From assembly GCF_002243515.1 (NCBI RefSeq), contig NZ_CP022657.1:1665001-1729000 (forward strand): a DNA stretch of 64,000 nucleotides, in the 5' to 3' direction. The stretch's first letter is position 1. The number at the start of each line of letters is the position of its first letter. Source of the DNA: Tumebacillus algifaecis. Its GTDB lineage: Bacteria; Bacillota; Bacilli; Tumebacillales; Tumebacillaceae. Both the position numbers and the translations under genes were made by a program. The notes below the pieces were generated by a model that saw only the letters and a list, made by a program, of their open reading frames with translations, was not told where the DNA came from and made no database searches. Shown here one piece after another: positions 1-64,000 of this stretch.

Positions 1-375
1 AAAGTCAAAGGCGCGCGACTCAGCCAAATATACCGTCGTCTTCATCCTGATAAACCTTCATACACAGTGACCGGAAGTGGTGGGGGTGGTACTCACGTGT
101 ACCATTGGGAGGAACCACGTGCACTGACTAATCGTGAACGAGCGCGCTTACAAACTTTCCCAGATCATTTTATCTTTGAGGGACAGAAAGAAAAAGTTCG
201 CCAGCAGGTTGGGATGGCTGTTCCGCCAGCTGGGGCGAAGATTATCTTTGAAGCGATCTTGAAGACGTTTGCTGAAGAACCGTATGAATCGCTAGAAGAG
301 TCTCAGTGGTGGAAGGGACTCAAAATCGATCTGAAAGAATTGAAAAACGATAAACAATTACAACTAACCCTTTAA
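1..375 (+). CDS. DNA (cytosine-5-)-methyltransferase, C-terminal part (5' end outside window)
   Basis: The frame is open from base 1 and ends with TAA, giving the last 124 residues. It shows the conserved end of a C5-cytosine methyltransferase: the segment YRRLHPDKPSYTVTGSGGGG resembles the region before motif IX, RALTNRERARLQTFPDHF is motif IX, and VGMAVPPAGAKII is motif X (usually GNAVPP, here GMAVPP). These motifs position the target-recognition region and rebuild the AdoMet pocket. The catalytic Pro-Cys motif lies upstream of the window and cannot be checked. The gene converges on an AlwI-type endonuclease, so it is a plausible cognate or companion methylase. The GTG at base 67 is an internal codon, not the start. 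Confidence 0.92.
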   Translation, partial: KVKGARLSQIYRRLHPDKPSYTVTGSGGGGTHVYHWEEPRALTNRERARLQTFPDHFIFEGQKEKVRQQVGMAVPPAGAKIIFEAILKTFAEEPYESLEESQWWKGLKIDLKELKNDKQLQLTL

Positions 376-388
376 TCTCTGTTATAGA

Positions 389-419
389 AAAACAGGAGGC
401 CGAATGAGCCTCCTGTTTT
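389..419. terminator. bidirectional hairpin terminator between methyltransferase and AlwI-like gene
   Basis: A perfect 12-bp stem, AAAACAGGAGGC paired with GCCTCCTGTTTT, has a 7-base loop and A/T runs on both flanks. It sits between two convergent genes and overlaps the stop codon of the minus-strand gene by two bases. Confidence 0.85.
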
Positions 420-2034
420 ATTTTGTCACAGCTCGTAGCAACTGCTCGATAGTCTTATAGCCGCTATTGTTCACTGCTTTCAAGAACAAATCTACTCTTT
501 TATCGGGTGAGAGCTCATGTTCTAAACAGTAATCAAGAAAACCAAGCAAAACAGACGCACTTAACATTACTCCCTTAATGATGCGTGTAGGGAAATGAGT
601 TGTAGCTTTTTGGCTTATCTTTATTAGATTTTTCTCACCGCTGAAATTACCAGCTGTCACGTATCCGAAAAATTGAATTTCGCGGCCATCGTAGCCCTCA
701 TAATTTGGAATATACTCGGAAACCATGTGCGAGACAAGTGTAGCGGATAATGGGAATTTGTCTGTTCGGTAGTTTTTCGCATCGATCAGACCGCACGCTA
801 GGTCTCCAAACTTCAACAGAATCTCGATCTCTGTTCGATCAGAGGTGTTAGGCTTAGGGCGCATTTCTAAATCAAAACCTATAGCTTTGAAGATCGCTCC
901 TGTTTGGTCTTCAAAAAGCAAGTTGTCATTCTGGTTGAGGTATTGCTCGACGAAATCATTATTCAATTGCGAGTATGAATATTGATGAATTTCACTCGCT
1001 AAATTCACTACATCACGTGAGGGAAACTCTTTTGACAACACACTTTTCAATTCGCTGATCGAGAGGGTAGAGGGCACAGGATACGACTGAAGCAGCTTCT
1101 CGACCTTTTGAGCCACCTTCCCACGATTTGTTGCAGGGCTCAATCCACCATAGCTTGTTGCTTTGTAGCTGTTTACATCAAGACCGTTGTTTTCAGCCAT
1201 CCGTTGTAATGAAATCATGTAGCGCTTGTTGAAAGGATATCGCTGGTCCCATTCATCAAGTTCTTCATTGAATTGTTTGCTCTTTGACGGATCTACACGT
1301 AGAGACTGGCCACGAATATATTCAACAAACTCGGTGTACTCGCACAGCAACATGAAGGTGTGTGCAACATCCGAATGTGCGTTTAGGAAATCGCGGGCCG
1401 CCCGATCAGAGCGTTCTCGATGGTCGTATTGTTCTGCGATTTCCTGGTGAATCCGGTCTTTTTCATTTTCCGAGGCTCTACGGAAATGTACAATCTTGTC
1501 TATCACTTTCGAAAGTTCATCATCCTTCTTCGCAGTCATCGCAAAATAGGTGATCTCTTCTTTGGTTAGGTAGTAGTCAAGTGCCGCTTGGTTGGTTAAA
1601 CGGGCGATGAAACGGGCAGGACGTATTTGGAATCCGTCGTCAAATTTAGGGCGGAACCCTTTTTCTAAAAAGTATGCGTTTGGAATTTGTAAAGTCAGAA
1701 TTTGTTTGCGAGTGTTCATGTAGACCGCTTTTTCTTCGAGAAGGGCTTGACCTACTTTGGTTGGAACCAAATACCCCTCGTCATTTGTGTAAATGTAGGC
1801 AAACGTTTTCAGCATTGCTGCCCAAGTCCTGCCGCCGGAGCCATCATTGCTTATGTGCTCGCGTTTGAGATTCTCATCAACGAGTGCCTGCTCATATGCC
1901 ACATGAGCGTGTCGGTTGGCCGACCACTTTATAGTAAAATTCTTGGTTGCTTTTTGTAGCGCAACGAGAGCTTCTTGATGAAATCTTGGGTCGCGCTCTG
2001 GGCGGGTAATGAACCAAACTTTACGTTCAGACAT
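418..2034 (-). CDS. AlwI-family type IIS restriction endonuclease
   Basis: This 538-aa protein matches the R.AlwI family as I know it. The N-terminus carries the block KVWFITRPERDP (res 5-16) and ISNDGSGGRTWAAMLKTF (61-78). The C-terminus has a FokI/AlwI-like PD-(D/E)XK cleavage core: GLIDAKNYR (415-423) supplies the D-x-K of the active site, an acidic residue upstream (E402/E404 or D411) is the likely partner, and FFGYVTAGNF (455-464) corresponds to the core strand after it. Family members bind a short asymmetric site (AlwI: GGATC) and cut a few bases away; the exact site here is not readable from sequence. The start overlaps the upstream 165-aa gene by 8 bp, indicating co-transcription, and the gene converges on the methyltransferase. 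Confidence 0.85.
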   Translation of the reverse strand: MSERKVWFITRPERDPRFHQEALVALQKATKNFTIKWSANRHAHVAYEQALVDENLKREHISNDGSGGRTWAAMLKTFAYIYTNDEGYLVPTKVGQALLEEKAVYMNTRKQILTLQIPNAYFLEKGFRPKFDDGFQIRPARFIARLTNQAALDYYLTKEEITYFAMTAKKDDELSKVIDKIVHFRRASENEKDRIHQEIAEQYDHRERSDRAARDFLNAHSDVAHTFMLLCEYTEFVEYIRGQSLRVDPSKSKQFNEELDEWDQRYPFNKRYMISLQRMAENNGLDVNSYKATSYGGLSPATNRGKVAQKVEKLLQSYPVPSTLSISELKSVLSKEFPSRDVVNLASEIHQYSYSQLNNDFVEQYLNQNDNLLFEDQTGAIFKAIGFDLEMRPKPNTSDRTEIEILLKFGDLACGLIDAKNYRTDKFPLSATLVSHMVSEYIPNYEGYDGREIQFFGYVTAGNFSGEKNLIKISQKATTHFPTRIIKGVMLSASVLLGFLDYCLEHELSPDKRVDLFLKAVNNSGYKTIEQLLRAVTK

Positions 2035-2524
2035 TGCGATCCTCCTCTGTTATATATCTCTTGATAAAAGCCTGATAGGCGAGTACTTCCTTAGAATCGG
2101 AGTAATACACTTGCTCTTTTAAAAACACATCAATGTAAACTTTCACACCTATAAAAAAGTCTCTTTCCCGTTCGGCAAGTTCCTGAAACTCAAAAATATT
2201 TAACTCTGAGGCGATGATTAAGGTCTTTGCGGTTTGGTGGTCTAGTAGTCTAATAAAATCCAAAGGCTTCTTGCCTTTCTCGACTAACACGTTATTAAGT
2301 GCACTCCAGTAACGCAAGAATGTAGTTATTTGGATGTCTTCTAGGTTCTTAAAGCTCTTGTTGAATGCACCGTCATTACGGCCAGCTGCTCGGCTTAATT
2401 CGACTTGTAGAATTTTATTTTCTTTTATTTCTTTTGTCCAATTATCAAAAAATCGCTTTAGTACAACCTTATGCAGCAACTTTTGTAAATCACTTTTGTT
2501 AATCTCAGGTGGGCAGACAGACAT
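2027..2524 (-). CDS. small HTH-like protein, possible controller (C-protein-like) of the restriction gene
   Basis: A 165-aa protein of no family I recognise with certainty. The central segment LSRAAGRNDGAFNKSF followed by LEDIQITTFLRYWSALNNVL has the helix-turn-helix rhythm of XRE/controller proteins. The ATG at 2524 is preferred to the GTG at 2533 because the AAGGG ribosome site is then about 10 bases away. It is the first gene of a two-gene operon with the AlwI-like nuclease (8-bp overlap). A perfect 22-bp palindrome lies about 57 bp upstream, as expected if the protein regulates its own promoter. Controller function is inference; the remaining 85 residues (alpha-helical, charged) are longer than in classical C proteins. 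Confidence 0.55.
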   Translation of the reverse strand: MSVCPPEINKSDLQKLLHKVVLKRFFDNWTKEIKENKILQVELSRAAGRNDGAFNKSFKNLEDIQITTFLRYWSALNNVLVEKGKKPLDFIRLLDHQTAKTLIIASELNIFEFQELAERERDFFIGVKVYIDVFLKEQVYYSDSKEVLAYQAFIKRYITEEDRNV

Positions 2525-2580
2525 CTTGTTCACACCCTTCGTATGTAATAATCATAGTGTAACCTTCAATATTGCATCGT

Positions 2581-2602
2581 ATATCACCTTATAAGGTGAT
2601 AT
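2581..2602. promoter_or_regulatory. perfect 22-bp palindromic operator upstream of the restriction operon
   Basis: The left arm ATATCACCTTA is followed directly by its exact reverse complement TAAGGTGATAT with no spacer. It lies 57 bp before the chosen start of the minus-strand HTH-like gene, in the promoter region. A C-box for autoregulation of the restriction operon is the natural reading. Confidence 0.6.
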
Positions 2603-2896
2603 TGATTGCGAAATTTGTAGTTATGATATTGGCACAAATTAACCAAGGGAAGTGTGTGTGATGAATGTGTGAACAACGGTTGTAAAATCTGAAATATAAA
2701 TGGTTGAATATTCCCCACTTCAAAAAGGACAGTCTCTTCGAGAGGTGAGAAATCATGGAACGGGGAATTTTTTTGTAAAAAACGGATGAAATATTGTAGA
2801 TGAGCATCACGGCTATTTCGAAAGGGTATGGCCGTGCTCGTAAGACTGTTCGCAGATGGTTACAGGAGGAATATTGGGTTACTGTATTTTGGCAAT
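2603..2896. other. gene-poor stretch with a possible transposase scrap
   Basis: No convincing full gene. A 32-codon frame at 2800-2898 (+) reads ITAISKGYGRARKTVRRWL, which looks like the helix-turn-helix of a transposase N-terminus, but it ends at once at a stop next to the IS21 remnant. I read it as another decayed fragment. Confidence 0.3.
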
Positions 2897-3302
2897 AAAA
2901 AAGCACTTGCCAACATCGATCTACAACTGTCCCTACGGTTTACGAAGACCATGGGGGAGCGAGAGGATGATGAAAGTGCCAAAACAACAGCGAAGGATGT
3001 TCGTTTACAGATATTGCAGAGGAATGAATGACAGTGAATTGGGGAACTGCCAAAAAGTATGAGGACAAGGGCGATTAGAACGAGTCGATGCTCGGGCGTC
3101 CCCCGGTATTATGGCCGTTTCTTGAAGTCATAGATACATTAATGAAAGAAGGAGCCCTTCCACTCAAGCAAAGTCATAGCGCTCGGCTCACCCCAACGAA
3201 ACAAAAAGTTAGGAGCGCTTGGAAAATACGGGCGGTGAAGCACAAGCCGACTTTGGCACCGTGCAGGTTGTTAAGAATAGGTAACTGGTGGAGTGCAAAA
3301 TC
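2897..3302 (+). mobile_element. istA: decayed IS21-family istA fragment (left copy)
   Basis: Broken reading frames still spell IstA. The start reads MMKVPKQQR (compare MLKVPERQ in the right copy at 10154), then VNWGTAKKYEDKGD, then in another frame GRPPVLWPFLEVIDTLMKEGALP, then GGEAQADFGTVQVVKN, which is the IstA segment with the first catalytic Asp of the DDE core. Several stops and frameshifts interrupt it. About 80 bases of upstream DNA are also shared with the right copy (both contain CACTTGCCAACATCGATCTA). It abuts the stop codon of the Z1 gene at 3303. No istB and no right end were found. Confidence 0.85.
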
Positions 3303-5333
3303 CTATGAGAGGTTCGTGATGAGAGCAAAGTTGCCGTCCGGGAAGCGGAACACCGGAATCCAAAAAGGATTTCCAGCCCAAGCAGCTGTTTTTTCTTGTC
3401 GGAGCATAAGTAAAGTTGGCAAGTCTGTATCGGCAGCTTGGAGATCCGCGCTTGTATAAACAGCTCTCAACTCATCTGGTCTACTCAGTTTACGCCCTCT
3501 CCGTACCAAAAGATACGCTTGTGTATACTCGTTTTTCAAGTGCTCTACTGCAAGTCTAATTCGCTCGTCGCTCCAAAGACCTTTAGATTCCTTATGTGTT
3601 TTTGTCCACTTAAGGAGTTGCTCAATGATATCAATAGAAACTTTATAGCCTTTGGTTTCTGTATACGATTGCAAAAGTTTATCGATTGATTCCGTGTTCG
3701 TTACAATCTCAGTGCCCTGATACTCTGGGCTGTGCGGAAAATAAGCCTTACCCGCTGCGAAAAAGCCCAATTCATTAGGGTCTAGCACGTTGGAACGAGT
3801 TGGTTTAATTGACGTATCCAGCCAAATACCTCGGAACCCTTTATCATCCTTGTGCTTCTGAATAATATCACGTAATTGTGTTTCAGACTCGTAGATTAGT
3901 TGGAATCGCTCAACTAAGTGGTCTGGCAAGAAAATTCTCGTAACATCCAAATCACGGGAGCGGTACCCGTACATCCTTGCATGTTGTAGTACGGTATCCA
4001 TCTGAGGCTTTTTTGCTTGCCTTCCATAGTAAGTGACCAACAAACGTTCGATCGTCACACCACGTCCTAGCTTCGTTCCGCCGATTAGGATATTATATCG
4101 CGCGTCATAGCGAGGTTGACCATTTGCACCATCTGTGTTGATGACTTGGATAGCTGTATTGTTGATGTACAGCACGAGTTTCTGCTCGATTTCTTCAAAG
4201 TCAGGTACTTTCTGGACGTGAGGCTTGAGGTTTTCGTAAGCTTGTTTCAAGTCTTTGATGATACGAATTTTTTTTGGTGAATCTTCCTTGGAACGCAGCT
4301 GAAGTGCCAACTCTTCTGTGTACTTTTGAATGATGATTCGAATATGGTCATGGTCGGCTTTCTTAAGGCTTACATGACATAGGAAGGAGAAATGACGGCC
4401 TTCCCGTTTAAGAATCTTAATCGTTGATCCGACATAGAACTGACAGATAGCAAGCTTTAATCCTTGAGGGATTGTTTTATTCACATTGCTTACTTTTCCA
4501 CTCAAACTGCTCAGTTCTTGCTCATCGACCCGTTGTAAGTAGTGACAATTCGCATTTTCTGAGAAAAAGTCCTCGCCGCCTACGTAGGCTTCTCCCGGTT
4601 CAGTCAGCACAGTAAACTCAGGACGATACGGTTTTTCCTGACCGAGCAAGAATAGCGATTGTGGTGTCGCGGTGACTTGAACAAATGTCCGTGATGAAAA
4701 AAGATCGCGCAACGCGCTTATCCGCCCATTTATACGGCTAACCTCGTCATCTTCCTTTGAGGCGTTCGTGTCTAGAGAAGCTTGATCTGCTTCATCATCG
4801 AAAATGATGGTGGGGTGTCTGAAGGCGCCAGTTTGTTGGATTACTTCAATCAAATTTTGGAGATGCACACCATTTTTTGTACATACAAAAAGCATGACGC
4901 CATCGGTGGCAAGGTTTTTTTTGATTGTGCCGACCGAGTTAGGGTCCCACTCTTCCTTCCCAGTGATCTTAATACCTGGCAACGACTTTCGGAGGCGACT
5001 AAGTGTTTGGTCATACAGCCACAAATTGTCAGATGTCAGCACAATGAAGCAACGGTAACTATTGTCAGCCGCCATGGCAATTGAGCCGATCAGCATGTTG
5101 GTTTTCCCGCTTTGAATCTTCCCGAAGATTAGACCACGTTTTTCACCTTTCTGCGTCGGTTCCTGTAAATTTTCCACGATTTCCACGGCGGTGTTCACGA
5201 TATTATTGACACCGCTACGTGGCACTTTTTCTTCCTGCAAGATTTCTTCTAACTCGAATATGTGATTCCCGTCGACCACTACTGTACGTTTATGAGTGGG
5301 TTTCACTATTCTGCTAACAAATTGGTTTTTCAT
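3303..5333 (-). CDS. Z1-domain superfamily II ATPase (restriction/defence system component)
   Basis: A 676-aa ATPase of the Z1 type. Visible motifs: Walker A GKIQSGKT (res 71-78), Walker B IIFDDEAD (176-183), motif III VTATPQSLFLL (220-230), motif V GGTKLGRGVTIERL (418-431), and motif VI DTVLQHARMYGYR (446-458). These mark a DEAD-like helicase/translocase fold; Z1 proteins are known from comparative genomics to travel with MORC-like ATPases and methyltransferases in restriction-type operons. It lies 21 bp downstream of the 172-aa gene on the same strand, so the two form an operon divergent from the MORC operon. The 3' end abuts the decayed IS21 fragment, but the C-terminus looks complete and ends in its own stop. 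Start ATG 5333; the ribosome site is weak. Confidence 0.88.
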   Translation of the reverse strand: MKNQFVSRIVKPTHKRTVVVDGNHIFELEEILQEEKVPRSGVNNIVNTAVEIVENLQEPTQKGEKRGLIFGKIQSGKTNMLIGSIAMAADNSYRCFIVLTSDNLWLYDQTLSRLRKSLPGIKITGKEEWDPNSVGTIKKNLATDGVMLFVCTKNGVHLQNLIEVIQQTGAFRHPTIIFDDEADQASLDTNASKEDDEVSRINGRISALRDLFSSRTFVQVTATPQSLFLLGQEKPYRPEFTVLTEPGEAYVGGEDFFSENANCHYLQRVDEQELSSLSGKVSNVNKTIPQGLKLAICQFYVGSTIKILKREGRHFSFLCHVSLKKADHDHIRIIIQKYTEELALQLRSKEDSPKKIRIIKDLKQAYENLKPHVQKVPDFEEIEQKLVLYINNTAIQVINTDGANGQPRYDARYNILIGGTKLGRGVTIERLLVTYYGRQAKKPQMDTVLQHARMYGYRSRDLDVTRIFLPDHLVERFQLIYESETQLRDIIQKHKDDKGFRGIWLDTSIKPTRSNVLDPNELGFFAAGKAYFPHSPEYQGTEIVTNTESIDKLLQSYTETKGYKVSIDIIEQLLKWTKTHKESKGLWSDERIRLAVEHLKNEYTQAYLLVRRGRKLSRPDELRAVYTSADLQAADTDLPTLLMLRQEKTAAWAGNPFWIPVFRFPDGNFALITNLS

Positions 5334-5354
5334 GTTCTTATCCCCAGACTATAA

Positions 5355-5873
5355 TTAAAGTGTAAACAGTTTACGCGGGAAATCATTGTGACGAATGGAC
5401 GTAGACATCTCACCAGCTGGTCCGGCTACCCAAAGACTCCGGTTATGCCCGGAATTCACTGATATCCACTTATCTCCCAAAACTTCGAAATCGATAATCT
5501 TCTTCAGTTCTTCGGCGCCTAGTACACAAATCGTGTGGTTGGCACACACCAATCCAAGAAAAAAATCTTTCCCTCGTACCAGTTCAGCGCGAATTGCATC
5601 CTCCTCGCGTTCGGAAAGTTGGAAGCGCCATGGCGCTCGAGCATTCGTTCTGTATTTTAGCATCAATACAGACTTTTGATTAATAACGTATACGCTGTTT
5701 TGATCTGGCCGCTTGTATATGTGAACGGCCTCGCCGTGTTCAACAATTTGCGCGAGGGCCGCGCCATAAAATAGCTCTTGTTCCTGAATTTTCAATGGGT
5801 CCACACCTTTTTGATAATGATATACACCAAGCGAGTAAAATAGCTGATCCAACAATTCGAGGAAATGATTCAT
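5355..5873 (-). CDS. 172-aa protein of unknown function, partner of Z1
   Basis: I do not recognise a family. The protein is mixed alpha/beta: an N-terminal helical part (res 1-45), then SVYVINQKSVLMLKYRTN (60-77), PWRFQLSEREEDAI, DFFLGLVCANHTICVLG, and a C-terminal NDFPRKLF. The order of strand-LKY-helix and strand-LVC could fit a restriction-endonuclease-like fold with a degenerate D/E-x-K, but no acidic pair is clearly in place, so a non-catalytic or adaptor role is equally likely. It is first in the minus-strand operon with Z1 (21-bp gap) and shares a divergent promoter region with the MORC gene. Start ATG 5873 has only a weak AGG upstream. Confidence 0.7.
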   Translation of the reverse strand: MNHFLELLDQLFYSLGVYHYQKGVDPLKIQEQELFYGAALAQIVEHGEAVHIYKRPDQNSVYVINQKSVLMLKYRTNARAPWRFQLSEREEDAIRAELVRGKDFFLGLVCANHTICVLGAEELKKIIDFEVLGDKWISVNSGHNRSLWVAGPAGEMSTSIRHNDFPRKLFTL

Positions 5874-6334
5874 AAGTTAGCCTAATATCATTGTCGAAGT
5901 ACATGTATGACACCAAATTCGGATGCAACACCTTGTCATTGACAGGTCTTCCAAAACCTCTGGTAACTTTTGAGTGGCATTAATTTCATGAGTTTTCTAT
6001 TTATCTGATTGTTAACCCCTAACAAGAGTGCAATATAACATGATGTTTTCTTGAGTGGGCTATCTAGTGAATATAAACAATTAACCTTTTTATTTAATGG
6101 GAATATCTATGAAGTTATTCTATTGCATCTTAACACCAATCTCCCATGTGATTCAATAACTCTTTCAGTAAAAATAGTATTTAGGGTTGGTTTTTCTAAA
6201 AAAGTAGTTGATAAAAGGAAATTGCAAGATTATGTTGAATTACCTAATTGAAAATTAGATACAGTGAAATTGATTATTTTCGATTTATAAATTTCTGTAT
6301 ATCAAATTCAACTTACGTCAGAAAGGGGAACAAT
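5874..6334. promoter_or_regulatory. AT-rich divergent promoter region of the Z1/MORC module
   Basis: 461 bp separate the divergent 172-aa/Z1 and MORC operons. The stretch is strongly AT-rich and should hold both promoters. A 66-codon frame (6051-6251, +) starts with TTG, lacks a ribosome site and has an AT-driven composition, so I do not call it a gene. No long palindrome was seen. Confidence 0.45.
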
Positions 6335-8242
6335 ATGTACGGTTGGAAATTCCCTCTGCTTAATCACGGGCAAATAATTGGACTCAACGACTCCGGTGTG
6401 GAGACGTTCCGAAATGATTTGATCGATTCCCTTGCTCGAGAAATTATACAGAATTCGTGTGACGCTCGGGATGAACAAGCTGAGCATCCCGTTGAAGTAC
6501 ATTTTGAGCTGTTATCCTTACCGACTGAAAAACTCCCAGGTCGAGATAGACTTATCCAAGTCTTCCAATCGGCTCGACTGGTTTGGGCTCATCTCCCAGA
6601 TTCCTGCAAGTTTTTTGATCATGCTTTGGATTTGATCCAACGACCTGAGATTCCAATGTTGAAGATCAGTGACTACCAAACAACAGGTTTAACTGGGGCG
6701 CGGGAGGAGATTTTCGGCAGCTGGAATGCATTGGTAAAATCGTCAGGCGTATCCGATAAACCATCTCAAGCAGGTGGGTCCTTTGGGATCGGGAAGAATG
6801 CTCCCTTTGCTTGTACTCGTTTTCGGACGATCTATTATGGAACAAAAGACACGGACGGCGTCACCGCTTTCCAAGGTGTGGCCAAACTGGTCTCTCATGA
6901 AGAAGAAGGGGAACTCACTCAAGGTACTGGTTTTTTTGGTCGGAGTGAACGAAATCTACCTTTACTTGAAGAGATCCATTTTGCTGAAGCAGGAGTGGAT
7001 CCCTTGTTTACCCGAACGCAAACCGGAACGGATATATTTATACCTGGATTTCAAATAGAATTGGGTTGGGAAGTTCGCATCATCCGATCGGTGCTTGAGC
7101 ATTTCTTTGTTTCCATTAAGGAAGGCCGTCTTGTTGTCTGTGTAGGGTCCACTAAGATCGATACTCAGAATCTGGAAATGCTACTCCATCAACATGTGGA
7201 TGAAGAAAATTCAATGCTCGTATCCAGCTACTATCAAGCGTACAAGACACCCGTATTAGCGACTGGATTCGAAGAACCCGGGGACGTGGAACTGTACTTG
7301 TTGTCCGGTAAGGAACTACCCAAACGCATAGCTATGTTCCGTTCGACAGGCATGAAAATTCAAGATAAACGCTTCAACGCCATTATGCCGTTTTCTGGCG
7401 TATTTATAGCTAAAGGAAAAGGACTGAATGAGTTCCTCCGTAAGTTGGAACCCCCGAACCACCAAAGCTGGGAGTGGAGTCGGTTCAGTCTAGATACTAA
7501 GGAACAAAACCAAGCCAAGAAGCGTCTTGAACGAATGTATAATTGGATCAAAAATCATCTTCGCCAAATGGAAGCCCAGGAGGAAACCCAAACGCTTGAG
7601 GTCGAAGGCATGAGCCAATTTCTCCCAGATAATCATGATGAATCATTTCTGACTGAACGACAAGGGGACGGGATGCGCACCGTACCGACCGATATCTCTG
7701 TCCGTACTGTTCGACGCCAAGCTCATGGGGTGCAAATCGCCAAAGAAGAAGTTTCAGCGGCACAAGAAGATCTCATCGAGGACAAAGAACAGTCTAAAGA
7801 TAACGGTCAAGAGATTGAAGTAACCGGAGGGACCGGGCCAAGCGGTGAGCAAGATGATTCAGATGAAAAAGGTGGTAATGACGGACAGGACGGGTCAAAC
7901 CAAGGGTCAGGTGAGACATCGGGACGCAAAGTGCGGAAGATCAAGTCTCTGAAAAAAGTAGTCGTATTTTGCGTGAACCCAATGGAAGGTATCTACCAAT
8001 TGATCGTCATGCCAGATGTAGACGGCGTGGCATCACTTAGTATCTCGGTGGTGGGTGAAGACAGTAAGGGACATGTACCGGTGCTTGAGGCGAAAATTAA
8101 AGAGACAGGCGATGCTATTGCGGTGGCTCCAAAAGGAAAAATTGGTCCGTTCTGGATGAAGTCCAATCAGAACAATACGCTGCTGATCCGAATGAACAAC
8201 TCAACTCGTTATCGCCTTGAGGTGACCTTACATGCAAATTAA
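6335..8242 (+). CDS. MORC-like GHKL ATPase of a Z1-type defence module
   Basis: A 635-aa protein with an N-terminal Bergerat ATP-binding fold. Seen: N box REIIQNSCDA with E36, N40 and D43; G1 box ISDYQTTGL around D113; G2 box GGSFGIGKNAP (148-158); and a later GTGFFG. The QNSxDA box and the Asn/Asp spacing match the MORC/MutL class rather than histidine kinases. After the ATPase and a transducer-like region (to about 420) comes a charged helix, an acidic Gly/Ser/Asp-rich linker (about 470-530) and a beta-rich tail of about 100 residues. The ATG at 6335 follows GAAAGGGG at good spacing and begins MYGWKFPLLN; the longer frame from 6248 has no ribosome site. The next gene overlaps by 11 bp. MORC-like ATPases clamp or compact DNA; in phage defence this role is inferred. 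Confidence 0.87.
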   Translation: MYGWKFPLLNHGQIIGLNDSGVETFRNDLIDSLAREIIQNSCDARDEQAEHPVEVHFELLSLPTEKLPGRDRLIQVFQSARLVWAHLPDSCKFFDHALDLIQRPEIPMLKISDYQTTGLTGAREEIFGSWNALVKSSGVSDKPSQAGGSFGIGKNAPFACTRFRTIYYGTKDTDGVTAFQGVAKLVSHEEEGELTQGTGFFGRSERNLPLLEEIHFAEAGVDPLFTRTQTGTDIFIPGFQIELGWEVRIIRSVLEHFFVSIKEGRLVVCVGSTKIDTQNLEMLLHQHVDEENSMLVSSYYQAYKTPVLATGFEEPGDVELYLLSGKELPKRIAMFRSTGMKIQDKRFNAIMPFSGVFIAKGKGLNEFLRKLEPPNHQSWEWSRFSLDTKEQNQAKKRLERMYNWIKNHLRQMEAQEETQTLEVEGMSQFLPDNHDESFLTERQGDGMRTVPTDISVRTVRRQAHGVQIAKEEVSAAQEDLIEDKEQSKDNGQEIEVTGGTGPSGEQDDSDEKGGNDGQDGSNQGSGETSGRKVRKIKSLKKVVVFCVNPMEGIYQLIVMPDVDGVASLSISVVGEDSKGHVPVLEAKIKETGDAIAVAPKGKIGPFWMKSNQNNTLLIRMNNSTRYRLEVTLHAN

Positions 8243-9089
8243 AGGAAGCCATTATCCGCATCCGGTTTTGTCCGATTTTTCAGAGGCACTGGTCGATTCG
8301 TTGTTTGATGCATCGTTTGATACTCAAGTGGACGGCAATATGTATCGGCTTCGGGTGGACTTCACTCTTGTCAATGAAGATCTGAATACCCTCATTCAAA
8401 AAGGAAAAGCAACTTATGCACTCCATCTTGAATGTATAGGCACCCGGTTACGTTCTCTTTACAGATCCCGAGAGGATAACTTGGTTGTGGAAGTGCCGGC
8501 TCAGGAACTTGATGGAAGAGTTGAAGTATGTGTGTTCATATTGGCGTCAGAGGACTTGGAATACACGAACCGGAATTTCGGTGAAGATTATAATGGTGTT
8601 ACATTTTTCGTTCAAAAGGGTGACGTGTTGGCGGTCGGACCTGAATTTCGCTTCGTCCCGCCCAAAGACATTGATCCATTGCTTAAAGTACCGTCTATTT
8701 TTGCGGTACAAATGAACCCTCATTCTGATGCGCCAGATCTTGACGTCTCTTTGGCAACACCTAAAGTAGTAATTCTTCTCTCGCGCAAATTATTTACTGA
8801 TTACCAAACACTGGCAAACGTCGAAGAGATGAAATCTGTACTAGCGACGTTGATTGTGTTACCTGCACTCACATATGTGTTGGAAGAGATGAACAACGAT
8901 GACATGATCGATGAATATGAGCTACAACGTTGGTACCAAGTTTTACAAGATAGATTACGCGAACTGAATCTGAAAGGGTCCGGCCATTCAAACCTTTGGG
9001 TCGCACAACAACTGATCGGTGCTCCACTGAGCAATGCGTTGACCGATACAAAAAAACTTGTCATGGCATCTGGAGGTGGCAATGAGTAA
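8232..9089 (+). CDS. 285-aa protein of unknown function in the MORC operon
   Basis: Unrecognised family. Residues 1-150 are rich in beta strands: RLRVDFTLVNEDL, YALHLECIGTRLRSLYRS, DGRVEVCVFILASEDLEY, YNGVTFFVQKGDVLAVG. Residues 180-285 are helical (LATLIVLPALTYVLEEMN, ELQRWYQVLQDRLRELN). There is no transmembrane segment and no obvious nuclease motif. The start overlaps the MORC stop by 11 bp after GAGGTGACC, and the stop overlaps the DUF6339 start in TAATG, so the three proteins are translated in tight coupling and likely act together. A structural adaptor between the MORC ATPase and DNA or a nuclease is a guess only. Confidence 0.72.
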   Translation: MQIKGSHYPHPVLSDFSEALVDSLFDASFDTQVDGNMYRLRVDFTLVNEDLNTLIQKGKATYALHLECIGTRLRSLYRSREDNLVVEVPAQELDGRVEVCVFILASEDLEYTNRNFGEDYNGVTFFVQKGDVLAVGPEFRFVPPKDIDPLLKVPSIFAVQMNPHSDAPDLDVSLATPKVVILLSRKLFTDYQTLANVEEMKSVLATLIVLPALTYVLEEMNNDDMIDEYELQRWYQVLQDRLRELNLKGSGHSNLWVAQQLIGAPLSNALTDTKKLVMASGGGNE

Positions 9090-9886
9090 TGACCATACAT
9101 TATCTGCGAGAAGCCCATTTGTCGCTACTGAAAACGGGGATTGAAGCAAACTTCCCCCGGTATCAAGCCCAGAGTCCTTGGCTTGATGACCTATTTGGTG
9201 GTGAGAGTTACAGCTTGCCATCAAACTTTTTGATGCCCGAGGTAAAGTTGCAATTGGGGAAAGAGGCGCACAACGATCTGCACAATTCGAAAATTGTCCA
9301 CCAAGCGTTTCGAAACCTCACGTTGACAGAGGCATCTAATGAGCAACTTTGGGCATATCTGGCGCATGTGACTTTTTGGGAGTATATGATTTCACGGTGG
9401 CCGGCCGTGGCTCATGATGAGCAAGGATTTGACGATGATTCGGATGATGACGAAGAGAGCAAGACAAATCGCAAAAAAGATCCCTTTACTGTCGTTCGAA
9501 ACCGCTACTTTTTCAACGGGGGTAGATCACTGGTTCGTCACGGCATTGCGAGGCTCTGGTGGTATGGTTTCGCAACGTATGATCCAAATCGAGGCAACCC
9601 GTATGAATTAACAGAGGTACTTTTGAAAAATCAGGATTTGGCCCAAAATTTAATGGAACGATCGTTCTCGCGAAATATAATGATCCTGCGAACCATTCTG
9701 TCATTGCTACATAAGGAAGGTCAGTCTGATGACCGTTGGTTCCAACGGAAGTACTATCGTGAAGTAATAAAGCATATCAATCACACTGGTGGTGTAACGG
9801 TTTTAGATGCATTGGATGTTCCAGATATTGAGACGGTTGTGAAGAATGGGATGGAGAGTGTGGCACTAAGTTTTACTGAAGGCTAA
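9089..9886 (+). CDS. DUF6339-family protein
   Basis: A 265-aa, mostly helical protein resembling the DUF6339 family, whose members occur beside Z1 and MORC-like ATPase genes. Recognisable blocks: AHNDLHNSKIVHQAF (res 55-69), EQLWAYLAHVTFWEYMISRWP, RYFFNGG, ARLWWYGFATYD, and ERSFSRNIMILRTILSLL. A very acidic stretch (DDDSDDDEES) lies near residue 120. Translation is coupled to the preceding gene (TAATG). No catalytic motif is visible; the biochemical role is unknown. It is the last gene of the plus-strand operon, followed directly by a terminator. Confidence 0.75.
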   Translation: MTIHYLREAHLSLLKTGIEANFPRYQAQSPWLDDLFGGESYSLPSNFLMPEVKLQLGKEAHNDLHNSKIVHQAFRNLTLTEASNEQLWAYLAHVTFWEYMISRWPAVAHDEQGFDDDSDDDEESKTNRKKDPFTVVRNRYFFNGGRSLVRHGIARLWWYGFATYDPNRGNPYELTEVLLKNQDLAQNLMERSFSRNIMILRTILSLLHKEGQSDDRWFQRKYYREVIKHINHTGGVTVLDALDVPDIETVVKNGMESVALSFTEG

Positions 9887-9902
9887 CTATGAACTCGCAA
9901 TG

Positions 9903-9939
9903 AAAAGCGTGCTATGGGATATCTCATAACACGCTTTTT
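9903..9939 (+). terminator. terminator of the MORC operon
   Basis: Stem AAAAGCGTGCTATG with CATAACACGCTTTTT (one bulge), 8-base loop, ending in a T run, 16 bases after the DUF6339 stop. Confidence 0.8.
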
Positions 9940-10034
9940 CGTGGTCAGGGCCGATTCTTCATCTGGAAGAGGATGAGACCTAGAACCTTTCTTATAACTT
10001 CAGGGTCTATTTATCACATAATAGAAATGCGGAA

Positions 10035-10356
10035 TGTCGCGGCGTAAAAGTGCAGACTTTGCACGCGACATTCTGGTATTAAAAAGGCACTTGCCAACAT
10101 CGATCTACTAACTTACCCTACGGTTTGCGACGACCAAGGGAGGATCGAGAGGATGTTGAAAGTGCCTGAGCGACAGTATATCAAATTTTTGCGCGAACAC
10201 GAAGGGGGTACGATAACCGAAATTGCATAACGAATGAACGTAAATTGGCGAACTGCCAAAAAATTTGCGGAAATAGACGATTGGAATGAAACGGTGGGAA
10301 AACGATTCGGTCGTTACCCAGCTTAGGTCCGTTTCTCGAAATCATAGATACGTGGT
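10035..10356 (+). mobile_element. istA: decayed IS21-family left end and istA fragment (right copy)
   Basis: It begins with a terminal-repeat-like segment: TGTCGCG (10035) and its inverse CGCGACA (10064-10070). Then follows DNA nearly identical to the left copy (CACTTGCCAACATCGATCTA), and an istA start at 10154 reading MLKVPERQYIKFLREHEGG, TITEIA, stop, RMNVNWRTAKKFAEIDDW, and after a frameshift GPFLEIIDTW. Two stops and a frameshift make it dead. It has the same orientation as the copy at 2897-3302, so the Z1/MORC module lies between two direct IS21 remnants. Confidence 0.85.
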
Positions 10357-10500
10357 GATGAGATTTATCGTTTTTCTAGCGGTACGGTTCGTTTGGTGAA
10401 CAAAGCGGCGACGTATAGTTTGATCAAAGGCGCAGCGAACAAGTACCGGATCATTGACGACCATATGATAAAACGGGTGATCGCGGGAGAAATGACTTAA
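10357..10500 (+). pseudogene. C-terminal fragment of an ExeA-like transposition AAA ATPase
   Basis: A 47-codon open frame without a start reads DEIYRFSSGTVRLVNK, AATYSLIKGAANKYR, IIDDHMIKRVIAGEMT and a TAA stop. This is the lid/C-terminal end typical of ExeA/TniB-like AAA ATPases that accompany DDE transposases. It is fused directly behind the broken istA fragment, indicating a deletion that joined two different transposon remains. Confidence 0.65.
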
Positions 10501-10783
10501 TTCTCCCACTTTTCCTTTCAGGGGTGGCACCGCTCACGCGGTCATCATTTCCGTCAACTCTTGGACAGCAAAGCCTATCAGTTTACGGACATAATAGGGC
10601 AATAGTAACCGAAAATTCCTTTTCCGTAATAACACATTAAGCCAATCGTGTAATTTTATGAATTGCACATACATCCAGAGAGGTTTATCCTCAATAAATG
10701 TGGAACTATTTTATATACGTATGCTTCAAGTACAGTTTTTTGGTGATATTGTTTGATTATTTTACTCAGAGAGGAGTCGTACT
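10501..10783. other. non-coding stretch after transposon remnants
   Basis: No gene found. The first 60 bases probably belong to the end of the decayed element; the rest is AT-rich and leads to the GAGAGGAG ribosome site of the HNH gene. No terminal repeat was identified. Confidence 0.35.
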
Positions 10784-11515
10784 ATGGTGGTTGAGAACAA
10801 ATCAAAACGAAATCCACCGTGGCAAAGGGACGAGGTAATACTTGCATTGGATTTGTATTTTCGCAGACATCCCAAATTTTTAAAACAGAGTGACCCTTTA
10901 GTGGTTGAATTGAGCCAATTACTTAATAATCTACCCATCCATAAAGAACGATCAGCAACGTTTCGTAATCCTTCCTCAGTATTGAAAAAGCTATGGAACT
11001 TTGCACAGTATGACCCAACTTATCATGGAGTGGGTCTTATGCGAGGAGCGAGGATGGACAAAACAATTTGGGATGAGTTTGCGGGAGATCTTGAGTATTT
11101 ACAATGTGTGGCACAGCGAATCAAAGAAGGGGCTGATTTAGAGCTATCTTCGGATGCGGGGGATGATGAAGAGACAGAGTTTCCAGAGGGAAGAGTGTTG
11201 TATCGATTACATAAATCTCGCGAACGGAATGGCAGACTAATAGAGCTAGCCAAAAAGAGGGCGAAAGATGAAGGGCGTCTATTTTGTGCAATTTGTGAAT
11301 TTGACTTTGCGAAGGCTTATGGCCCGCTAGGTGAGGGGTATATCGAGTGCCATCATACTGTTCCAGTTTCTAAATACGATGAGAATTCAAAAACCAGACT
11401 TGAAGATTTAGCTTTGGTATGTTCGAATTGTCATCGAATGTTGCATCGAAAACGTCCGTGGCTAAATCTTACTGATCTAAAGGGAATATATCTTAGGGAT
11501 GAGCGATTGAGATAG
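10784..11515 (+). CDS. HNH endonuclease, McrA-like (type IV restriction candidate)
   Basis: A 243-aa protein with a C-terminal HNH nuclease. C168-x2-C171 and C213-x2-C216 form a structural zinc site, and ECHHTVPVS (189-197) with LVCSNCHRMLH (211-221) gives the beta-beta-alpha-metal active site. The N-terminal half (NPPWQRDEVILALDLYF, FRNPSSVLKKLWNFA, GARMDKTIWDEFA) is the domain commonly seen in HNH proteins annotated as modified-base restriction enzymes. Such enzymes cut DNA carrying foreign methylation; the specificity here is unknown. Start ATG 10784 follows GAGAGGAG. It stands alone but next to the Z1/MORC and AlwI modules. Coexistence with a resident C5 methyltransferase implies it does not attack that mark. 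Confidence 0.82.
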   Translation: MVVENKSKRNPPWQRDEVILALDLYFRRHPKFLKQSDPLVVELSQLLNNLPIHKERSATFRNPSSVLKKLWNFAQYDPTYHGVGLMRGARMDKTIWDEFAGDLEYLQCVAQRIKEGADLELSSDAGDDEETEFPEGRVLYRLHKSRERNGRLIELAKKRAKDEGRLFCAICEFDFAKAYGPLGEGYIECHHTVPVSKYDENSKTRLEDLALVCSNCHRMLHRKRPWLNLTDLKGIYLRDERLR

Positions 11516-11941
11516 GAATAAGTGTTAGAGTAGGGTCTCAATTTGAGGGTGTGTCAAAAATTATGAGCAACTCCAAAATGCGAGCGTTTCTTGTGATAGC
11601 GATCAATTCGGTCAGAATAATGCCTCGCGGACAAAAGGATAGTTTATCCATAATTCTAATTTCGTGATGGTCTACTTGCGACCACGTCCATTACATTTCA
11701 GCAAAGCATCTTGAAAAGTGATTTATCACTCGAAAAGATGCTTTTTCCTTTCACCCCAATTAATTGCATCTTTAATGGGGTCCCTGTTTCGAATGATTTG
11801 GAAAATAAATATTAGATAAATGCAATGCTGTTGATGTACCGCAATGCGCGGCTCCTAAGAAATAAAAATATATACACAATATAAACTTTGAAAAAACAAA
11901 TCAGTATGTTATCTTAGGTATATTGCAGAGGAGGTTTGTAG
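11516..11941. other. intergenic region with terminator and promoter of the RNPP-like regulator
   Basis: 426 bp with no gene seen. The first part is low-complexity; a hairpin at 11704-11745 follows; the last 120 bases are very AT-rich and should contain the promoter of the regulator, whose ribosome site is AGAGGAGG at about 11929. Confidence 0.4.
11704..11745 (+). terminator. hairpin terminator downstream of the HNH gene
   Basis: Outer stem AAGCATCTT / AAGATGCTT, inner palindrome AGTGAT-TT-ATCACT, then a T run. It lies about 190 bases after the HNH stop. Confidence 0.65.
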
Positions 11942-13258
11942 ATGGGAAGTACGGTAGAGACATTAGGAGAAAAAATCAGGAGACTTCGTTTGGAAAGAGG
12001 AATGAGTCAAGCTGAGATTGCAGATGGCTTTGTAACGGTATCGATGATCAGTCAGATCGAACGAGATCGAAATACAGCATCTATAGAACTGTTACAGCAT
12101 ATTGCCAAAAAGCTTCAAATTCCTTTACACGTGCTTGTAAGAAGCGAAGTGGAGCAAATGGAAGCGATAAATCAACAAAAGCTCGTGAAAATTTATTTGC
12201 AAACTAATCAATCAGAACAAGCTGAACTACTTTTGGTTGAACTGCGAAGAAGGAATGATTTATCGCAAGCTGACATCATTGATCTAACAATCGATCACGC
12301 AGAGTGTATGATTCAACAGGGCAAATATGATCAATCTTTAGAATTTCTAACACCATTAGTTACTCAGATGGAGAATAACAATTTTGATGATGCCTATATC
12401 TTGGCGAAAATTCGAAACAAAATGGGGAACGCATACTATCACAAGCTTGAGTTTACTCCCGCCTATTATAATTATCAGAAGGCTTACGATCTCATTGGAC
12501 GATTCGGCACTTTCGATCAACTTGCGGCATATATTTCATACAATGTTGGTAATACCTTGCGTCAAATGGGTCATGGACAAAAAGCACTACTATTTTTAGA
12601 AAGGGCATATTCGTATTTTCGTAATGTAATGGATATTCGTAAGCAGGCTGACACGCTTTTCACTCAAGGCCGAGCTTTTTACAACTCATATGATTTAAAA
12701 CGATCGGCTGAATCCTATGAAGAGGCCTATGTGTTATACAAGGGCTTAAACTTGGTGGCTTGGGCAGTAAAGGTACAGCATAGCGTTGCGGTATTACTGA
12801 AAATGAATGAGGACATGCATGGAGCAATATCAGCTCTAGAAGAGTGTGCAGAATTTTATCTAAATGATGCGGACTATTTAAATTATATCTTGGTGCTGGC
12901 AAAACTTGCAGAAGTTCAAATGGAAAATGATCCGAAAATTGCCCTCGAGAAAATCGTTGCCGCAGAAAGGCTAATTGAGGAACATTGCTTGCAAAATAAG
13001 GTCGAGAGCGCTGTGCTATTTCGAGTAAAATCAAAGTATCATTTGCGTAATGAGGAATTTGGAAAGTGTCTAGAAGAAGTGTTAAAGTCAGCAGATTTAT
13101 TTGCTAAAATGGGACTAGTTGCCTCTCAAGTTGACTCTTTGGAAGTTGCCGTTGATGCATATGAAAAGCTGGGTAATTTTGAGCAAGCGTTGAAACTTGA
13201 GCGTGAACGGAACCGACTCTTAAAAAAATTGAATCCGAAAGGTGAACTGATTGGATGA
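11942..13258 (+). CDS. HTH-TPR transcription regulator, RNPP/NprR-like
   Basis: A 438-aa cytosolic regulator. Residues 8-65 form an XRE HTH (LGEKIRRLRLERGMSQ, then VSMISQIERDRNTASIELL, then IAKKLQIPL). Residues 75-430 consist of tetratricopeptide repeats (GNAYYHKLEFTPAYYNYQKA, GNTLRQMGHGQKALLFLERA, ALEECAEFYL and others). This architecture and length are those of NprR/PlcR-type regulators that bind re-imported signalling peptides in the TPR domain. The stop codon overlaps (ATGA) the start of a 42-codon secreted-peptide gene, the classical layout of an RNPP receptor and its pheromone. Start ATG 11942 follows AGAGGAGG. Target genes are unknown; base composition is AT-rich like the defence island. 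Confidence 0.85.
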   Translation: MGSTVETLGEKIRRLRLERGMSQAEIADGFVTVSMISQIERDRNTASIELLQHIAKKLQIPLHVLVRSEVEQMEAINQQKLVKIYLQTNQSEQAELLLVELRRRNDLSQADIIDLTIDHAECMIQQGKYDQSLEFLTPLVTQMENNNFDDAYILAKIRNKMGNAYYHKLEFTPAYYNYQKAYDLIGRFGTFDQLAAYISYNVGNTLRQMGHGQKALLFLERAYSYFRNVMDIRKQADTLFTQGRAFYNSYDLKRSAESYEEAYVLYKGLNLVAWAVKVQHSVAVLLKMNEDMHGAISALEECAEFYLNDADYLNYILVLAKLAEVQMENDPKIALEKIVAAERLIEEHCLQNKVESAVLFRVKSKYHLRNEEFGKCLEEVLKSADLFAKMGLVASQVDSLEVAVDAYEKLGNFEQALKLERERNRLLKKLNPKGELIG

Positions 13259-13383
13259 AAAAGTTACTTTTAACGGTACTCCTCGTATCAGGTTTTTTGT
13301 GTTTCTCTGGCGATCATGTAACCGTTCATGCTGCGTCCGAAACACCTGGACCGGGTCCCTTGGGTGTGTCGATTTTGAAATAG
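13255..13383 (+). CDS. putative secreted signalling propeptide (Phr/NprX/PapR-like)
   Basis: A 42-aa frame starting in the ATGA overlap with the regulator. Residues 1-25 form a typical signal peptide (MKKLLLTVLLVSGFLCF core), with a VHAA signal-peptidase-like site; the remaining SETPGPGPLGVSILK would be exported. RNPP pheromones are made this way, cut to 5-10 residues and re-imported by an Opp permease. The active peptide is probably part of the last 8-10 residues, which is inference. The stop lies inside the following hairpin, so the pair is one transcription unit. Confidence 0.7.
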   Translation: MKKLLLTVLLVSGFLCFSGDHVTVHAASETPGPGPLGVSILK

Positions 13384-13420
13384 AAAGAGTTGTGAAGACT
13401 TCCACGACTCTTTCTATTTC
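13377..13420 (+). terminator. long hairpin after the peptide gene
   Basis: Stem GAAATAGAAAGAGT with ACTCTTTCTATTTC, extended by a G-T pair and GTG/CAC, 7-base loop. No strong T run follows, so termination may be weak. It overlaps the last codons of the peptide gene. Confidence 0.6.
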
Positions 13421-13477
13421 ATCCGCTACCTTAATGAAATATTTAGTAAAAACAACCAACTGGAGTGTTGTTTTATC

Positions 13478-13990
13478 ATGAAACGCAAATTCTGGCTGTT
13501 TCTTTCTTTGCTGTTGCTTCCATGGTTTGTGAATGGGTGTGAAATATCCAAAGAGGATGTGCCGCAACAACAAAAACAGGTGACCGGGCCTGTCGTTCCC
13601 TTAGCTGAAGAAGGGCGAAAGTTTGCCATCGACGAAAAGTTAATGTCCGATGTCGAGGAAACGCAAATTGTATATACGCGCTTTCAGAAATATGGACCAC
13701 AATACCTAATGGTACGTGGGGTGGACACAGACGGCAGGGAAAAAATCATCTGGTTAAGTGGCAACACCTCTACGGGAATTCGAGTGGTCAGTGAAACTTA
13801 TATAGAAACCTTCCTAACCGAGTCGCGGATACGTGAAATGGTTAAGGATCAGGGGGAGATCGTCGATTTGTTCCTTGCTCCGAACGATCGTGTGGAAGGC
13901 AAGGGCAAGAATCAGCCGATTTGGTACGTAGAGTTTGGGAATGGACACGTGACTTATCTGAACCCTGAAACGGGCGAACAGTTGAAATAA
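13478..13990 (+). CDS. predicted lipoprotein of unknown function
   Basis: A 170-aa protein with a lipoprotein signal: KRK, a hydrophobic stretch LFLSLLLLPWF and a lipobox VNGC (Cys21). After a Gln-rich linker the C-terminal part includes GPQYLMVRGVDTDGREKIIWLSG and WYVEFGNGHVTYLNPETGEQL, which resembles the PepSY-like/DUF5590 type of extracytoplasmic domain. It should be anchored on the outer face of the membrane. It is a single gene with its own terminator; the promoter must lie in the 60 bases after the peptide-gene hairpin. Confidence 0.7.
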   Translation: MKRKFWLFLSLLLLPWFVNGCEISKEDVPQQQKQVTGPVVPLAEEGRKFAIDEKLMSDVEETQIVYTRFQKYGPQYLMVRGVDTDGREKIIWLSGNTSTGIRVVSETYIETFLTESRIREMVKDQGEIVDLFLAPNDRVEGKGKNQPIWYVEFGNGHVTYLNPETGEQLK

Positions 13991-14032
13991 GGAAAAAGCT
14001 CTCGTCGAATGTTCGCCGAAAGCTTTTTCCTT
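13989..14032 (+). terminator. terminator of the lipoprotein gene
   Basis: Stem AAGGAAAAAGCT / AGCTTTTTCCTT with a 20-base loop that itself contains complementary CG-rich halves; it starts at the stop codon. Confidence 0.75.
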
Positions 14033-14173
14033 ATCTCACCTAGTAGCAAGTGGAGTAAAGGGACTTTGTTGTAATCGTCGCCTTTGCTGAAAGAGAGGAT
14101 ACCCTTCACAGAACCGATCTCGCCTTTTCAGTAACCATTCATACACCGATAGGAAAATCGACACAAACATAAT

Positions 14174-14212
14174 AAAGAGCCCCGATCACCACATTGATGA
14201 TCGGGGCTCTTT
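14174..14212. terminator. strong hairpin in the gap before the GTPase gene
   Basis: Perfect 15-bp stem AAAGAGCCCCGATCA / TGATCGGGGCTCTTT with a 9-base loop. It lies 65 bp beyond the end of the minus-strand GTPase gene and probably terminates it. The remaining gap 14033-14277 shows no gene. Confidence 0.75.
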
Positions 14213-14277
14213 AGCACGTATCTGATTCTGAGCAGATCAAGGTCTCGAACAATAGTAAGCATAATAATTTCTTTCAA

Positions 14278-15264
14278 TTATCTCTCGCACGCTTGAATCC
14301 TTTGCGGTAGATCGGCCTTATCTAAATCATGCCCGATAAACACCGCAAACGCCCGGCCATTCCCATCGACATCTACAATCGCAGACATCGGCGCTCCTGG
14401 TTCGTAATGGAACTCATGCAGCATTCCATATTCGGCATCCTTATAAAACCCTTTGGCGCGCAAGATCGTCTCTGGCAAGGAGCGCAGGAAGTCGAAAAAC
14501 TTCTCTTTATCCACCGCTCCTTGGAACTCATACGTCATCGTCTGCAAGTTGCCAAAACTCGTTCGTTCTCGCAACGTCGGCTTGACTTGCCCCACGTTGC
14601 GGCGGGTGAAGCCTTTTGGTTGCCTCACAGGTTTCGCTTTCGGCGTGGTTCGTACTGCGAACAGCGTGGAAGCATCCACCTCGCCTTTGATCACTCGATG
14701 CAGGGGCGCGTTCCGATTGAGCTCTTGCAATACGTTTTGCAAGGCCTCCCAGCGTTCGGGTTTCACCAGGTCTGTTTTGGAGACCAGAATCATGTCTGCA
14801 TACTGCACTTGCTGGACCATCGTCCGTTCGTTGGCATCGAGTGTTTCCGGCGATAGGTCGAGCGGGAAGCGTTTGGCGCTGACAAGGGTATAGATGCCCG
14901 CCAGTTGCATTTTGTCTGCCAGCTCAGGCTCGACAAGCGCTTCGACGAGATCGACCGGAGAGGCGACCCCTGTGGTCTCCAAGAAGATCACATCGGGCTT
15001 GTATTGCTCGACCATTTGCACCAGCGTCACGCTGAGGCTACCGCGCAGGGTACAGCAGACGCACCCTTCCAGCAGGTCCATGACGGGCACTGCTGTGTTC
15101 TGAAGCAACAGGGTATCGACGCTTTCTGAACCAAACTCATTCATCAGCACAGCAGGTGTGCGGCCTTGCGCTTTCACGTGGCGGAGCAGGGTTTTCAACA
15201 GGGTAGTTTTTCCTGCGCCGAGGTAGCCTGTCAGTATGTAAACGGGAATCGGTGAGTGTGTCAT
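14278..15264 (-). CDS. COG0523 (CobW/ZNG-type) GTPase, probable zinc metallochaperone
   Basis: A 328-aa G3E-family GTPase. Walker A GYLGAGKTT (res 13-21), Walker B ETTG (96-99), base-specificity SKTD (162-165), and the metal-binding CxCC motif GCVCC (C68, C70, C71); a CobW C-terminal domain follows (about 215-328). Such proteins use GTP hydrolysis to hand metal, often Zn2+, to client enzymes. The ATG at 15264 follows AAAGGAG. A Zur-box-like sequence lies 16 bp upstream, so expression under zinc starvation is likely and supports the zinc role, as for YciC/ZagA of Bacillus. It is shorter than YciC and closer in length to YjiA. Confidence 0.88.
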   Translation of the reverse strand: MTHSPIPVYILTGYLGAGKTTLLKTLLRHVKAQGRTPAVLMNEFGSESVDTLLLQNTAVPVMDLLEGCVCCTLRGSLSVTLVQMVEQYKPDVIFLETTGVASPVDLVEALVEPELADKMQLAGIYTLVSAKRFPLDLSPETLDANERTMVQQVQYADMILVSKTDLVKPERWEALQNVLQELNRNAPLHRVIKGEVDASTLFAVRTTPKAKPVRQPKGFTRRNVGQVKPTLRERTSFGNLQTMTYEFQGAVDKEKFFDFLRSLPETILRAKGFYKDAEYGMLHEFHYEPGAPMSAIVDVDGNGRAFAVFIGHDLDKADLPQRIQACER

Positions 15265-15279
15265 GGTTATGCTCCTTTA

Positions 15280-15300
15280 CAACAGGAATGATTACGATTT
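15280..15300. promoter_or_regulatory. Zur-box-like operator
   Basis: The right half ATTACGATTT is an exact match to the Bacillus Zur half-site; the left half (CAACAGGAAT) matches 6 of 10 positions of AAATCGTAAT, with one centre base, giving 16 of 20. It lies between the promoter and start of the minus-strand COG0523 gene. Confidence 0.65.
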
Positions 15301-15423
15301 GAGTCTTGTTATCTCTTATTCTATAGGAGAGTGATGCAAAGGGCAATTTTCATCTGGCATATTGTAGGGGAGGGGGGCGTAGAATGTACTAGATTACTAG
15401 AGTGGTTGAAAGGAGAACGCTGC

Positions 15424-15783
15424 ATGATTGTAACGATTGACGGCTTGGAAGTGATCGGGAACGGGTCGGTGCATGTGTTGCAGGATGAATCTGTTGTGTT
15501 TGTTTTTGACGACGGCGACGGGATTTTGCGAGTCAAGTTGACTTTTAAAGATCTTCGCAATAGCGAGACTGACATTACGTATGACGAGGTCAGTGAACAG
15601 GAAGTGATCTTAACTTTTATCAATTTTGCTGATCCAGAAGGTATTGGCAATGGGAAAAAGTTATTTGAGGTCGGGCAATTTCGAGATCGCAAGCTCTATT
15701 TGCGCTATTTTATCAAGGGAACAAAGGAGTCGGAAAATATGCTGCTCTACTATACCTGGTTTTTATGGCCCGCCGTGTCGTAA
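15424..15783 (+). CDS. small protein of unknown function (DUF6864-like)
   Basis: A 119-aa protein, nearly all beta strands: MIVTIDGLEVIGNGSVHVL, ESVVFVFDDGDGILRVKLTF, EVILTFINFADPEG, KLYLRYFIKG and a hydrophobic end LLYYTWFLWPAVS. It recalls DUF6864 proteins, tentatively. The ATG at 15424 is preferred because AAAGGAGAA precedes it; a longer frame from 15331 lacks a ribosome site. A simple T-rich end (GGTGGGTTTTTTT) follows the stop. Confidence 0.6.
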   Translation: MIVTIDGLEVIGNGSVHVLQDESVVFVFDDGDGILRVKLTFKDLRNSETDITYDEVSEQEVILTFINFADPEGIGNGKKLFEVGQFRDRKLYLRYFIKGTKESENMLLYYTWFLWPAVS

Positions 15784-15820
15784 GGTGGGTTTTTTTGTAA
15801 TCATACTTTCGAAAACACGT

Positions 15821-15826
15821 TATAAT
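15821..15826 (+). promoter_or_regulatory. probable -10 box for the micro-ORF/236-aa unit
   Basis: TATAAT lies 43 bp before the ATG of the micro-ORF at 15870. No clear -35 at 17-bp spacing was found (TTGTAA is 20 bp away). Confidence 0.4.
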
Positions 15827-15869
15827 AGTTCTAGCAATCTATCAGTATTGTAAAAGAAAGGGTATGCGC

Positions 15870-15953
15870 ATGTTTGAAGCGATGAAGCAGTTTTTGCTTG
15901 GGTATAAAAGAAAGACGATCGAATTGCGTCATCTTCAAGAGGGTAAGAAATGA
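15870..15953 (+). CDS. 27-aa micro-ORF coupled to the next gene
   Basis: ATG with an upstream GAAAGGG site reads MFEAMKQFLLGYKRKTIEL and RHLQEGKK and stops in ATGA overlapping the next start. It is short, basic and amphipathic. It may be a leader that couples translation of the 236-aa gene, or a small protein in its own right. The ribosome site and the overlap support translation; the function is unknown. Confidence 0.45.
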   Translation: MFEAMKQFLLGYKRKTIELRHLQEGKK

Positions 15954-16660
15954 AAAAATTGAAAGCAATCACGATTGCTGCTGTATTTGCTGGGACTGTT
16001 GGGATTGCTGTTTTTTTACTCGGACAAGATCAAGGTTTTACAGTCAAAATAAAAGAAATAGTACGTCCGACTACTGTTGACTTTGAGTTTGTAAAGGAGT
16101 CAGAATATCCGATTACTGTAGGCAACGCAAGTATGCAAACATATGACACTCTAGAGAGCATGTATAACAGAGCGGTCATTGTTGCTGAAATCAAGGTGCA
16201 AAATCAGGAGACGATCTATACCTCGGAGAATCCACCTTCTGTATTGACATGCTCTAACGCTGTTATCAAGCAAATTTTTAAAGGGGACAAGAGCCTCAAG
16301 ACTGTGAAGATATCAGAAACCGGCGGTGTGGTGGACATGTCGAAGTCAAAGGGAAACGAAATGAGAAGCGATGGTAAACCTCTAAAATCGGAGCCATTTG
16401 TGGAAAGTACAATCGAAGGTTCACCCGTCATGAAAAAAGGGAACACCTATCTCGTATTTCTAAAAGAGAGTGCGCCTGGTGATCCCTATACGATCGTTGG
16501 AAGCGTTCAAGGTAAGATTCGGATCGATGATGTATCAAACAAAGGTGTTGTCACGATTGATCCGGAGCGTTTTGCAAAACAGATGGACCTGTTCTGGTTA
16601 CAGCGCAAATTTGCAGGTAAGGACACAGTGGAAATTGCTCAGACTTTGAGGGGACTGTAA
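15950..16660 (+). CDS. exported or membrane-anchored protein of unknown function
   Basis: A 236-aa protein with an N-terminal hydrophobic segment (ITIAAVFAGTVGIAVFLL, res 6-23) after MKKLK, acting as an uncleaved anchor or signal. The outside part contains ESMYNRAVIVAEIKV, then a beta-rich core (CSNAVIKQIFKGD, TVKISETGG) and KGNTYLVFLKES, a pattern seen in small secreted Bacillus proteins without known function. The start is in ATGA overlap with the micro-ORF, so translation is coupled. A terminator follows. Confidence 0.6.
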   Translation: MKKLKAITIAAVFAGTVGIAVFLLGQDQGFTVKIKEIVRPTTVDFEFVKESEYPITVGNASMQTYDTLESMYNRAVIVAEIKVQNQETIYTSENPPSVLTCSNAVIKQIFKGDKSLKTVKISETGGVVDMSKSKGNEMRSDGKPLKSEPFVESTIEGSPVMKKGNTYLVFLKESAPGDPYTIVGSVQGKIRIDDVSNKGVVTIDPERFAKQMDLFWLQRKFAGKDTVEIAQTLRGL

Positions 16661-16675
16661 GAGATCGAGCAATTG

Positions 16676-16707
16676 CCGGGCTCTTTAGGGAAGCTCGGTT
16701 TTTTTTA
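16676..16707 (+). terminator. terminator after the 236-aa gene
   Basis: Stem CCGGGCT / AGCTCGG (one G-T pair), 9-base loop, then nine T. The stretch to 16866 holds no convincing gene. Confidence 0.65.
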
Positions 16708-16866
16708 CTTTACGAAAGATGTGATCAGCGTGGCACCAGAACTCTGCAAGGAATTGTTTCGTCGTGTTGGTAATCGTAAGGTTGACATTGACCTGAAAGC
16801 ACGAAATAAACTGACGGCGGTTGCTTTGACAGACTATTTTATGGTTACTCATGAACAGACGGAAAT

Positions 16867-16903
16867 AAAAGGAGCCGACTCCCCACAGGGGCGGCTCCTT
16901 TTT
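16867..16903. terminator. terminator of the cyclophilin gene
   Basis: Stem AAAAGGAGCCG / CGGCTCCTTTTT; on the minus strand it follows the ppiB stop and ends in a T run. Confidence 0.75.
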
Positions 16904-16910
16904 CTTTTCC

Positions 16911-17372
16911 TTACGCTTCTACAATCTTCACGCTCTTCATTTTATCGCCTTGTGCGATCCCGTCGATCAGCTCTTCGCCGGACAGGATTTGCCCAAATAC
17001 GGTGTGGTTGCCGTCGAGATGTGCGGTGGTCTTGCGGTCATGCACGATGAAGAACTGCGAACCGCCGGTGTTGCGGCCAGCGTGCGCCATGGACAGGGCG
17101 CCTTTTTTATGTTGGTGCGGGTTGCCTTCGACTTCGCATTTGATGGTGTAGCCAGGGCCGCCAGTACCAGTGCCTTGCGGGCAGCCGCCTTGCGCGACGA
17201 AGCCCGGGATGACACGGTGGAATTTCAGGCCGTCATAGTAGCCTTCGTTTGCCAGCTTTTCGAAGTTGGCTACAGTACCCGGTGCGTGCTCGTCAAACAT
17301 TTCAAATTCCATGACGCCGCCACGTTCCAGTTCGATGATTGCTTTTTTCATTATGTAGTCACTACCTTTCAT
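16911..17372 (-). CDS. ppiB: peptidyl-prolyl cis-trans isomerase, cyclophilin type
   Basis: A 153-aa cytosolic cyclophilin. [13 protein letters not shown] (Arg catalytic), GGSQFFI, and [11 protein letters not shown] are the family active-site blocks; the order and length fit bacterial PpiB. The enzyme speeds cis-trans isomerisation of X-Pro bonds. The start at 17372 is chosen because AGGAGGTG lies 8 bases before it; a second ATG at 17351 has only AAAGG. The two start regions are near copies (GTACATAATGAAA / CTACATAATGAAA), see findings. Single gene with its own terminator. Confidence 0.93.
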
Positions 17373-17542
17373 TATGTACTCACCTCCTATTATACACGAA
17401 AAGGAGCCTTTCCAAAAAGAGGACGGGGCTTACGGGCAGGGGCTGTGTTGGTGTAGGTCGAAAGTAGGGACAGAAAAGTCGGACTCGATTCGAAATTTGT
17501 ACGTATGCATGGGGGCAAGGAAGTGACAAACAGGAGGAGATT

Positions 17543-18514
17543 ATGAAGAAAATCATCAAAGCATTGCCTTTGTTGGCACTGGCGGCTTTCGCTTATCTGG
17601 CCACGCCACAGACCGCAGAGGCGGCAAATGGAACTCCATTCTCTGATATTGACGGGTCGTATGCAAAGAACGAAATCATCTCGATGTACAGCAACCACAT
17701 CATTCAAGGATTTGCGGACGGAACTTTCCGCCCGAAACAGCAGGTCACGCGGGCGGAGTTTGTGGCGATGCTGATCAATGCGAAGAAACTGCCGCTGGCA
17801 GACCCCTATAAAGGAGTGTTTCGCGACGTCCCGCGGGGAGAATGGTATACCACCTACGCGGAGCTATCCTATCGGCTGGGCGTCACGAGTGGAACGGCCG
17901 ACGGCGTGTTCCAACCGAACAAATCGTTAAGTCGGGAAGAAATGATCAAAATGACAGTAAATGCGCTCGGCAAGGAATCGGAGACTTCGCGGCGCATGAG
18001 CTACACTGACTACTCCCGCGCGATTGCGGGGTACAGTGACCGTGGCAACATCTCGTCTTGGTCGGTTAAAGCGATCGCGTATGCGACCAATGCGGGCATC
18101 ATCCACGGCTCGGGCGGACAAGTGGCTCCAAAGCGGCTCGCGACCCGGGAGGAAGTGGCGACGTTCCTCTATCACGCGATCGTCGAGCGGCCGAAACCGC
18201 CGGCGGTGTACAACATCGCTTCTCGCAGCGGGATGGGCTTGAACTATCACACCAAGAAAGCGACAGAAGCCACCGCCTATACGTACTCGGGCAATCTGAC
18301 CTATACGGGCATCCAACCGCGCGTCGGGATGGTCGCCGTCGATCCACAGCAGATTGCGCTCGGCTCCCATCTGTACATTCCAGGTTATGGGTATGGGATC
18401 GCCGGAGATACGGGCGGCGATATTAAGAACGCGCGCGTCGATCTGTTCCATCCTGACAATTACTCCGCTCGGTTGTTTGGGCGAAGGGCGATGGACGTCT
18501 ACATTTTGGACTAG
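17543..18514 (+). CDS. S-layer homology (SLH) domain protein with C-terminal 3D domain
   Basis: A 323-aa secreted wall protein. A signal peptide ends near QTAEA (res 24-28). Three SLH repeats follow: about 33-80 (FSDIDGSYAKNEI, FADGTFRPKQQVTRAEF), 93-145 (FRDVPRGEWYTTYAEL, GVFQPNKSLSREEM) and 157-208, which bind pyruvylated wall polymer. The C-terminal 3D domain (about 245-323) has three Asp residues in GDTGGDIKNARVDLF and is related to the MltA/YocH lytic fold, suggesting peptidoglycan cleavage. Start ATG 17543 after CAGGAGGAG. The codon use is GC-rich, unlike the region before 13.5 kb. Confidence 0.9.
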   Translation: MKKIIKALPLLALAAFAYLATPQTAEAANGTPFSDIDGSYAKNEIISMYSNHIIQGFADGTFRPKQQVTRAEFVAMLINAKKLPLADPYKGVFRDVPRGEWYTTYAELSYRLGVTSGTADGVFQPNKSLSREEMIKMTVNALGKESETSRRMSYTDYSRAIAGYSDRGNISSWSVKAIAYATNAGIIHGSGGQVAPKRLATREEVATFLYHAIVERPKPPAVYNIASRSGMGLNYHTKKATEATAYTYSGNLTYTGIQPRVGMVAVDPQQIALGSHLYIPGYGYGIAGDTGGDIKNARVDLFHPDNYSARLFGRRAMDVYILD

Positions 18515-18817
18515 TGGCAGAGACGGCGTTCCGTTTGTGCGGTCGGTGGTGCGGGTGACTGCACGGCCGACCACCCTCGATGGCAAAAGTCAAACATTAG
18601 GCTGACCACTAGGTTCGGGGTCAATACAGCAGCGGTCGGCAGGGACTAGCCTGTGAGCAGTGACTCGAAGGTGAGTGGGTAGGGAGGGAGCGCTTGCTCG
18701 CTCCTCTTTTTTCAATTGGGAAATGACGATTCATCCGAGTAGAGTGGCACAATCGCTTTATTACTGGTACACTGAAGGATGTAAGCTTGAAACCAGAGAG
18801 AAAAGAGGTCCGATACC
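18515..18817. other. intergenic region
   Basis: 303 bp with no gene. A terminator-like hairpin lies at 18684-18714; AT-rich DNA (CGCTTTATTACTGG) precedes the ferredoxin gene and may hold its promoter. Confidence 0.4.
18684..18714 (+). terminator. probable terminator
   Basis: GGAGCG...CGCTCC type stem with mismatches followed by CTCTTTTTTC. Confidence 0.5.
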
Positions 18818-19123
18818 ATGGCAGATACGGTGAAGGTTACCATTCATTTGGAAGAGACGAACGAAACGGTTACGATGGAAGTTGCGAAAGGCGCGAACTT
18901 GCTGGAAGAGTGCAAGAAGCGTCACATCGAGATGGAGTGGGGTTGCATGAACGCAGAATGCGGTCAGTGCTCTGTGAAAATCTTGAAAGGCGAAGAACAT
19001 CTGAACGACCCGACAGAAGAAGAGATCGACTTCTTGCTGTTCCGCATCGATGATGGTCATCGTTTGGGCTGCCAGGTGGAGTGCAACGGTGATCTGGAAG
19101 TGGATCATCCGGCGCGCGACTAA
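18818..19123 (+). CDS. 2Fe-2S ferredoxin (plant type)
   Basis: A 101-aa electron carrier. Cluster ligands C43, C48, C51 (C-x4-C-x2-C) and C85 are in place in WGCMNAECGQCSV and RLGCQVEC. The N-terminal VKVTIHLEETNETVTME is the beta-grasp strand pair. Partner enzymes are not adjacent. It is a single gene; the ATG at 18818 follows GAGAAAAGAGG at about 10 bases. A second ferredoxin of the same class lies at 47364. Confidence 0.88.
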   Translation: MADTVKVTIHLEETNETVTMEVAKGANLLEECKKRHIEMEWGCMNAECGQCSVKILKGEEHLNDPTEEEIDFLLFRIDDGHRLGCQVECNGDLEVDHPARD

Positions 19124-19164
19124 TTTCGCTGCACCTATCGTTGCTTACATAGAACATGGAGGAA

Positions 19165-19191
19165 GGCCGCACCGGTTTCGGGGCGGTTTTT
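19165..19191 (+). terminator. terminator of the ferredoxin gene
   Basis: CCGC-ACC loop GG-GGCGG hairpin followed by five T. Confidence 0.55.
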
Positions 19192-19212
19192 CTGTGAGGA
19201 GGCATGGGAGAT

Positions 19213-19629
19213 ATGTTGTATCGCTATGAGAATAAGATGGGGTGGCTGCTCATTGTGCTGACCCTTCCGGCGCTGTATATGATCTTCGTTCAGGAGACGT
19301 GGAAGGAAGCTGTGATTCTGGTGTTGTTGTACCTGCTGTTGCTCGTACTGGTTTTTATGCGGCATTTTTTGCAAAAAGGGCTCCGGGTGACGGACGAAGG
19401 TTTGGTGGTCGAGCGCAGGCTGTTGGCACCGATCGTCTATCCGTGGGAAGGGCTGCGAGTCAAGTATCACCCGAAGGAGAAACGTTTGGCAGCCGGGCTT
19501 GAGTTGGCACAGGGGGAAGGGGGGCCGCGCTTTTTGGCTCTTACGAATGTGCGGGATGAGGACAAGCTGCGTGCGGAGCTAGAACACAGACTGGGGAGTC
19601 GATACAGCGATGGCGCGAGTCACCTGTGA
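19213..19629 (+). CDS. small membrane protein with PH-like domain
   Basis: A 138-aa protein with two transmembrane segments (WLLIVLTLPALYMIFV and AVILVLLYLLLLVLVFM) followed by a beta-rich domain (LRVTDEGLVVERRLLAPIVYPWEGLRV in pieces) like bacterial PH domains. The ATG at 19213 sits 10 bases after AGGAGG; the upstream ATG at 19204 is too close. The next gene overlaps by 20 bp, so the two are an operon. The function is unknown. Confidence 0.6.
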   Translation: MLYRYENKMGWLLIVLTLPALYMIFVQETWKEAVILVLLYLLLLVLVFMRHFLQKGLRVTDEGLVVERRLLAPIVYPWEGLRVKYHPKEKRLAAGLELAQGEGGPRFLALTNVRDEDKLRAELEHRLGSRYSDGASHL

Positions 19630-20074
19630 AGTGGTGATCGCAGCTCCTGTGGAAGCAGTATGGAACGTGATGCAGAACCCATCGCGGCGCGGGGAATGGG
19701 ATTTTCGCATCACGGGCGGGCGCTTCACCAAGGAAGGCTATCCGATGAAGGGCGCTGCGTTTGTGACGACAGGACGTTTGATGTGGCCTTATTCGTTTGA
19801 GATGGAATATTTGACGGTGACTCCTTATCGGCAGACGGTGGTCAGATTGGTCAAAACGCATGGCGTGCCGGTCGCATCGGGTGCCGGGTCGTGGACGTAT
19901 CTGCGCGACGGAGCGAACACGGTGGTGCGGACGGCGTTTCGGTTTGAATTGAAGCAGCCGTGGCGATTTTTGTTCGATCCGTGGTTGATGCAGCCTGCGA
20001 TGTACCTCGTGACACGGAGATCGCTGTGGAAATTGAAAAGATTGATCGAGTCGAAAAAAGTTCCTTTCGCCTGA
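19610..20074 (+). CDS. SRPBCC-family (START-like) protein
   Basis: A 154-aa protein. The N-terminal CEVVIAAPVEAVWNVMQNPSR and the middle SGAGSWTYL are typical of the polyketide cyclase/START-like fold, which forms a hydrophobic ligand cavity. The C-terminal helix (AMYLVTRRSLWKLKRLIE) closes it. The ligand is unknown. It overlaps the preceding membrane-protein gene by 20 bp. Confidence 0.7.
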   Translation: MARVTCEVVIAAPVEAVWNVMQNPSRRGEWDFRITGGRFTKEGYPMKGAAFVTTGRLMWPYSFEMEYLTVTPYRQTVVRLVKTHGVPVASGAGSWTYLRDGANTVVRTAFRFELKQPWRFLFDPWLMQPAMYLVTRRSLWKLKRLIESKKVPFA

Positions 20075-20092
20075 GCGCGAAGGGGACTTTTT
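20054..20092 (+). terminator. terminator after the SRPBCC gene
   Basis: Stem AAAAGTTCCTTTCGC / GCGAAGGGGACTTTTT with a few mismatches, overlapping the stop codon, ending in T5. Confidence 0.7.
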
Positions 20093-20154
20093 GTCATTTT
20101 CAGCATGGACGTACCAGTGTGCCCGCTTGTTCATAGACTGCCAGAAAGGGGGCG

Positions 20155-21345
20155 ATGAATGTGAAGAAGGACGAAAAAGGGTTTTCGACGCGTTGCATTC
20201 AGCCAAACGGTGAACAGGTGGACGCTTTTGGATCGTTGGTGCCGCCGATCTACATGAGCTCGACGTTTGTGTTTCCCTCGGCCGAAGCGGGCGGGGCGAG
20301 ATTTGCGGGAACAGAGAACGGGATGATCTATTCGCGCTTGGGCAACCCGACGGTGGAGGCGTTGGAACGGACGGTTGCTGAGCTTGAGGGCGGCGAGGCC
20401 GGAGTGGCCTTTGGATCGGGGATGGGCGCGATTTCGGCGGTGGTGCTGGCGATGGTGGAGTCGGGCGATCATGTGCTGTGTTCGGATGGATTGTATGGGT
20501 GTACGTTCGGTTTCTTGACGCTGTTGAAACGGAAGTTTCAGGTTGATTTTTCGCTGGCGGAGATGGTGGATGAGGCCGCACTACGCCGCGCGATGCGACC
20601 ACAGACCAAGGTGGTGTTTGTAGAGTCGCCAATCAATCCGACGATGAAGTTGGTCGATTTGGAGATGGTGTCGCGAGTGGCGCATGAGTATGGCGCACAG
20701 GTGGTAGTGGACAATACGTTTCTAACCCCGTATTTGCAAAGGCCATTGGAGCTCGGGTGTGATGTGGTCGTGCATTCGGCGACGAAGTATCTGGGTGGTC
20801 ATGGTGATTTGCTGGGCGGAGTGGCGGTGGGGCGAACGGATTTTATGGAGGAAATGCGGATGTCTACGCTCAAAGATCTGGGAGCGGTGATGTCACCGAT
20901 GGATGCGTGGTTGATCTTGCGGGGGTTGAAGACACTGCCGCTTCGGATGGAGCGCCATTGTGCCAATGCGGAGCGGGTGGCGCTGTTTTTGCAACAACAT
21001 CCGAAGGTGAACAAGGTGCTTTTTCCTGGGCTGGACGATTTTCCACAGCAAGAGTTGGCCGCCAAGCAGATGAAGGGGCCGGGCGGGATGATCTCGTTTG
21101 AAGTCGAGTCGCTGGAGGCAGGGGGTACGGTGATGAATGCGGTGCGAGTGGCGAAGTTGGCGGTGAGCTTGGGTGAGACGACGACGCTCATCTCCCACCC
21201 GGCCTCGATGACGCATGCGGTGATTCCAGCAGAAGTACGACAGCAGGAGATGGGGATTGCCGATGGTTTGATTCGGCTGTCGGTAGGATTGGAGGATGCT
21301 CAGGATGTGATTGCTGATTTGGAGCAGGCGCTTGGCAAGTTGTAA
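20155..21345 (+). CDS. PLP-dependent trans-sulfuration-type enzyme, probably methionine gamma-lyase
   Basis: A 396-aa Cys/Met-metabolism PLP enzyme. FSTRCIQPNGEQ at the start, YSRLGNPTVEALERT (phosphate-binding Arg/Tyr region), ALASG-type FGSGMGAISA and the PLP lysine in HSATKYLGGHGDLLGG are seen. The GGHGD sequence after the lysine and the FSTR start favour methionine gamma-lyase (methionine to methanethiol, 2-oxobutyrate and ammonia) over cystathionine gamma-synthase, but the family is hard to split by eye. The ATG at 20155 follows GAAAGGGGG. Monocistronic; no SAM riboswitch was seen in the short leader. Confidence 0.85.
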   Translation: MNVKKDEKGFSTRCIQPNGEQVDAFGSLVPPIYMSSTFVFPSAEAGGARFAGTENGMIYSRLGNPTVEALERTVAELEGGEAGVAFGSGMGAISAVVLAMVESGDHVLCSDGLYGCTFGFLTLLKRKFQVDFSLAEMVDEAALRRAMRPQTKVVFVESPINPTMKLVDLEMVSRVAHEYGAQVVVDNTFLTPYLQRPLELGCDVVVHSATKYLGGHGDLLGGVAVGRTDFMEEMRMSTLKDLGAVMSPMDAWLILRGLKTLPLRMERHCANAERVALFLQQHPKVNKVLFPGLDDFPQQELAAKQMKGPGGMISFEVESLEAGGTVMNAVRVAKLAVSLGETTTLISHPASMTHAVIPAEVRQQEMGIADGLIRLSVGLEDAQDVIADLEQALGKL

Positions 21346-21538
21346 GACGGTCCTGCAGATCGGAAGCGGTCGCTTGAAGGCAGATGGCGAGTCGTTCGAT
21401 CGGAGCTTTGTCGGAAGGAATGGGGGAACTCGGATGTGTTCGTTGGGGCTGGTGCTTGCACGCACTGGCCTTTCGTTTGACAAGGCGTGGGGAGGTTGGA
21501 TACCATATAAAGGTTATTTTGAAAGGGGGATGTGCCAA

Positions 21539-22096
21539 ATGGTGACCTTGCGACCTGTGGAAATGCAGGATGTGGATACGTTGTATCGCTTTCGGATGGA
21601 TGAGGAAGTGATGTTTTGGGCTTCTGGTGGATTTGCCGAGGCGATGCATACGCGCGGACAGATTGAGGAGATGGTCAAAGCTCAAACGTCGGGTGATTCA
21701 GGGCGTGTGTTTGTGATCGAGGCCATTAAGAACGGGGAGCCTGTCGTCATCGGGCAGATCTCGTTTCGGGATTATAACCGCATCAATCGGAATGTGACGA
21801 TCGGGATGTTGATTGGCGATCGCGATTTTTGGGGCCGTGGTTATGGAACGGATGCCCTCGAGCAGTTTGTGCGGATGCTGTTCACCCGCTATGCGGCCCA
21901 TCGAATTTCGATGGACACGTTCGTTGATAACAAGCGGGCGATTCGCTGCTATGAGAAGTGCGGATTTGCTGTGGAAGGCGTGCGTCGCGAGGCGATGTGG
22001 ACGATGAACGGACATCGAGATCAGGTGATGATGGGCTTGTTGCGTGCAGATTGGCTGAAGCGACAAGAGGATAAACCGTATTATTTGGAATCGTAA
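21539..22096 (+). CDS. GNAT N-acetyltransferase, RimJ/RimL type
   Basis: A 185-aa acetyltransferase. VTLRPVEMQDVDTLYRF is the usual first strand and helix; IGMLIGDRDFWGRGYGTDAL holds the acetyl-CoA pyrophosphate loop (R/Q-x-x-G-x-G/A), and NKRAIRCYEKCGF with VEGVRREAMW is the RimJ/RimL end. Protein N-termini or small amines are possible substrates. The ATG at 21539 has GAAAGGGGG at 9 bases; a longer frame from 21311 lacks such a site. Confidence 0.8.
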   Translation: MVTLRPVEMQDVDTLYRFRMDEEVMFWASGGFAEAMHTRGQIEEMVKAQTSGDSGRVFVIEAIKNGEPVVIGQISFRDYNRINRNVTIGMLIGDRDFWGRGYGTDALEQFVRMLFTRYAAHRISMDTFVDNKRAIRCYEKCGFAVEGVRREAMWTMNGHRDQVMMGLLRADWLKRQEDKPYYLES

Positions 22097-22289
22097 AGAG
22101 CAGGCGCAGGGGAGGAGCGTTTTGATTCTGCGGCGGAATCGCGAGGCTCCATTTGCAAAATGGGATCTGGTCGTCAGGAGGCAGTCTGACCGATCATGAG
22201 GCTTGGGAACGCTGTGTTTCGGTGCCTCTTCCCTGCGCATCTGTGTGGATCATGAAGACGCACCGCATGAATTTGATTTGTACCTTTAT

Positions 22290-22321
22290 CACCTACTAGT
22301 AAGATTTTGTTATACTAGGTG
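22290..22321 (+). promoter_or_regulatory. promoter with inverted repeat before the ABC exporter
   Basis: CACCTA and TAGGTG are exact inverse arms spanning 32 bp (extended by CTAGTA / TACTAG similarity); a -10-like TATACT lies at 22311-22316, while the -35 region is poor. Such a layout suits control by a MerR- or TetR-type drug-sensing regulator, not identified here. The preceding 22097-22289 holds no gene I can support. Confidence 0.4.
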
Positions 22322-22338
22322 GTACGGAGGTACTAGTC

Positions 22339-24201
22339 ATGGGACGTTTTTATACAAATTATGATTGGGGACAAAACGGCAAGAAACCGGAGTTGAAAAA
22401 AGAGTCGCTGGTGCGAATCTATCGGTATTTTCTGCCGTACTGGAAGTTTTTGATTTGGGTGGTCACCTGCATTTTGGTGGCGGCGGGACTGGCCTTGCTA
22501 CAGCCGTTGTTTATCAAATGGATCGTGGATACGGCGATCCCAGATGGGGACCTGTGGCTGCTCAACCTGCTGGCCGTCTCGATGGTGACGGCAGCGATTT
22601 TGCAGGGATTGGTCGGTGTGATGCAGACCTACCTCAACACGCGGATCGGGCAGGGTGTGATGTTCGACATACGCAACCAGATGTACGGTCATCTGCATCG
22701 GATGTCGATTCGCTTCTTTACCTCGACGAAGACGGGGGACATCATGTCGCGGGTCAACAACGATGTGAACGGGCTGCAACAGGTGGTGACCGATACGATC
22801 GCCCAATCACTGAACAACGTGTTGATTTCGGTGACGACGCTGATCACGATGTTTCTGCTCGACTGGCGTTTGGCGCTGGTTTCCATCCTCTTGCTCCCGT
22901 TGTTCATCTTGCCGACGCGCAAGGTGGGGAAACTGAACTATGATGCGAAAAAACAGACGCAGGTGCGCATGAGCGAGCTTTCGTCGCTAATGCAGGAGAC
23001 GTTGTCCGTGTCGGGTGCGCTTTTGGTCAAATCGTTTGTGCGGCAAGATGATGAAGTTCGCAAATTTGCAGGGATCAATCGCGAACTGATGCGTCTGCAG
23101 ATCAGGCAGAGCATGATCGGGCGCTGGTTCTTTATGTTTGTCGGGATCATCTCGACGGCGGGGCCAGCGATCATCTACTGGTATGGCGGGCATTTGGTCA
23201 TCGATGAGAACATCACGCTCGGCACGGTGATCGCCTTTACAGCATTTCTGAATCGCCTGTACGGGCCAGTGGCAGCGCTGGCGAACATTCAGGTCAACAT
23301 CTTGGGCTCGGTCGCGCTGTTTGAGCGGCTGTTTGAGTATTTGGATCTGCCCCTCGAGATTGAGGAAAAGCCAAATGCGCGCAAACTACAGGATGTGCAG
23401 GGGCGCATCGACTTTCAGCACGTGACGTTCCGCTATCAGGCGGAGCGAGATGTGGTTCGCGACCTGTCGTTCACGATTGAGCCCGGTCAGGTGGTGGCGC
23501 TTGTCGGACCGAGTGGGTCGGGCAAGACGACAGTGTCCAATCTGATCCCGCGGTTGTATGATCCGACAGAGGGCCGCGTACTGCTCGATGGGCAGGACTT
23601 GCGTGACCTGGAGCTGAAGTCGATCGGGGAGCAGATCGGTATGGTGACACAGGAGACGTTCTTGTTCCATGCCTCGATTCGGGACAACCTCCGCTATGGC
23701 AAGCCGGATGCGAGCGATGAGGAAGTGATCGCAGCCGCCAAAGCTGCACACATTCATGAGCTGATCCAGTCGTTGCCAGAAGGGTATGACACGGTGGTCG
23801 GCGAGCGCGGGCACAAGCTGTCTGGCGGCGAGAAACAGCGGATGGCCATCGCGCGTGTGCTTTTGAAAGGGCCGAAAATTTTGATTCTCGATGAAGCGAC
23901 GTCGGCGCTCGATTCCCATTCGGAACATGGGATTCAGATGGCGCTCGATGAGTTGATGAGCCAAAGGTCGCGGACATCGCTGGTGATCGCACACCGCCTG
24001 TCCACGATTCTAGCGGCAGATCAGATTCTGGTGCTGGAAGAGGGGCGTTTGGTGGAAGCAGGGTATCATGAGGAGCTCTTGGCGCAAAATGGTTTGTATG
24101 CCAGCTTGTATCGGCAGCAGTTTGAAGGCGATGGGGACTTGGCGCTGGATGGTAAACGGAGAGCTGTGCGAATAGGAGTGAAACAGGGTGAATTCGAATG
24201 A
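22339..24201 (+). CDS. ABC exporter, fused membrane and ATPase domains
   Basis: A 620-aa half-transporter acting as a homodimer. Six transmembrane helices lie in residues 30-330; the nucleotide-binding domain has Walker A GPSGSGKTT, Q-loop VTQETFLF, signature LSGGEKQR, Walker B ILILDEATSALD and the switch His in IAHRLS, so the ATPase site is complete. Multidrug or lipid export is typical of this class; the substrate is unknown. It starts after TACGGAGG. The next gene overlaps by 14 bp, linking it to a sulfite-oxidase-like protein. Confidence 0.88.
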   Translation: MGRFYTNYDWGQNGKKPELKKESLVRIYRYFLPYWKFLIWVVTCILVAAGLALLQPLFIKWIVDTAIPDGDLWLLNLLAVSMVTAAILQGLVGVMQTYLNTRIGQGVMFDIRNQMYGHLHRMSIRFFTSTKTGDIMSRVNNDVNGLQQVVTDTIAQSLNNVLISVTTLITMFLLDWRLALVSILLLPLFILPTRKVGKLNYDAKKQTQVRMSELSSLMQETLSVSGALLVKSFVRQDDEVRKFAGINRELMRLQIRQSMIGRWFFMFVGIISTAGPAIIYWYGGHLVIDENITLGTVIAFTAFLNRLYGPVAALANIQVNILGSVALFERLFEYLDLPLEIEEKPNARKLQDVQGRIDFQHVTFRYQAERDVVRDLSFTIEPGQVVALVGPSGSGKTTVSNLIPRLYDPTEGRVLLDGQDLRDLELKSIGEQIGMVTQETFLFHASIRDNLRYGKPDASDEEVIAAAKAAHIHELIQSLPEGYDTVVGERGHKLSGGEKQRMAIARVLLKGPKILILDEATSALDSHSEHGIQMALDELMSQRSRTSLVIAHRLSTILAADQILVLEEGRLVEAGYHEELLAQNGLYASLYRQQFEGDGDLALDGKRRAVRIGVKQGEFE

Positions 24202-24871
24202 TAACAAAGATCGAGTGCCGCCAGGGCAGTATTTGACCGAAAAGTGGCCGGTACTGCATGCGGGCACGGTGCCGCGAATCGACTTGGATACGTGGGAATT
24301 TCGCATTTTTGGCCTTGTGGATCAGGAAAGGGTGCTGACGTGGGAAGAGTTTAATGCGCTTCCTGCTTACCGTTCGACGTCAGATATTCACTGTGTGACA
24401 ACCTGGTCGCGGCTGGATAACACGTGGGATGGAGTGGCGTTTCGCGATGTGATGAATCTTGTCCAGGTCCATCCGGACGCGAAGTTTGTGGTGATCCATG
24501 CCGAAGAGGGCTGGAAGACCAATCTACCACTTGCCGACCTGTTGCTCGATGATGTGCTGTTTGCCCATTCGCATGATGGAGAAGTGTTGACGCCCAACCA
24601 CGGCTGGCCGTTGCGTTTGGTCGTGCCGCACTTGTATTTCTGGAAGAGCGCGAAATGGGTGCGCGGGATTGAGTTTGTGGCCGATGACGTACCGGGCTTC
24701 TGGGAGGAGCGCGGGTACCATCTGTATGCCGACCCGTGGCTGGAACAGCGTTACCGAGATGATCCGGAGTGGGAGTACGGCGAAAAGAACACCGATCAGT
24801 ATTATGAGCAGGTGGCGCGGCGGATTCGCCTGCATGAGCAGAAAAAAGCGCAGCAAGGGCAGCAGGAGTAG
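24188..24871 (+). CDS. sulfite oxidase-like molybdopterin-binding protein
   Basis: A 227-aa single-domain oxidoreductase of the sulfite oxidase/YedY fold. IHCVTTWSRLDNTWDGVAF carries the conserved Cys that binds molybdenum; NHGWPLRLVVPHLYFWKSAKWVRGIEF is the family C-terminal block. There is no Tat signal peptide, so it should be cytoplasmic, unlike YedY. The GTG at 24188 follows AGGAG and lies inside the end of the ABC gene (14-bp overlap). The substrate is unknown. Confidence 0.85.
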   Translation: MNSNDNKDRVPPGQYLTEKWPVLHAGTVPRIDLDTWEFRIFGLVDQERVLTWEEFNALPAYRSTSDIHCVTTWSRLDNTWDGVAFRDVMNLVQVHPDAKFVVIHAEEGWKTNLPLADLLLDDVLFAHSHDGEVLTPNHGWPLRLVVPHLYFWKSAKWVRGIEFVADDVPGFWEERGYHLYADPWLEQRYRDDPEWEYGEKNTDQYYEQVARRIRLHEQKKAQQGQQE

Positions 24872-24905
24872 CTTGAACTGACTGTCTGTCTGGCGAGAGT
24901 TAGCG

Positions 24906-24939
24906 AAAGATCTTGTCCCGATCGGGGCAGGGTCTTTTT
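24906..24939 (+). terminator. terminator after the oxidoreductase gene
   Basis: Hairpin around GATCTTGTCCC-gatc-GGGGCAGGGTC with mismatches, then T5. Confidence 0.6.
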
Positions 24940-25046
24940 GTGTTGGCAGGATCAGTTCTGAATGGCGAGTCCTGCTATTTTGTGATGAAAGTCGAAGCGA
25001 GTGGGCATACGAAAGTGGAAGTGATTTTGAGGAGGGGCTGAGACGG

Positions 25047-25202
25047 ATGAAAAGCAAGCAAAAGGTGGGGCTCGGCTTGCTCGTGTCGGGGATTGCTACG
25101 ATCACCCTGCTGATCTTGTTAAATTTGTTTGGGTCGCATGTCTCCGATACGGTGGGATTTGGTGTGTTGATCGGATTTTCGTACGCAGCTTTATATAAGT
25201 AG
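25047..25202 (+). CDS. 51-aa two-helix membrane protein
   Basis: ATG after GGAGGGG encodes MKSKQKVGLG, LLVSGIATITLLILLNLFG (first membrane helix), HVSDTVGFGVLIGFSYAALYK (second). It is too short for usual gene calling. No family recognised. Confidence 0.55.
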   Translation: MKSKQKVGLGLLVSGIATITLLILLNLFGSHVSDTVGFGVLIGFSYAALYK

Positions 25203-25283
25203 CTTCTAATTCTAATAGCTTCTGATCGAGTGTAGCAACGAATGGTTGTGCGGCTGGGATGAGCCGATTAGCTTTGGGTAACA

Positions 25284-25317
25284 AAACAGCCTGCACGATG
25301 TTCGCGGGCAGGCCGTT
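25284..25317. terminator. convergent hairpin
   Basis: AACAGCCTGC paired with GCAGGCCGTT (one mismatch), A-rich on the left and T-rich on the right; shared by the 51-aa gene and the minus-strand small gene. Confidence 0.6.
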
Positions 25318-25338
25318 TCTCATTATTATCATACTGCC

Positions 25339-25431
25339 TTACAGCAGGCTAAAGGTGATCGAGTAGAGAAGCGAGACGGCCATCGCGATGGCGAGAACGA
25401 GAGATACGGTGCGGACGAATTTTTGGTTCAT
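25339..25431 (-). CDS. 30-aa membrane miniprotein, Prli42-like
   Basis: ATG 25431 after AAAGGAG encodes MNQKFVRTVSLVLAIAMAVS and LLYSITFSLL. Length, a basic start and a single C-terminal hydrophobic helix match Prli42, the membrane anchor of the stressosome in Firmicutes. Identity at this length is uncertain, but the ribosome site is strong and the frame is closed. Confidence 0.5.
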   Translation of the reverse strand: MNQKFVRTVSLVLAIAMAVSLLYSITFSLL

Positions 25432-25801
25432 ATGGGATTACTCCTTTCACAGACTGTCCCTGCTAGTATAACATGAGAGGGAAAGTGCGTAAAAGGACGG
25501 TGGAAAAACTTGACGATCGTGCCAAACCGTGTGTTTGGTAGCGGTACGATCGACCAGTGTGACATTCCGAACAGCTGTGGGACGAGCGATGGTGGTCTTT
25601 CTGCTGTTGTATGCCAGAGGATAGGGTGCTACTGGCCGCAAGCGCAACAGCAAGCGGTGGAGCTGCTCTGTGTCAGTTGGGGGCAGTAGGTGTTGGTGGC
25701 GTTGCTTGTGATGTAGGGGCTTGCCGTTCGAACGCTCATTTAGAGAGAAGGTAAAACGCGGCCTGCCGATCGTCGGCAGGCCGCTTTGTATATGGTATGG
25801 A
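25432..25801. other. gap between miniprotein and YolD gene
   Basis: 370 bp. It holds the YolD terminator (25754-25786) and a 36-codon Cys-rich minus-strand frame (25629-25739) without a ribosome site; nothing else was seen. No DNA polymerase IV gene or remnant is visible here. Confidence 0.4.
25754..25786 (-). terminator. terminator of the YolD gene
   Basis: Perfect 12-bp stem GCGGCCTGCCGA / TCGGCAGGCCGC, followed on the minus strand by GTTTTA. Confidence 0.75.
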
Positions 25802-26116
25802 TTAGAAAACGCGTACGATGTTTTGGATCGGGAGCAGAAACTTGCCCCATTCATTGCTGATCTGCAAGCTTCGCGTATCCGGCTTGTAGGCGACAACCCG
25901 ACCTTCTACGGTGTGCTCGCCATCCGATTCACCGACGACAAATCGCAGTGCTTTGCGGTGCACCATCGCTTCCTGAACCCGGTATTCGATCTCTTCCTGC
26001 ATGTCTTCGGTCATGACCGGCAATTGGCACGGCACCGTCTCTCGTTCCAAGAGGCGGGCACGGTGTTCAGGCAGTATCATGCGGTGACCTTCCCAAAGCT
26101 TGTTTCCACGGTTCAT
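25802..26116 (-). CDS. YolD-like family protein
   Basis: A 104-aa protein. RGNKLWEGHRMILPEHR (res 3-19) is the YolD signature; the rest is a small beta barrel (ALRFVVGESDGEHTVEGRVV, KFLLPIQNIVRVF). In Bacillus, YolD-type genes form SOS operons with the Y-family polymerase UvrX/YqjW, and the protein is thought to modulate it. Here no polymerase gene is adjacent. A LexA box sits in the promoter (26173-26186), confirming DNA-damage control. Confidence 0.85.
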   Translation of the reverse strand: MNRGNKLWEGHRMILPEHRARLLERETVPCQLPVMTEDMQEEIEYRVQEAMVHRKALRFVVGESDGEHTVEGRVVAYKPDTRSLQISNEWGKFLLPIQNIVRVF

Positions 26117-26172
26117 ACGATTCGATCGCTCCCTATACTTAAAGTGTGACAGTAGACGTGTGATTATTTTTA

Positions 26173-26193
26173 CGAACGTTTGTTCTCATTATA
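26173..26193 (-). promoter_or_regulatory. LexA (DinR) box overlapping the -10 region of yolD
   Basis: CGAACGTTTGTTCT (26173-26186) matches the Gram-positive SOS consensus CGAAC-N4-GTTCG at all but the last base; a TATAAT -10 on the minus strand lies directly beside it (26188-26193). Confidence 0.8.
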
Positions 26194-26318
26194 CGCGATT
26201 CCTGTAGCGAATACAAATCCTTTCGCACGTCAACGAGAAGAGTATATTGTCGAACGGTGTCATTCATGAGACTATAGGGACATAAGTCCTGAATTTTTCA
26301 TGAGTGGGGTGAGTAGTC

Positions 26319-26990
26319 ATGAATTTTACAGATGCCTTCTATGACCGGAAGATTACGTGCCCGCTATGTTCGCAGGGTTATACTACGAAAAAAGTCCTGT
26401 CCAAAGCGATTAAAGCGCTACATGTGGAAGGTGACTTTTACGCAACTTATAGCATCGTGAATCCTAATTACTATGCGATCAATGTATGTCCTGACTGTGG
26501 ATACGCTTTCTTGGACAAAACGAAGCCGAAGATCACGTCCTATAAACGCGAGCTCTACCGTCAGCAAGTCGGATCGCGTTGGGTGTCTCGCGAGTACGGC
26601 GGTATGCGTTCGATCGAACAGGCGTTGGTCTCCTTCAAGCTGGCCTTGTTTTGCGCACAATTTATGGGCGAGCCGGAGCGCACCATCGGCGGGCTTTGTC
26701 TACAAGTGGCTTGGCTGTACCGGGAGATGGACGATCTGGCGCAGGAGCAGCGTTTTTTGCGTGAGGCACTTCATTTTTACACGCATGCTTATGAATACGA
26801 CCGGATGATCGATACGGATGGGCGCATCATCTATCTGCTTGGCGAGTTGCACCGCAGACTCAGCGAGCAGAAGGAAGCGGTGAAATATTTTCAACAGGTA
26901 ATCAGCGACAAGCAAGCGCTGCCGAAGTATGTGAAGCTCGCTCGCACCCAATGGGCGCTGATGCGAGAAAAGCAACAGGTGACCAGTTGA
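26319..26990 (+). CDS. DUF2225 protein (zinc-ribbon plus TPR-like helices)
   Basis: A 223-aa cytosolic protein of the DUF2225 family, common in spore-formers. Two CxxC pairs (CPLCSQGY at 15-22 and CPDCGYAFLDK at 58-68) make a zinc ribbon; the C-terminal half consists of TPR-like helices (LCLQVAWLYREM, EALHFYTHAYEY, LGELHRRLSEQKEAVKYFQQV). The function is unknown. Monocistronic; terminator directly after. Confidence 0.85.
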   Translation: MNFTDAFYDRKITCPLCSQGYTTKKVLSKAIKALHVEGDFYATYSIVNPNYYAINVCPDCGYAFLDKTKPKITSYKRELYRQQVGSRWVSREYGGMRSIEQALVSFKLALFCAQFMGEPERTIGGLCLQVAWLYREMDDLAQEQRFLREALHFYTHAYEYDRMIDTDGRIIYLLGELHRRLSEQKEAVKYFQQVISDKQALPKYVKLARTQWALMREKQQVTS

Positions 26991-27000
26991 AGACGAGAAA

Positions 27001-27028
27001 GGAGACACCGCAGGGGTGTCTCCTTTTA
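27001..27028. terminator. convergent terminator
   Basis: GGAGACACC-gcag-GGTGTCTCC, 9-bp perfect stem with T4; shared by DUF2225 and the minus-strand aminotransferase. Confidence 0.8.
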
Positions 27029-27033
27029 TGCAT

Positions 27034-28392
27034 CTATCGCGTTGTGTACATCTCGGCCGTGACTTCCATCACCGCCTGTTCGATGACGTCAAGCGCTTCG
27101 TCCAGTTGCTCAGGTGTGATCACGAGCGGGAGCAGGAATCGAATGACATTGCCGTACAAGCCAGCTTTAAAGATGATGACACCGCGTTGCAGGCATTTTT
27201 GAATGATGGCGGCCGTTTCATCGGTCGCAGGTTCACGTGTCTCGTGATCGCGTACCAGCTCAAAAGCGGTCATCGCGCCAACGCCGCGAATTTCGCCGAC
27301 CAAAGGTGAATTGGTAGCGAGTTTTTGCAGGCGTTGCTGCAACTGATGGCCGATCTGCACGGCGCGGTCGCCCAAGTTTTCTTGGTCGTAAATGTCGAGT
27401 ACGGCGAGGGCTGCCGAGCAAGCGACCGGGTTGCCGACATACGTGCCACCAACAGCACCGTCGCCCGCTGCGTCCATCAACTCCGCGCGTCCGATCACGC
27501 CGGAGAGCGGAAGACCTGCGGCGATCGATTTGCCGACGGTGATCAGGTCAGGTTCGATGCCAAAGTGGTCGGAGGCGAAAAATTCGCCAGTGCGGCCAAA
27601 GCCAGTTTGCACTTCATCGGCGATCAGCAGGATGCCATGTTCGCGGCAGAAGTCTTGAACCAATTGCAAAAAGCCTGGCGGTGGCACGATAAAGCCAGCC
27701 TCACCTTGGATCGGTTCGAGGATGACCGCTGCTGTTTCTGATGGTGCTACTTGAGTGGTGAAGGCGCGTTTGAATTGTTCAAACGCAGCGCTGCAGACCG
27801 CTTCGTCATTCGGGAAGCCTGGCCAGCGGTAGGAATAAGGGAAGGGCACGCGGAATACGTCAGGTGCGAACGGGCCCATGCCTTCTTTGTAAGGTTTGAC
27901 TTTGCTGGTCAAGGACAGCGCCATCAATGTGCGGCCATGAAAAGCACCTTCAAAACAGATAATCCCGCGGCGACCTGTTGCTTTGCGTGCAATTTTAACC
28001 GCGCTTTCAACCGCTTCTGCTCCTGAATTGAGGAAGCAAGCTTTTTTCGGGTCGGAACCGGGGGCGCGGTTGCATAATTTTTCGGCAAGAAGGATATAGG
28101 ATTCGTAAGGCACCACCGTCAAGTCGGTGTGTGTGAAATTCAACGCGGCTTCGCGGATCGCATCCACGACGAGCGGATGGCTGTGGCCCACATTTAAGAC
28201 ACCAACACCGCCGGCCAGATCGATAAATGTGTTGCCATCGATATCTGTGATCAGCGCCCCAGTGGCTTCTTTGATGATGGTGGGTATCAACGTGCGGTCT
28301 ACTTTGGCTTTGGCGACAGAAGTTTCCATCCGTTGTAAAAGATCTTGCGAGCGAGGGCCCGGAAGTTCAGTGACCAGTTGAATATGCTTCAC
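27034..28392 (-). CDS. gabT: class III aminotransferase, probable 4-aminobutyrate aminotransferase
   Basis: A 452-aa PLP enzyme. It shows NSGAEAVESAVKIARKATGR (phosphate-binding helix), GAFHGRTLMALSLT, ADEVQTGFGRTGEFFA (Asp contacting PLP) and the Schiff-base lysine in DLITVGKSIAAGLPLSG; VGGTYVGNPVACSAAL follows. The overall pattern is that of GabT/PuuE, converting GABA plus 2-oxoglutarate to succinate semialdehyde plus glutamate. No succinate-semialdehyde dehydrogenase gene is adjacent. The ATG at 28392 follows AAAGGAGG. Confidence 0.85.
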   Translation of the reverse strand: MKHIQLVTELPGPRSQDLLQRMETSVAKAKVDRTLIPTIIKEATGALITDIDGNTFIDLAGGVGVLNVGHSHPLVVDAIREAALNFTHTDLTVVPYESYILLAEKLCNRAPGSDPKKACFLNSGAEAVESAVKIARKATGRRGIICFEGAFHGRTLMALSLTSKVKPYKEGMGPFAPDVFRVPFPYSYRWPGFPNDEAVCSAAFEQFKRAFTTQVAPSETAAVILEPIQGEAGFIVPPPGFLQLVQDFCREHGILLIADEVQTGFGRTGEFFASDHFGIEPDLITVGKSIAAGLPLSGVIGRAELMDAAGDGAVGGTYVGNPVACSAALAVLDIYDQENLGDRAVQIGHQLQQRLQKLATNSPLVGEIRGVGAMTAFELVRDHETREPATDETAAIIQKCLQRGVIIFKAGLYGNVIRFLLPLVITPEQLDEALDVIEQAVMEVTAEMYTTR

Positions 28393-28575
28393 GACATGTC
28401 CTCCTTTGATACCTCTGATTGGTTAATGAACTGATTGAATTAAATGTAGGTAAAGTTAGATTGTTCAAAGTCTACACACTATTCTTATATCTGAAATCTA
28501 AATATGTCAAGTGAATCTAATCAATTGACCAACTGAAGGGATTTACTTACAGATAACCGTGTACTTTACTCAGAA

Positions 28576-28642
28576 TAGAAGTAGAAGTAGAAGTAGAAGT
28601 AGAAGTAGAAGTAGAAGTAGAAGTAGAAGTAGAAGTAGAAGT
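28576..28642. repeat. hexanucleotide tandem repeat, about 11 copies of TAGAAG
   Basis: An uninterrupted run of TAGAAG, 67 bases, lies 30 bp before the ATG of the DUF72 gene and just upstream of its ribosome site TTTTGGAGG. In-phase copy changes would alter promoter-to-gene or leader length. Confidence 0.97.
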
Positions 28643-28671
28643 CAGGGAACTGTTTTGGAGGTGGAACCCAA

Positions 28672-29544
28672 ATGAGGCAAGTTTTATGCGGGACGTGTGC
28701 CTGGGGCGACCATGAAGATTTCTATCCGAAGAAAGTGAAACCGAATGAACGGTTGGAATACTATGCGAAATATTTTCCACTCGTCGAAGTGGATTCCAGT
28801 TTTTATGCCATCCCCAACCCGAAGTATGTGGAACGCTGGGCTGCGACGACCGGGTCGGCTTTTACCTTCAACATGAAGGCGTATAAAGGCATGACGGGCC
28901 ATGAGCGAACGCTCGACCCCAAGCAACGGCAGGAGCTGTTTCCGCTGTACCGCCATGCGATTCAACCGATGGTCGAGGCGGGGAAGCTCGGAGCACTCCT
29001 GTTTCAATTGCCGCCGTGGTATGTGCTGAATCGGGAAAATGTTGATTATCTGCGCAGGTGCCGAGACTTTTTTCACGACTTGACCGTGGCTGTTGAATTT
29101 CGGCATCGCTCTTGGTTCGACGGGGAGATGCGGGAAAAGACGCTACAGTTTTTGCGCAGGGAGGAGATTGTCAATACGATCGTCGATGAGCCGCAGGTAG
29201 GCGACGCCAGCATCCCCGCGGTGGTGGAAGTTACGGAGTCATCGCTTGCTCTTGTGCGCTTTCACGGACGCAACGAGGAAACGTGGTATATTAAGGATGC
29301 GAAACATGCAGGCGAGCGTTTTCGCTATCATTATCGCAAGGAAGAACTAGCGGAGTGGGTGCCGCAGGTTGCGGAGTTGAAAGGAAAGGCACAGCGCGTA
29401 CATCTGTTGATGAACAACAACTTTTCTAACTATGCGGTGCAAAACGCGTTTGATATGATGGAACTGCTCGGACAGGAAGTCGAGCGAGCGCCGCTGAGTA
29501 CCGACCAGCTCGATCTGTTCTCGTCGGCGGAGGATTTTAGTTAA
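28672..29544 (+). CDS. DUF72 family protein
   Basis: A 290-aa TIM-barrel-like protein. CGTCAWGDHEDFYP at the start, YAKYFPLVEVDSSFYAIPN, FNMKAYKGMTGH, AVEFRHRSWF and LVRFHGRNEETWY are DUF72 blocks. The family is widespread and uncharacterised; a metal-dependent hydrolase-like fold is known. The ATG at 28672 follows TTGGAGGTGG. The upstream simple repeat is unusual (see findings). The next small gene follows at 21 bp. Confidence 0.87.
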   Translation: MRQVLCGTCAWGDHEDFYPKKVKPNERLEYYAKYFPLVEVDSSFYAIPNPKYVERWAATTGSAFTFNMKAYKGMTGHERTLDPKQRQELFPLYRHAIQPMVEAGKLGALLFQLPPWYVLNRENVDYLRRCRDFFHDLTVAVEFRHRSWFDGEMREKTLQFLRREEIVNTIVDEPQVGDASIPAVVEVTESSLALVRFHGRNEETWYIKDAKHAGERFRYHYRKEELAEWVPQVAELKGKAQRVHLLMNNNFSNYAVQNAFDMMELLGQEVERAPLSTDQLDLFSSAEDFS

Positions 29545-29565
29545 GGAAAAGGTGGGATTGGGACG

Positions 29566-29826
29566 ATGAGACCGATCAGTGTACAAGTGCGCGGACTGTT
29601 GGGGCGCGAGGAGATTGAGCGTTACAATGACCTGTGGGAGGTCGGCAAGTTTTTAGAAAGCGAAGGGCGGTTCGATCTGGCGCGCAAGATTCAGCGTGAG
29701 ATCGATTTGCTGGCTGAGCCGGCGGTGGAGAAGTTGATGCGCTATGAAAATCGCACAGGACAGGCCCCGGTTGTGGCCGCACCTGTGATCATCGACAACC
29801 GCAAATCTGACAAAGAAAATAATTGA
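29566..29826 (+). CDS. small protein of unknown function
   Basis: An 86-aa, charged, helical protein (GLLGREEIERYNDLWEVGKF, LARKIQREIDLLAEPAVEKL). It probably shares a transcript with DUF72 (21-bp gap). No family recognised. The ribosome site is weak (GGTGGGATTGGGACG). Confidence 0.5.
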   Translation: MRPISVQVRGLLGREEIERYNDLWEVGKFLESEGRFDLARKIQREIDLLAEPAVEKLMRYENRTGQAPVVAAPVIIDNRKSDKENN

Positions 29827-29877
29827 AAATCCTTCTCAATTAGCTATTGACAAACTGGAAAATGGATTGGAGAAGTC

Positions 29878-29907
29878 TTGACATTCCTCTCTTCCCATGA
29901 CTATAAT
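29878..29907 (+). promoter_or_regulatory. consensus promoter of the Rrf2-isc operon
   Basis: -35 TTGACA (29878-29883) and -10 TATAAT (29902-29907) with an 18-bp spacer: near-perfect sigma-A promoter. Confidence 0.85.
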
Positions 29908-29932
29908 AATCTTGACCAAATCAATCAGGATT
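29908..29932. promoter_or_regulatory. Rrf2-type operator 1
   Basis: A 25-bp imperfect palindrome with arms AATCTTGAC and TCAGGATT, placed at the transcription start of the promoter above. It has the same form as operator 2 (AATCyTGAC...TCArGATT), close to the type-1 IscR site. Confidence 0.65.
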
Positions 29933-29960
29933 CACGATTCCTGATTTGTTTTTTGCACAT

Positions 29961-29985
29961 AATCCTGACTTAATCAGTCAAGATT
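29961..29985. promoter_or_regulatory. Rrf2-type operator 2
   Basis: A 25-bp palindrome, arms AATCCTGACT and AGTCAAGATT (9 of 10 inverse), centred 53 bp after operator 1. Between them AATCAGGA / TCCTGATT plus a T run form a terminator-like hairpin (29923-29956), a possible attenuator in the leader. Confidence 0.65.
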
Positions 29986-30036
29986 AGAGATGGTATACGT
30001 AAGCGAATAGCTGCTTGTCCCAAGGAGGTGCGTACA

Positions 30037-30489
30037 TTGAAGCTTTCATCGCGCGGTCATTACGGCTTGATGGCCATGACCTATCTTGCGCAAAAAGCGG
30101 ATGAAGGTCCTACTCCGATCAAGCAGATCGCTTCTGCGGAACAGATTCCGGAGCAATATTTGGAGCAGATCTTTGCGGAACTTCGGAAGGCGGGGCTTGT
30201 CTCCAGTGTACGCGGTGCTCGAGGAGGTTACCGACTGGCTCGATCTCCAGAGGAGATCAACGTCGGTCAGGTAGTCAAGGTGCTGGAAGGGGAAATCGCC
30301 CCTGTCGAGTGTCTGCATTCCTCTGAGGAGGACACGGAGCTATGTTGCTCCAAGACCGATAACTGCACGACCAAGGTCGTCTGGGAGAAGTTGCGAGATA
30401 CGATGGTTGCCGTGCTAGACGACATCACGCTCCACGATATCGTCACGGGCAGTGCCAAACTCTATACGCAGAAGCAATCTGCGGAGTAA
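30037..30489 (+). CDS. Rrf2-family transcription regulator, IscR/CymR-like
   Basis: A 150-aa winged-helix regulator. KLSSRGHYGLMAMTYLAQ at the start, EQIPEQYLEQIFAELRKAG (recognition helix) and SVRGARGGYRLAR (wing) are typical. Cysteines in ECLHSS and ELCCSKTDNC are placed like the Fe-S ligands of IscR, unlike CymR, which lacks them. The TTG at 30037, 8 bases after AAGGAGG, is preferred over the GTG at 30028 that overlaps the ribosome site. It precedes iscS and iscU, so it most likely senses Fe-S status and represses its own operon through the palindromes upstream. Confidence 0.82.
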   Translation: MKLSSRGHYGLMAMTYLAQKADEGPTPIKQIASAEQIPEQYLEQIFAELRKAGLVSSVRGARGGYRLARSPEEINVGQVVKVLEGEIAPVECLHSSEEDTELCCSKTDNCTTKVVWEKLRDTMVAVLDDITLHDIVTGSAKLYTQKQSAE

Positions 30490-30537
30490 TTGAGAAAGCA
30501 ACCTTAGTAACACATAGTTGTGAAGGAGATGACAGTT

Positions 30538-31722
30538 TTGCGTAAAGTCTATCTGGACCATGCGGCAACCACTCCGGTTCGCCAAGAAGTTCTCGATGCG
30601 ATGATGCACGTATTTAAAGAGGTGTACGGCAATCCGTCGTCCATCCACCAATTTGGCCGTCCGGCTCGCAAGCTGATGGAAGAAGCGCGCGAGAAGGTGG
30701 CAAAGGCGATCAATGCCGACCCGAAAGAGATCGTCTTCACCGGTTCCGGCACAGAGGCTGACAACATTGCGATCGTTGGCGGCGCGCGTGCGAACAAGAA
30801 AAAAGGCAACCATCTGATCACGACTGTCGTTGAGCACCATGCTGTGCTCGATGCGTTCAAGGCGCTGGAAAAGGAAGGCTTTGAGGTGACCTATCTGCCG
30901 GTTGACGCAGAAGGCCGCATTTCGGTAGAAGACTTCAAAAACGCGCTGCGCGACGACACTGTGCTCGTTTCGATCATGCACGGCAACAACGAAGTCGGCA
31001 CGATCATGCCGATCGAAGAAATCGGTGCGACCTGCCGTGAGCGCAAGATCCTGTTCCACACCGACGCTGTACAAACGGTCGGTAAGATCCCGGTTGACGT
31101 CAAAGCGATCAACTGCGATTTCTTGGCATTGTCCGGTCATAAGATCTACGGCCCGAAAGGTATCGGCGTCCTGTATATGCGTCGTGGCGTCCGTACCCAG
31201 CCGCTGTACTTTGGTGGCGGTCAAGAGCGCAAACTGCGCCCAGGCACAGAAAACGTGGCGAACATCGTAGGTCTGAGCGTCGCGATCGAACTGGCTGTGG
31301 CCGAGATGGCAGAAGAGTCTGCTCGTCTGTCTGTGCTGCGCGACAAGCTGATCGACGGCATTCTGAACAACATCGAAGAGACCCGCCTGAACGGTCCGCG
31401 TGAAGGTCGTCTGCCGCACAATGTAAACGTTTCGATCGAGTACATCGAAGGAGAAGCGCTGTTGCTCTCTTGCGACATGAAGGGCTTTGCAGCATCTTCC
31501 GGTTCTGCTTGCACCTCCGGCTCCCTCGATCCGTCCCACGTGCTGATGGCGATGGGCTTGACTCACACCACCGCACACGGTTCGCTGCGCCTGTCGCTGG
31601 GCAAATCGACCAGTGAGGAAGATATCGATTACGTCATTGAGCAATTGAAACCGATTGCTGACAGACTGCGCGCGATGTCGCCGGTTTGGGAGAAATTCCA
31701 AAAAGGCTTGCCGATCACGTAA
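30538..31722 (+). CDS. iscS: cysteine desulfurase
   Basis: A 394-aa PLP enzyme that removes sulfur from cysteine for Fe-S clusters and thiolated tRNA. YLDHAATTPVRQEVL at the start, TGSGTEADN, EHHAVLD, PLP lysine K202 in LSGHKIYGPKG, and the active-site cysteine C325 in SSGSACTSGSLDPSHVL, a long-loop group I feature. The TTG at 30538 is chosen because GAAGGAG then lies at 9 bases; the GTG at 30520 is within the ribosome site. It is the second gene of the Rrf2-iscS-iscU operon. Confidence 0.93.
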   Translation: MRKVYLDHAATTPVRQEVLDAMMHVFKEVYGNPSSIHQFGRPARKLMEEAREKVAKAINADPKEIVFTGSGTEADNIAIVGGARANKKKGNHLITTVVEHHAVLDAFKALEKEGFEVTYLPVDAEGRISVEDFKNALRDDTVLVSIMHGNNEVGTIMPIEEIGATCRERKILFHTDAVQTVGKIPVDVKAINCDFLALSGHKIYGPKGIGVLYMRRGVRTQPLYFGGGQERKLRPGTENVANIVGLSVAIELAVAEMAEESARLSVLRDKLIDGILNNIEETRLNGPREGRLPHNVNVSIEYIEGEALLLSCDMKGFAASSGSACTSGSLDPSHVLMAMGLTHTTAHGSLRLSLGKSTSEEDIDYVIEQLKPIADRLRAMSPVWEKFQKGLPIT

Positions 31723-31769
31723 GCATAAGTCACGAATCACAAAACAAACACTCTGAGGAGGTTTTCAAT

Positions 31770-32192
31770 ATGTACAGCGATAAAGTCATTGACCATTTCA
31801 CCAACCCTCGTAACGTCGGTGAGATCGAAGATGCTTCTGGCGTTGGCGAAGTAGGTAACATGAAATGTGGGGACATCATGAAGATGTACCTGAAAATCGA
31901 TGATGCAACCAACATGATCGAAGATGTAACGTTCAAGACCTTTGGCTGTGGTGCAGCGATTGCAACTTCGTCGATGTCCACCGAAATGATCAAAGGCAAG
32001 ACGATCTCCGAAGCGCTCGAACTGACCAACCGTGCGATCGCAGACGCACTCGACGGCCTGCCGCCGGTGAAAATGCACTGCTCGGTTCTGGCAGAAGAAG
32101 CTTTGAAAGCGGCTCTGCTCGACTACCAAAAGAAATCTGGTAAAAACCTCGGCCTGAACGAAGACGATTTCGAAGACTGGGACGAAGCGTAA
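31770..32192 (+). CDS. iscU: Fe-S cluster scaffold protein
   Basis: A 140-aa IscU/NifU N-domain protein. Cluster ligands C33 with D35 (MKCGD), C60 (FKTFGCGAAIA) and C104 (LPPVKMHCSVLA) are in place, and LPPVK is the chaperone-binding motif. The short acidic tail (EDDFEDWDEA) is unusual. The ATG at 31770 follows TGAGGAGG. It follows iscS by 47 bp and ends the Fe-S part of the operon. Confidence 0.92.
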   Translation: MYSDKVIDHFTNPRNVGEIEDASGVGEVGNMKCGDIMKMYLKIDDATNMIEDVTFKTFGCGAAIATSSMSTEMIKGKTISEALELTNRAIADALDGLPPVKMHCSVLAEEALKAALLDYQKKSGKNLGLNEDDFEDWDEA

Positions 32193-32203
32193 GATCACAC
32201 AGG

Positions 32204-32235
32204 ACTCCCTCCAACATGTTTGGAGGGAGTTTTTT
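32204..32235 (+). terminator. terminator of the isc operon
   Basis: Stem ACTCCCTCCAA / TTGGAGGGAGT with 5-base loop and T6. Confidence 0.85.
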
Positions 32236-32252
32236 AAAGAGAGGTGTCTACC

Positions 32253-32618
32253 ATGTCTGATGAGCAGAAAAAAGAGGAACAGTGGGTCAATCCACTGCTC
32301 CCCGATGGCAAAAAGGAATACGTGGTCGATCTGCAGATCACCCAACTGGATGAGGACAACTGGACGCTGAAGCTGTCCACCGACCAGATCCAACAGATCC
32401 ACACGGCGCTTCAGCACTCGATCATCGAAAACCAGCGTGAAATGACCAAACTCAAGCGCCAAGCTCAACGTTGGGCGGAAACGGGCACCGATCTGGAAAA
32501 GCTCGGTGTCGGCAAGAACAAGCATCTGTACAAAGCCACGAAAAAAGAGAACGAGAAATTGGAGTTGTTGAAAAACAAACTGACCGACTTCTTGTTTGAA
32601 CAAAAGCGGATGCTGTAA
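32253..32618 (+). CDS. coiled-coil protein of unknown function
   Basis: A 121-aa charged protein. The N-terminus has a beta pattern (KEYVVDLQITQLDEDNWTLKL); residues 48-121 are helical, likely coiled-coil (QQIHTALQHSIIENQREMTKL, ENEKLELLKNKLTDFL). The ATG at 32253 follows GAGAGG. It sits behind the isc terminator and may be read through. No family recognised. Confidence 0.6.
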   Translation: MSDEQKKEEQWVNPLLPDGKKEYVVDLQITQLDEDNWTLKLSTDQIQQIHTALQHSIIENQREMTKLKRQAQRWAETGTDLEKLGVGKNKHLYKATKKENEKLELLKNKLTDFLFEQKRML

Positions 32619-32848
32619 CAACGCTTGCAGAGGGAAGCGTTCGCAATCTGTCCGTTGCGTCAACTGCAAGCGATGAGCGAATAGGCGAAGTCCCCCTTAC
32701 AGAGGCTACTTGTGATGAGTAGTGATCGTGAGGGGGATTTTCTGTATGTTACGAATCGGCAACGAGAGATGGGGAAAGTGAGTCGAACAACACCAGTGAA
32801 GGCTTTCCTCTCGGTTGACTGTGTATTGTTAAGCGTTCTGCTGAGTAT

Positions 32849-32884
32849 CAAAAAAGCGGTACCTCCCGTCAAGAAGTACCGCCA
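32849..32884 (-). terminator. terminator of the broken reductase gene
   Basis: On the minus strand GCGGTAC ... GTACCGC forms a 7-bp stem with 14-base loop followed by T6. Confidence 0.65.
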
Positions 32885-32910
32885 CGTTATTTACGTGATT
32901 CGAGAAAGAA

Positions 32911-33370
32911 TCAGACCGCAGCGGCCTGCTGCAAATACGCTTTCAATTCATCGTCATCGATGCGATTGGCATACTCGCGGAACGATTCGTCGGGCAGGCG
33001 TTTGTCGAGATAAGAACGCACGATGTTGGCGATCGTATGCTGGACTTGTTCGCCTGGCACTTTCAGTACGATTTTGCGGTTAAATTTCGCATTCGCACCG
33101 AGCCCGCCGCTGATCGACACGTCAAAAGCATCGACCATTTGACCGTCTCGGCGCACCAAAGCCCCAGCCAGACCGATGTCTGCGATCGCCTGTTGACCGC
33201 ATTGGTTCGGGCAACCGTTGACATGGAGGCGGATCGGAGTGTCAAATTCCGGAAAGGTCGCATCGAGATACTGCGCGATGCCTTTCATCTGCAGCGTAAC
33301 GGTGAAGATCATGAAGGACTTCGAGGCCATCTTTTTCAAGCTTGAGTTGTTCTTCTTTGTTCAGTGCCAA
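32911..33370 (-). pseudogene. nitrite/sulfite reductase with large internal deletion
   Basis: Two ends of one gene are fused out of frame. From a TTG at 33370 (AAGGAG at 9 bases) the frame reads ALNKEEQLKLEKDGLEV then LHDLHRYA, the usual N-terminus of NirA-type reductases. Near 33290 the frame shifts and the sequence continues as GIAQYLDATFPEFDTPIRLH, then VNGCPNQCGQQAIADIGL (second cysteine pair of the 4Fe-4S/siroheme site) and the normal C-terminus to 32911. Roughly 350 central codons, including siroheme contacts and the first cysteine pair, are gone. An ORF of 142 codons from 33339 survives but cannot be an active reductase. Confidence 0.82.
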
Positions 33371-33409
33371 CTGACTCCACTCCTTCTCGCGCTAAGTTTA
33401 ATTCCGTGT

Positions 33410-33432
33410 ATACATATAAGAATTATATGTAT
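33410..33432. promoter_or_regulatory. perfect palindromic operator upstream of the broken reductase
   Basis: Arms ATACATATAA and TTATATGTAT are exact inverses around GAA, 40 bp before the reductase start. The regulator is unknown; CymR- or FNR-like control of sulfur/nitrite genes is possible. Confidence 0.55.
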
Positions 33433-33556
33433 TGTAGGAATCATTGTAAAGACAATTCCCTGCAATATTCAGTCTAAAATGGCTTGTCAACGTATCGAGA
33501 ATGTCCGAAAATGAGTAAAGAAACACAATTTTACTGCAAAGGGATGACAGGGTGAC

Positions 33557-33751
33557 ATGAATGAAAAGGCCATTCCAACTTGGCTGCTAGCAGTACCGGT
33601 TATCGGATTGGGAGAACTGACGTATTTACTGTACGGACGCTTAGGGGTCGGTTGGGTGACAAAAGCCTCATTTGGTGCGACCGTGCTTGCTGCTGTTGTA
33701 TTTCTCATCATCTATTTGATGCGCGTGAAACATAATCGAAAGAAAAGTTAG
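33557..33751 (+). CDS. 64-aa two-helix membrane protein
   Basis: Hydrophobic segments TWLLAVPVIGLGELTYLLYG and ATVLAAVVFLIIYLM, ending in a basic tail KHNRKKS that should face the cytoplasm. The ribosome site is poor (CAGGGTGAC). No family recognised. Confidence 0.5.
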   Translation: MNEKAIPTWLLAVPVIGLGELTYLLYGRLGVGWVTKASFGATVLAAVVFLIIYLMRVKHNRKKS

Positions 33752-33818
33752 AAAATATGACTGCTTAGTATAAAAATCAGAAGGAACTCATATCGGTAGT
33801 GTAGAAGTCATAATAGCA

Positions 33819-33839
33819 ACGTTCGAAACCTGAACGTTC
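33819..33839. promoter_or_regulatory. inverted repeat before the crotonase gene
   Basis: AACGTTC and GAACGTT are exact inverse arms with a 7-bp spacer, ending 19 bp before the start and just upstream of the ribosome site CTAGGAGG. Candidate operator for a fatty-acid-degradation repressor. Confidence 0.45.
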
Positions 33840-33857
33840 TCTAGGAGGCACTACACG

Positions 33858-34640
33858 ATGAGTGAACGCCTTTTTACCCGATTGACGAAGGAAAACGGGA
33901 TTGCGATTTTGACGATCGACAACCCGCCGCTAAACGTGTTGAGTGAACGAGTCGGCCTTGAGATCCGCGATTGCGTGACTGAGGTTGAGCATGATGACGA
34001 AGTGGTGGTATTGATCCTCACAGGTGCCGGACGCGCTTTTATAGCCGGTGCGGACATCAAGGAGTTTCCTACCAAGATGGCGCGCGGCGAAGCGAAAAAG
34101 ATGGCGCTTGAGCATTTCCACACCTACAACCGACTGGACTTTTTGCCCAAACCGACGATAGCTGCCTTAAACGGCGTGACGCTTGGCGGAGGCTTGGAAC
34201 TTGCGATGGCGTGTGACATTCGCATCGCGGGTGAGGGAGTGAAACTGGGACTGCCAGAGATTAAGCTCGGACTGTTTCCAGGTGCCGGCGGAACGCAGCG
34301 GTTGCCGCGTCTAGTCGGCGAAGGAAGAGCCAAGGAACTGATGTTCATGGGTGACCCGATCACCGCAACGGAAGCATGGCAGATCGGTTTGGTCAATAAG
34401 GTCGTCCCGGACGACGAAGTGCTGGAGCGTGCGCAAGAGATGGCCAAAGTCTTGGCTACGCGCACTCTGACAGCGCTTTCTCGCATCAAGAAAGCGGTCG
34501 ATAAGGGACTTGAGATGGACCTGACTGGCGGAGTGCTGTACGAAGCGGAACTGCTGGATGAGGTGTTCCAGACGGAAGATATTGTGGAAGGCTGCAATGC
34601 GTTTTTTGAAAAGCGTGAACCGATCTTTAAACATCGGTAA
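33858..34640 (+). CDS. enoyl-CoA hydratase/isomerase (crotonase) family
   Basis: A 260-aa crotonase. Oxyanion-hole blocks AGADIKEF (res 62-69) and NGVTLGGGLELAMACDIRIA (104-123), and the substrate-side PEIKLGLFPGAGGTQRLPR with the catalytic Glu are clear. It hydrates trans-2-enoyl-CoA in beta-oxidation. It is followed at 95 bp by an acyl-CoA ligase, consistent with a fatty-acid utilisation unit. Start ATG 33858 after CTAGGAGG. Confidence 0.9.
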   Translation: MSERLFTRLTKENGIAILTIDNPPLNVLSERVGLEIRDCVTEVEHDDEVVVLILTGAGRAFIAGADIKEFPTKMARGEAKKMALEHFHTYNRLDFLPKPTIAALNGVTLGGGLELAMACDIRIAGEGVKLGLPEIKLGLFPGAGGTQRLPRLVGEGRAKELMFMGDPITATEAWQIGLVNKVVPDDEVLERAQEMAKVLATRTLTALSRIKKAVDKGLEMDLTGGVLYEAELLDEVFQTEDIVEGCNAFFEKREPIFKHR

Positions 34641-34735
34641 TCGGTGTCTCCCCCCTGCCGTGCAAGTTGTGCGGCAGGTTGTATCCAAAATCGACCGACT
34701 GTTTGGTTGGAAAATGAGGCGAAGAGGTGATCCCT

Positions 34736-36256
34736 GTGAATTTGAGTACAAATTTGCGTCAAACTGCACAGACCACGCCGGATGTAACGGCTCTGCTTTA
34801 TCTGGATCAAAAGATCTCCTATCGTGAGCTCAATGCGGACGTGGATCGTTTTGCAGCCGGGTTGGCTGCGCGAGGCATTGGCAAAGGGTCGAAAGTTGCG
34901 CTGTTGCTCGGCAACTCGCCCGATTTTGTGATCGCATATTACGCGATCGTGCGTCTGGGCGGTGTCGCTGTGCCGGTCAATCCGCTGTATACGCCAGGTG
35001 AGATTCAGTTCATCCTTGCGGACTGCGGAATCGAAGCTGTGATCGCGGTGGGGCAGATGGCACCGCTCGCGCCCATGGTGCTGAAGATGCTCCCGACTTG
35101 CAAAAACGTGATTTTGGTCGGGGCGGACTTGGAAATGGAAGGCGTATCGACATTCGAAGCGGTGCTGAACACGGGCGGTGAAGTGCCGACTGTCGATGCT
35201 ACTCCGGATGACATCGCCGTGATTCTCTATACGTCCGGTACAACAGGACATCCGAAAGGTGCGCTGCTCTCCCATCGCAACCTCTGTTCGAATGCGAACA
35301 GCGTCGGCGACTTCTTAAACATGAGCGAAAAAGATCTCGTGGTGGCCGTGTTGCCGATGTTCCACGTGTTCTGTATGACCGTTTGTCTCAACGCACCGTT
35401 GTATCGCGGGGCGACGATTCTGGTGATGCCGCGCTTCTCGCCGACCGAGACGGCGAAAGCGATTCAGTTCCATCAGGCGACCATGTTTGCCGGGGTGCCG
35501 ACGATGTTCAACTTCTTGTTGCAGCATCCGGAAGTGGTGAAAGAGGATCTGTCTTCGTTGAAACTTGCGATCTCCGGTGGGGCGGCGATGCCAGTGGCAG
35601 TTCTGGAAGGATTCGAGAAGAAATTTGATGTGATCGTTTCCGAAGGATATGGCCTGTCCGAAGCGTCTCCGGTTGTTACCTTCAACCCGCTCGACCGTCC
35701 GCGCAAAGCGGGCACGATCGGCGTGGTCATCCCGTGCGTGGAAGCGCGGGTGGTTGATGAGATGGGCAATGATGTCGAGCCAGGCGTGGTCGGTGAACTG
35801 ATCTGCCGCGGTGACAATGTGATGATCGGCTATCTGAATCGTCCAGAAGAAACGGCGCTGGCGCTTCGCGATGGCTGGTTGTACACTGGCGATATGGCGA
35901 CGATCGATACGGAAGGATATTTCTCGATCGTAGACCGCAAGAAGGATATGATCATCGTCGGCGGTTTCAACGTCTATCCGCGCGAGGTGGAAGAAGTTCT
36001 GTTCCATCACCCGAACGTTCGAGAGGCGGCTGTGGTTGGTGTGCCGGATGCGAACTACGGCGAAAAAGTCCGCGCTTACGTGGCGTTGAAGCAAGAAGGC
36101 TCCACAGAGGAAGAACTGATCGAGCACTGCCAAGCGGCCCTCACCGCTTATAAAGTGCCGAAAGAAGTGATCGTCCTCGAAGAATTGCCGAAGAACACGA
36201 CTGGAAAAATCCTGCGTCGTGAACTGAGGAAACATGAAAGCAACACCGTTTCCTAA
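34736..36256 (+). CDS. long-chain fatty-acid-CoA ligase
   Basis: A 506-aa AMP-forming ligase. P-loop YTSGTTGHPKGALLSH, EGYGLSEASPV (A5), GWLYTGDMATIDTEGYFSIVDRKKD in pieces (A7/A8) and the late lysine in PKNTTGKILRREL (A10) are all present, so both half-reactions should work. It activates fatty acids for the crotonase encoded upstream. The GTG at 34736 lies 8 bases after GAAGAGG; a GTG at 34727 is too close to it. Confidence 0.9.
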   Translation: MNLSTNLRQTAQTTPDVTALLYLDQKISYRELNADVDRFAAGLAARGIGKGSKVALLLGNSPDFVIAYYAIVRLGGVAVPVNPLYTPGEIQFILADCGIEAVIAVGQMAPLAPMVLKMLPTCKNVILVGADLEMEGVSTFEAVLNTGGEVPTVDATPDDIAVILYTSGTTGHPKGALLSHRNLCSNANSVGDFLNMSEKDLVVAVLPMFHVFCMTVCLNAPLYRGATILVMPRFSPTETAKAIQFHQATMFAGVPTMFNFLLQHPEVVKEDLSSLKLAISGGAAMPVAVLEGFEKKFDVIVSEGYGLSEASPVVTFNPLDRPRKAGTIGVVIPCVEARVVDEMGNDVEPGVVGELICRGDNVMIGYLNRPEETALALRDGWLYTGDMATIDTEGYFSIVDRKKDMIIVGGFNVYPREVEEVLFHHPNVREAAVVGVPDANYGEKVRAYVALKQEGSTEEELIEHCQAALTAYKVPKEVIVLEELPKNTTGKILRRELRKHESNTVS

Positions 36257-36273
36257 ACGCAAACAAAACAAAC

Positions 36274-36299
36274 AAACCCCGGAGCGATCCGGGGTTTTT
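36274..36299 (+). terminator. terminator of the acyl-CoA ligase gene
   Basis: AAACCCCGGA-gcga-TCCGGGGTTT perfect stem, then T. Confidence 0.85.
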
Positions 36300-36352
36300 G
36301 CTGCTGTAAGTGGTGACAGCGCAGTGGAGAATTGCTTGGTGAAGCGCTGACG

Positions 36353-36835
36353 TTAGAAGAAAATTTTATACTCCGCATATCCGTAGTCACGCGTGTGCGT
36401 AATCGGGCGTGGCTTCAATCCCTCAGAGTTCTGAACATCCCTGATCAAGGTGGCGAGAAATTCGGTGGAGTCGGGGGAGGTGGCGATCTCTTCGGGGGTG
36501 AGCCAGTCGATAGTCAGGAGTTCACGTTCACAGCGGGTCTCGCTGCCTCCGATGAGATGCGCGCGGAAGACGAGCAGGGTGTCGTGTTTGCCCTGGCGCA
36601 ACACACCTGTGCGGACGGCGACAACTGCTGACGGCTCGACGAGCAAGCCGGTCTCCTCTCGCACTTCCCGCACGACCGCCGCATCGACCGTCTCATCGGC
36701 ATTGACGAAGCCGCTGGGCAGCGTCCAGAGCCCTTTGGTCGCGCTGTACGATTTTTTCACGACGAGGCATCTGCCTTCGTCATTGACGACCAAGCCCGAT
36801 ACGGCGAGCCAGATGTTGCCGCGTTTATCGGCCAT
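36353..36835 (-). CDS. NUDIX hydrolase
   Basis: A 160-aa pyrophosphohydrolase. The Nudix box runs from GFVNADETVDAAVVREVREETG to LLVEP, with the metal-binding REVREETG intact. Typical substrates are nucleoside diphosphate derivatives; the specificity is not predictable. It ends 17 bp after (downstream of) the cobalamin-binding-protein gene on the same strand and is likely co-transcribed with it. Confidence 0.88.
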   Translation of the reverse strand: MADKRGNIWLAVSGLVVNDEGRCLVVKKSYSATKGLWTLPSGFVNADETVDAAVVREVREETGLLVEPSAVVAVRTGVLRQGKHDTLLVFRAHLIGGSETRCERELLTIDWLTPEEIATSPDSTEFLATLIRDVQNSEGLKPRPITHTRDYGYAEYKIFF

Positions 36836-36851
36836 ACTTGATCACCCCTTC

Positions 36852-37643
36852 TTACGACCGTTCGGGATCGAGCAGGTCTACCAGCTCCTCTAAGCCTTGA
36901 AACAGGCGTTGCGAAGGCCGACAGTACAATCCTTCTTCCAGCACGTACACGCGGCCGTTCTGCACCGCTGGGATGGCGGTATAGCCTTCGCGCTCGGTGA
37001 TCATCGTCGTTTTCACTTTGTCTGCGTGCACGCCGCACCAGACGGCGAACATGTAGTCAGGTGCGCGCTCGATCACTTCTTCGTGTTCCGCCGTGTACGA
37101 ATCGCCCGGTTTGTCGCCAAACAAATTGATGCCGCCCGCAAGGTCGGAGATCGGGGTCAGCCAGTTGGCGTTTGCAGGCGTAAAGATCGGGCGTGGCCAC
37201 CACTCCCAATAGAGCTTCGGCGCCGCCTGCTTGATCGAGCGCGCTTTTTCTTGGATGCGCTCGACTTTGCTCTGTAGCTCGGCTACGAGTTGCTGTGCTC
37301 GCTCTGGCACGCCGCACGCTGCGCCTAGCGTCCGAATATCGCCGTAGATGTCGTCGATCGTCTTCGGATTGAGTACCAGATACGGGATGTTCAGCTCTTG
37401 CAGCCGATCCACATTTTTCTCCATGCCAGGCACGGAGAGCGAAGCGATGACAAGGTCGGGTTGCAACTCTTGCAGCCGCTCCATGTTGATATTCAGGTCA
37501 GGTCCGAGCTTGGGCAGGTCTTTAACTTTTTCGGCCGGCCAGTCCGAATAGTCATCGACACCGACGACCTGATCGAACAGGCCGAGCGCGTCAAGCAATT
37601 CGGTGTTGCTGGGACAGATGGAAACGATGCGCAGTTTGGTCAT
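36852..37643 (-). CDS. cobalamin-binding (BtuF-type) periplasmic-fold protein without signal peptide
   Basis: A 263-aa type III binding protein. RIVSICPSNTELLDALGLFDQVVGVDDYSD is the usual N-terminal block; PDLVIASLS, WPRPIFTPANANWL and ERAPDYMFAVWCG follow. BtuF relatives bind vitamin B12 or siderophores for ABC import, but this one starts directly in the mature domain, with no signal or lipobox, so it would remain in the cytosol. No permease or ATPase gene is adjacent. The ATG at 37643 follows GAGAGGAGC. Confidence 0.78.
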   Translation of the reverse strand: MTKLRIVSICPSNTELLDALGLFDQVVGVDDYSDWPAEKVKDLPKLGPDLNINMERLQELQPDLVIASLSVPGMEKNVDRLQELNIPYLVLNPKTIDDIYGDIRTLGAACGVPERAQQLVAELQSKVERIQEKARSIKQAAPKLYWEWWPRPIFTPANANWLTPISDLAGGINLFGDKPGDSYTAEHEEVIERAPDYMFAVWCGVHADKVKTTMITEREGYTAIPAVQNGRVYVLEEGLYCRPSQRLFQGLEELVDLLDPERS

Positions 37644-37714
37644 GGCTGGTTGCTCCTCTCTTGACCAAATGATACAATGAGACTTGCAATCTGTGTAGAT
37701 GAGGTGTGAATGTT

Positions 37715-37978
37715 ATGGCGATGTTTGTCGTATTGATGCTCTTGTTTTTGATCGCGTCGTTTGGCATTTCCTTTATTATGGATATGTTTACGAAAAAATT
37801 TCCGTGGACATCGACCGTGATCGCAGTCGCCCTCGTTGGCTACTACCTGATCTCCCGCGGTTTTGATGTTGGCGGCGGTGAGATCCTGCTCTGCGTTGGT
37901 GTGATCGGCGGAGCGCTCGCAGCCTCGCTGACGATCCGCACGCTGGTCACCCGCGGCTTTAAAATGTTCGGCGCATAA
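37715..37978 (+). CDS. YuiB-like membrane protein
   Basis: An 87-aa integral membrane protein with three hydrophobic stretches (FVVLMLLFLIASFGISFIM, TVIAVALVGYYLI, ILLCVGVIGGALAASL). Sequence and size fit the Bacillus YuiB family of unknown function. The ATG at 37715 is preferred to the GTG at 37706, which lies within the GAGGTG ribosome site. Confidence 0.65.
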   Translation: MAMFVVLMLLFLIASFGISFIMDMFTKKFPWTSTVIAVALVGYYLISRGFDVGGGEILLCVGVIGGALAASLTIRTLVTRGFKMFGA

Positions 37979-37980
37979 GC

Positions 37981-38021
37981 AACAAAAATCCTGAGTGGTT
38001 GACCCACTCAGGATTTTTGTT
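37981..38021. terminator. strong convergent terminator
   Basis: Perfect 18-bp stem AACAAAAATCCTGAGTGG / CCACTCAGGATTTTTGTT with a 5-base loop, between YuiB-like and pyrophosphatase genes. Confidence 0.9.
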
Positions 38022-38030
38022 TGGCTCGAA

Positions 38031-38513
38031 CTACTTCGCGTAGCGTGCAGTAGATTCGTCGAGCAGACGCTGAGCGGTTTCAACGCCTTCCCAGCCGTCG
38101 ATTTGTACTTGTTTGTTCTCGAGGTCTTTGTAGACTTGGAAGAAGTGCGAGATTTCCTTGAGTACGTGCGGAGCCACGTCGTCGAGGGTATGTACGTTTG
38201 CAAAGCGCGGGTCTTGAGTCGGAACTGCCAGCAGTTTCTCGTCTTTGCCTTTGTCGTCCGTCATGATCAGTACGCCGACTACGCGGGACTCGATAACGCA
38301 GCCCGGGAAAGTCGGGAAGCTGGTCACAACGAGAATGTCGAGCGGGTCGCCATCTTCTGCCAAGGTGTTGTCAATGTAGCCGTATTCGGTCGGGTAGTGC
38401 ATCGGGGAAAACAGCACGCGGTCCAGCATAAAGCGGTTGTTTTCTTTGTCGTATTCATACTTATTCTGGGAACCGGTCGGGATTTCGATAAAAGCGTTGA
38501 CGATCATTGCCAT
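38031..38513 (-). CDS. ppa: inorganic pyrophosphatase, family I
   Basis: A 160-aa soluble pyrophosphatase. YDKENNRFMLDRVL, PTEYGYI and the metal-binding DGDPLDILV (res 54-62) with further Asp residues are family I marks. It hydrolyses pyrophosphate from biosynthesis. Start ATG 38513 after AGGAGGTACG; monocistronic with the shared strong terminator. Confidence 0.93.
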   Translation of the reverse strand: MAMIVNAFIEIPTGSQNKYEYDKENNRFMLDRVLFSPMHYPTEYGYIDNTLAEDGDPLDILVVTSFPTFPGCVIESRVVGVLIMTDDKGKDEKLLAVPTQDPRFANVHTLDDVAPHVLKEISHFFQVYKDLENKQVQIDGWEGVETAQRLLDESTARYAK

Positions 38514-38744
38514 GCTTACGTACCTCCTGCTTTTCCATGTATTTTCAGGTTATGGTTATCGAATGACGAAACCATTCCAATTATAGCAAGTGCGGACGAA
38601 CCTGACAACGTGACAAGCTTCTTAGAGTGATTATTCGTCATTTTTGCAGACGGATGGCGCATAAAGTGGGATTATGGAAGGTGGAAGAAAAGGCCAATCT
38701 GTGATATACTGAAGTTTGAAAAATTATAATCTGGGAGGTGGATT

Positions 38745-38773
38745 CCTGACGTACGTGTACGTATTGTCAGGAG
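38745..38773 (+). promoter_or_regulatory. leader hairpin covering the ribosome site of the CNNM gene
   Basis: TCCTGAC and GTCAGGA are exact inverse arms with further internal pairing (GTACGT/ACGTAT). The right arm contains AGGA of the presumed ribosome site AGGAG before the TTG start at 38781, so the hairpin could limit translation. Confidence 0.45.
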
Positions 38774-38780
38774 CCTAACT

Positions 38781-40118
38781 TTGGAAGACCCTTTTAGCGG
38801 CAGTATTTCTTTGTTTGAGTTTCTGTTTATCATCTTTCTGGTGTTGCTGAACGGATTCTTTGTGGCGGCAGAGTTCGCGATGGTAAAGGTACGTTCAACC
38901 CGCCTAGAGCAGTTGGTAATGGAAGGAAACAAACGGGCGAAATTTGCACAACAGATCACCGACAAACTTGACGCTTACCTGTCAGCGACACAGCTTGGGA
39001 TCACGATCGCTTCACTCGCCCTCGGGTGGGTGGGGGAACGCACCCTGTCGAAGCTGTTTGTGGTCTGGTTTGACAGCTTTGGCCTGAGCGATGCGATGCT
39101 GCATACCGTGTCAGCCATCATCTCTTTTTCGATCATCACCTTCTTGCACATCGTCCTCGGTGAATTGGCACCGAAGTCGCTGGCGATCCAGCGAGCGGAG
39201 GGGACTGCACTTTGGACATCAGGTCCGTTGATCTTCTTCTACAAGTTGATGTATCCGTTCATCTGGATGCTCAACGGTACAGCCAACGCCTTTTTGCGGG
39301 TGATCGGCATTCGTCCGGCTTCCGACGCAGAGCTAGCCCACAACGAAGAAGAACTGCGCATGCTCGTGACGCAAAGTCATGAGAGCGGTGTGATCGACGA
39401 AACAGAACGCACACTTTTTGACAATATATTTGATTTCTCCAATCGCGTCGCCCGCGAGATCATGGTGCCGCGAACAGACATGAGCTGTCTGTATATCAAT
39501 CGTTCGTTCAAGGACAATTTGGAAAAAGCGGATTCGGAGAAGCACACGCGCTTCCCGCTCATTCTAGAAGATAAAGACAACATCGTAGGCATCGTGCACA
39601 TCAAAGATCTCTACGCGGTGGCGCTGAGCGGACGCGATGATATCTCCTTGCAGACGATCGCCCGCAAGCCGGTCACCGTACCGGAGTCAATGCCGATCAA
39701 GGACGTGCTGAAAATCTTGCAGAAGAACCGCTCTGAGTTGGCGATCGTCATCGACGAATACGGCGGCACGGCGGGGATCGTGACCACCGAGGACATTCTC
39801 GAAGAGTTGGTCGGCGAGATCCAGGACGAATTTGACGAAGAACGACCGTTCATCGAAGAGCAGAACGACCACGTGTCGATCGATGCGCGCATGTTGATCG
39901 ATGAGGTCAACGAGTATTTCCATCTGCACATCGAATCGGAAGAGGTGGATACGATCGGCGGTTTTATCTACGCGCAGTTCCAGACTCCGTTTGTCGGCGG
40001 GAAAGTCACGATCGACAACTTCCATTTCACGATCACGGAGATGGACTCCTTGCGGGTGACGCGACTTGCCGTCCGTCGCTTACAATCGGTGGATGAAGAG
40101 GATTTGCAGTTCGCGTAA
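38781..40118 (+). CDS. CNNM/CorC-type transporter-like protein (hemolysin family)
   Basis: A 445-aa membrane protein. The N-terminal DUF21 domain (about res 10-200, four hydrophobic segments such as LFIIFLVLLNGFFVAAEFAM) is followed by two CBS domains (about 215-335, MVPRTDMSCLYI, TARKPVTVPESMPIKDVL, IVIDEYGGTAGIVTTEDILEE) and a C-terminal CorC_HlyC domain (about 355-440). Family members export Mg2+ or Co2+ under nucleotide control. The TTG start follows AGGAG at 8 bases. A CorA magnesium channel gene follows, suggesting a local Mg2+ theme. Confidence 0.87.
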   Translation: MEDPFSGSISLFEFLFIIFLVLLNGFFVAAEFAMVKVRSTRLEQLVMEGNKRAKFAQQITDKLDAYLSATQLGITIASLALGWVGERTLSKLFVVWFDSFGLSDAMLHTVSAIISFSIITFLHIVLGELAPKSLAIQRAEGTALWTSGPLIFFYKLMYPFIWMLNGTANAFLRVIGIRPASDAELAHNEEELRMLVTQSHESGVIDETERTLFDNIFDFSNRVAREIMVPRTDMSCLYINRSFKDNLEKADSEKHTRFPLILEDKDNIVGIVHIKDLYAVALSGRDDISLQTIARKPVTVPESMPIKDVLKILQKNRSELAIVIDEYGGTAGIVTTEDILEELVGEIQDEFDEERPFIEEQNDHVSIDARMLIDEVNEYFHLHIESEEVDTIGGFIYAQFQTPFVGGKVTIDNFHFTITEMDSLRVTRLAVRRLQSVDEEDLQFA

Positions 40119-40132
40119 ACGGATGGTCACGA

Positions 40133-40166
40133 AGAAAAAGCCTGGGCGTATGCTCAGGCTTTTTCT
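40133..40166 (+). terminator. terminator of the CNNM gene
   Basis: Stem AGAAAAAGCCTG / CAGGCTTTTTCT with 10-base loop. The rest of the gap to 40379 shows no gene I can support and no clear Mg2+ riboswitch (M-box). Confidence 0.85.
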
Positions 40167-40379
40167 GTAATACACTACAGGAAGTAATAGGTAGGTTTGG
40201 AGGAAAAGGACTTTCGTCGCCTTTGCTGTGCATAAAGTGAAAAAGCATATCTTTGCGTGTGCTGAAATCACGCAGGTGCTGGGGAAGATTGACGTGCTCG
40301 GTCAGGAAATCTATAATCCTTAGTAGTAGAATCAAGACGGTTCCTGTCACAGATTCGGAAATGAGGGGAGGGCTGCGCT

Positions 40380-41363
40380 ATGATCAAGACCTATTATTAT
40401 AACCATGATGAAGGTAAGATGTACCATGATGTCGATTTGACGCGCAAAGCCGAACTGTTGCAGGATACGAGAAATCTGTTGTGGATCGACCTGTATAACT
40501 GCACAGCAGAGGAACTCAAATATGTAGGCAACATCTTTGACTTCCATCCCTTGGCGATCGAGGACTGTCTGCATGACAGCCCCCGTTCGAAAGTTGACCG
40601 CTATGAAGATGATGAGGATCAATATTATTTCTTCGTTTTTCATGCGCTGCGCTACGATGAGGAAAAAGAAATTGAAATTACGACCGAAGAACTGAACATC
40701 TTTTTGGGCAAGAATTACTTGGTGACGATTCACAAAAAACCATTGCAAACGATCGGGCGCATCGCGGCCACGTCGCTGCGCAGCTATCATTATATGAACC
40801 GCGGACCTGACTTTTTGCTGTATTCGATGGTCGATGGGATCACCGACGAATATTTTCCGATTTTGGAACGCATCTCGGCGCGGATTGATGAACTGGAAGA
40901 TGAGATTTATGTCGAGCCGGTGCATGAGATCACGGAGGAGTTCTTGGCTCTGAAACGCAATATCGTCCTGATCAGACGGGTGATCCAGCCGCAAAAGCGG
41001 ATTTTTGCCAATGTGAACGGGCGCTACTCATTTGAGATTGACGAAGAGAACATTCCCTATTATATCGACTTGGTGGACCATCTGGAGCGCATTTCGGACG
41101 GTGTGGAGTCGTATCGCGACTTGATCTCCGGTGCGCTGGAAACCTATTATTCGCTCGTCTCTTCCCGCACCAATGACACGATCCGCATGCTGACGGTCAT
41201 TTCGACGGTCATGCTGCCGCTGACCTTTATCACCGGATTTTTCGGGATGAATGTGCCGATGCCGTTTAGCGATTCGTACGTCGCCACGGTGACTATTTTC
41301 TTAGGCTTGATGGGGATGACCTATTGGATGTTAAAGCTGTTTCGCAAGCGTAGATGGATTTAG
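40380..41363 (+). CDS. corA: magnesium/cobalt transport protein CorA family
   Basis: A 327-aa pentameric Mg2+ channel subunit. A large cytoplasmic funnel domain (res 1-265, PLAIEDCLH and RVIQPQKRIFANVN) is followed by two C-terminal membrane helices and the signature GMNVPMPF between them (standard GMN motif). The acidic cytoplasmic helices (EDDEDQYYF) are typical. Start ATG 40380 after GAGGGGAGGG. It is next to the CNNM gene on the same strand but separated by a terminator. Confidence 0.9.
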   Translation: MIKTYYYNHDEGKMYHDVDLTRKAELLQDTRNLLWIDLYNCTAEELKYVGNIFDFHPLAIEDCLHDSPRSKVDRYEDDEDQYYFFVFHALRYDEEKEIEITTEELNIFLGKNYLVTIHKKPLQTIGRIAATSLRSYHYMNRGPDFLLYSMVDGITDEYFPILERISARIDELEDEIYVEPVHEITEEFLALKRNIVLIRRVIQPQKRIFANVNGRYSFEIDEENIPYYIDLVDHLERISDGVESYRDLISGALETYYSLVSSRTNDTIRMLTVISTVMLPLTFITGFFGMNVPMPFSDSYVATVTIFLGLMGMTYWMLKLFRKRRWI

Positions 41364-41375
41364 TGCAGACAATAC

Positions 41376-41418
41376 GAAAGCCCCTGTTCCCGAGGTGATC
41401 ATTGGGAACAGGGGCTTC
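41376..41418. terminator. convergent terminator
   Basis: GAAAGCCCCTGTTCCC / GGGAACAGGGGCTTC, 15-bp stem, between corA and the tautomerase. Confidence 0.85.
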
Positions 41419-41425
41419 TGTGTGC

Positions 41426-41620
41426 TTACTTGTTGTTCTTGTCGATCAGCAACTCGCCACCGAAACCGTATTCGTCTGCTTTCATGTCTTTGATGAAGAC
41501 ATGGACGCGGTCTTGCGGGATGCCTGCTACTTCGGCTACCGCATCGGAGATGCGCTTGGTGAGTTCGCGCTTTTGCTCCAGTGTGCGGCCTTCCATCCAT
41601 TCGATATGTACAAACGGCAT
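41426..41620 (-). CDS. 4-oxalocrotonate tautomerase family enzyme
   Basis: A 64-aa protein with the catalytic N-terminal proline (MPFVHIEWMEGRT) exposed after Met removal, and the family helix KRELTKRISDAVAEVAGI and strand RVHVFIKDM. It forms small hexamers that tautomerise 2-hydroxymuconate-like substrates; the physiological substrate is unknown. Start ATG 41620 after AAAGGAGG; the longer open frame upstream has no support. Confidence 0.9.
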   Translation of the reverse strand: MPFVHIEWMEGRTLEQKRELTKRISDAVAEVAGIPQDRVHVFIKDMKADEYGFGGELLIDKNNK

Positions 41621-41771
41621 GAGGACGCCTCCTTTTGTCAATGTTATTTTGTCTATTATACACCTGTCAGGGAGGGCACGCACCCAATTTAGACGGGCTT
41701 GGGTGATTGTCCTGAGCAAAAGGTACAGGTGATGAGTAGGATGAAGTATCAACCGAAAAGGAGGAATTTCG

Positions 41772-41888
41772 ATGTCTGGAAACGTTGCAACTGCAGGATA
41801 CGGTATGTATAGCAGTTTCACTCGCTGGGCGATCGTGTTCCTGATTATTTTCGTGCTGTTTATTCTGATCGTACCAGGGATGTGCTAA
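41772..41888 (+). CDS. YjcZ-family small sporulation-type protein
   Basis: A 38-aa protein: a Gly/Tyr-containing N-terminus (MSGNVATAGYGMYSSFT) and one membrane helix RWAIVFLIIFVLFILIVPG. It matches the YjcZ/SscA-like family of spore-forming bacteria. Start after AAAAGGAGG. A paralog lies at 55097. Confidence 0.8.
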   Translation: MSGNVATAGYGMYSSFTRWAIVFLIIFVLFILIVPGMC

Positions 41889-41907
41889 GCTGGTTTTCAT
41901 CAAATGG

Positions 41908-41939
41908 AAGAGCCGAGAGGGACGCCTCTCGGTTCTTTT
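41908..41939 (+). terminator. terminator after the YjcZ-like gene
   Basis: AAGAGCCGAGAGG-gacg-CCTCTCGGTTCTTTT. Confidence 0.8.
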
Positions 41940-41959
41940 GTTAGAAGGGAGGGGAGGGT

Positions 41960-43150
41960 GTGCAAAAGCGTGCTCGAAAGCAAGGGACGGTCAAGCAAAA
42001 GCCGATTCGAGCGGCGCGGTCGCCGAAGCTGAAGTCGTTGGTGCTGGACGAAGGTGTGCGGCAGATGATTCGCGAGGAAGCGGTGAAACTGAAGCTTTCC
42101 GAAGAGGAGTATCTACGGCTAATGCTTCATTTTTCTGAAGTGCTGCGTACGACGATGCTGCCTGCCGGGGTGCTGGACGGTGGATTTTTGACGATGATCT
42201 TGCAAAATCCGATGGTGCTGGATATGTTGAAGGGCATGATTGGCAACATGCTCAATGGGGTGATGAACAAGAGCAAGTCGGTCAGCACGGATGCAGGAAA
42301 TACGTTACCTGATGGTGGGAACGTGCCTGGCGGACGGCGCGGGATCTATCCGGCACCGATGCCCCCGTATTCGCAGTCACCTGCACCCCCTTATGGACCA
42401 CAGACCATGCGGTCACCACAAGCATTCAATGGCCCCGGATTCGGAGGTATGCCAGGGAGAGCTGGCGGCCCAGGCTTCGGAGGCCCACAAGGATATGGTG
42501 GCCCACAAGGGTACGGAGGTCCGCAAGGGTACGGAGGCCCACAAGGGTACGGAGGTCCGCAAGGGTACGGAGGCCCGCAGGGGTACGGAGGTCCGCAGGG
42601 GAACGGTGGCTTTCAGGGAAGTGGAGGCTTGCCAAGGAATCGAGGTCAGCAACGGAACGGAGTTCAACAAGGGCAAGGCACTCCACAAGGGGACGAATCG
42701 CCAGGGAATGAAGATTCGGAAGGTAACGGCAGTCCACCAGAGCAAGAAGGGCTGTCAGGTAATGGAAGCCAGCAAGGGCAGGATGCTACATCCGGGAACG
42801 AAAGTCCGCAAGGGCAGGATGGTACATCTGGGAACGGAAGTCCGCAAGAGCAGGGTGGCCCAACAGGGAAAGGAAGCCAGCAAGGGCAGGATGGCCCAAC
42901 AGGGCAAGGAAGTCTACCAAGGCATGGTGGACCTCCAGGATATGGAGGGCCGCAGGGACCAAGCGGATTGGGCCGTGGAGGTGTGCCGAACTATGGTGGC
43001 GGTTCCGGGATGTGGGGGATGCCGCCGGGACGGTCGCAGGCTGTGGAAGGTCCGGAGCTGGAACGAGAGCCAGCTAAGGAGAGCAAACAGGACGATCAAG
43101 AATTGCTCGATTCTTTGGCCCGGATGGTCGGCCAGTATTTGCAAAAATAG
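41960..43150 (+). CDS. protein with conserved-looking N-terminus and long Gly/Pro/Gln repeat tail
   Basis: A 396-aa protein in three parts. Residues 1-110 are basic then helical (LKSLVLDEGVRQMIREEAVK, GGFLTMILQNPMVLDMLKGM). Residues 120-370 are low-complexity: first (GGPQGY)n hexapeptides, then looser units such as GSPQGQDGTSGN, giving a collagen-like or spore-surface character. The end (res 371-396, DDQELLDSLARMVGQYLQK) is helical. I cannot name a family; a spore coat or surface role is inferred from composition only. GTG start after GGGAGGGGAGG. Confidence 0.65.
   Translation: MQKRARKQGTVKQKPIRAARSPKLKSLVLDEGVRQMIREEAVKLKLSEEEYLRLMLHFSEVLRTTMLPAGVLDGGFLTMILQNPMVLDMLKGMIGNMLNGVMNKSKSVSTDAGNTLPDGGNVPGGRRGIYPAPMPPYSQSPAPPYGPQTMRSPQAFNGPGFGGMPGRAGGPGFGGPQGYGGPQGYGGPQGYGGPQGYGGPQGYGGPQGYGGPQGNGGFQGSGGLPRNRGQQRNGVQQGQGTPQGDESPGNEDSEGNGSPPEQEGLSGNGSQQGQDATSGNESPQGQDGTSGNGSPQEQGGPTGKGSQQGQDGPTGQGSLPRHGGPPGYGGPQGPSGLGRGGVPNYGGGSGMWGMPPGRSQAVEGPELEREPAKESKQDDQELLDSLARMVGQYLQK
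42475..42603. repeat. tandem 18-bp coding repeats (GGPQGY units)
   Basis: About seven copies of an 18-bp unit (GG-T/C-CCGCAAGGGTACGGA variants) in frame, translating to repeats of GGPQGY. Third-codon-position differences between units show partial ageing, while several neighbouring units are identical. Confidence 0.9.
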
Positions 43151-43154
43151 AAGC

Positions 43155-43186
43155 AACGGCGGTCCGAGCGGGCCGCCGTTTTTTTA
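43155..43186. terminator. convergent terminator
   Basis: AACGGCGG / CCGCCGTT stem with 10-base loop and T7. Confidence 0.8.
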
Positions 43187-43435
43187 GATGCGGAAGATTG
43201 GACCCTTGGTGAGCTGTGGCAAGTTTACCGTTTGCGGGTTCACATCTGCCTGATGGGTAAGGCCGATCTGCAGAGCTCCGCTTAAGTTTTCGATTCTGAT
43301 TCGGTCAAAATTAAACTCGATCTTATCAACCAGCAACGTTTTAGCAGCCAGCATCAAGCGAATTTGCTGATTCTCGCGCTCCAATTCCTCCACGCGCCGC
43401 CGCAGGTAAAAGTTTTCTTGGAGGAGTTGTTCCAT
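43184..43435 (-). CDS. short GerPC-like spore protein
   Basis: An 83-aa protein. An N-terminal coiled coil (LLQENFYLRRRVEELEREN) is followed by DKIEFNFDRIRIENLSGALQ and IGLTHQ, which resembles the middle of the spore germination protein GerPC. GerPC is about 200 residues, so this is a short relative or a truncated copy, and no other gerP genes are adjacent. Start ATG 43435 after GGAGGTCACGG. Confidence 0.5.
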   Translation of the reverse strand: MEQLLQENFYLRRRVEELERENQQIRLMLAAKTLLVDKIEFNFDRIRIENLSGALQIGLTHQADVNPQTVNLPQLTKGPIFRI

Positions 43436-43608
43436 TCACCGTGACCTCCTTTTGGTGCATCGTATGGCGAAGGGCGGCAAAGCGTGACAAGTGCCTATTT
43501 TTTAGGGTGAAAAAATTTGATTTGAGTATGTCATATATCGAATTCTGAGCGTATAATGTGATATACTTAATGCAGGGATGAACGAATTTAGTGGAGGGGA
43601 TTTCTGGT

Positions 43609-43782
43609 ATGCAGGAATATTGGTCTCGTAAACGTGATGAAATGATGTCATATGTGCAAGATTGTGAGCAACGTTTTGGAATGTCCAGTTCCGATTTTGT
43701 TAGCTACTATCGCGAACTTGAGTCCCATGGAACGGAAGAAGAGTATGACTGGTATGTGTGCTTGAATTTTTTGAATGCATAA
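43609..43782 (+). CDS. 57-aa acidic protein of unknown function
   Basis: MQEYWSRKRDEMMSYVQDCE then QRFGMSSSDFVSYYRELESH and GTEEEYDWYVCLNFLNA. The ATG at 43609 has GTGGAGGGG at 9 bases. It resembles small DUF proteins or antitoxin-sized proteins of Bacilli, with no toxin gene beside it. TATAATGTGAT at about 43551 may be its -10. Confidence 0.6.
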   Translation: MQEYWSRKRDEMMSYVQDCEQRFGMSSSDFVSYYRELESHGTEEEYDWYVCLNFLNA

Positions 43783-43811
43783 TGAAACCGATTTCACAGC
43801 GTTGAACATAC

Positions 43812-43842
43812 AGGGCGTGCCATTTTGGCACGCCCCCTTTTT
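43812..43842 (+). terminator. terminator of the 57-aa gene
   Basis: GGGCGTGCC-attt-TGGCACGCCC with T5. Confidence 0.85.
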
Positions 43843-43911
43843 ATACGAATGATTGGGCAGAACCTCATACACGCATGATCGTGTTGGGCATGGTGAAAAG
43901 CGATCACACGA

Positions 43912-44919
43912 TCATTTCGCAACTGCTACTTTTTCGATGACTTCGGTAACGAATAAGGTGGAATGGTCGAGCAGATGGACCAGTTCGGCAGTGTCGAAAA
44001 GCTTGACGACTGGGCGAAGTGGCAGCCCTTTAGGGACGGCGATCACTTTGCCTTCTTGTCCGTTGTTCAGTCGTACGGATGTGCCGACCGGGTAAGGCGC
44101 GATATTGCGCACGAAGGCGGTGATGATCTTTTGGTCGTATGCAGTGTATTCCGACATGATTTTCTCCAGTGCATAATGCGGCAATATACGCGTGCCGTCT
44201 TCTTCATTGGTCAGATGGTCATAGAGGTTGGCGAGCGCGCAAATCTGAGCGTATTCGTGGACAGCGTCGCCTTTTAAATTGCGTGGGAAGCCAGCCCCGT
44301 CGATGCGCTCATGGTGCTGAACGGCGATGGAAGCTGACAGCGTGTGGATGATCGGGTAGCGGCGCAACAGGTTGAATCCTTCCATCGGGTGGTCGAGCGG
44401 ATTTTTGGCGGTCGCATAGCCGATGTCGTGCAAAAGCGACCCGATGGCGATCTGTTTTACACGCAGCATATCATAGTCAAGCCCAAGCGCTGTCAAGGTG
44501 GCGAGGATGCAAACGTTGACCGAATGCGAGTAACGATAGGACCCGGTCGCGCGAACGTCGGTAAATTGCACCATGCAGCCGCGGTTGGCGATCAGGTCGT
44601 CGGTGATCTGATTGGCGACGCGGATCAGTTCGTCAATATTAAGCGGGCGACGATTCTCTGCTAAATCGAACGCCTTTTGCACGATGCGGGCCGCCCCTTG
44701 ACGTACCACATCGGAAACAGGATCGATGTCTTCGATCGTGCCTAAAAATTCATCTTCTACATAGACGGACAGGATACCAAAAGATTCTAAGCGATTCTTG
44801 TAAGCCAATTTGACCGAGGCGCCACGGTTGAGCAGAATCGATTGGTCGGGTGCGTAGATCGGACGTGCAATCTTATGGACTTCAGAGAGTTCAAATAATG
44901 GAATTAGTTTCACGAGCAA
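43912..44919 (-). CDS. HD-GYP domain phosphodiesterase-type protein
   Basis: A 335-aa protein. The HD motif SLLHDIGYA, then DHPMEGFNLL, then HHERIDGAGFPRNLKG, a GYP motif variant with Phe for Tyr, and DHLTN mark an HD-GYP domain (about res 130-270). Such domains hydrolyse cyclic-di-GMP; metal-binding His and Asp residues are kept, so activity is plausible. The N-terminal 110 residues lack a known sensor, and about 60 beta-rich residues (PVGTSVRLNNGQEGKVIAV) follow. Monocistronic. Confidence 0.85.
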   Translation of the reverse strand: MLVKLIPLFELSEVHKIARPIYAPDQSILLNRGASVKLAYKNRLESFGILSVYVEDEFLGTIEDIDPVSDVVRQGAARIVQKAFDLAENRRPLNIDELIRVANQITDDLIANRGCMVQFTDVRATGSYRYSHSVNVCILATLTALGLDYDMLRVKQIAIGSLLHDIGYATAKNPLDHPMEGFNLLRRYPIIHTLSASIAVQHHERIDGAGFPRNLKGDAVHEYAQICALANLYDHLTNEEDGTRILPHYALEKIMSEYTAYDQKIITAFVRNIAPYPVGTSVRLNNGQEGKVIAVPKGLPLRPVVKLFDTAELVHLLDHSTLFVTEVIEKVAVAK

Positions 44920-45115
44920 TATCCTCCGAAAGTAGTATCGCGGGAATCTAAGTTACAACTATTTTACTATACTTCGTAGGGATTTTGAACCATATATTTT
45001 AACTTTCATTATTTTCACTGACTTCAAATTTGTATTTTTTTATAGATAGGCATGGGTACGACCGGGTCAAAGTTGCCATAGTCTAGGAGAGAGTCGGAGA
45101 AAGGAGGGGGAGTCG

Positions 45116-45997
45116 GTGGACGGGTTGACGTTTCGCCAAGCGGACCGTGCAGATGTGTTAGAGCTGGCGGAACTGTTTACGAAGCGCAAGAGCAAGGAGC
45201 GCGTCTCACGGATGATCAACCGCTTTGAACAGGAACCGGACGGCTGGTACGTCGCGGAGCAGAATGGAAAGATTCTCGGTTGCTGTCAGGCGGTGTTTCC
45301 GCGTCCTAAGGACTGCTGGCTCCAGTGGATGCGCATTGCTCCGAAAGCGCAAGGCAGTGGGATCGGCGGGGCTTTTACCGATTATGTGGATCAGCAGGTC
45401 AAAGAGCTAGGGGCCGAGGTGGTGCGTTTAAACACACTGCCGAGCAACGGGCGCGTGCACGCGATGATGGGAGGCGCGCGCGGCTATACGGAGTGGGCAC
45501 GATGGACGAGATGGTCCCACTTGCCTCGCAAGCCAGCCGCTCAGCTGACCCGCTTGCGTGCAGTTTCGCACACGGTTGACGTGTCACGGGTGTTACATTG
45601 GTTGGGGGGGCAGGTCGGCTATCGAGCATCGTTTGAAGCGGTGACCTGTCCTCATGATTTTCGGAAAACGGTCTCGCTCGATCGTGCCCTGCTCCAAGAG
45701 TTGCTCGGCAAACGAAGACGTGGAGGCTGTGTGATCGCAGAGCGGCACGGTCAGATCGAGGCGGTTGCCTTGTATGCGGTGCGAACGCAGGAACTGCGCG
45801 TGCTACAACTGGTCGCTTCGACAACCGCAGGCGGGCTGGCCGCCGCTGCCGGAGCTGTGCGGGAAGCGAAGCCTGTCGAACGCGTCTCCATCCAACTAGC
45901 CGGTGCTTCTGATGAACTGGTTCGAGCGATTCAACGATCGTTTACCGGACGAAATCGGAGGAAGCATCAGTTTTACGTATTTGGTAAGCATCTGTAG
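45116..45997 (+). CDS. GNAT-family acetyltransferase with C-terminal extension
   Basis: A 293-aa protein. Residues 1-150 are a GNAT domain (FRQADRADVLELAELFTKR, WLQWMRIAPKAQGSGIGGAFTDYV with the acetyl-CoA loop QGSGIG). Residues 150-293 form a second, weaker GNAT-like half (HDFRKTVSLDRALLQELL, LRVLQLVASTTAGGLAA). The substrate is unknown. GTG start after AAAGGAGGGGG. Confidence 0.75.
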   Translation: MDGLTFRQADRADVLELAELFTKRKSKERVSRMINRFEQEPDGWYVAEQNGKILGCCQAVFPRPKDCWLQWMRIAPKAQGSGIGGAFTDYVDQQVKELGAEVVRLNTLPSNGRVHAMMGGARGYTEWARWTRWSHLPRKPAAQLTRLRAVSHTVDVSRVLHWLGGQVGYRASFEAVTCPHDFRKTVSLDRALLQELLGKRRRGGCVIAERHGQIEAVALYAVRTQELRVLQLVASTTAGGLAAAAGAVREAKPVERVSIQLAGASDELVRAIQRSFTGRNRRKHQFYVFGKHL

Positions 45998-46002
45998 CAA
46001 AC

Positions 46003-46034
46003 AAAAACCGCTTGGCGTGGGCCAGGCGGTTTTT
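46003..46034. terminator. convergent terminator
   Basis: AAAAACCGC-TTGG...CCAGGCGGTTTTT hairpin. Confidence 0.8.
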
Positions 46035-46824
46035 AGTCATAGGGCTCTGGGAGGGAAAGGTCTTTGGCCGATTGGCGCAGTAAGACGTGTAAGATCCGCT
46101 TTTCGTCCTCCTTTTGAAAACAGGCCAGTTCGGTGTTAGTATAGCGACGGATACACAGATCCGCGTGGTGTTCCAGCGTTCCTTCTTGCAGCAGCGCCAA
46201 TGTGAAAGCTGTATCGGCCAGCAGGAAGCCTTCGCCAGGATAGTCGGTCGGATAGCCGATCCGCTTTAAGAGTTTGGCTGGGAGCAACGGTGGGGCGAGG
46301 CGGTGCTCCCTTTTTAGATGGTTGAGCAAGCGGCGCATGGAGCGAGTCATGATGCTCGGGAGCGCTTTGGTGATTCGATCACCCTGTGGAGAGCTTTCCC
46401 ACAGTTCCAAATTGCCAAAAACGGCAGCGGTATGTGGCGGTGCCAGGGCCAGCTTTTTCTCCATCAGAGCGATCTCATCTCGTTCGAAACGGTCTCCTGC
46501 TTGTAGCACGAGGACGTGACGGCTGGAAATGTGCGGCAGGGCAAGGTTGACGAGGCGGGATTTGCCGCAAGGGAAGTCCGGTTTGAGGTGTCGCAGAGCA
46601 AAGCGTTCGGGCCAATGTTTCAGCGGGAGTTGCCCCGGTTCATAGTGTGGGTCGTCGGTCAACAATATGCAATCGAGGGTAACATGTTGCTGACGCCTGA
46701 TGCTTTGCAATGATTTTTTGAGCAGTGTATCGTCTTGTCCATAGAGTAAAACGGTCGTGGTCGGCAGGAGATCTTTGGCCCTGGAGCGAAGTGTGGATAG
46801 ATCGGCAGTAGGGTTTCGTCTCAT
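46033..46824 (-). CDS. glycosyltransferase family 2-like protein
   Basis: A 263-aa protein. TTTVLLYGQDDTLLKKSLQSIR and DCILLTDD, then KSRLVNLALPHISSRHVLVLQAGDRF resemble the nucleotide-sugar-binding half of GT-A enzymes (QAGD in place of DxD-type residues). The C-terminal half does not show clear GT2 motifs, so activity is uncertain. No polysaccharide genes surround it. Confidence 0.5.
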   Translation of the reverse strand: MRRNPTADLSTLRSRAKDLLPTTTVLLYGQDDTLLKKSLQSIRRQQHVTLDCILLTDDPHYEPGQLPLKHWPERFALRHLKPDFPCGKSRLVNLALPHISSRHVLVLQAGDRFERDEIALMEKKLALAPPHTAAVFGNLELWESSPQGDRITKALPSIMTRSMRRLLNHLKREHRLAPPLLPAKLLKRIGYPTDYPGEGFLLADTAFTLALLQEGTLEHHADLCIRRYTNTELACFQKEDEKRILHVLLRQSAKDLSLPEPYD

Positions 46825-46939
46825 CGGAACCTCCTGTGCTGGTTCAATTGGTTATACTATATGTGGAAAAAGGGACAGACGGTAACCCTGTCAACCGCCT
46901 GAAGTTGATGGCGCTTTACACGAGATTGGAGTTTTGCAG

Positions 46940-47371
46940 ATGACTCATGATCACCCGATGGAGTATTTGCTGTTTTTCAAATATGTGAACGAAGTGGATT
47001 ATTTTGAAGCGCATGAAGTATTGGAAGGCTATTGGCACAGCGATCGGATCGATTTTTATAAGGGCTTGATCCAACTCGCAGTCGGGCTCTATCACTTGAA
47101 TGCAGGCAACATCGCTGGCTTTCGGCAACTGTTCACTCGCGCAAGGGAACTCTTGACACCGTATGCGCCGGAGTATCGGGCGTTGAATGTGCAGCGCGTA
47201 CTCGACTATTTGGATGATTGTTTGATCCATGTGCCGAATGTTGTCGAGATGGAACGGGAGGAGGTCCGAGCGCTCGCTGTCCAGCCGATTCAGCTGTGGT
47301 TGGAGGATGGGACGGCGATTCCTGAGCAGGTGCCGCCAGAGTTCTTGGAGCGAGATGAAGAGGATGAGTAA
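46940..47371 (+). CDS. DUF309 family protein
   Basis: A 143-aa helical protein. YFEAHEVLEGYWHSD (metal-binding-like His/Glu) and FYKGLIQLAVGLYHLNAGN are the DUF309 signature. The function is unknown. The ATG at 46940 has GGAG at 8 bases. The ferredoxin gene overlaps its end by 8 bp, so both are one operon. Confidence 0.85.
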   Translation: MTHDHPMEYLLFFKYVNEVDYFEAHEVLEGYWHSDRIDFYKGLIQLAVGLYHLNAGNIAGFRQLFTRARELLTPYAPEYRALNVQRVLDYLDDCLIHVPNVVEMEREEVRALAVQPIQLWLEDGTAIPEQVPPEFLERDEEDE

Positions 47372-47723
47372 GGTAAAAGTTCTTCCGCACAACAAGACGG
47401 TGGAAGTGCGCGACGGAGTGCTTTTCCTAGCGGCTGTTCGAGCGGCGAAGGCCGCTTTGCCGAGCAAGTGCGGCGGACGCGGAGCCTGTGGAACGTGCAA
47501 GTTGCAGGTGGAGTCCGATGGGGCGCTCGATACGCTTAGCATCTCGGAGTCGCGGATGCTATCGGTTCAACAGGTCAAGGCGGGATACCGCCTCGGCTGT
47601 CAGGTCAAAGTCAAAGGCGATGCGGTGGTGACGCTGCCAGAAGACCCGTTGCGTCGGGTGATTCGATTGCAGTTGGAGGCGGCTCGCTCCGCTGCTGAAC
47701 CGAGTGGGGAACAAGGGGAATGA
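47364..47723 (+). CDS. 2Fe-2S ferredoxin (plant type), second copy
   Basis: A 119-aa ferredoxin. Ligands C36, C42, C45 (SKCGGRGACGTCKL) and C79 (YRLGCQVKV) are present. The C-x5-C spacing differs from C-x4-C in the copy at 18818, so they are not recent duplicates. A 25-residue Arg/Glu-rich tail follows the cluster domain. The ATG at 47364 lies after GAAGAGG within the end of DUF309. Confidence 0.87.
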   Translation: MSKVKVLPHNKTVEVRDGVLFLAAVRAAKAALPSKCGGRGACGTCKLQVESDGALDTLSISESRMLSVQQVKAGYRLGCQVKVKGDAVVTLPEDPLRRVIRLQLEAARSAAEPSGEQGE

Positions 47724-47726
47724 TGT

Positions 47727-47762
47727 AAAAAAGGCACTCCGAAAGCAGGAGTGCCTTTTTTA
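47727..47762. terminator. convergent terminator
   Basis: AAAAAAGGCACTCC-gaaagca-GGAGTGCCTTTTTT perfect stem. Confidence 0.88.
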
Positions 47763-48677
47763 TTCGGGCTGTTTTTCGGTGGTGGCTGCCACGGGGGAGA
47801 CCGTTTCGCGGGTGCGCAAGAGGAGTCGCGCAGGCAGGCGCGAGATCAGTCGATTCATGATCAGATCGGCAAGTTTGACAACGCCCCATGCAAAAAGCAT
47901 CCCAGCGATCACGTCGATGACCCAGTGAATTTTCAAATACATCGTGGAGAAGATGATCAGCGTGCAGTAGATGGTCATCGTCCAGCGGAAAAAGCGAGAC
48001 GACTCGCGGCGGGCGAGCAAAAGCATCGCAAAGGCCATCGAGGTATGCATGCTAGGAAAGCAGTTTTGCACCCAGTTTAAGGTCTCCGCTTCGGTCGTGT
48101 AATGGCGGTACCACGGGTCGAGCATGTCAGGGATGCCATAGACGTACCAAACTTCCTGCAACAGAATCGTATTGTAGAACGGTAGGATCAGCGGGACTTG
48201 GAGGACAAATCCGGCAAAAGCGTAATGGAGCATCTTTTTGACATCTTTGGTGAAGAAACTACGGATCATACAGGCCCAGAAGGACAAGGTGAATCCATAC
48301 CAGTAGATCCAGCCGATCAATTTGACCAGCCATTCGGGCTGATAGAACCAAAGGAAGCTCGCATCGTTAAACGGGATCGAGGCGAACAGGTCGTTCCATT
48401 TGAAATAGTGGTGGACATTACCCGTCTGCCAAGAGACGATGCTGTGCCAGAAGGAGCCAGCGTAGTTGTACATCACAAAGGGAAAGAGCAGAGCCAGAAA
48501 ACCGATCGGCAGGAATTTTTGCCACGTGATGTCAGTTTGGTCTTTTTTCACGCCGTACAAGGTGAGTAAGATCAGCGCAACGCAGCCAGCGCCCCAGTTT
48601 TGAACGCTGATGATCCCGTAGAGGACAAGACCTGTCGCTGCGATCAGCAACGCCCAGAGCCATTTTTGCTTGGTCAC
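47760..48677 (-). CDS. PAP2-superfamily membrane phosphatase
   Basis: A 305-aa protein with about six membrane helices. NCFPSMHTSMAFAMLLLARR (catalytic His region C2) and STMYLKIHWVIDVIAGMLFAWG (C3, HWxxD) are the phosphatase motifs seen in the PAP2/Aur1-like group. The substrate is probably a lipid phosphate or phosphatidyl alcohol. Monocistronic; start ATG/GTG near 48677 after TAGGAGG. Confidence 0.8.
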   Translation of the reverse strand: MTKQKWLWALLIAATGLVLYGIISVQNWGAGCVALILLTLYGVKKDQTDITWQKFLPIGFLALLFPFVMYNYAGSFWHSIVSWQTGNVHHYFKWNDLFASIPFNDASFLWFYQPEWLVKLIGWIYWYGFTLSFWACMIRSFFTKDVKKMLHYAFAGFVLQVPLILPFYNTILLQEVWYVYGIPDMLDPWYRHYTTEAETLNWVQNCFPSMHTSMAFAMLLLARRESSRFFRWTMTIYCTLIIFSTMYLKIHWVIDVIAGMLFAWGVVKLADLIMNRLISRLPARLLLRTRETVSPVAATTEKQPE

Positions 48678-48882
48678 GTGCAGGGCCTCCTAAAATCTGT
48701 TAAGTGATAACATGAGCTCGTAAGCAAGTACAAATTATAACATAGATTGATCGTAAAAGACCCGCCGTTTGTAGTCGATCTTGCGGCGGAGGACGCGGAG
48801 TGACTTGCACTGAGCGCTGTCATTCACGCCCTGACTCCAAGGGATGGCAAGGATATAAACACGCTTCTGGCGAGAGATAAGA

Positions 48883-48912
48883 AAGGGAAGCTGTCATTGA
48901 ACAGCTTCCCTT
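48883..48912 (-). terminator. terminator of the yheIH operon
   Basis: AAGGGAAGCTGT-cattga-ACAGCTTCCCTT perfect 12-bp stem. Confidence 0.82.
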
Positions 48913-48938
48913 AGCACCGAAGAAGTCGCGTCCGGGTG

Positions 48939-50987
48939 TCAGGCCTCAACGGGTGACAGTGCGGCGGCAGCTTCTTCTTGGAAATTTTCTTTGTATTGCA
49001 GTTGGTACAGGTTGTAGTACATGCCGCCTTGGGCGAGCAGAGCTTGGTGGTTGCCCATTTCGCGAATCGTGCCCTTGTGCATGACGATGATCTTATCGGC
49101 ATTTTGGATCGTGGACAGGCGGTGGGCGACCACGATAGTCGTGCGGTCTTTGGTTAATTTTTGCAGAGCGTCTTGGATCAGGCTTTCCGTCTCGGTGTCG
49201 ATGTTGGCCGTCGCTTCATCGAGGACGAGGATGGTCGGATCGAACGCCAAGGCGCGGGCAAAGGCGACCAGTTGGCGTTCCCCAGCGGAGAAGGTGGCGC
49301 CGCGTTCCAAGACCGGCTCATCTAATTTCCCGGGTAATTTGTTGATCAATTTGTCGGCGTTGACAAAGCGTACCGACTCTTCGATGCGCTGATCGGTGAT
49401 CGATGGTTCTTGCAGGCGGATGTTGTCGCGAATCGTGCCTGTGAACAGAAAGACGTCTTGGAGCACGACGGAGATCGCGCGGCGCAGTTCCTCTTTTCGG
49501 ACTTCTTTGATGTTCACGCCGTCGATCAGGATCTCGCCTTTTTGGATGTCGTAGAAGCGCGAGAGCAGATTGAGGATCGAGCTTTTACCAGCTCCGGTCG
49601 CACCGACGAAGGCGATCGTCTCGCCTGGCTCAATCGTGAAGGATACGTCGCGCAGTACCCAGTTTTCACCGCTGTACGCAAACCAGACGTTTTTGAATTC
49701 GACGCGGCCTTTGATGTTGACGAAAGGCTTGGGATGCGCTGGGTTTTTGATCGAGTCGTCCGTATCGAGCAATTGGAACAGACGCTCCGACGAGGCCATT
49801 GCCGATTGCAGGATGTTGTATTTCTCCGACAGATCGTTGATCGGCTGGAAGAATTGTTGGGTGTAGTTGATGAACATGTACAGCACACCGATCTGCAGGG
49901 CGTTGTCGAGCACTTTGCCGCCGCCATACCAGATCAGGATCGCCAGCGCTAACTGTGCGAACAGTTCCATCGACGGACGGAAAATCGCGAAGGTGCGCAA
50001 TTCCTGCCAACTCGCTTTGAAGTAGTCGTTGTTGGTCTGTTCGAACTCTTTGTGCATCCGATTCTCGCGGCGGAAAATTTGGATGATCCGCATTCCGGAG
50101 ATGTTTTCGGCCAGTGTCGCATTGATCTGTGCCAGTTTGACGCGCGTATCGCGGAAGGCGCGGCGGGCATAGTGGCGGTAGATTTGCGAGATGATGATCA
50201 CAAATGGCACACAGGCCATCGAAATCATCGCCAGCTTCACGTTGGTCTGGAACATGATCACGATGATACCGAGCAGGATAAAGACGTCTTTGAACAGCGT
50301 GACCAACATGTTCGAGTACATCTCGTTCAACGCTTCGGTGTCGTTCATCACGCGGGTGACCAGCCGTCCGACCGGGTTGCGGTCAAAAAAGGCGAGGGAC
50401 AGCTTCTGCAGATGGGAGAACAGTTGCTGACGGATGTTGAAGATGATCCGCTGCCCGGTCCATTGCAGGATGATTGTCTGCAGATAGTTGAGCACAAAAG
50501 AGCCAAGGATCAAGGCGAGATAGATCATGCCGATCGAGACCAGTGCGCTCACTTCAGTCTCTTGAAACACTTCGACTTCCGTTTGGGTCATCGGCAGTTG
50601 TTCAGTTGCCGCCCCAGGCTGATTTTCCACGATCATCACATACTGATCTTGATCGGTATTTTCGATGTGATAGCGCGCACGGTCTTGAGGAGGTGTTGCA
50701 AACGCGCTTTCCCGCACCAGCACTTGACCGCGGAAGGTATAGTGCTGATCTTTAGTGAGTTCCTCGTCTGACGCCGTGACGAACGTCGTGTTGAACACGT
50801 TCATATGGTCGTCGATCGCAACTTTGATTAAATAGGGACGGGCCAGATCGGATACGGTGATCAAAAGGAGCATGATGATCGAAAGCAGCATCCAGTATTT
50901 ATACGGTTTTACATACCCGAGGAGGCGACGCATCAGCCGACCGTCATAGGATTTCTCTAACTTTTCTTCTTCATGGATGTTCGACAT
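48939..50987 (-). CDS. yheH: heterodimeric ABC multidrug exporter subunit, YheH/BmrD-like
   Basis: A 682-aa half-transporter. Six membrane helices with a long extracytoplasmic insertion after the first helix (about res 60-140, as in BmrD). ATPase: Walker A GATGAGKSS, signature FSAGERQ (degenerate), Walker B ILVLDEATANID with the catalytic Glu, switch His in VAHRLST. Together with the partner encoded 11 bp upstream it forms one functional and one degenerate ATP site, as in BmrCD. It exports drugs. It is the second gene of the operon. Confidence 0.88.
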   Translation of the reverse strand: MSNIHEEEKLEKSYDGRLMRRLLGYVKPYKYWMLLSIIMLLLITVSDLARPYLIKVAIDDHMNVFNTTFVTASDEELTKDQHYTFRGQVLVRESAFATPPQDRARYHIENTDQDQYVMIVENQPGAATEQLPMTQTEVEVFQETEVSALVSIGMIYLALILGSFVLNYLQTIILQWTGQRIIFNIRQQLFSHLQKLSLAFFDRNPVGRLVTRVMNDTEALNEMYSNMLVTLFKDVFILLGIIVIMFQTNVKLAMISMACVPFVIIISQIYRHYARRAFRDTRVKLAQINATLAENISGMRIIQIFRRENRMHKEFEQTNNDYFKASWQELRTFAIFRPSMELFAQLALAILIWYGGGKVLDNALQIGVLYMFINYTQQFFQPINDLSEKYNILQSAMASSERLFQLLDTDDSIKNPAHPKPFVNIKGRVEFKNVWFAYSGENWVLRDVSFTIEPGETIAFVGATGAGKSSILNLLSRFYDIQKGEILIDGVNIKEVRKEELRRAISVVLQDVFLFTGTIRDNIRLQEPSITDQRIEESVRFVNADKLINKLPGKLDEPVLERGATFSAGERQLVAFARALAFDPTILVLDEATANIDTETESLIQDALQKLTKDRTTIVVAHRLSTIQNADKIIVMHKGTIREMGNHQALLAQGGMYYNLYQLQYKENFQEEAAAALSPVEA

Positions 50988-50998
50988 GCTGTCACCCC

Positions 50999-52762
50999 CT
51001 AGTCGTTCGCTGCGATTTGGTCTTCGAGTAGTTGCTTCTGATAGAGTTCATGGTAGAGGCCGCCAAGCTCCAACAAACTGTCATGCGAACCGCGTTCGAT
51101 GATCTGCCCATCGTCGAGGACGAGAATTTCGTCCGCGTCTTTGATCGTCGAGATACGGTGAGCGATGATCAGCGAGGTGCGGGCTTGCATGATCTGTTTC
51201 AAACGCAGCAAAATTTCCTCTTCGGTATGCGTGTCAACAGCGGACAAGCTGTCGTCAAGAATCAGGATTTTCGGATTCTTGATCACGGCGCGGGCGATGG
51301 AGACGCGCTGTTTCTGACCGCCGGACAGCGTTACGCCGCGCTCGCCGAGCATCGTGTCATACCCTTCTTCAAAATCGACGATGTTGCCGTGCACTTGTGC
51401 AAGAGATGCGGCCGCCTCCACCTGCTCTTGGGTGTAGCCTTGCTCAGACCCGGAGAAGGCGATGTTGTCGCGGATCGTCTTGGAGAACAGGAAGTTCTCT
51501 TGCGGCACATAGCCGATGTTTTCGCGAATCGTCGCCAGTGGTACGCGGTTGATGTCCACACCGTCCAGATACAGGGCGCCTGGAGGCGTATTGTACAAGC
51601 GGAGCAGTAGATTCATAAGGGTCGATTTGCCAGATCCGGTGCGACCGATGATCGCGACCGTCTTGCCAGCTTCGACGCGGATGTTGATGTCTTTTAAGAC
51701 TGGCTTTTCTGCGCCTGGGTAGGTGAAGGTGAGATTTTTGAACTCGATGTTGCCGGACAGATCGTCTTTGTCGGCCACCTCTTCACCGTCGAAGATCTCA
51801 GGCAGAGTGTGCAGGACTTCGTTGATGCGCTTCATCGATGCCGCCCCGCGCTGCCACATATTGATCACCCAGCCGATCGCCATCATCGGCCATGTCATCA
51901 GACCGAGGTAGGTGTTGAAGGCCACAAAGTCACCGAGCGAGATCGTGCCGCGAACGACGAGGATGCCGCCGTAGGAGAGCGCGATCAGAAAGGAGATCGC
52001 GGTGACCACCTGCACGACCGGGTTGTAGATGCCGTTGACTTTGATCAGGTTGAGGTTGGCTTTGAAGTTTTCCTGGTTCTCCGCCGTGAATTTGTTGATC
52101 TCCGCCTCTTCCTGCACGAACGATTTGACGACGCGCACGCCAGCGAAGTTTTCTTGCACGCGGTCGGTCAGCGATCCGAATGCGGCCTGAACTTGACCGA
52201 AACGGCGATGGATCACGCGTCCAAACAAAGTGACGATCAGCGCCAAAAATGGCATCGGGGCAAGCGCTGCCAAAGTCAGTTGCCAGCCGACGGTGTAGAG
52301 CATCATGATGATCGTAAACGTCAGGACGAAAAACGGATCGACCGCGGAGAGAAAGCCTGGTCCAAGCGCTTGCCGAATGGCACCTAAGTCGTTGGTTGCG
52401 TGCGCCATCAGGTCGCCCGTCTTGTGATGATTGAAGTAGTTCGGTGAGAGCGACTGCAAGTGTTGATAAAACTTGTCGCGCAGGTAGACTTCCGCTTTGC
52501 GGGAGTTGCCCATGATGTAGATGCGCCAGTAATAGCGGGCCACAGCTGAGAAGATCGCCGCGCCAAAGATGATCGCCGCATAGGTGAGGATGTCACTGCG
52601 GTCCAAGCCGCCGCCTCGCAAGTCATCGACGAACAGCCCGAGCACTTTCGGCGTGATCAAACCGATCGCGTCCACGAAGAAAACCCAGAAGATGCCGAGG
52701 AGAAAGGATCGTTTGTGCGCGATGAAAAACTCTTTGAGTGTAATAAATTCTTTCATCATCAT
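50999..52762 (-). CDS. yheI: heterodimeric ABC multidrug exporter subunit, YheI/BmrC-like
   Basis: A 587-aa half-transporter. Walker A GRTGSGKST, signature LSGGQKQR (canonical), and Walker B ILILDDSLSAVD, where the catalytic Glu is Asp; this is the degenerate-site half that pairs with YheH. Length (about 585) and order match Bacillus yheI-yheH. The start has three ATG codons in a row after AAGGAAG; the third (52756) has the best spacing. In Bacillus the pair is induced by translation-blocking drugs through a leader peptide; I saw no such leader here. Confidence 0.88.
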   Translation of the reverse strand: MMMKEFITLKEFFIAHKRSFLLGIFWVFFVDAIGLITPKVLGLFVDDLRGGGLDRSDILTYAAIIFGAAIFSAVARYYWRIYIMGNSRKAEVYLRDKFYQHLQSLSPNYFNHHKTGDLMAHATNDLGAIRQALGPGFLSAVDPFFVLTFTIIMMLYTVGWQLTLAALAPMPFLALIVTLFGRVIHRRFGQVQAAFGSLTDRVQENFAGVRVVKSFVQEEAEINKFTAENQENFKANLNLIKVNGIYNPVVQVVTAISFLIALSYGGILVVRGTISLGDFVAFNTYLGLMTWPMMAIGWVINMWQRGAASMKRINEVLHTLPEIFDGEEVADKDDLSGNIEFKNLTFTYPGAEKPVLKDINIRVEAGKTVAIIGRTGSGKSTLMNLLLRLYNTPPGALYLDGVDINRVPLATIRENIGYVPQENFLFSKTIRDNIAFSGSEQGYTQEQVEAAASLAQVHGNIVDFEEGYDTMLGERGVTLSGGQKQRVSIARAVIKNPKILILDDSLSAVDTHTEEEILLRLKQIMQARTSLIIAHRISTIKDADEILVLDDGQIIERGSHDSLLELGGLYHELYQKQLLEDQIAAND

Positions 52763-52822
52763 CTTCCTTTATGCTAACATTTGGACAATTGAGAGTAAAA
52801 AGACAAAGTTCTGAGGTATTTT

Positions 52823-53092
52823 ATGGTATACGTATATCTTTTAGAATGTGGGGACGGGTCGCTTTACACGGGGATCACTCCTAATCTGTGGCGGCGAATT
52901 GAACTTCATGAAAAAGGAAAAGGTGCAAAGTACACGCGCGGGCGCGGACCGCTCACACTGCGCTATGTGGAACTGCAACTGGATCTTGGCAGTGCACTGC
53001 GCCGCGAACGTGAGATCAAGCGGTTTCCTCGGGCGAAAAAAGAGCAATTGATCGCTAGCGTTTGTCTGTTACCAGCTCCGAAACATTCGTGA
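52823..53092 (+). CDS. GIY-YIG nuclease superfamily protein (YhbQ/YazA-like)
   Basis: An 89-aa single-domain protein. YVYLLECGDGSLYTGIT is the GIY-YIG core (VYLL...YTG), with Arg in NLWRRIELHEKGKGAKYT and GPLTLRYVE, and REIKRFPRAKKEQLI at the end, matching the UPF0213/YazA family. The function is unknown. The start lacks a strong ribosome site (TCTGAGGTA). Confidence 0.88.
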   Translation: MVYVYLLECGDGSLYTGITPNLWRRIELHEKGKGAKYTRGRGPLTLRYVELQLDLGSALRREREIKRFPRAKKEQLIASVCLLPAPKHS

Positions 53093-53159
53093 AGCGAAAT
53101 AAAAGGCTGGAGAAAATGCGCTCTCAAACGCAGAGCGCATCCTGCTTGCATCGACGTGT

Positions 53160-53801
53160 TTATGCTTCTTGCTCATGATCGGTCTGAATCTTAAACACAC
53201 AGCAACTGCCGCCTTCGGCGAGGCATTGAGAGCGATCGACTTCGGTGCCGAGCACGCGGCGAAACACGTTGGTTTCACAGGAGCAGGTCTGCGGGTAGAC
53301 TTTGGATACTTGGGCGATCGGGCAATTGTACTCGACAATCTCAAAAGAGCCATCTTCCTTGCGCTCCCATTTGGCGAGATAGCCTTTGCTGTTTTGCATT
53401 TCGGCGAGCGCCTGCACCTTTTCTTCCAAAGACTTACCATCAAACAGTTCGTTGAGCTGTGCTGACAAGCGGTCTTCGCGTTGGTCGAAGATCGCTTGAA
53501 TCTTATCTTGCCCGTCTATGTGAACAATGTCTTCTAAAATGTCCAGCATCAGGGAATGATAATTTTTAGGAAAAAGATTGTCCGCTTCCTCCGTCAATTG
53601 GTACACCTTGGCGGGACGTCCCATCGGCTGACGAATGGTGGTCGGGAAGATCAGGTTATCGCGTTCCAGCGTTGCGATGTGACGGCGGATTGCCATTTCG
53701 GTAATCCCGATGCGCTCGGCCAGATCGCCCGCGCTCATCGGGCCTTCGGTCCGCAGGATCGTGATGATCGTTTTGCGGGTGTTGGTCTCTTGGTTCGACA
53801 T
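53160..53801 (-). CDS. DeoR/ArsR-type regulator, SufR-like
   Basis: A 213-aa winged-helix repressor. HTH: TIITILRTEGPMSAGDLAER, then IGITEMAIRRHIATLER and PMGRPAKVYQLT (wing). The C-terminus has a Cys-rich part, NCPIAQVSKVYPQTCSCETN then SQCLAEGGSCCVFK, resembling SufR-type Fe-S-sensing regulators, though the cysteine spacing is not identical to cyanobacterial SufR. It probably responds to Fe-S status. The ATG at 53801 has GGAAGGG; an earlier frame start at 53855 lacks it. Faces away from the antiporter gene (divergent). Confidence 0.72.
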   Translation of the reverse strand: MSNQETNTRKTIITILRTEGPMSAGDLAERIGITEMAIRRHIATLERDNLIFPTTIRQPMGRPAKVYQLTEEADNLFPKNYHSLMLDILEDIVHIDGQDKIQAIFDQREDRLSAQLNELFDGKSLEEKVQALAEMQNSKGYLAKWERKEDGSFEIVEYNCPIAQVSKVYPQTCSCETNVFRRVLGTEVDRSQCLAEGGSCCVFKIQTDHEQEA

Positions 53802-53974
53802 AAACGTCACCCTTCCGGAACTATTATGAACAGTATATACGTTTTTTGCCCCCAAGTAAATTTCTATATATAAAAGGTTAGAAACTGGGGCGAGGCGTTA
53901 GGGATGGAGAAATTTTTGATTTTAGGGGTGGATGAACGACTGTTTTGGCAGTTGAACGAGGGGGAGTCTTATCT

Positions 53975-55021
53975 ATGCAAAGGCTGATGATGATCCTGCT
54001 TGTGATCACAGTTCCGCTCAGCGTGATCGGGAAGTACATGCATTGGAGCGAACTCGCCCTGTTTGCGATCGCATGTGCTGCCATCATTCCGCTGGCTGGC
54101 ATCATGGGGCGGGCCACCGAAAGCATTGCGATCCACAGTGGGCCGAAGATTGGCGGTTTGTTGAACGCAACGTTCGGAAACGCGGTGGAGTTGATCATCG
54201 CTTTCTTCGCGTTGCGCGAGGGGTTGATCGGCGTCGTACAGGCATCGATCACCGGTTCGATCATCGGGAACTTGCTGCTGGTGAGTGGTCTTTCGATGCT
54301 GGTCGGCGGCATCCGCCACCCGCAGCAGAAGTTCAATCGCATCATCGCAGGCACCAATGCTGCCATGATGCTGCTCGGCGTTGTGATCGCACTGGTCATC
54401 CCGGCGATCTTCTCGCTGTCCCATCCGGATCGGATCGACATCAAACTGTCGATCGGCGTGTCGATTGTCGTCATGGTGTTGTATCTGCTCGGGCTGTTTT
54501 TCTCCCTTTATACGCACCGCAATCTATTCAACTACACCGAAGACATGCACCCAGAAGAAGCGGAGTGGAGCGTGGGCAAAGCGATCGGCGTTCTGGCCTT
54601 GGCGACGGTAGCCGTCGCGTTTGAATCGGAACTGCTCGTCCACACCATCGACGCTGTGTCCCAGCAACTCGGTTGGTCGGAAGTGTTCATCGGGGTGATC
54701 ATCGTGGCGATCATCGGCAATGCGGCCGAGCACTCCTCAGCGGTCTTGATGGCATGGCGCAACAAGATGGACTTGGCGCTGGAGATCGCCGTCGGTTCGT
54801 CATTGCAGATCGCGATGTTCGTCACTCCTGTGCTGGTGTTTTTGTCGTTGCTCCTCGGCAATCCGATGTCGCTGGTCTTCACTTGGCCGGAATTGGCAGC
54901 GATGGTCTTGTCGGTGTTTCTCATCAATTTTCTCGCCCAAGATGGCGAGTCGAACTGGTTGGAAGGCGCGATGGCGCTCGGTGCTTATGTGATCATTGGC
55001 ATCGGTTTTTATTTCCTGTAA
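53975..55021 (+). CDS. Ca2+/H+ antiporter, CaCA superfamily
   Basis: A 348-aa protein with about 11 membrane helices in two inverted halves. GNAVELIIAFFALREG (first alpha repeat) and GNAAEHSSAVLMAWRNKM (second) hold the ion-binding Glu residues. It expels Ca2+ in exchange for protons, or works in reverse in alkali. The ATG at 53975 follows GAGGGGGAG; the longer frame from 53945 is not supported by a ribosome site. Confidence 0.9.
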   Translation: MQRLMMILLVITVPLSVIGKYMHWSELALFAIACAAIIPLAGIMGRATESIAIHSGPKIGGLLNATFGNAVELIIAFFALREGLIGVVQASITGSIIGNLLLVSGLSMLVGGIRHPQQKFNRIIAGTNAAMMLLGVVIALVIPAIFSLSHPDRIDIKLSIGVSIVVMVLYLLGLFFSLYTHRNLFNYTEDMHPEEAEWSVGKAIGVLALATVAVAFESELLVHTIDAVSQQLGWSEVFIGVIIVAIIGNAAEHSSAVLMAWRNKMDLALEIAVGSSLQIAMFVTPVLVFLSLLLGNPMSLVFTWPELAAMVLSVFLINFLAQDGESNWLEGAMALGAYVIIGIGFYFL

Positions 55022-55038
55022 GCGAATTGAACGACAAA

Positions 55039-55067
55039 AGAGGCGCGCACCGACTGTGCGCGCCTCT
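55039..55067. terminator. convergent terminator
   Basis: AGAGGCGCGCAC-cgact-GTGCGCGCCTCT perfect stem. Confidence 0.85.
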
Positions 55068-55096
55068 GTTTTGAAAATGACGGCGAGGACGATCGA

Positions 55097-55231
55097 TTAG
55101 TAGGCGCCGTCGAAGCCGGGAACGAGCAGGAAGAACAAGACAAAGATGATCAGAAATACGACTGCCCAACGAGTATAACCACCAAATACACCAAAACCGT
55201 AACCTGCATGACCTGCATGATGACCTGACAT
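55097..55231 (-). CDS. YjcZ-family small protein, second copy
   Basis: A 44-aa protein: HHAGHAGYGFGVFGGYTRW, then membrane helix AVVFLIIFVLFFLLVPG. His/Gly-rich N-terminus and helix match the copy at 41772 (VFLIIFVLF identical). Start ATG 55231 after TGGAGGG. Confidence 0.8.
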   Translation of the reverse strand: MSGHHAGHAGYGFGVFGGYTRWAVVFLIIFVLFFLLVPGFDGAY

Positions 55232-55354
55232 GTTACATCCCTCCAATGAGTTTGTTTGTGTTGGTTGGCGTTTCTCGCTTACAGTGATAGTACATGCGAA
55301 TGAAGGCGTTTTTGGCAGGGACAATCGTCTAAACTATGAGCCTATTTTCTAGAC

Positions 55355-55387
55355 AAAAAAGCCGCATCCATCAGCGGATGCGGCTTT
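55355..55387 (-). terminator. terminator of the lytic transglycosylase gene
   Basis: GCCGCATCC-gctgat-GGATGCGGC on the minus strand with T6. Confidence 0.85.
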
Positions 55388-55392
55388 CCTCA

Positions 55393-56013
55393 TTATACGC
55401 TTTGCAAACTGTTCAAAATGTTGCTGACATAACGCTTGGTTTCACCGAACGGTGGAATGCCGCCGTAACGGTCTACATTGCCGGGGCCAGCGTTATAGGC
55501 AGCCAAAGCGGTACCGACATCGCCTTGGTAGCGGTCGAGCATCTGTTTTAGATAACGGACGCCACCATCGAGGTTGGCAGCCGGGTCATACACGTTTTCC
55601 ACACCAAGCCCTCTGGCGGTCGCGGGCATCAATTGCATCAACCCGCCTGCACCAGCCGAAGAGGTGGCAAAAGGATTGAAACCCGACTCCTGCCGTACCA
55701 CGGCGCGGACAAGCTGCGGATCGACACCATAGCGACTGGCCGTCGCTTGAATCAGATCGTCATAGTTGGAAGAACCGAACGCGGAAGAAAAGGGGTTGAA
55801 CTGCTGTGTGGAGCCGATCGAAAACGGCAGATTCATCACGCGTTGGTTGAGCGAAGAAGACGTCGCCGCTGTTTCGGTCGCGCCCGTGCTAGAGAGCAGT
55901 TCTGCTAACAGCATCGAAAAATCGCTACCGGTCGAATTGGAAATGGAAGAGTCAGTGCCGAGCGGTGACGCCATTTGCGACCGCATCAGGGCCGCGAGTA
56001 ATTTTACGTCCAT
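55393..56013 (-). CDS. SLT-type lytic transglycosylase
   Basis: A 206-aa protein. The catalytic Glu109 lies in [25 protein letters not shown] (124-137), [14 protein letters not shown] and AYNAGPGNV (172-180) complete the Slt fold. The first 80 residues are Ser/Thr-rich and lack a normal signal peptide, so export must use another route (many such short Bacillus proteins are flagellar or spore-related), which is inference. Confidence 0.87.
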
Positions 56014-56105
56014 GAGACACCTCGTTTCACCTATTCTTTTTAGTTTACTCTAAAACTTTGCTTCGGTAAACTGGAAACAGTGGCAGTTCGGAGGGAGAGA
56101 GGGTT

Positions 56106-56687
56106 TTGAGAGTGTGGCGTAGTTTGTTAAAGTTTTTTATGAACGGGATTTTGACCATCGTACCGATCGGGCTGGTCGTGTATGTGGTGGTGCAGAGCTT
56201 TCGGTTCTTCGACAGCCTCTTAGGGAACTCATTGCATGAAAAACTCGGTGATGTTTATGTACCGGGCTTTGGCATTTTGCTGACCATCGTGCTGATCACG
56301 CTGGTTGGCTGGCTGACCACCTACTGGTTTAGCGCACAGTTGATCGGCATCGTCGAGTCGATCTTACAGCGCATTCCATTTGTTAAAACGCTCTATAAAG
56401 TCATCCGAGAAACGATCGAGTCGTTTGTCGGTGAGAAAAAATCGTTTTCGAAAGTTGCTTTGGTCACCATGCCGAACAACCCGATGAAAATGCTTGGCTT
56501 TATTACCACAGAAGACGTAGCCAAACTGGGCGATGAACTGAGCGACCACGTTGCCATCTATGTGCCACAGACGTTTCAAGTGGCGGGTCTGACTTTCCTC
56601 GTGCCCAAGGAGCATGTACAAATTCTCGATATTACGCCGGAAGAAGCGATGCGTTTCATCCTGTCGGGCGGTGTGTCCGGATCATGA
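56106..56687 (+). CDS. DUF502 membrane protein
   Basis: A 193-aa protein. Two membrane helices (FFMNGILTIVPIGLVVYVVV and GILLTIVLITLVGWLTTYW), then the cytosolic DUF502 part (IPFVKTLYKVIRETIESF, KVALVTMPNNPMKMLGFIT, VPQTFQVAGLTFLVP). The function is unknown. TTG 56106 (or GTG 56112) after GGAGGGAGA. The next gene overlaps by 4 bp (ATGA). Confidence 0.85.
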   Translation: MRVWRSLLKFFMNGILTIVPIGLVVYVVVQSFRFFDSLLGNSLHEKLGDVYVPGFGILLTIVLITLVGWLTTYWFSAQLIGIVESILQRIPFVKTLYKVIRETIESFVGEKKSFSKVALVTMPNNPMKMLGFITTEDVAKLGDELSDHVAIYVPQTFQVAGLTFLVPKEHVQILDITPEEAMRFILSGGVSGS

Positions 56688-58075
56688 TCGACGAGCAGAA
56701 ACGCAGTTTTTCCTTCGGTATCGCGGGACTTCCATTTCTTTGCAGCCTCACAGGGCTGTTGCTGTGCATCTATGTGTTTGAACTTCCGCTATATTTGGCG
56801 CTTTTCCTAGGGTGGGGTGTGGCGGTATTGATCGCTGTGCTCCACCGCTTTTCGTGGCGGGAGGTACTACGTGCGACCTATCAGGGGTTGAGCAGTACCT
56901 TTTTGGTGGTCGGCATCTTGCTCTTGATCGCCGGCTTGATTTCGGCGTGGCTGGTCGCGGGGACGGTGCCGGGGCTGATCTATTACGGGATGCAGTTTAT
57001 CCAGCCCGAATATCTGGTCGTGATGGCCTTTTTGCTGACGGCTGGCACGTCGATCGTGCTCGGCTCATCGGTGGGGACACTGTCCACGATGGGAGCTGCC
57101 ATCGCGGGTATGGGGCTTGTGTTTGGCATTTCGCCTGCGCTGATCGGCGGGGCTCTGATCTCGGGGGCGATGGTCGGGGACCGGATGTCCCCTGTGTCCG
57201 GTGCTTTTCATCTGCTATCTTCGATGACCGGGACGAAGGCGGAAGACAATTTTAAACCGCTGCTGAAGACCGGGTTGCCGATGTTTGTGATCTGTGCAGG
57301 GCTCTTTTTCTGGCTGGGGCATGGGGCAGCTTCGAGCACTTCGACCGATTCGGTCAACTCACCCCTAGTCGCCCTGTTGATCGAACAGTTTGCTATGCCG
57401 TGGATCGTGTTGGTACCGCCTGCGCTCGTCCTGACCTTGGCGGCATTTCGCGTACCGATCCGTTGGAACCTCGGTCTGGGTATCCTGACCGGAGCGGGCC
57501 TTGCGCTTTTCGTGCAGGGAGCTACCCTGTTGGAGGTGCTGCGGGCGATCTGGCTCGGCTATGATCTGACCTTGCAAGGGGAGACACTGTTGAGCGGGGG
57601 CGGCGTATGGCCGATTTTTAACCAAACGTTGCTGGTCTTTTGTGCCGGGATGCTCAACGGCGTGATGGAATCGACCGGTATGATGCAGACCCTCTTACAA
57701 AAGCTGCTCGGGCGTATTCAGCGTTATCTGGGGCTGATCTTTTCGACCATGTTGCTCTCCGTTTCGATGGCGTTGCTCGCTTGCAACCAAGCGCTGGCGA
57801 TCATCGTGCCGGGCCGAGCGTTGCGACCGGTCTACGACCGCATGGCTGTTCCGGCACCGGAGTTGGTACGCACGATTGGCGACTCGGGGGTCGTAGCGTC
57901 GGCACTGATTCCGTGGAATTTGCACGGGATCTTGTGCTCAGCGGCGATGGGGATTGCAACGACGACCTTTTTTCCGTTTGCCTTCTATTTGTGGGGGTTA
58001 CCAATTTTAACTCTATTATTGTCTATTTGGAATAATCGATTGAATAATAACAGGATTATGAACAATCTCAATTGA
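56684..58075 (+). CDS. Na+/H+ antiporter, NhaC family
   Basis: A 463-aa protein with about 11 membrane helices. GAALIGGALISGAMVGDRMSPVSGAFHLL-type region (GDRMSP) and TMGAAIAGMGLVFGISPALIGGALI are NhaC features; a second half has ACNQALAIIVPG and GDSGVVASALIPWNLHGI. It exchanges Na+ (or malate/lactate in variants) for protons. Translation is coupled to the DUF502 gene (ATGA). Confidence 0.85.
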   Translation: MIDEQKRSFSFGIAGLPFLCSLTGLLLCIYVFELPLYLALFLGWGVAVLIAVLHRFSWREVLRATYQGLSSTFLVVGILLLIAGLISAWLVAGTVPGLIYYGMQFIQPEYLVVMAFLLTAGTSIVLGSSVGTLSTMGAAIAGMGLVFGISPALIGGALISGAMVGDRMSPVSGAFHLLSSMTGTKAEDNFKPLLKTGLPMFVICAGLFFWLGHGAASSTSTDSVNSPLVALLIEQFAMPWIVLVPPALVLTLAAFRVPIRWNLGLGILTGAGLALFVQGATLLEVLRAIWLGYDLTLQGETLLSGGGVWPIFNQTLLVFCAGMLNGVMESTGMMQTLLQKLLGRIQRYLGLIFSTMLLSVSMALLACNQALAIIVPGRALRPVYDRMAVPAPELVRTIGDSGVVASALIPWNLHGILCSAAMGIATTTFFPFAFYLWGLPILTLLLSIWNNRLNNNRIMNNLN

Positions 58076-58168
58076 CAATGGCTATCTGAGTTAGTAATAT
58101 TTAAGGTAGGTGGGGTTATCTTTTGTAAAAGAATATTTTCTTGCAAGAGAGGAAATGGGGGGGTACAA

Positions 58169-58624
58169 ATGAAAAGAAAAAGCTACACGCAGTCGCTCGC
58201 TGATCTGAAAAGCCGCGGTATTCGTCTAACACCTCAGAGACAAGTCATCTTACAGTACCTGAAGGAAACCGAGGAGCATCCGACAGCTGAGCAAGTCTAC
58301 CAAAAAATTGGGGAGCAGTTCCCAGGCATCTCGCTTGCGACCGTGTACAACACTTTGAACATGCTTAAGGAACTTGGGGTAATCCGCGAATTGTCTTATG
58401 GAGATGTCTCCAGCCGTTTCGACGGTAACGATTCGGAGCATGCGCATCTGGTGTGTGAACACTGCGGCCAAGTGCTAGACATCGCCAGTCCGCCTGATGA
58501 GGCGCTGATCACCCAGAATGTACAACAAGCGGGATTTACTCTGTCTTCATATCGCCTGGAGTATTACGGAACTTGCGCATCGTGCCATGAGCACGCCACG
58601 TATCAGAACGAACATGCTTCTTAA
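58169..58624 (+). CDS. perR: peroxide regulator PerR, copy 1
   Basis: A 151-aa Fur-superfamily repressor. Residue numbers match Bacillus PerR exactly: regulatory metal ligands H37, D85, H91, H93 and D104, and structural zinc C96, C99, C136, C139. The D104 and the HHDDD set point to PerR (peroxide sensing through Fe-catalysed His oxidation) rather than Fur or Zur. ATG after GGGGGGG-rich site. A second, closely similar gene follows at 58747. Confidence 0.88.
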   Translation: MKRKSYTQSLADLKSRGIRLTPQRQVILQYLKETEEHPTAEQVYQKIGEQFPGISLATVYNTLNMLKELGVIRELSYGDVSSRFDGNDSEHAHLVCEHCGQVLDIASPPDEALITQNVQQAGFTLSSYRLEYYGTCASCHEHATYQNEHAS

Positions 58625-58644
58625 TACGTAGGGCCGCATCGAGG

Positions 58645-58678
58645 AAAGAGCCTGCACAGGGGTGTGCAGGCTCTTTTC
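58645..58678 (+). terminator. terminator between the two perR genes
   Basis: AAAGAGCCTGCAC / GTGCAGGCTCTTTT stem. Confidence 0.85.
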
Positions 58679-58701
58679 TTGCGCCCACCGTTTCTGATAC
58701 A

Positions 58702-58716
58702 ATAGAATTATTATAA
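58702..58716. promoter_or_regulatory. PerR box before copy 2
   Basis: ATAGAATTATTATAA matches the Bacillus PerR box TTATAATTATTATAA at 13 of 15 positions. It lies 30 bp before the start of the second perR gene; a -10-like TACAAT (58698-58703) overlaps it. Confidence 0.7.
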
Positions 58717-58746
58717 GAATTCACAAGTCTGGTGAGGTGAAGCGAG

Positions 58747-59205
58747 ATGCAGAGGAGCTCGTTTACAGAATCCCTCGCTGATCTGAAGTCTCGCGGAGTG
58801 CGTTTAACTCCGCAGCGGCAGATGATTCTGCGTTATTTGAAAGAGACGCATGAACATCCAACTGCCGAACAGATTTTTCATCAGGTTAGTCTGGAGTTCT
58901 CGGGAATCAGTATGGCGACGGTGTACAATACGTTGCACCGTTTGAAGGAGCTTGGCGTGATCCGCGAGCTGTCCTACGGTGACATGTCGAGCCGCTATGA
59001 CGGCAACGATTCGGAACATGCGCATCTGGTCTGTGAAACGTGTGGTAAGGTCGTCGATGTACCGTGTCCGCCTAAGGCGACTTTGGAGTCGCCGGAGCTG
59101 GACGCCTACGGGTATGCGGTCGGTTCGTATCGGTTGGAGTTTTACGGCATTTGCCCGAAGTGTCAAGCCGAAGAGATCGCGAAAGGAAATCCGGAACTGA
59201 ACTAA
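58747..59205 (+). CDS. peroxide regulator PerR, copy 2
   Basis: A 152-aa paralog of the preceding protein, identical in motifs: H37, D85, H91, H93, D104 and C96, C99, C136, C139. Identity with copy 1 is highest in residues 9-100 (ADLKSRG, ATVYNTL, DGNDSEHAHLVCE). It differs in its C-terminus and N-terminus. Its own PerR box upstream suggests autoregulation or control by copy 1. ATG after GGTGAGGTG. Confidence 0.87.
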   Translation: MQRSSFTESLADLKSRGVRLTPQRQMILRYLKETHEHPTAEQIFHQVSLEFSGISMATVYNTLHRLKELGVIRELSYGDMSSRYDGNDSEHAHLVCETCGKVVDVPCPPKATLESPELDAYGYAVGSYRLEFYGICPKCQAEEIAKGNPELN

Positions 59206-59236
59206 GCGTCCCGTCTGCTGTGGCGGGGCATTTTTT
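59206..59236 (+). terminator. weak hairpin and T run
   Basis: GTCCCG...CGGGGC with T6 after the second perR stop. Confidence 0.4.
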
Positions 59237-59262
59237 ATAGAGCATGAAAGGAGTCAGGCGAG

Positions 59263-60156
59263 ATGGGGTACTTGTTTGTGATCGCGGCGATGCTGATCTG
59301 GGGCAGTGTGGGCATTTTCGGACGCTGGGCCGACCAGCCGGCCACCGTCATCGTGTTTTATCGCGTGGTGTCGGCGTTTTTCGTACTCGGTCTGTTTCAG
59401 GTCGTGCGCGGCGGCGGATTGCGTAGGGCTTGGCAAGAGGCGGCTGGACAGTATGGCTGGGTGGTGTTTGGCGGGATTGTGTTGGCGCTGAACTGGATTT
59501 TCTTTTTCCAAGCGGTGACGTTGACATCGATGGCCAATGCAGTGCTGTCCTATTATGTGGCACCCGTGTTGGTCATGTTGCTCGCTCCGCTGTTGTTAAA
59601 AGAGAAGTTGGAGAAGCGAACGCTGTTCTATGTGGGGCTGGCGTTTCTCGGGACGCTGATCATGAATCCGTTGGGCGATGATGTCGGCGGCGATCATCTG
59701 CTCGGGATCTTGTCGGGGCTTGCCGCGGCATTTTTCTATGCGATGGTGACGATCTCCGGGAAAAAGGTGACCGGGATGCAGGCGCACACGCTGGTGCTGT
59801 GGCAGACTGGTGCGGCGACGTTGGTACTGCTGCCCTATCTGCTCTGGCAGGGCATGGTGTTGCCGCCCACTTCGTCGATCGCGGTGATGGTCGCGATCGG
59901 GGTGGTGCATACGGCACTGGCGCTGACGCTATATTTCATCGGGTTAAGCCGTGTGAAAGTGCAACATGTCGGCGTGCTGGGTTATCTGGACCCGGTCAGT
60001 GCGATTCTCTTTGCCTACCTGGTCTTTGCGGAAGCGCCAAGTATGGGAACTTGGATTGGGGGAACCCTAATCTTGGTAAGTTCATACTTGATTTTGCGCA
60101 CCAAGGAGACGGGAGGACGGCTCGATGGAGCGAAAGCGCAGGATGCGGCTACTTGA
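59263..60156 (+). CDS. EamA-family (DMT superfamily) transporter
   Basis: A 297-aa protein with ten membrane helices in two EamA repeats (about 5-135 and 145-285); AMLIWGSVGIFGRWADQP and LNWIFFFQAVTLTSMANAVLSYYVAP are typical. It probably exports a small metabolite. Start ATG 59263 after GAAAGGAG. A small frame overlaps the 3' end (60125). Confidence 0.87.
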   Translation: MGYLFVIAAMLIWGSVGIFGRWADQPATVIVFYRVVSAFFVLGLFQVVRGGGLRRAWQEAAGQYGWVVFGGIVLALNWIFFFQAVTLTSMANAVLSYYVAPVLVMLLAPLLLKEKLEKRTLFYVGLAFLGTLIMNPLGDDVGGDHLLGILSGLAAAFFYAMVTISGKKVTGMQAHTLVLWQTGAATLVLLPYLLWQGMVLPPTSSIAVMVAIGVVHTALALTLYFIGLSRVKVQHVGVLGYLDPVSAILFAYLVFAEAPSMGTWIGGTLILVSSYLILRTKETGGRLDGAKAQDAAT

Positions 60157-60490
60157 GAAAGGAATGCTGTATTTCATCTTGGCGAGCGGGTTGGCCGGCG
60201 TGTTGTTCATGTTTTATCTGAACGCCAAGGTGGAGGAGTGGAACGTGAAAATTGAGCCGCAAAAAGCCATTTCCCTCGATGTGAGGGAAATGGCTTTGTT
60301 ATACCCACTGCATGATGATCAGATCGCCATGCTTGATCGGTGTCATGAAGGTGGCGGGCAGCGCGTTGACCGAAAGTTTCAGATCGAGCGCACCGGGAGG
60401 ACGTTCGTCCTCAATCCGAATGTAGCGGAAGAGGTCGCTGACCACCGGCTGCCATTCGGGAGTGTCTGCTCCGTCAGACGTATGTGGTGA
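60125..60490 (+). CDS. small transmembrane frame without early stop (uncertain)
   Basis: ATG after GGGAGGAC begins MERKRRMRLLEKGMLYFILA then SGLAGVLFMFYLN, a convincing single membrane helix with basic start. The frame then runs through the terminator hairpin and 190 bp antisense into the FtsA-like gene before stopping at 60490. The first 45 codons look real; the tail does not. A lost stop codon or a sequencing error are possible. Confidence 0.35.
   Translation: MERKRRMRLLEKGMLYFILASGLAGVLFMFYLNAKVEEWNVKIEPQKAISLDVREMALLYPLHDDQIAMLDRCHEGGGQRVDRKFQIERTGRTFVLNPNVAEEVADHRLPFGSVCSVRRMW
60263..60297. terminator. terminator between EamA unit and FtsA-like gene
   Basis: Perfect 15-bp stem AAAGCCATTTCCCTC / GAGGGAAATGGCTTT; it serves the minus-strand gene (T run on that strand). 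Confidence 0.85.
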
Positions 60491-62518
60491 TTGGGGCTTG
60501 AAGATCAGCGAATCTCCATCGCGCACCAGGTCGTCCATGCCGGCAGGTTTGCCATTGAGATAGATCGGCGGTCGCGGCCCTTCGAGGTTGATCGGGCGGT
60601 TGTTGCAGATCACTCCGATCGCCTGGCCTGGATGCAGACTGTCATCATAGAAGAAGCGCACGGTGTAGTGGGGATCGGGCGTCGCCCCAAAATGCAGGGT
60701 ATCTCCGCTTTGCACCGCTGTATCAAGCGTTGCAGGCAGATCGTTCAGCATGATTTCGTAAGGCGTGTGTGGCATTGTCACCGACTCGCCATCAAGCGTG
60801 ATCGCAAAGCTGTGCGGCAAGTCGAGCAGTTCCCGTTCATAAGCTTGCAGATCGGGCAGGGCTTGCAAGACATGATCGACAGTCGTCGGGCGCTCCACGC
60901 TGATTTTTGCTCGGTCGGTAAGATGCGTGTCGGTTGTCGCCAACTCTCCGTTCATCAACAGACGAGCAGGCAGCATGTGCGTCTCGCCGCGGAACAGAAT
61001 GCTCAGCGGCTCCGGTAGCAGGTGCGGCGGCAACAGGTCGCCGATGACAGCCGATGCATCAACCCCAGATACGCCGCCGATCACTTCCAGTTCATCGCCG
61101 TGCTGGACGATGTCATCGAGTTTGGCTGGCTGGCCATTCAGCAAAAGTTGAGCGGGGGTGCCAAGCGTTCCGCGGATGACTTTTAGCTCACCCTGCACCT
61201 CCACGCTGAGTGCAAGACCGGGACGGCCATGCAGTTTGCGAATCTCCACGTCTGCTGCGATTAGGCAGTCGCCGACCGTGATCTGCCGGAACTCAAACAG
61301 GCGAAGCGATTTGCCGTTGACATGAATCGCTACAGAGGAAACCGGGTGTTGTAGCGCTGCCAAGGCGATTCCGATCGGTGTGACCGCCTGCGGACCGCTC
61401 AGCGCTTCGTGCTGTTCGGCGAGCTGTTTGATCGCATCGGTGCCACGAATGGCGACGCGCTCTTTGGGCAGTTTCAATTCGGCAGCCAGCAGGGGGCCGA
61501 GCATCGGCGTCTGCGAACCACCGCCGACCAGCATCACGGCTGCAGGCGCTTTTTGATTGAGTTTAAAGATTTCGTAGGAAATCTGAGTGGCGAGGCTGCG
61601 CACCTCTTCTTGAATCGATTCGATCACATCGCGTGCTGGCATGCTGTACCCCATGCCGAGCACGTCGTTGAACTCGACATGTTCTTCGGTCATCAGGCGG
61701 CGCTTGAGCTGTTCGGCGTCCGGGAAATCGAGCAGGTGGCGCTGGGAGAGCGCTTCGGTGATCTCGTCTCCGGCCACAGGCACCATCCCGTAGGCGACGA
61801 CGGTGCCTTCTGCAGTCAAAGCGATGTCTGACGTACCCGCACCGATATCGACGAGCACGAGGTTCAACTTGCGCATCGAAGGTGGAATCAACGCATTGAT
61901 CGCTGCAATCGGCTCGAGCGTCAATGCGGCCATCTCCAAATCGGCCCGTTCTAGCGCCATTTGCAACGAGTCGATGACGACGCGCGGCAGGAAGGTGGCG
62001 ATGATCTCGACGCTGGCCTTCAAGCCGATTTGGTCTTCCAGCGATCCGATCACGCTATCGTCGAGCGAATAGTGGACGACAGTGTAGCCGACACAGTGGT
62101 AGCGCGACGCATCGGGCGTCAATTCCTGCAAGTGACGTTCAGCTTGCTGAACGGCGGTCAGTTCCAAGGCGAGGACCACGTCGCGAGTGACGCGTTCCCC
62201 TTGAATGTTGCGATCGACGCGGGCGCGAACCGTTTTCAACGAGCGTCCTGCCGCTGCCACCGCCACTTTGCGCAGCGGGCCGGTTTTGCTTTCCAGTCTG
62301 GTTTTCACTTTGCGAATCACATCGGCGACCAATGAGACATCGTGGATCTGCCCGTCGAGCATGGCTCGAGTGGCATGTTCCTCGGCGACGGTGGCGGCAA
62401 TTTCGAGCTGCCCCTCCTGATTGAAGCGGGCGACGAGGCCGACAACCGATCGTGTGCCGATGTCGAGCGCAAAGATCTGTTCATCGTGCTGAGCCAAGCG
62501 AAGGTCCCCTCTTTCCAA
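60299..62518 (-). CDS. long FtsA-like actin-fold protein
   Basis: A 739-aa protein. Residues 10-400 show the FtsA/PilM ATPase plan: FALDIGTRSVVGLVA (phosphate 1), NLVLVDIGAGTSDIALTAEG (phosphate 2), VMLVGGGSQTPMLGPLLAAEL (adenosine). The following 340 residues contain repeated small beta-rich units with alternating text such as HGDELEVIGG, LLMNGELATTD, YLNGKPAGMDDLVRDGDSLIF, resembling several ubiquitin- or SLBB-like domains; the typical FtsA membrane helix is absent. Such long FtsA-like proteins occur in Firmicutes and their role is unclear; a cell-division or envelope role is inferred. Confidence 0.75.
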   Translation of the reverse strand: MERGDLRLAQHDEQIFALDIGTRSVVGLVARFNQEGQLEIAATVAEEHATRAMLDGQIHDVSLVADVIRKVKTRLESKTGPLRKVAVAAAGRSLKTVRARVDRNIQGERVTRDVVLALELTAVQQAERHLQELTPDASRYHCVGYTVVHYSLDDSVIGSLEDQIGLKASVEIIATFLPRVVIDSLQMALERADLEMAALTLEPIAAINALIPPSMRKLNLVLVDIGAGTSDIALTAEGTVVAYGMVPVAGDEITEALSQRHLLDFPDAEQLKRRLMTEEHVEFNDVLGMGYSMPARDVIESIQEEVRSLATQISYEIFKLNQKAPAAVMLVGGGSQTPMLGPLLAAELKLPKERVAIRGTDAIKQLAEQHEALSGPQAVTPIGIALAALQHPVSSVAIHVNGKSLRLFEFRQITVGDCLIAADVEIRKLHGRPGLALSVEVQGELKVIRGTLGTPAQLLLNGQPAKLDDIVQHGDELEVIGGVSGVDASAVIGDLLPPHLLPEPLSILFRGETHMLPARLLMNGELATTDTHLTDRAKISVERPTTVDHVLQALPDLQAYERELLDLPHSFAITLDGESVTMPHTPYEIMLNDLPATLDTAVQSGDTLHFGATPDPHYTVRFFYDDSLHPGQAIGVICNNRPINLEGPRPPIYLNGKPAGMDDLVRDGDSLIFKPQSPHTSDGADTPEWQPVVSDLFRYIRIEDERPPGALDLKLSVNALPATFMTPIKHGDLIIMQWV

Positions 62519-62523
62519 AAAGA

Positions 62524-63729
62524 TTATCGGGTGATGACCGCGAAGCCTTTTTCCTGTAAGCGCTTCAAAATCCGGTCTTGGTGAGCATGGTCGCGCGTCT
62601 CGATGTCGATTTCAACTTCCGCTTCCCCGAGCATGACGCGAGAGCCCATGCGGTGATGTTGGATGCCGATGATGTTGGCGCGTTCTTCGGCGAAAATGCC
62701 GAGGATGTCCTGAAGGACGCCCGGTTTGTCCGAGACGGTGGTGTTGATGCGCAGGTAGCGCCCAGCCTCGACCAGACCGCGCTCGATGATCCGCGACAGG
62801 AAGTTCACATCCACGTTGCCTCCAGAGATCAGCACCGCCACTTTTTTGTCGCGGAAGGGGAGTTTGTCGTAGAGGACGGCTGCTAAACCAGTCGCGCCTG
62901 CCCCTTCGACGACCATCTTGTTGCGCTCGACGGCGAGCAGCATGGCGCGGGCGATCTCTTCTTCTTCGACGGTGACGATGTGATCGACATATTGCTGCGT
63001 CAAGCGATAGGTGGAATCGCCAGGGCGGCGCACGCAAATCCCATCGGCGATCGTCGCCACCTTATCGAGTGTGCTGATCTCGCCCGCTTCAATCGAAGTC
63101 TTCATACAAGCGGCACCTGCCGCTTCCACACCGACGATTTGAATGTCTGGTTTGACCAGTTTGGCGGCCAGTGCGATACCAGCGATCAGCCCGCCGCCGC
63201 CGATCGGGGCGACGAGCGCGTCAACGTCGGGCAATTGTTCAAGGATTTCCAAAGCGATCGTGCCTTGACCTGCGATCACCGACGGGTCGTCAAAGGCATG
63301 GACGAACGTCAATCCGCGCTCCTGTTGCAGTTCCAAAGCTTTGGCATACGCTTCATCGTAGTTGCTACCGTGCAACACGACCTGTGCGCCGTAGCGTGCG
63401 GTCGCTTCCACTTTCGACAGCGCTGCTGCTTCCGGCATGACGATGATGCAGGGGATGCCTGCGTTGTTCGCGCCGTACGCCACACCCTGCGCATGGTTGC
63501 CAGCAGAGGCTGCGATCACTCCGCGCTCGCGCTCGGCGGTGGTCAGCGTGGCAATTTTGTGGAATGCCCCGCGAATCTTGAAGGAACCAGTCTTTTGCAG
63601 GTTCTCCAGCTTCATGTAAATCTCGTTGTGCGAAAGGTCGGAAAACGTTTTCGAATAGTCGAGCGGGGTATTGTGAATGACGCCTTTCAAATTGGCGCGG
63701 GCAGTGAGAAAATCATTTTTTGTGATCAA
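62524..63729 (-). CDS. ilvA: threonine ammonia-lyase with C-terminal ACT domain
   Basis: A 401-aa PLP enzyme that makes 2-oxobutyrate from threonine. The Schiff-base lysine lies in KTGSFKIRGAFHKI; AASAGNHAQGVAYGA and the glycine loop PIGGGGLIAGIALAAK bind PLP phosphate; the last 75 residues (RINTTVSDKPGVLQDILGIFAEERANIIGI in pieces) form an ACT domain. One ACT domain and length near 400 suit the biodegradative-like/allosteric single-ACT form. TTG 63729 (10 bases after AAAGG) is preferred over the GTG at 63738, which is adjacent to the ribosome site. 5 bp after its stop is the FtsA-like start, so the two are probably co-transcribed. Confidence 0.88.
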   Translation of the reverse strand: MITKNDFLTARANLKGVIHNTPLDYSKTFSDLSHNEIYMKLENLQKTGSFKIRGAFHKIATLTTAERERGVIAASAGNHAQGVAYGANNAGIPCIIVMPEAAALSKVEATARYGAQVVLHGSNYDEAYAKALELQQERGLTFVHAFDDPSVIAGQGTIALEILEQLPDVDALVAPIGGGGLIAGIALAAKLVKPDIQIVGVEAAGAACMKTSIEAGEISTLDKVATIADGICVRRPGDSTYRLTQQYVDHIVTVEEEEIARAMLLAVERNKMVVEGAGATGLAAVLYDKLPFRDKKVAVLISGGNVDVNFLSRIIERGLVEAGRYLRINTTVSDKPGVLQDILGIFAEERANIIGIQHHRMGSRVMLGEAEVEIDIETRDHAHQDRILKRLQEKGFAVITR

Positions 63730-63761
63730 AACAAGCACACCTTTCTATGCAGACACTTCTA

Positions 63762-63790
63762 TTGTCAATGGAGTTGTTATGTGCTATAAT
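63762..63790 (+). promoter_or_regulatory. promoter for the hisC-like gene
   Basis: TTGTCA (63762-63767) and TATAAT (63785-63790) with a 17-bp spacer, 124 bp before the ATG at 63914. No riboswitch was recognised in the leader. Confidence 0.75.
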
Positions 63791-63913
63791 CGGGATTAAA
63801 TTTTATGCTTTGCCGTGTTACAGTGAAGAAGCAATAGACAAATGGTGACAAGAATCTATTACATTCTACCATGAAAATCATGCATGAAAACAGCGTTCGG
63901 GAGGCATCGGTCC

Positions 63914-64000
63914 ATGTCACAAGAAATTTTGATCAATGTGCGGAAAAATCTGTTTGAGATTACGCCTTATGCGCCGGGGAAACCGATTTCCGATGTGAAG
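63914..64000 (+). CDS. hisC: probable histidinol-phosphate aminotransferase, N-terminal part
   Basis: The first 29 codons (MSQEILINVRKNLFEITPYA then PGKPISDVK) run off the window. PYAPGKP is the usual N-terminal segment of HisC-type aminotransferases. ATG after CGGGAGG. Only the start is visible, so other members of this aminotransferase group remain possible. Confidence 0.7.
   Translation, partial: MSQEILINVRKNLFEITPYAPGKPISDVK

What the first reader, a model, noticed from the sequence alone, without database searches (positions are those of the whole stretch)
3303..9886. Divergent five-gene Z1 / MORC-ATPase module: candidate anti-phage system
Seen: two operons face away from each other. 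Minus: 172-aa unknown then Z1 ATPase. Plus: MORC-type GHKL ATPase (start 6335), 285-aa unknown, DUF6339, with overlaps of 11 bp and TAATG. Known: prokaryotic MORC-like ATPases with Z1 and methyltransferases were described by comparative genomics (Iyer, Abhiman and Aravind). Inferred: a DNA-sensing clamp (MORC) works with a Z1 translocase. The usual separate PD-(D/E)XK or AIPR partners I would expect were not found inside the module, so the nuclease must be supplied by the AlwI-like enzyme next door or by one of the two unknowns. That would be a new variant.
Basis: partly seen in the sequence, partly recalled or inferred. Interest (0 to 1): 0.9.

Follow-up and report, generated by a model that had tools for sequence, protein, structure and literature searches.

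The report
Restriction-linked ATPase trio beside Z1 pair
The five genes are not one machine: they are two separate, mobile gene cassettes, a three-gene putative ATPase unit already listed as an untested phage-defence candidate and a two-gene Z1 ATPase pair, sitting side by side in an acquired island of restriction genes.

Summary
The plus operon (6335-9886) matches PADLOC's untested candidate PDC-M33A/B/C end to end. Its ATPase carries the paraMORC2 hallmark (ExxxH) of Iyer et al. 2008. A-B-C is contiguous in 74/74 loci with full-length copies, but its neighbours vary: C5 methyltransferases within 7 kb in 27/45 loci with long flanks, and restriction enzymes of many nuclease classes. A Thermosipho contig (another phylum) carries the methyltransferase, BpuJI/AlwI-like enzyme, 168-aa gene and trio, without Z1. 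The minus pair (172 aa + Z1) is a separate cassette: the closest Z1 relatives found, on Nostoc and Calothrix plasmids, have the same small gene just upstream and no trio within 10 kb. Its Z1 is related to CglI/NgoAVII-type ATPases, and a PLD-B3 nuclease of that type lies just outside the window. The models of M33B (Ig-like plus helical) and DUF6339 (all-helical) do not look like nucleases. Best reading: the trio is an ATP-driven DNA-clamp accessory working with whichever restriction nuclease is next door; this is inferred. The GHKL assignment rests on motifs and literature only. Largely a known kind; the Z1/172-aa cassette and partner swapping are the new parts.

The parts
1..375 (+). 3' part of a 371-aa C5-cytosine DNA methyltransferase (starts about 740 bases upstream of the window, L003:4260-5375)
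   Evidence: PF00145 E 2.4e-69 over the full protein; 69% identical to the methyltransferase beside the trio in Thermosipho L030, 60% to that of a PLD-R/Z1/Vsr/M locus
418..2034 (-). BpuJI/AlwI/N.BspD6I-like type II restriction endonuclease
   Evidence: PADLOC REase_II PDLC03504 E 1e-247; PF11564 and PF09491; N.BspD6I structures E ~1e-7; 56% identical homologue in L030
2027..2533 (-). 168-aa protein of unknown function, overlaps the restriction endonuclease start
   Evidence: no Pfam/PADLOC/NCBIfam match; homologue (40% over 100 aa) at the same place in Thermosipho L030
3303..5333 (-). DEAD-Z1-C ATPase, relative of N/H subunits of CglI/NgoAVII restriction systems
   Evidence: PF10593 E 1.6e-44; PADLOC Helicase_II E 1e-106; C-terminal region matches 6f1s (deposited as CglIIR protein), 2.4e-4 alone and 1.2e-9 as profile; 29.5% identical over 38-665 to the Z1 protein of the gonococcal M-R-N locus; Walker A, DDEAD and DTVLQHARMYG motifs intact
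5355..5873 (-). 172-aa partner of the Z1 gene, unknown function
   Evidence: homologues directly upstream of the closest Z1 relatives on Calothrix and Nostoc plasmids; phrog_28860 E 1e-26; 41% paralogue elsewhere in the same genome without Z1
6335..8242 (+). paraMORC2-type (putative GHKL) ATPase = PDC-M33A
   Evidence: PADLOC PDC-M33A E 4e-198 end to end; N-box E36..QNSxD43, G1 D113..G118, G2 GGSFGIGK, GT 231-232 and ExxxH (E372-H376) invariant or nearly so in 55-86 homologues; no Pfam HATPase hit
8232..9089 (+). PDC-M33B, Ig/FnIII-like beta domain plus C-terminal helical part
   Evidence: PADLOC PDC-M33B E 1.6e-84; AlphaFold2 pLDDT 91, pTM 0.61; fold searches
9089..9886 (+). PDC-M33C / DUF6339, all-helical protein
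   Evidence: PF19866 E 6e-54; PADLOC PDC-M33C E 4e-75; AlphaFold2 pLDDT 92, pTM 0.88, no PDB match at E<1
10784..11515 (+). HNH endonuclease, probable separate island gene
   Evidence: PF01844 E 1.8e-8; homologues in only 2 other trio loci

Best explanation
The locus is an acquired restriction/defence island in a chromosomal hotspot. It contains two independent cassettes that face away from each other. (a) The A-B-C trio (paraMORC2-type ATPase, M33B, DUF6339) is a nuclease-free accessory to restriction-modification. The ATPase probably dimerises on ATP and clamps or loops DNA, with B and C as scaffold or adaptor subunits, and a neighbouring restriction nuclease does the cutting: here the BpuJI/AlwI-like enzyme, possibly the PLD-B3 enzyme. 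The C5 methyltransferase marks self DNA. (b) The 172-aa/Z1 pair is a CglI-N-like DNA-dependent ATPase with its own small partner, which may or may not join in. Shown: anatomy, conservation of the trio, swapping of partners, the separate occurrence of the Z1 pair, signs of horizontal acquisition. Inferred: the GHKL fold (motifs only), ATP-clamping, physical coupling to the nuclease, anti-phage activity.
For: A-B-C order contiguous and same strand in 74/74 loci, distances co-vary (Spearman 0.72-0.81, permutation max 0.22). C5 methyltransferase within 7 kb in 27/45 loci with long flanks, against about 0.7% expected from 9 PF00145 genes in about 24 Mb of eight trio genomes. Partners span nuclease classes: PLD-B3, BpuJI/AlwI-like, EcoRII-C, MutH-like, GmrSD, PLD-ResIII helicase, McrC-like, HsdR-like, Vsr. 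Thermosipho L030 keeps methyltransferase (69%), BpuJI-like RE (56%), 168-aa gene (40%) and trio (39-43%) without Z1. Predicted B and C folds do not resemble nucleases. Z1 tree and plasmid loci show the U172-Z1 pair on its own. Low-GC island, trio absent from 20 relatives, different content at the same flanks in two sister species. paraMORC2 motif and RM context described by Iyer et al. (PMC2292703). DNA entrapment and compaction by eukaryotic MORCs (abstracts of PMC8277788 and PMC12216690).
Against: 18 of 45 loci with long flanks show no C5 methyltransferase within 7 kb, so some trios may act alone or with distant partners. GHKL homology was not recovered by Pfam or profile-profile comparison. 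The Z1 branch near or in operon with the trio (L037, L068, L098) is the weakly supported (76) sister of this Z1, which leaves room for a real link. No experiment on any PDC-M33 member was found.
Confidence: 0.5

Rival explanations
1. The trio is a self-sufficient defence system: A-B-C alone senses and sequesters or compacts phage or plasmid DNA, or stops growth, and merely travels in islands rich in restriction genes.
For: 18 of 45 loci with long flanks have no C5 methyltransferase within 7 kb; partners are too varied for one fixed enzyme; PADLOC defines a three-gene candidate; M33A relatives occur on mobilizable and conjugative plasmids.
Against: C5 methyltransferase enrichment is far above background and often immediately adjacent; the same methyltransferase, BpuJI-like enzyme and 168-aa gene stay with the trio across phyla; no effector domain is recognisable in A, B or C.
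Confidence: 0.25
2. One reading: all five genes are one anti-phage machine in which a MORC clamp works with a Z1 translocase.
For: Z1 lies in 10 of 86 trio loci, directly upstream on the same strand in L037 and L068 and 0.5 kb away in L098; this Z1 groups, at support 76, with that branch.
Against: The five genes recur together nowhere found; the 172-aa/Z1 pair occurs without the trio on two Nostocales plasmids; the RM-linked trio relative in Thermosipho has no Z1; 76 of 86 trio loci show no Z1 in the held sequence.
Confidence: 0.1
3. Z1 is the N subunit of a CglI/NgoAVII-type system split apart in this island, working with the PLD-B3 R protein and the C5 methyltransferase about 3-5 kb away; the trio is an unrelated neighbour of that system.
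For: All three CglI-type genes (M, R, N) are present; C-terminal domain matches 6f1s; M is 57-60% identical to M genes of PLD-R/Z1 loci L115 and L139; HxK and GSxN motifs of R intact.
Against: The CglI-type N clade (support 100) excludes this Z1, which pairs with U172-linked Z1 (96); in classical loci M-R-N are adjacent in one operon and here they are not; the R protein is very divergent.
Confidence: 0.15

Closest known systems
PADLOC candidate PDC-M33 (A/B/C)
   Same: All three genes match their models end to end, in the same order
   Different: Nothing in the trio; in this island it is next to two restriction endonucleases and a 172-aa/Z1 pair. No published test of PDC-M33 was found
paraMORC2 family of Iyer, Abhiman and Aravind 2008 (PMC2292703)
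   Same: GHKL-like motifs in order, invariant ExxxH in the C-terminal part of the predicted ATPase module, Gram-positive distribution, restriction-modification context
   Different: The passages read describe no fixed B and DUF6339 partners; full A-B-C linkage is shown here by counts
CglI / NgoAVII restriction systems (M, R, N)
   Same: Z1 protein with DEAD-Z1-C architecture; a PLD-B3 R protein and C5 methyltransferase in the same island
   Different: Genes are dispersed on both strands; this Z1 lies outside the CglI-type N clade and has a 172-aa partner instead
MZA-like MORC-Z1-DUF4420 operons
   Same: Combination of a MORC-like ATPase with a Z1 ATPase and C5 methyltransferases
   Different: Here no DUF4420/PD-(D/E)XK or AIPR gene, and the ATPase and Z1 belong to different branches; an MZA-like operon occupies the same hotspot in a sister species

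Membership tests
PADLOC PDC-M33 | Full-length matches to M33A, M33B and M33C in adjacent genes | tested here: met
   E 4e-198, 1.6e-84 and 4e-75, end to end, contiguous operon
[quoted passage not shown]
   E372-H376 invariant in 55-86 homologues; compared with the paper's description, not with its sequences
paraMORC2 | GHKL ATPase fold | tested here: inconclusive
   N, G1, G2, G3 boxes present in order but no Pfam HATPase, PDB or profile-profile support; no structure prediction run for this protein
MORC proper | MORC-specific GhXhhpXXRhl motif in the S5 domain | not tested
   Not searched for by pattern; profile comparison with canonical MORC-like proteins of Z1 operons was not significant
CglI/NgoAVII-type restriction system | DEAD-Z1-C ATPase subunit (N/H) | tested here: met
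   Z1 plus C-terminal domain match
CglI/NgoAVII-type restriction system | PLD + B3 endonuclease and C5 methyltransferase present | tested here: met
   RE_NgoFVII, RE_NgoFVII_C and PF00145
CglI/NgoAVII-type restriction system | N protein falls in the clade of N proteins from M-R-N operons, genes in one operon | tested here: not met
   Placed in a sister clade with U172-Z1 pairs; M, R and Z1 dispersed on both strands
MZA-like system | Canonical MORC (HATPase_c_3), Z1, DUF4420 nuclease and AIPR in one operon | tested here: not met
   No such genes in the window region; MORC-Z1 operons of that kind are seen in sister genome G399 and in loci L022 and L117
Anti-phage defence system | Protection against phage or plasmid | not testable with these tools
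   Needs plating assays

The most novel reading that the evidence does not exclude
A nuclease-agnostic, ATP-driven DNA-clamp module (paraMORC2 + M33B + DUF6339) that plugs into many unrelated restriction nucleases, plus an apparently undescribed two-gene Z1/172-aa cassette shared between Bacillota and cyanobacterial plasmids, which together form a composite restriction machine in this island.
Probability: 0.2. Interest if true: 0.75.

Novelty: new member of a known kind. Interest (0 to 1): 0.42.

Why it matters
Bacterial MORC-like ATPases have been predicted restriction partners since 2008, but no functional test of this branch was found. Showing that one fixed three-gene unit is reused beside PLD, BpuJI-type, EcoRII-like and MutH-like nucleases makes a clear prediction: the trio acts on DNA, not on one particular enzyme. 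The Thermosipho and clostridial loci with few partner genes give compact test systems. It would also bear on how MORC proteins, which entrap and compact DNA in eukaryotes, began.

Tried and rejected
172-aa gene as a lone phage-type stray: rejected once the Nostoc and Calothrix plasmids showed it directly upstream of Z1, although stand-alone copies also exist. Z1 as a plain CglI N subunit: weakened by the tree. M33B or DUF6339 as hidden nucleases: no sequence match; M33B's best fold matches are Ig/FnIII-like (Z up to 8.7), and the C-terminal helical part of M33B was barely tested by that list; DUF6339 gave no PDB match below E 1. GHKL confirmation of the ATPase by Pfam, PDB profile and hhalign failed. 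Phage records hold almost no M33A relative (one) and no U172. No Rfam RNA in 1-20000; promoter-like sites not above shuffled background. Literature searches for PDC-M33, DUF6339 and paraMORC gave no functional study; only openly licensed papers are held.
Full report
What is there. The five ORFs exist as described. Z1 (3303-5333, minus) lies 21 bp downstream of the 172-aa gene (5355-5873, minus). On the plus strand 6335-8242, 8232-9089 and 9089-9886 overlap by 11 bp and by the TAATG junction. The window is part of a 4.52-Mb single-contig genome. In between and beside lie the BpuJI/AlwI-like type II endonuclease (418-2034), a 168-aa gene (2027-2533) and an HNH gene (10784-11515).

The plus operon. 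All three proteins match PADLOC PDC-M33A, B and C end to end. [quoted passage not shown] The ATPase has GHKL-style boxes in order (ExxQNSxD at 36-43, D113...G118, GGSFGIGK at 147-154, GT at 231-232) and an invariant ExxxH at 372-376. Iyer et al. used ExxxH to mark their paraMORC2 family, described as common in Gram-positive bacteria and cyanobacteria and linked to restriction systems (PMC2292703). I could not recover GHKL homology with Pfam, PDB profiles or hhalign, so this assignment is motif- and literature-based. M33B and DUF6339 were modelled with 71-sequence alignments: M33B pLDDT 91, an Ig/FnIII-like beta domain and a helical C-terminal part; DUF6339 pLDDT 92, almost all-helical, no PDB match below E 1. 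Neither resembles a nuclease in these searches.

Conservation of the trio. A scan of GTDB contigs found at least 445 relatives; the best 80 were studied with 10-kb flanks where available, together with genomes from a phylum sample in which 9 of 398 carry an M33A match. Of 74 loci with three full-length genes all 74 have A-B-C contiguous on one strand, and their distances co-vary. By their record titles the loci include Bacillota, a Thermosipho, betaproteobacteria, a planctomycete and spirochaetes. The 80 are best hits, not a balanced sample, and contain near relatives such as several Paenibacillus; counts should be read with that in mind.

Partners of the trio. A C5 methyltransferase lies within 7 kb in 27 of 45 loci with long flanks, against roughly 0.7% expected from the gene density in eight trio genomes. 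Nuclease neighbours vary: PLD-B3, BpuJI/AlwI-like, EcoRII-C, MutH-like, GmrSD, PLD-ResIII helicases, McrC-like, HsdR-like, Vsr. The most telling locus is Thermosipho L030: methyltransferase 69%, BpuJI-like enzyme 56%, 168-aa gene 40%, trio 39-43% identical, same strand arrangement, no Z1 and no 172-aa gene. L016/L027 has methyltransferase (57%) and PLD-B3 enzyme directly before the trio, and four loci have the two fused (L058, L064, L072, L096). The BpuJI-like enzyme is rare: 1 of 378 sampled genomes, the own one.

The minus pair. In trio loci the 172-aa gene occurs only here and Z1 in 10 of 86. The closest Z1 relatives found in the plasmid collection are on Calothrix AP018212 and Nostoc NZ_CP040285 (35% identity over 94-99%), each with a 172-aa homologue directly upstream and no trio, PLD-R or C5 methyltransferase hit within 10 kb. 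A tree places the window Z1 with these two (96), next to the Z1 genes near or in operon with the trio in L037, L068 and L098 (76), and this group beside the CglI/NgoAVII-type N proteins (100). The C-terminal region matches 6f1s, deposited as CglIIR protein. CglI is proposed to move along DNA by ATP hydrolysis as an R2H2 complex before cleavage (PMC5737866 abstract; PMC4267653). Whether this Z1 uses the divergent PLD-B3 protein nearby is open.

Setting. The stretch is 39-46% GC against 53-56% in the first 2 kb upstream and 51% at the downstream end. The trio is absent from 20 relatives including two of the same genus. Those two keep the flanking genes; one has a PLD-helicase there and the other an MZA-like operon (MORC-like ATPase, Z1 in two pieces around transposon-like genes, a 340-aa gene and C5 methyltransferases). 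This is a defence hotspot, which also gives a simple reason why unrelated cassettes end up side by side.

Verdict. Trio: member of PDC-M33, most likely a restriction-linked DNA-clamp accessory (0.5). Z1 pair: a variant of CglI-type ATPases with its own partner. Mechanism is inferred throughout; no activity has been shown.

Noticed in passing
L043, L050, L055, L058, L064, L069, L072, L073, L074, L075, L082, L096, next to the trio: A roughly 1000-aa protein follows the trio directly in 11 of 12 mostly clostridial loci; the one scanned (L074) has RNA polymerase alpha-CTD-like and sigma70 region 4-like matches and no PADLOC match.
   Followed up: partly
G399 (L133, L134), same hotspot in a sister species: An MZA-like MORC-Z1 operon whose Z1 gene is split in two around transposon-like genes.
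   Followed up: partly
G398 (L132:4559-7750): A PLD-ResIII-DUF3427 helicase protein occupies the same hotspot in another sister species.
   Followed up: no
L140, L141 (viral contigs): Homologues of the 172-aa protein on IMG/VR contigs, with no Z1 gene found in the stretch held.
   Followed up: partly
L105:9268-9714 (own genome, about 108 kb): A 41% identical paralogue of the 172-aa gene away from any Z1 gene.
   Followed up: partly
L058, L064, L072, L096: C5 methyltransferase and PLD-B3 endonuclease fused in one 680-697-aa protein, on the strand opposite to the trio and close to it.
   Followed up: no

Follow-up and report, generated by a model that had tools for sequence, protein, structure and literature searches.

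Does the regulator gene that overlaps a short reading frame in this DNA form with it a genuine peptide quorum-sensing pair, and does its position beside defence genes carry any meaning? In Bacillota, peptide quorum sensing controls sporulation, competence, virulence, conjugation, antimicrobial production and phage lysogeny. The stretch analysed, hereafter the window, comprises 64,000 nucleotides (G000:C1:1665001-1729000) of a 4.52 Mb genome in a single contig. This genome belongs to the genus of Tumebacillus avium, which NCBI assigns to the family Alicyclobacillaceae. In what follows, G000 stands for the window genome, G001 and G002 (T. avium) are relatives in the genus, and L numbers are loci (L001 being the window receptor). 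Sequence comparison indicates that receptor and propeptide very probably are a genuine RRNPP-type quorum-sensing pair, belonging to a lineage-expanded receptor family of this genus. The features of the locus are collected in table 1.

Table 1. Features of the receptor-propeptide pair and of its surroundings, in window positions
Feature	Positions	Strand	Basis
End of C5 DNA methyltransferase gene, which begins upstream of the window (G000:C1:1664260)	1..375	+	PADLOC MTase_II, ORF
Restriction part: type II restriction enzyme (418-2034), Z1 helicase (3303-5333), small genes	418..5873	-	PADLOC, Pfam
PDC-M33A/B/C candidate defence operon (6248-8242, 8232-9089, 9089-9886)	6248..9886	+	PADLOC 4e-198, 2e-84, 4e-75
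HNH endonuclease, nearest 5' neighbour, 426 nt upstream of receptor	10784..11515	+	Pfam HNH 1.8e-8; PADLOC HNH 5.5e-10
Promoter-like site of the pair, TTGAAA-16 nt-TATCTT, TG before second hexamer	11888..11915	+	Consensus scan
Receptor ribosome-binding site AGAGGAGG	11927..11934	+	Read from sequence
Receptor gene, 438-aa HTH_3 + TPR transcriptional regulator, RRNPP type, ATG start	11942..13258	+	ORF, Pfam, clade alignment, tree
Propeptide gene, 42 aa, ATGA overlap with receptor stop	13255..13383	+	ORF; clade versus background count
Predicted pheromone core SETPGPGPLGV	13336..13368	+	Conserved core co-varying with receptor; tandem core repeats in paralogs
Terminator-like hairpin closing the transcription unit of the pair	13376..13421	+	RNA fold
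cobW gene, anchor conserved at this site across three species	14278..15264	-	Pfam cobW

The first-pass annotation had described an HTH-TPR regulator gene ending in an ATGA overlap with a 42-codon frame that carries a signal peptide and a cleavage site, in the layout typical of receptor and pheromone, and these elements were all recovered. The regulator matches the Pfam families HTH_3 (3e-11, residues 12-63) and TPR_12 (3e-11), and this combination of layout and domains identifies the pair as an RRNPP-type system. The short frame, translated as MKKLLLTVLLVSGFLCFSGDHVTVHAASETPGPGPLGVSILK, has a basic start, a hydrophobic core and a TVHA/A site followed by SETPGPGPLGVSILK, the signal being assigned by hydropathy and not by a signal-peptide predictor. 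In the receptor alignment, N201 is invariant across the 13 members of the clade described below and at least 90% conserved among 36 receptors, and may be a peptide-contacting asparagine.

Ahead of the receptor there is a sigma-A-like promoter site, a consensus match only (9 of 12 positions), which ends 26 nt before the start codon. At the other end of the pair, a hairpin of 19 bp (-27.1 kcal/mol, z -8.3, RNA fold) has its onset within the last propeptide codons, suggesting that receptor and propeptide make up a transcription unit of their own. A search for gapped-dyad operators in 13 receptor promoters gave no dyad above shuffles, and no direct repeats are common to the intergenic regions of the window.

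About 28 long homologs of the receptor were found in the window genome, and many more among six relatives of the family. In the receptor tree, the window receptor and 12 others form a genus-specific clade (support 96/98), made up of subclade alpha (L001, L021, L022, L033, L037, L027 and L040; 100/99) and subclade beta (L002, L043, L028, L034, L003 and L038; 99/98). We looked after each gene for frames of 35-95 aa starting -15 to +30 nt from the gene stop, with K/R near the N terminus and a hydrophobic core. Such a frame follows all 13 clade receptors versus 1/292 other genes in the same regions (Fisher p ~6e-22); the raw background count was 9/300, from which the eight that proved to be receptors were removed. 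The peptide frame is thus kept with its receptor in relatives while its ends vary, as would be expected if the receptor-pheromone reading of the first-pass annotation is right. Receptors of this group have propeptides of about 39-92 residues, mostly located -3 to +10 nt after the receptor. Several other paralogs of the window genome (L009, L010, L011, L013, L017-L020 and others) mostly have no detectable propeptide, and may be orphan receptors or respond to differently encoded signals.

After the cleavage site, the clade propeptides share a core of the form A-xxx-P-[GI]-x-P-[LM], followed by variable tails. The cores are ASETPGPGPLGV (window), AYDAPGPDPMGI, AETLPGPGPMV (twice), AEVTPGPGPMV, AESVPGPPVMG, AIDPPIGPLVI and ALDTPIGPLSP; the two identical ones belong to L027 and L040, whose signal peptides have diverged. 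With cores delimited by hand beforehand, receptor similarity in the 13 clade pairs correlated with core similarity (Mantel r 0.66, p 2e-4) and hardly with that of the tails (r 0.11, p 0.17); for 27 pairs, the values were r 0.46 (p 2e-4) for the core and r 0.10 for the tail. Moreover, paralogs outside the clade carry related cores in tandem, as in the L008 propeptide with five copies of FINGGEPLSPK. Conservation, co-variation with the receptor and tandem repetition in paralogs together point to the core, rather than the last residues, as the seat of the pheromone. The predicted pheromone of the window is therefore an internal peptide around SETPGPGPLGV, with approximate ends and a variable tail after it, and the earlier proposal of a C-terminal 5-10-mer becomes doubtful. 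In the closest orthologous propeptides of the family, those of L006 and L041, differences number 3, 3 and 13 at codon positions 1, 2 and 3, which indicates that these propeptides are translated and under purifying selection.

The label NprR-like, also given in the first-pass annotation, found no support. NprR structures are present in PDB, and the 22 PDB sequences that a single-sequence search matched at E<=0.01 include no NprR chain; the best RRNPP match in that search was PlcR, through the HTH only. A profile of the family matched PlcR at 1.8e-22 over positions 1-271, with Rap proteins also among the best matches. NprR-NprX and PlcR-PapR of the Bacillus cereus group do resemble the window pair in having an HTH+TPR receptor and an adjacent propeptide, but membership in the NprR group is not supported by these comparisons. 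The AimR receptors of the arbitrium system (AimR-AimP) and those of subfamily 08 are likewise HTH+TPR receptors, of clan C, and a DPG motif has been reported in AimP and subfamily 08 peptides (PMC12700828); DPGP is found here in the paralog peptides of L004 and L029. The window pair differs from AimR-AimP in being chromosomal. Plasmid and phage records gave no full-length receptor match, all matches being partial and centred on the HTH, and the scan of viral contigs gave a single match, again to the HTH only; in these collections, the pair is not phage- or plasmid-borne.

The AloR-AloP systems of Paenibacillus polymyxa are similar to the window family in that an HTH+TPR receptor is followed by a short secreted propeptide, and in the many paralogs per genome, some of them orphan receptors (Voichek et al. 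2020, PMC7425212). Compared by description, they differ in belonging to Paenibacillaceae and in a mature peptide, SHGRGG in AloP13, that is C-terminal, whereas the conserved core is internal here. AloR membership, a possibility for the window receptor, is defined in a later survey by 30% identity or more over 80% coverage to AloR13 (PMC10075063). In 118 genomes of a large-genome family of the same class, only the HTH matched our receptor. The same survey used RRNPP_detector to predict pairs in complete Firmicutes genomes, Alicyclobacillaceae included, and places some candidates beside biosynthetic clusters (Bernard et al. 2023, PMC10075063). Since systems of Alicyclobacillaceae are reported there, pairs in Tumebacillus are, as such, probably already in public lists, and the window pair itself may be among the candidates. 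CRISPR is not mentioned in the survey text, where "defense metabolites" refers to antimicrobials only (PMC10075063).

The defence island noted in the first-pass annotation is indeed present upstream of the pair, with PDC-M33A/B/C genes, a Z1 helicase, a type II restriction enzyme and an HNH endonuclease. The restriction part scored 7e-247 (REase_II) and 1e-106 (Helicase_II) in PADLOC, with the Pfam domain Z1, and the first part of the C5 methyltransferase scored 2e-73 (MTase_II). On the other side of the pair, the cobW product is 84-85% identical to those of G001 and T. avium, where cobW also adjoins a pair: L022 in G001 (receptor 50% identical, AEVLPEPGPHIIAK) and L033 in T. avium (57%, AESVPGPPVMGISVQK), with differing cores. 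The other border of the site is a conserved gene for a membrane-type protein of ~292 residues (81%). Between these borders, the cargo varies among the three species. In the window it comprises the C5 methyltransferase, the type II restriction enzyme, the Z1 helicase, PDC-M33A-C and HNH; in T. avium, a Mza-like Z1 helicase, two C5 methyltransferases and a type II restriction enzyme adjoining the receptor; and in G001, a divergent type IV restriction enzyme ~180 nt from the pair. Different cargo with a pair at the same cobW site in three species suggests a defence hotspot with the pair as one stable border. The sequence of the pair itself diverges fast. The three loci count as one site and are not fully independent.

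Elsewhere in the genus, clade pairs lie directly after CRISPR-Cas operons. In T. avium, L027 starts ~170 nt after a type III operon with a cas10-like gene, csm3-like genes and a Csm6-like CARF-HEPN gene, and is followed by a 26-repeat array, while L040 starts 93 nt after a type I-D operon (cas11d, cas7d, cas5d, cas3d) and is followed by at least 71 repeats. In G001, L034 starts ~142 nt after a type I-A operon (cas3, cas8a, cas7, cas5), and L038 starts 113 nt after a DpdA-like gene. L021 of T. avium shares an island with HNH, DNA methyltransferase and SIR2-like genes; past the I-D array, L037 has a PtuA/AriA-like ATPase within a few kb. PDC-M26A is close to both L002 and L028, and PDC-M48B to L043; PDC genes are only predicted defence genes. 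L003 adjoins NRPS genes. Terminator-like hairpins were seen by inspection before several receptor genes, so that pair and cas or defence operon are probably separate transcripts.

In this sample of three genomes, whose sites are partly shared between species, the nearest 5' gene is of defence type in 7 of the 13 clade pairs, the window HNH being the weakest call. Outside the clade, a strong defence gene was found within the stretches examined for one of nine sampled pairs (LmuA near L041). When candidates are included, defence association amounts to 10/13 in the clade versus 1/9 outside it (Fisher p 0.0075). Twenty random loci of the same genomes held mainly housekeeping genes and, by inspection, no defence locus; their PADLOC matches at 1e-20 were to single helicase-, DprA- or AAA-like families, with proteins assigned by inspection. 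Any PADLOC hit as a criterion of defence was dropped, given that random loci also match through helicases and relatives of housekeeping genes. For three pairs right after cas operons, a rough Poisson estimate is 8.5e-9, which takes ~14,000 genes and four cas loci, treats placement as independent, and is overstated if both kinds of gene favour islands. A pair is present at three of the four cas loci found in the genus. These contexts in other species strengthen the idea, raised in the first-pass annotation, of a possible density control of defence. Quorum-sensing control of CRISPR-Cas in general has been reviewed (PMC13246641), and the case here would resemble it in a gating of immunity by cell density. 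RRNPP systems go unmentioned in that review, whereas here the peptide pair lies physically beside cas and restriction loci in Bacillota. In the mainly open-access literature searched, we found no RRNPP pair controlling CRISPR-Cas or restriction.

By family analogy, the 42-aa propeptide would be exported through its signal peptide and cut near TVHA/A, and a Pro/Gly-rich peptide around SETPGPGPLGV would build up as the population bearing the same pair becomes denser. Re-imported, it would bind the TPR groove of the HTH receptor and change how the receptor acts on its own promoter and on those of its targets. The neighbouring defence operons are the likeliest targets, with the pairs of the clade then serving as interchangeable gates through which density (or kinship) controls CRISPR-Cas and restriction systems, a possibility that we put somewhat short of even. 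A shade more tentatively, the whole Tumebacillus clade may be dedicated to immunity, each pair gating the neighbouring CRISPR-Cas, restriction or other defence locus by peptide density, with the type III and I-D systems of T. avium tied by their identical AETLPGPGPMV. If true, this would offer a compact and testable system on why bacteria tie immunity to density or kinship. Nature provides two contrasts for it: a type III operon that is accompanied by a pair in T. avium but not in the window genome, and a single chromosomal site whose restriction cargo and pheromone both differ among the three species.

The main alternative, to which we give about an even chance, is that the pairs are real but only reside together with defence loci, as accessory genes in variable hotspots, and that they regulate something else, such as sporulation, a secreted product or their own paralogs. 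The variable cargo of the cobW hotspot fits this explanation, as do the NRPS neighbours of L003 and the transposases and integrases near several pairs. Additionally, place in the tree does not match place on the chromosome: the sister of the window receptor is L021, from another site, and not one of its positional counterparts, suggesting that pairs move or are replaced. No pair follows the type III operon of the window genome (L190:3468-13679; G000:C1:1199467-1209678), whose proteins share 56-76% identity with their T. avium counterparts, nor is there one at an incomplete-looking type I locus in G006, of the sister genus; the notion of a pair at every CRISPR locus of the genus was dropped on account of the former. 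Against simple co-residence stand the three pairs whose starts lie 93-170 nt behind cas operons, each of a different type, and the excess of defence-type 5' neighbours and of defence association in the clade over the pairs sampled outside it.

Gating of the defence loci has another competitor in the gene downstream (13478-13990), for a 170-aa lipoprotein, which the pair might mainly control. AloR13 activates its adjacent gene, and the peptide shuts that gene off; the AloR-AloP neighbour is frequently, though not obligatorily, Spo0E-like (PMC7425212). We saw nothing Spo0E-like downstream of the window pair, and the lipoprotein has no Pfam domain. Its gene is the next one on that strand, at a distance of 94 nt from the propeptide stop, and its closest homolog in G001 (67% identical) also adjoins a clade receptor, L028. 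But that homolog lies tail-to-tail with what is a different paralog, and a strong hairpin separates the window pair from the lipoprotein gene, both of which make the link weak; moreover, the positional orthologs L022 and L033 have no lipoprotein gene. We consider this explanation unlikely. That the 42-codon frame is a chance ORF beside an orphan HTH-TPR regulator is extremely improbable: although frames with a hydrophobic start occasionally follow other genes and another paralog group has no propeptides, the frame recurs with a conserved core throughout the clade, and its counterpart in the sister pair L006/L041 is under purifying selection.

Some further observations were made during the survey. 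Propeptides with five copies of a signal unit occur downstream of L008 (G000:C1 ~3199410-3199690) and at L051 in G013 (SDEHIYN), and should be useful for fixing the mature pheromone. L003 (L135, G000:C1:2648500-2661000) and L021 (L180, G002:C1:3742000-3754000) lie at the same NRPS cluster in two species, with defence-type cargo only at the T. avium site. Just upstream of the T. avium I-D locus, Wadjet (JetABCD)-like genes were recognized by eye (L174:226-6883; G002:C1:2345225-2351882). Polymorphic-toxin-like genes are found near the pair L043 (L147:8143-11796, G002), and pretoxin domains are among the family matches. Finally, a CRISPR-like array of five 74-nt units with no cas genes nearby (L137:8880-9289; G000:C1:469379-469788) lies ~0.7 kb downstream of the paralog receptor L019 and near the pair L005.
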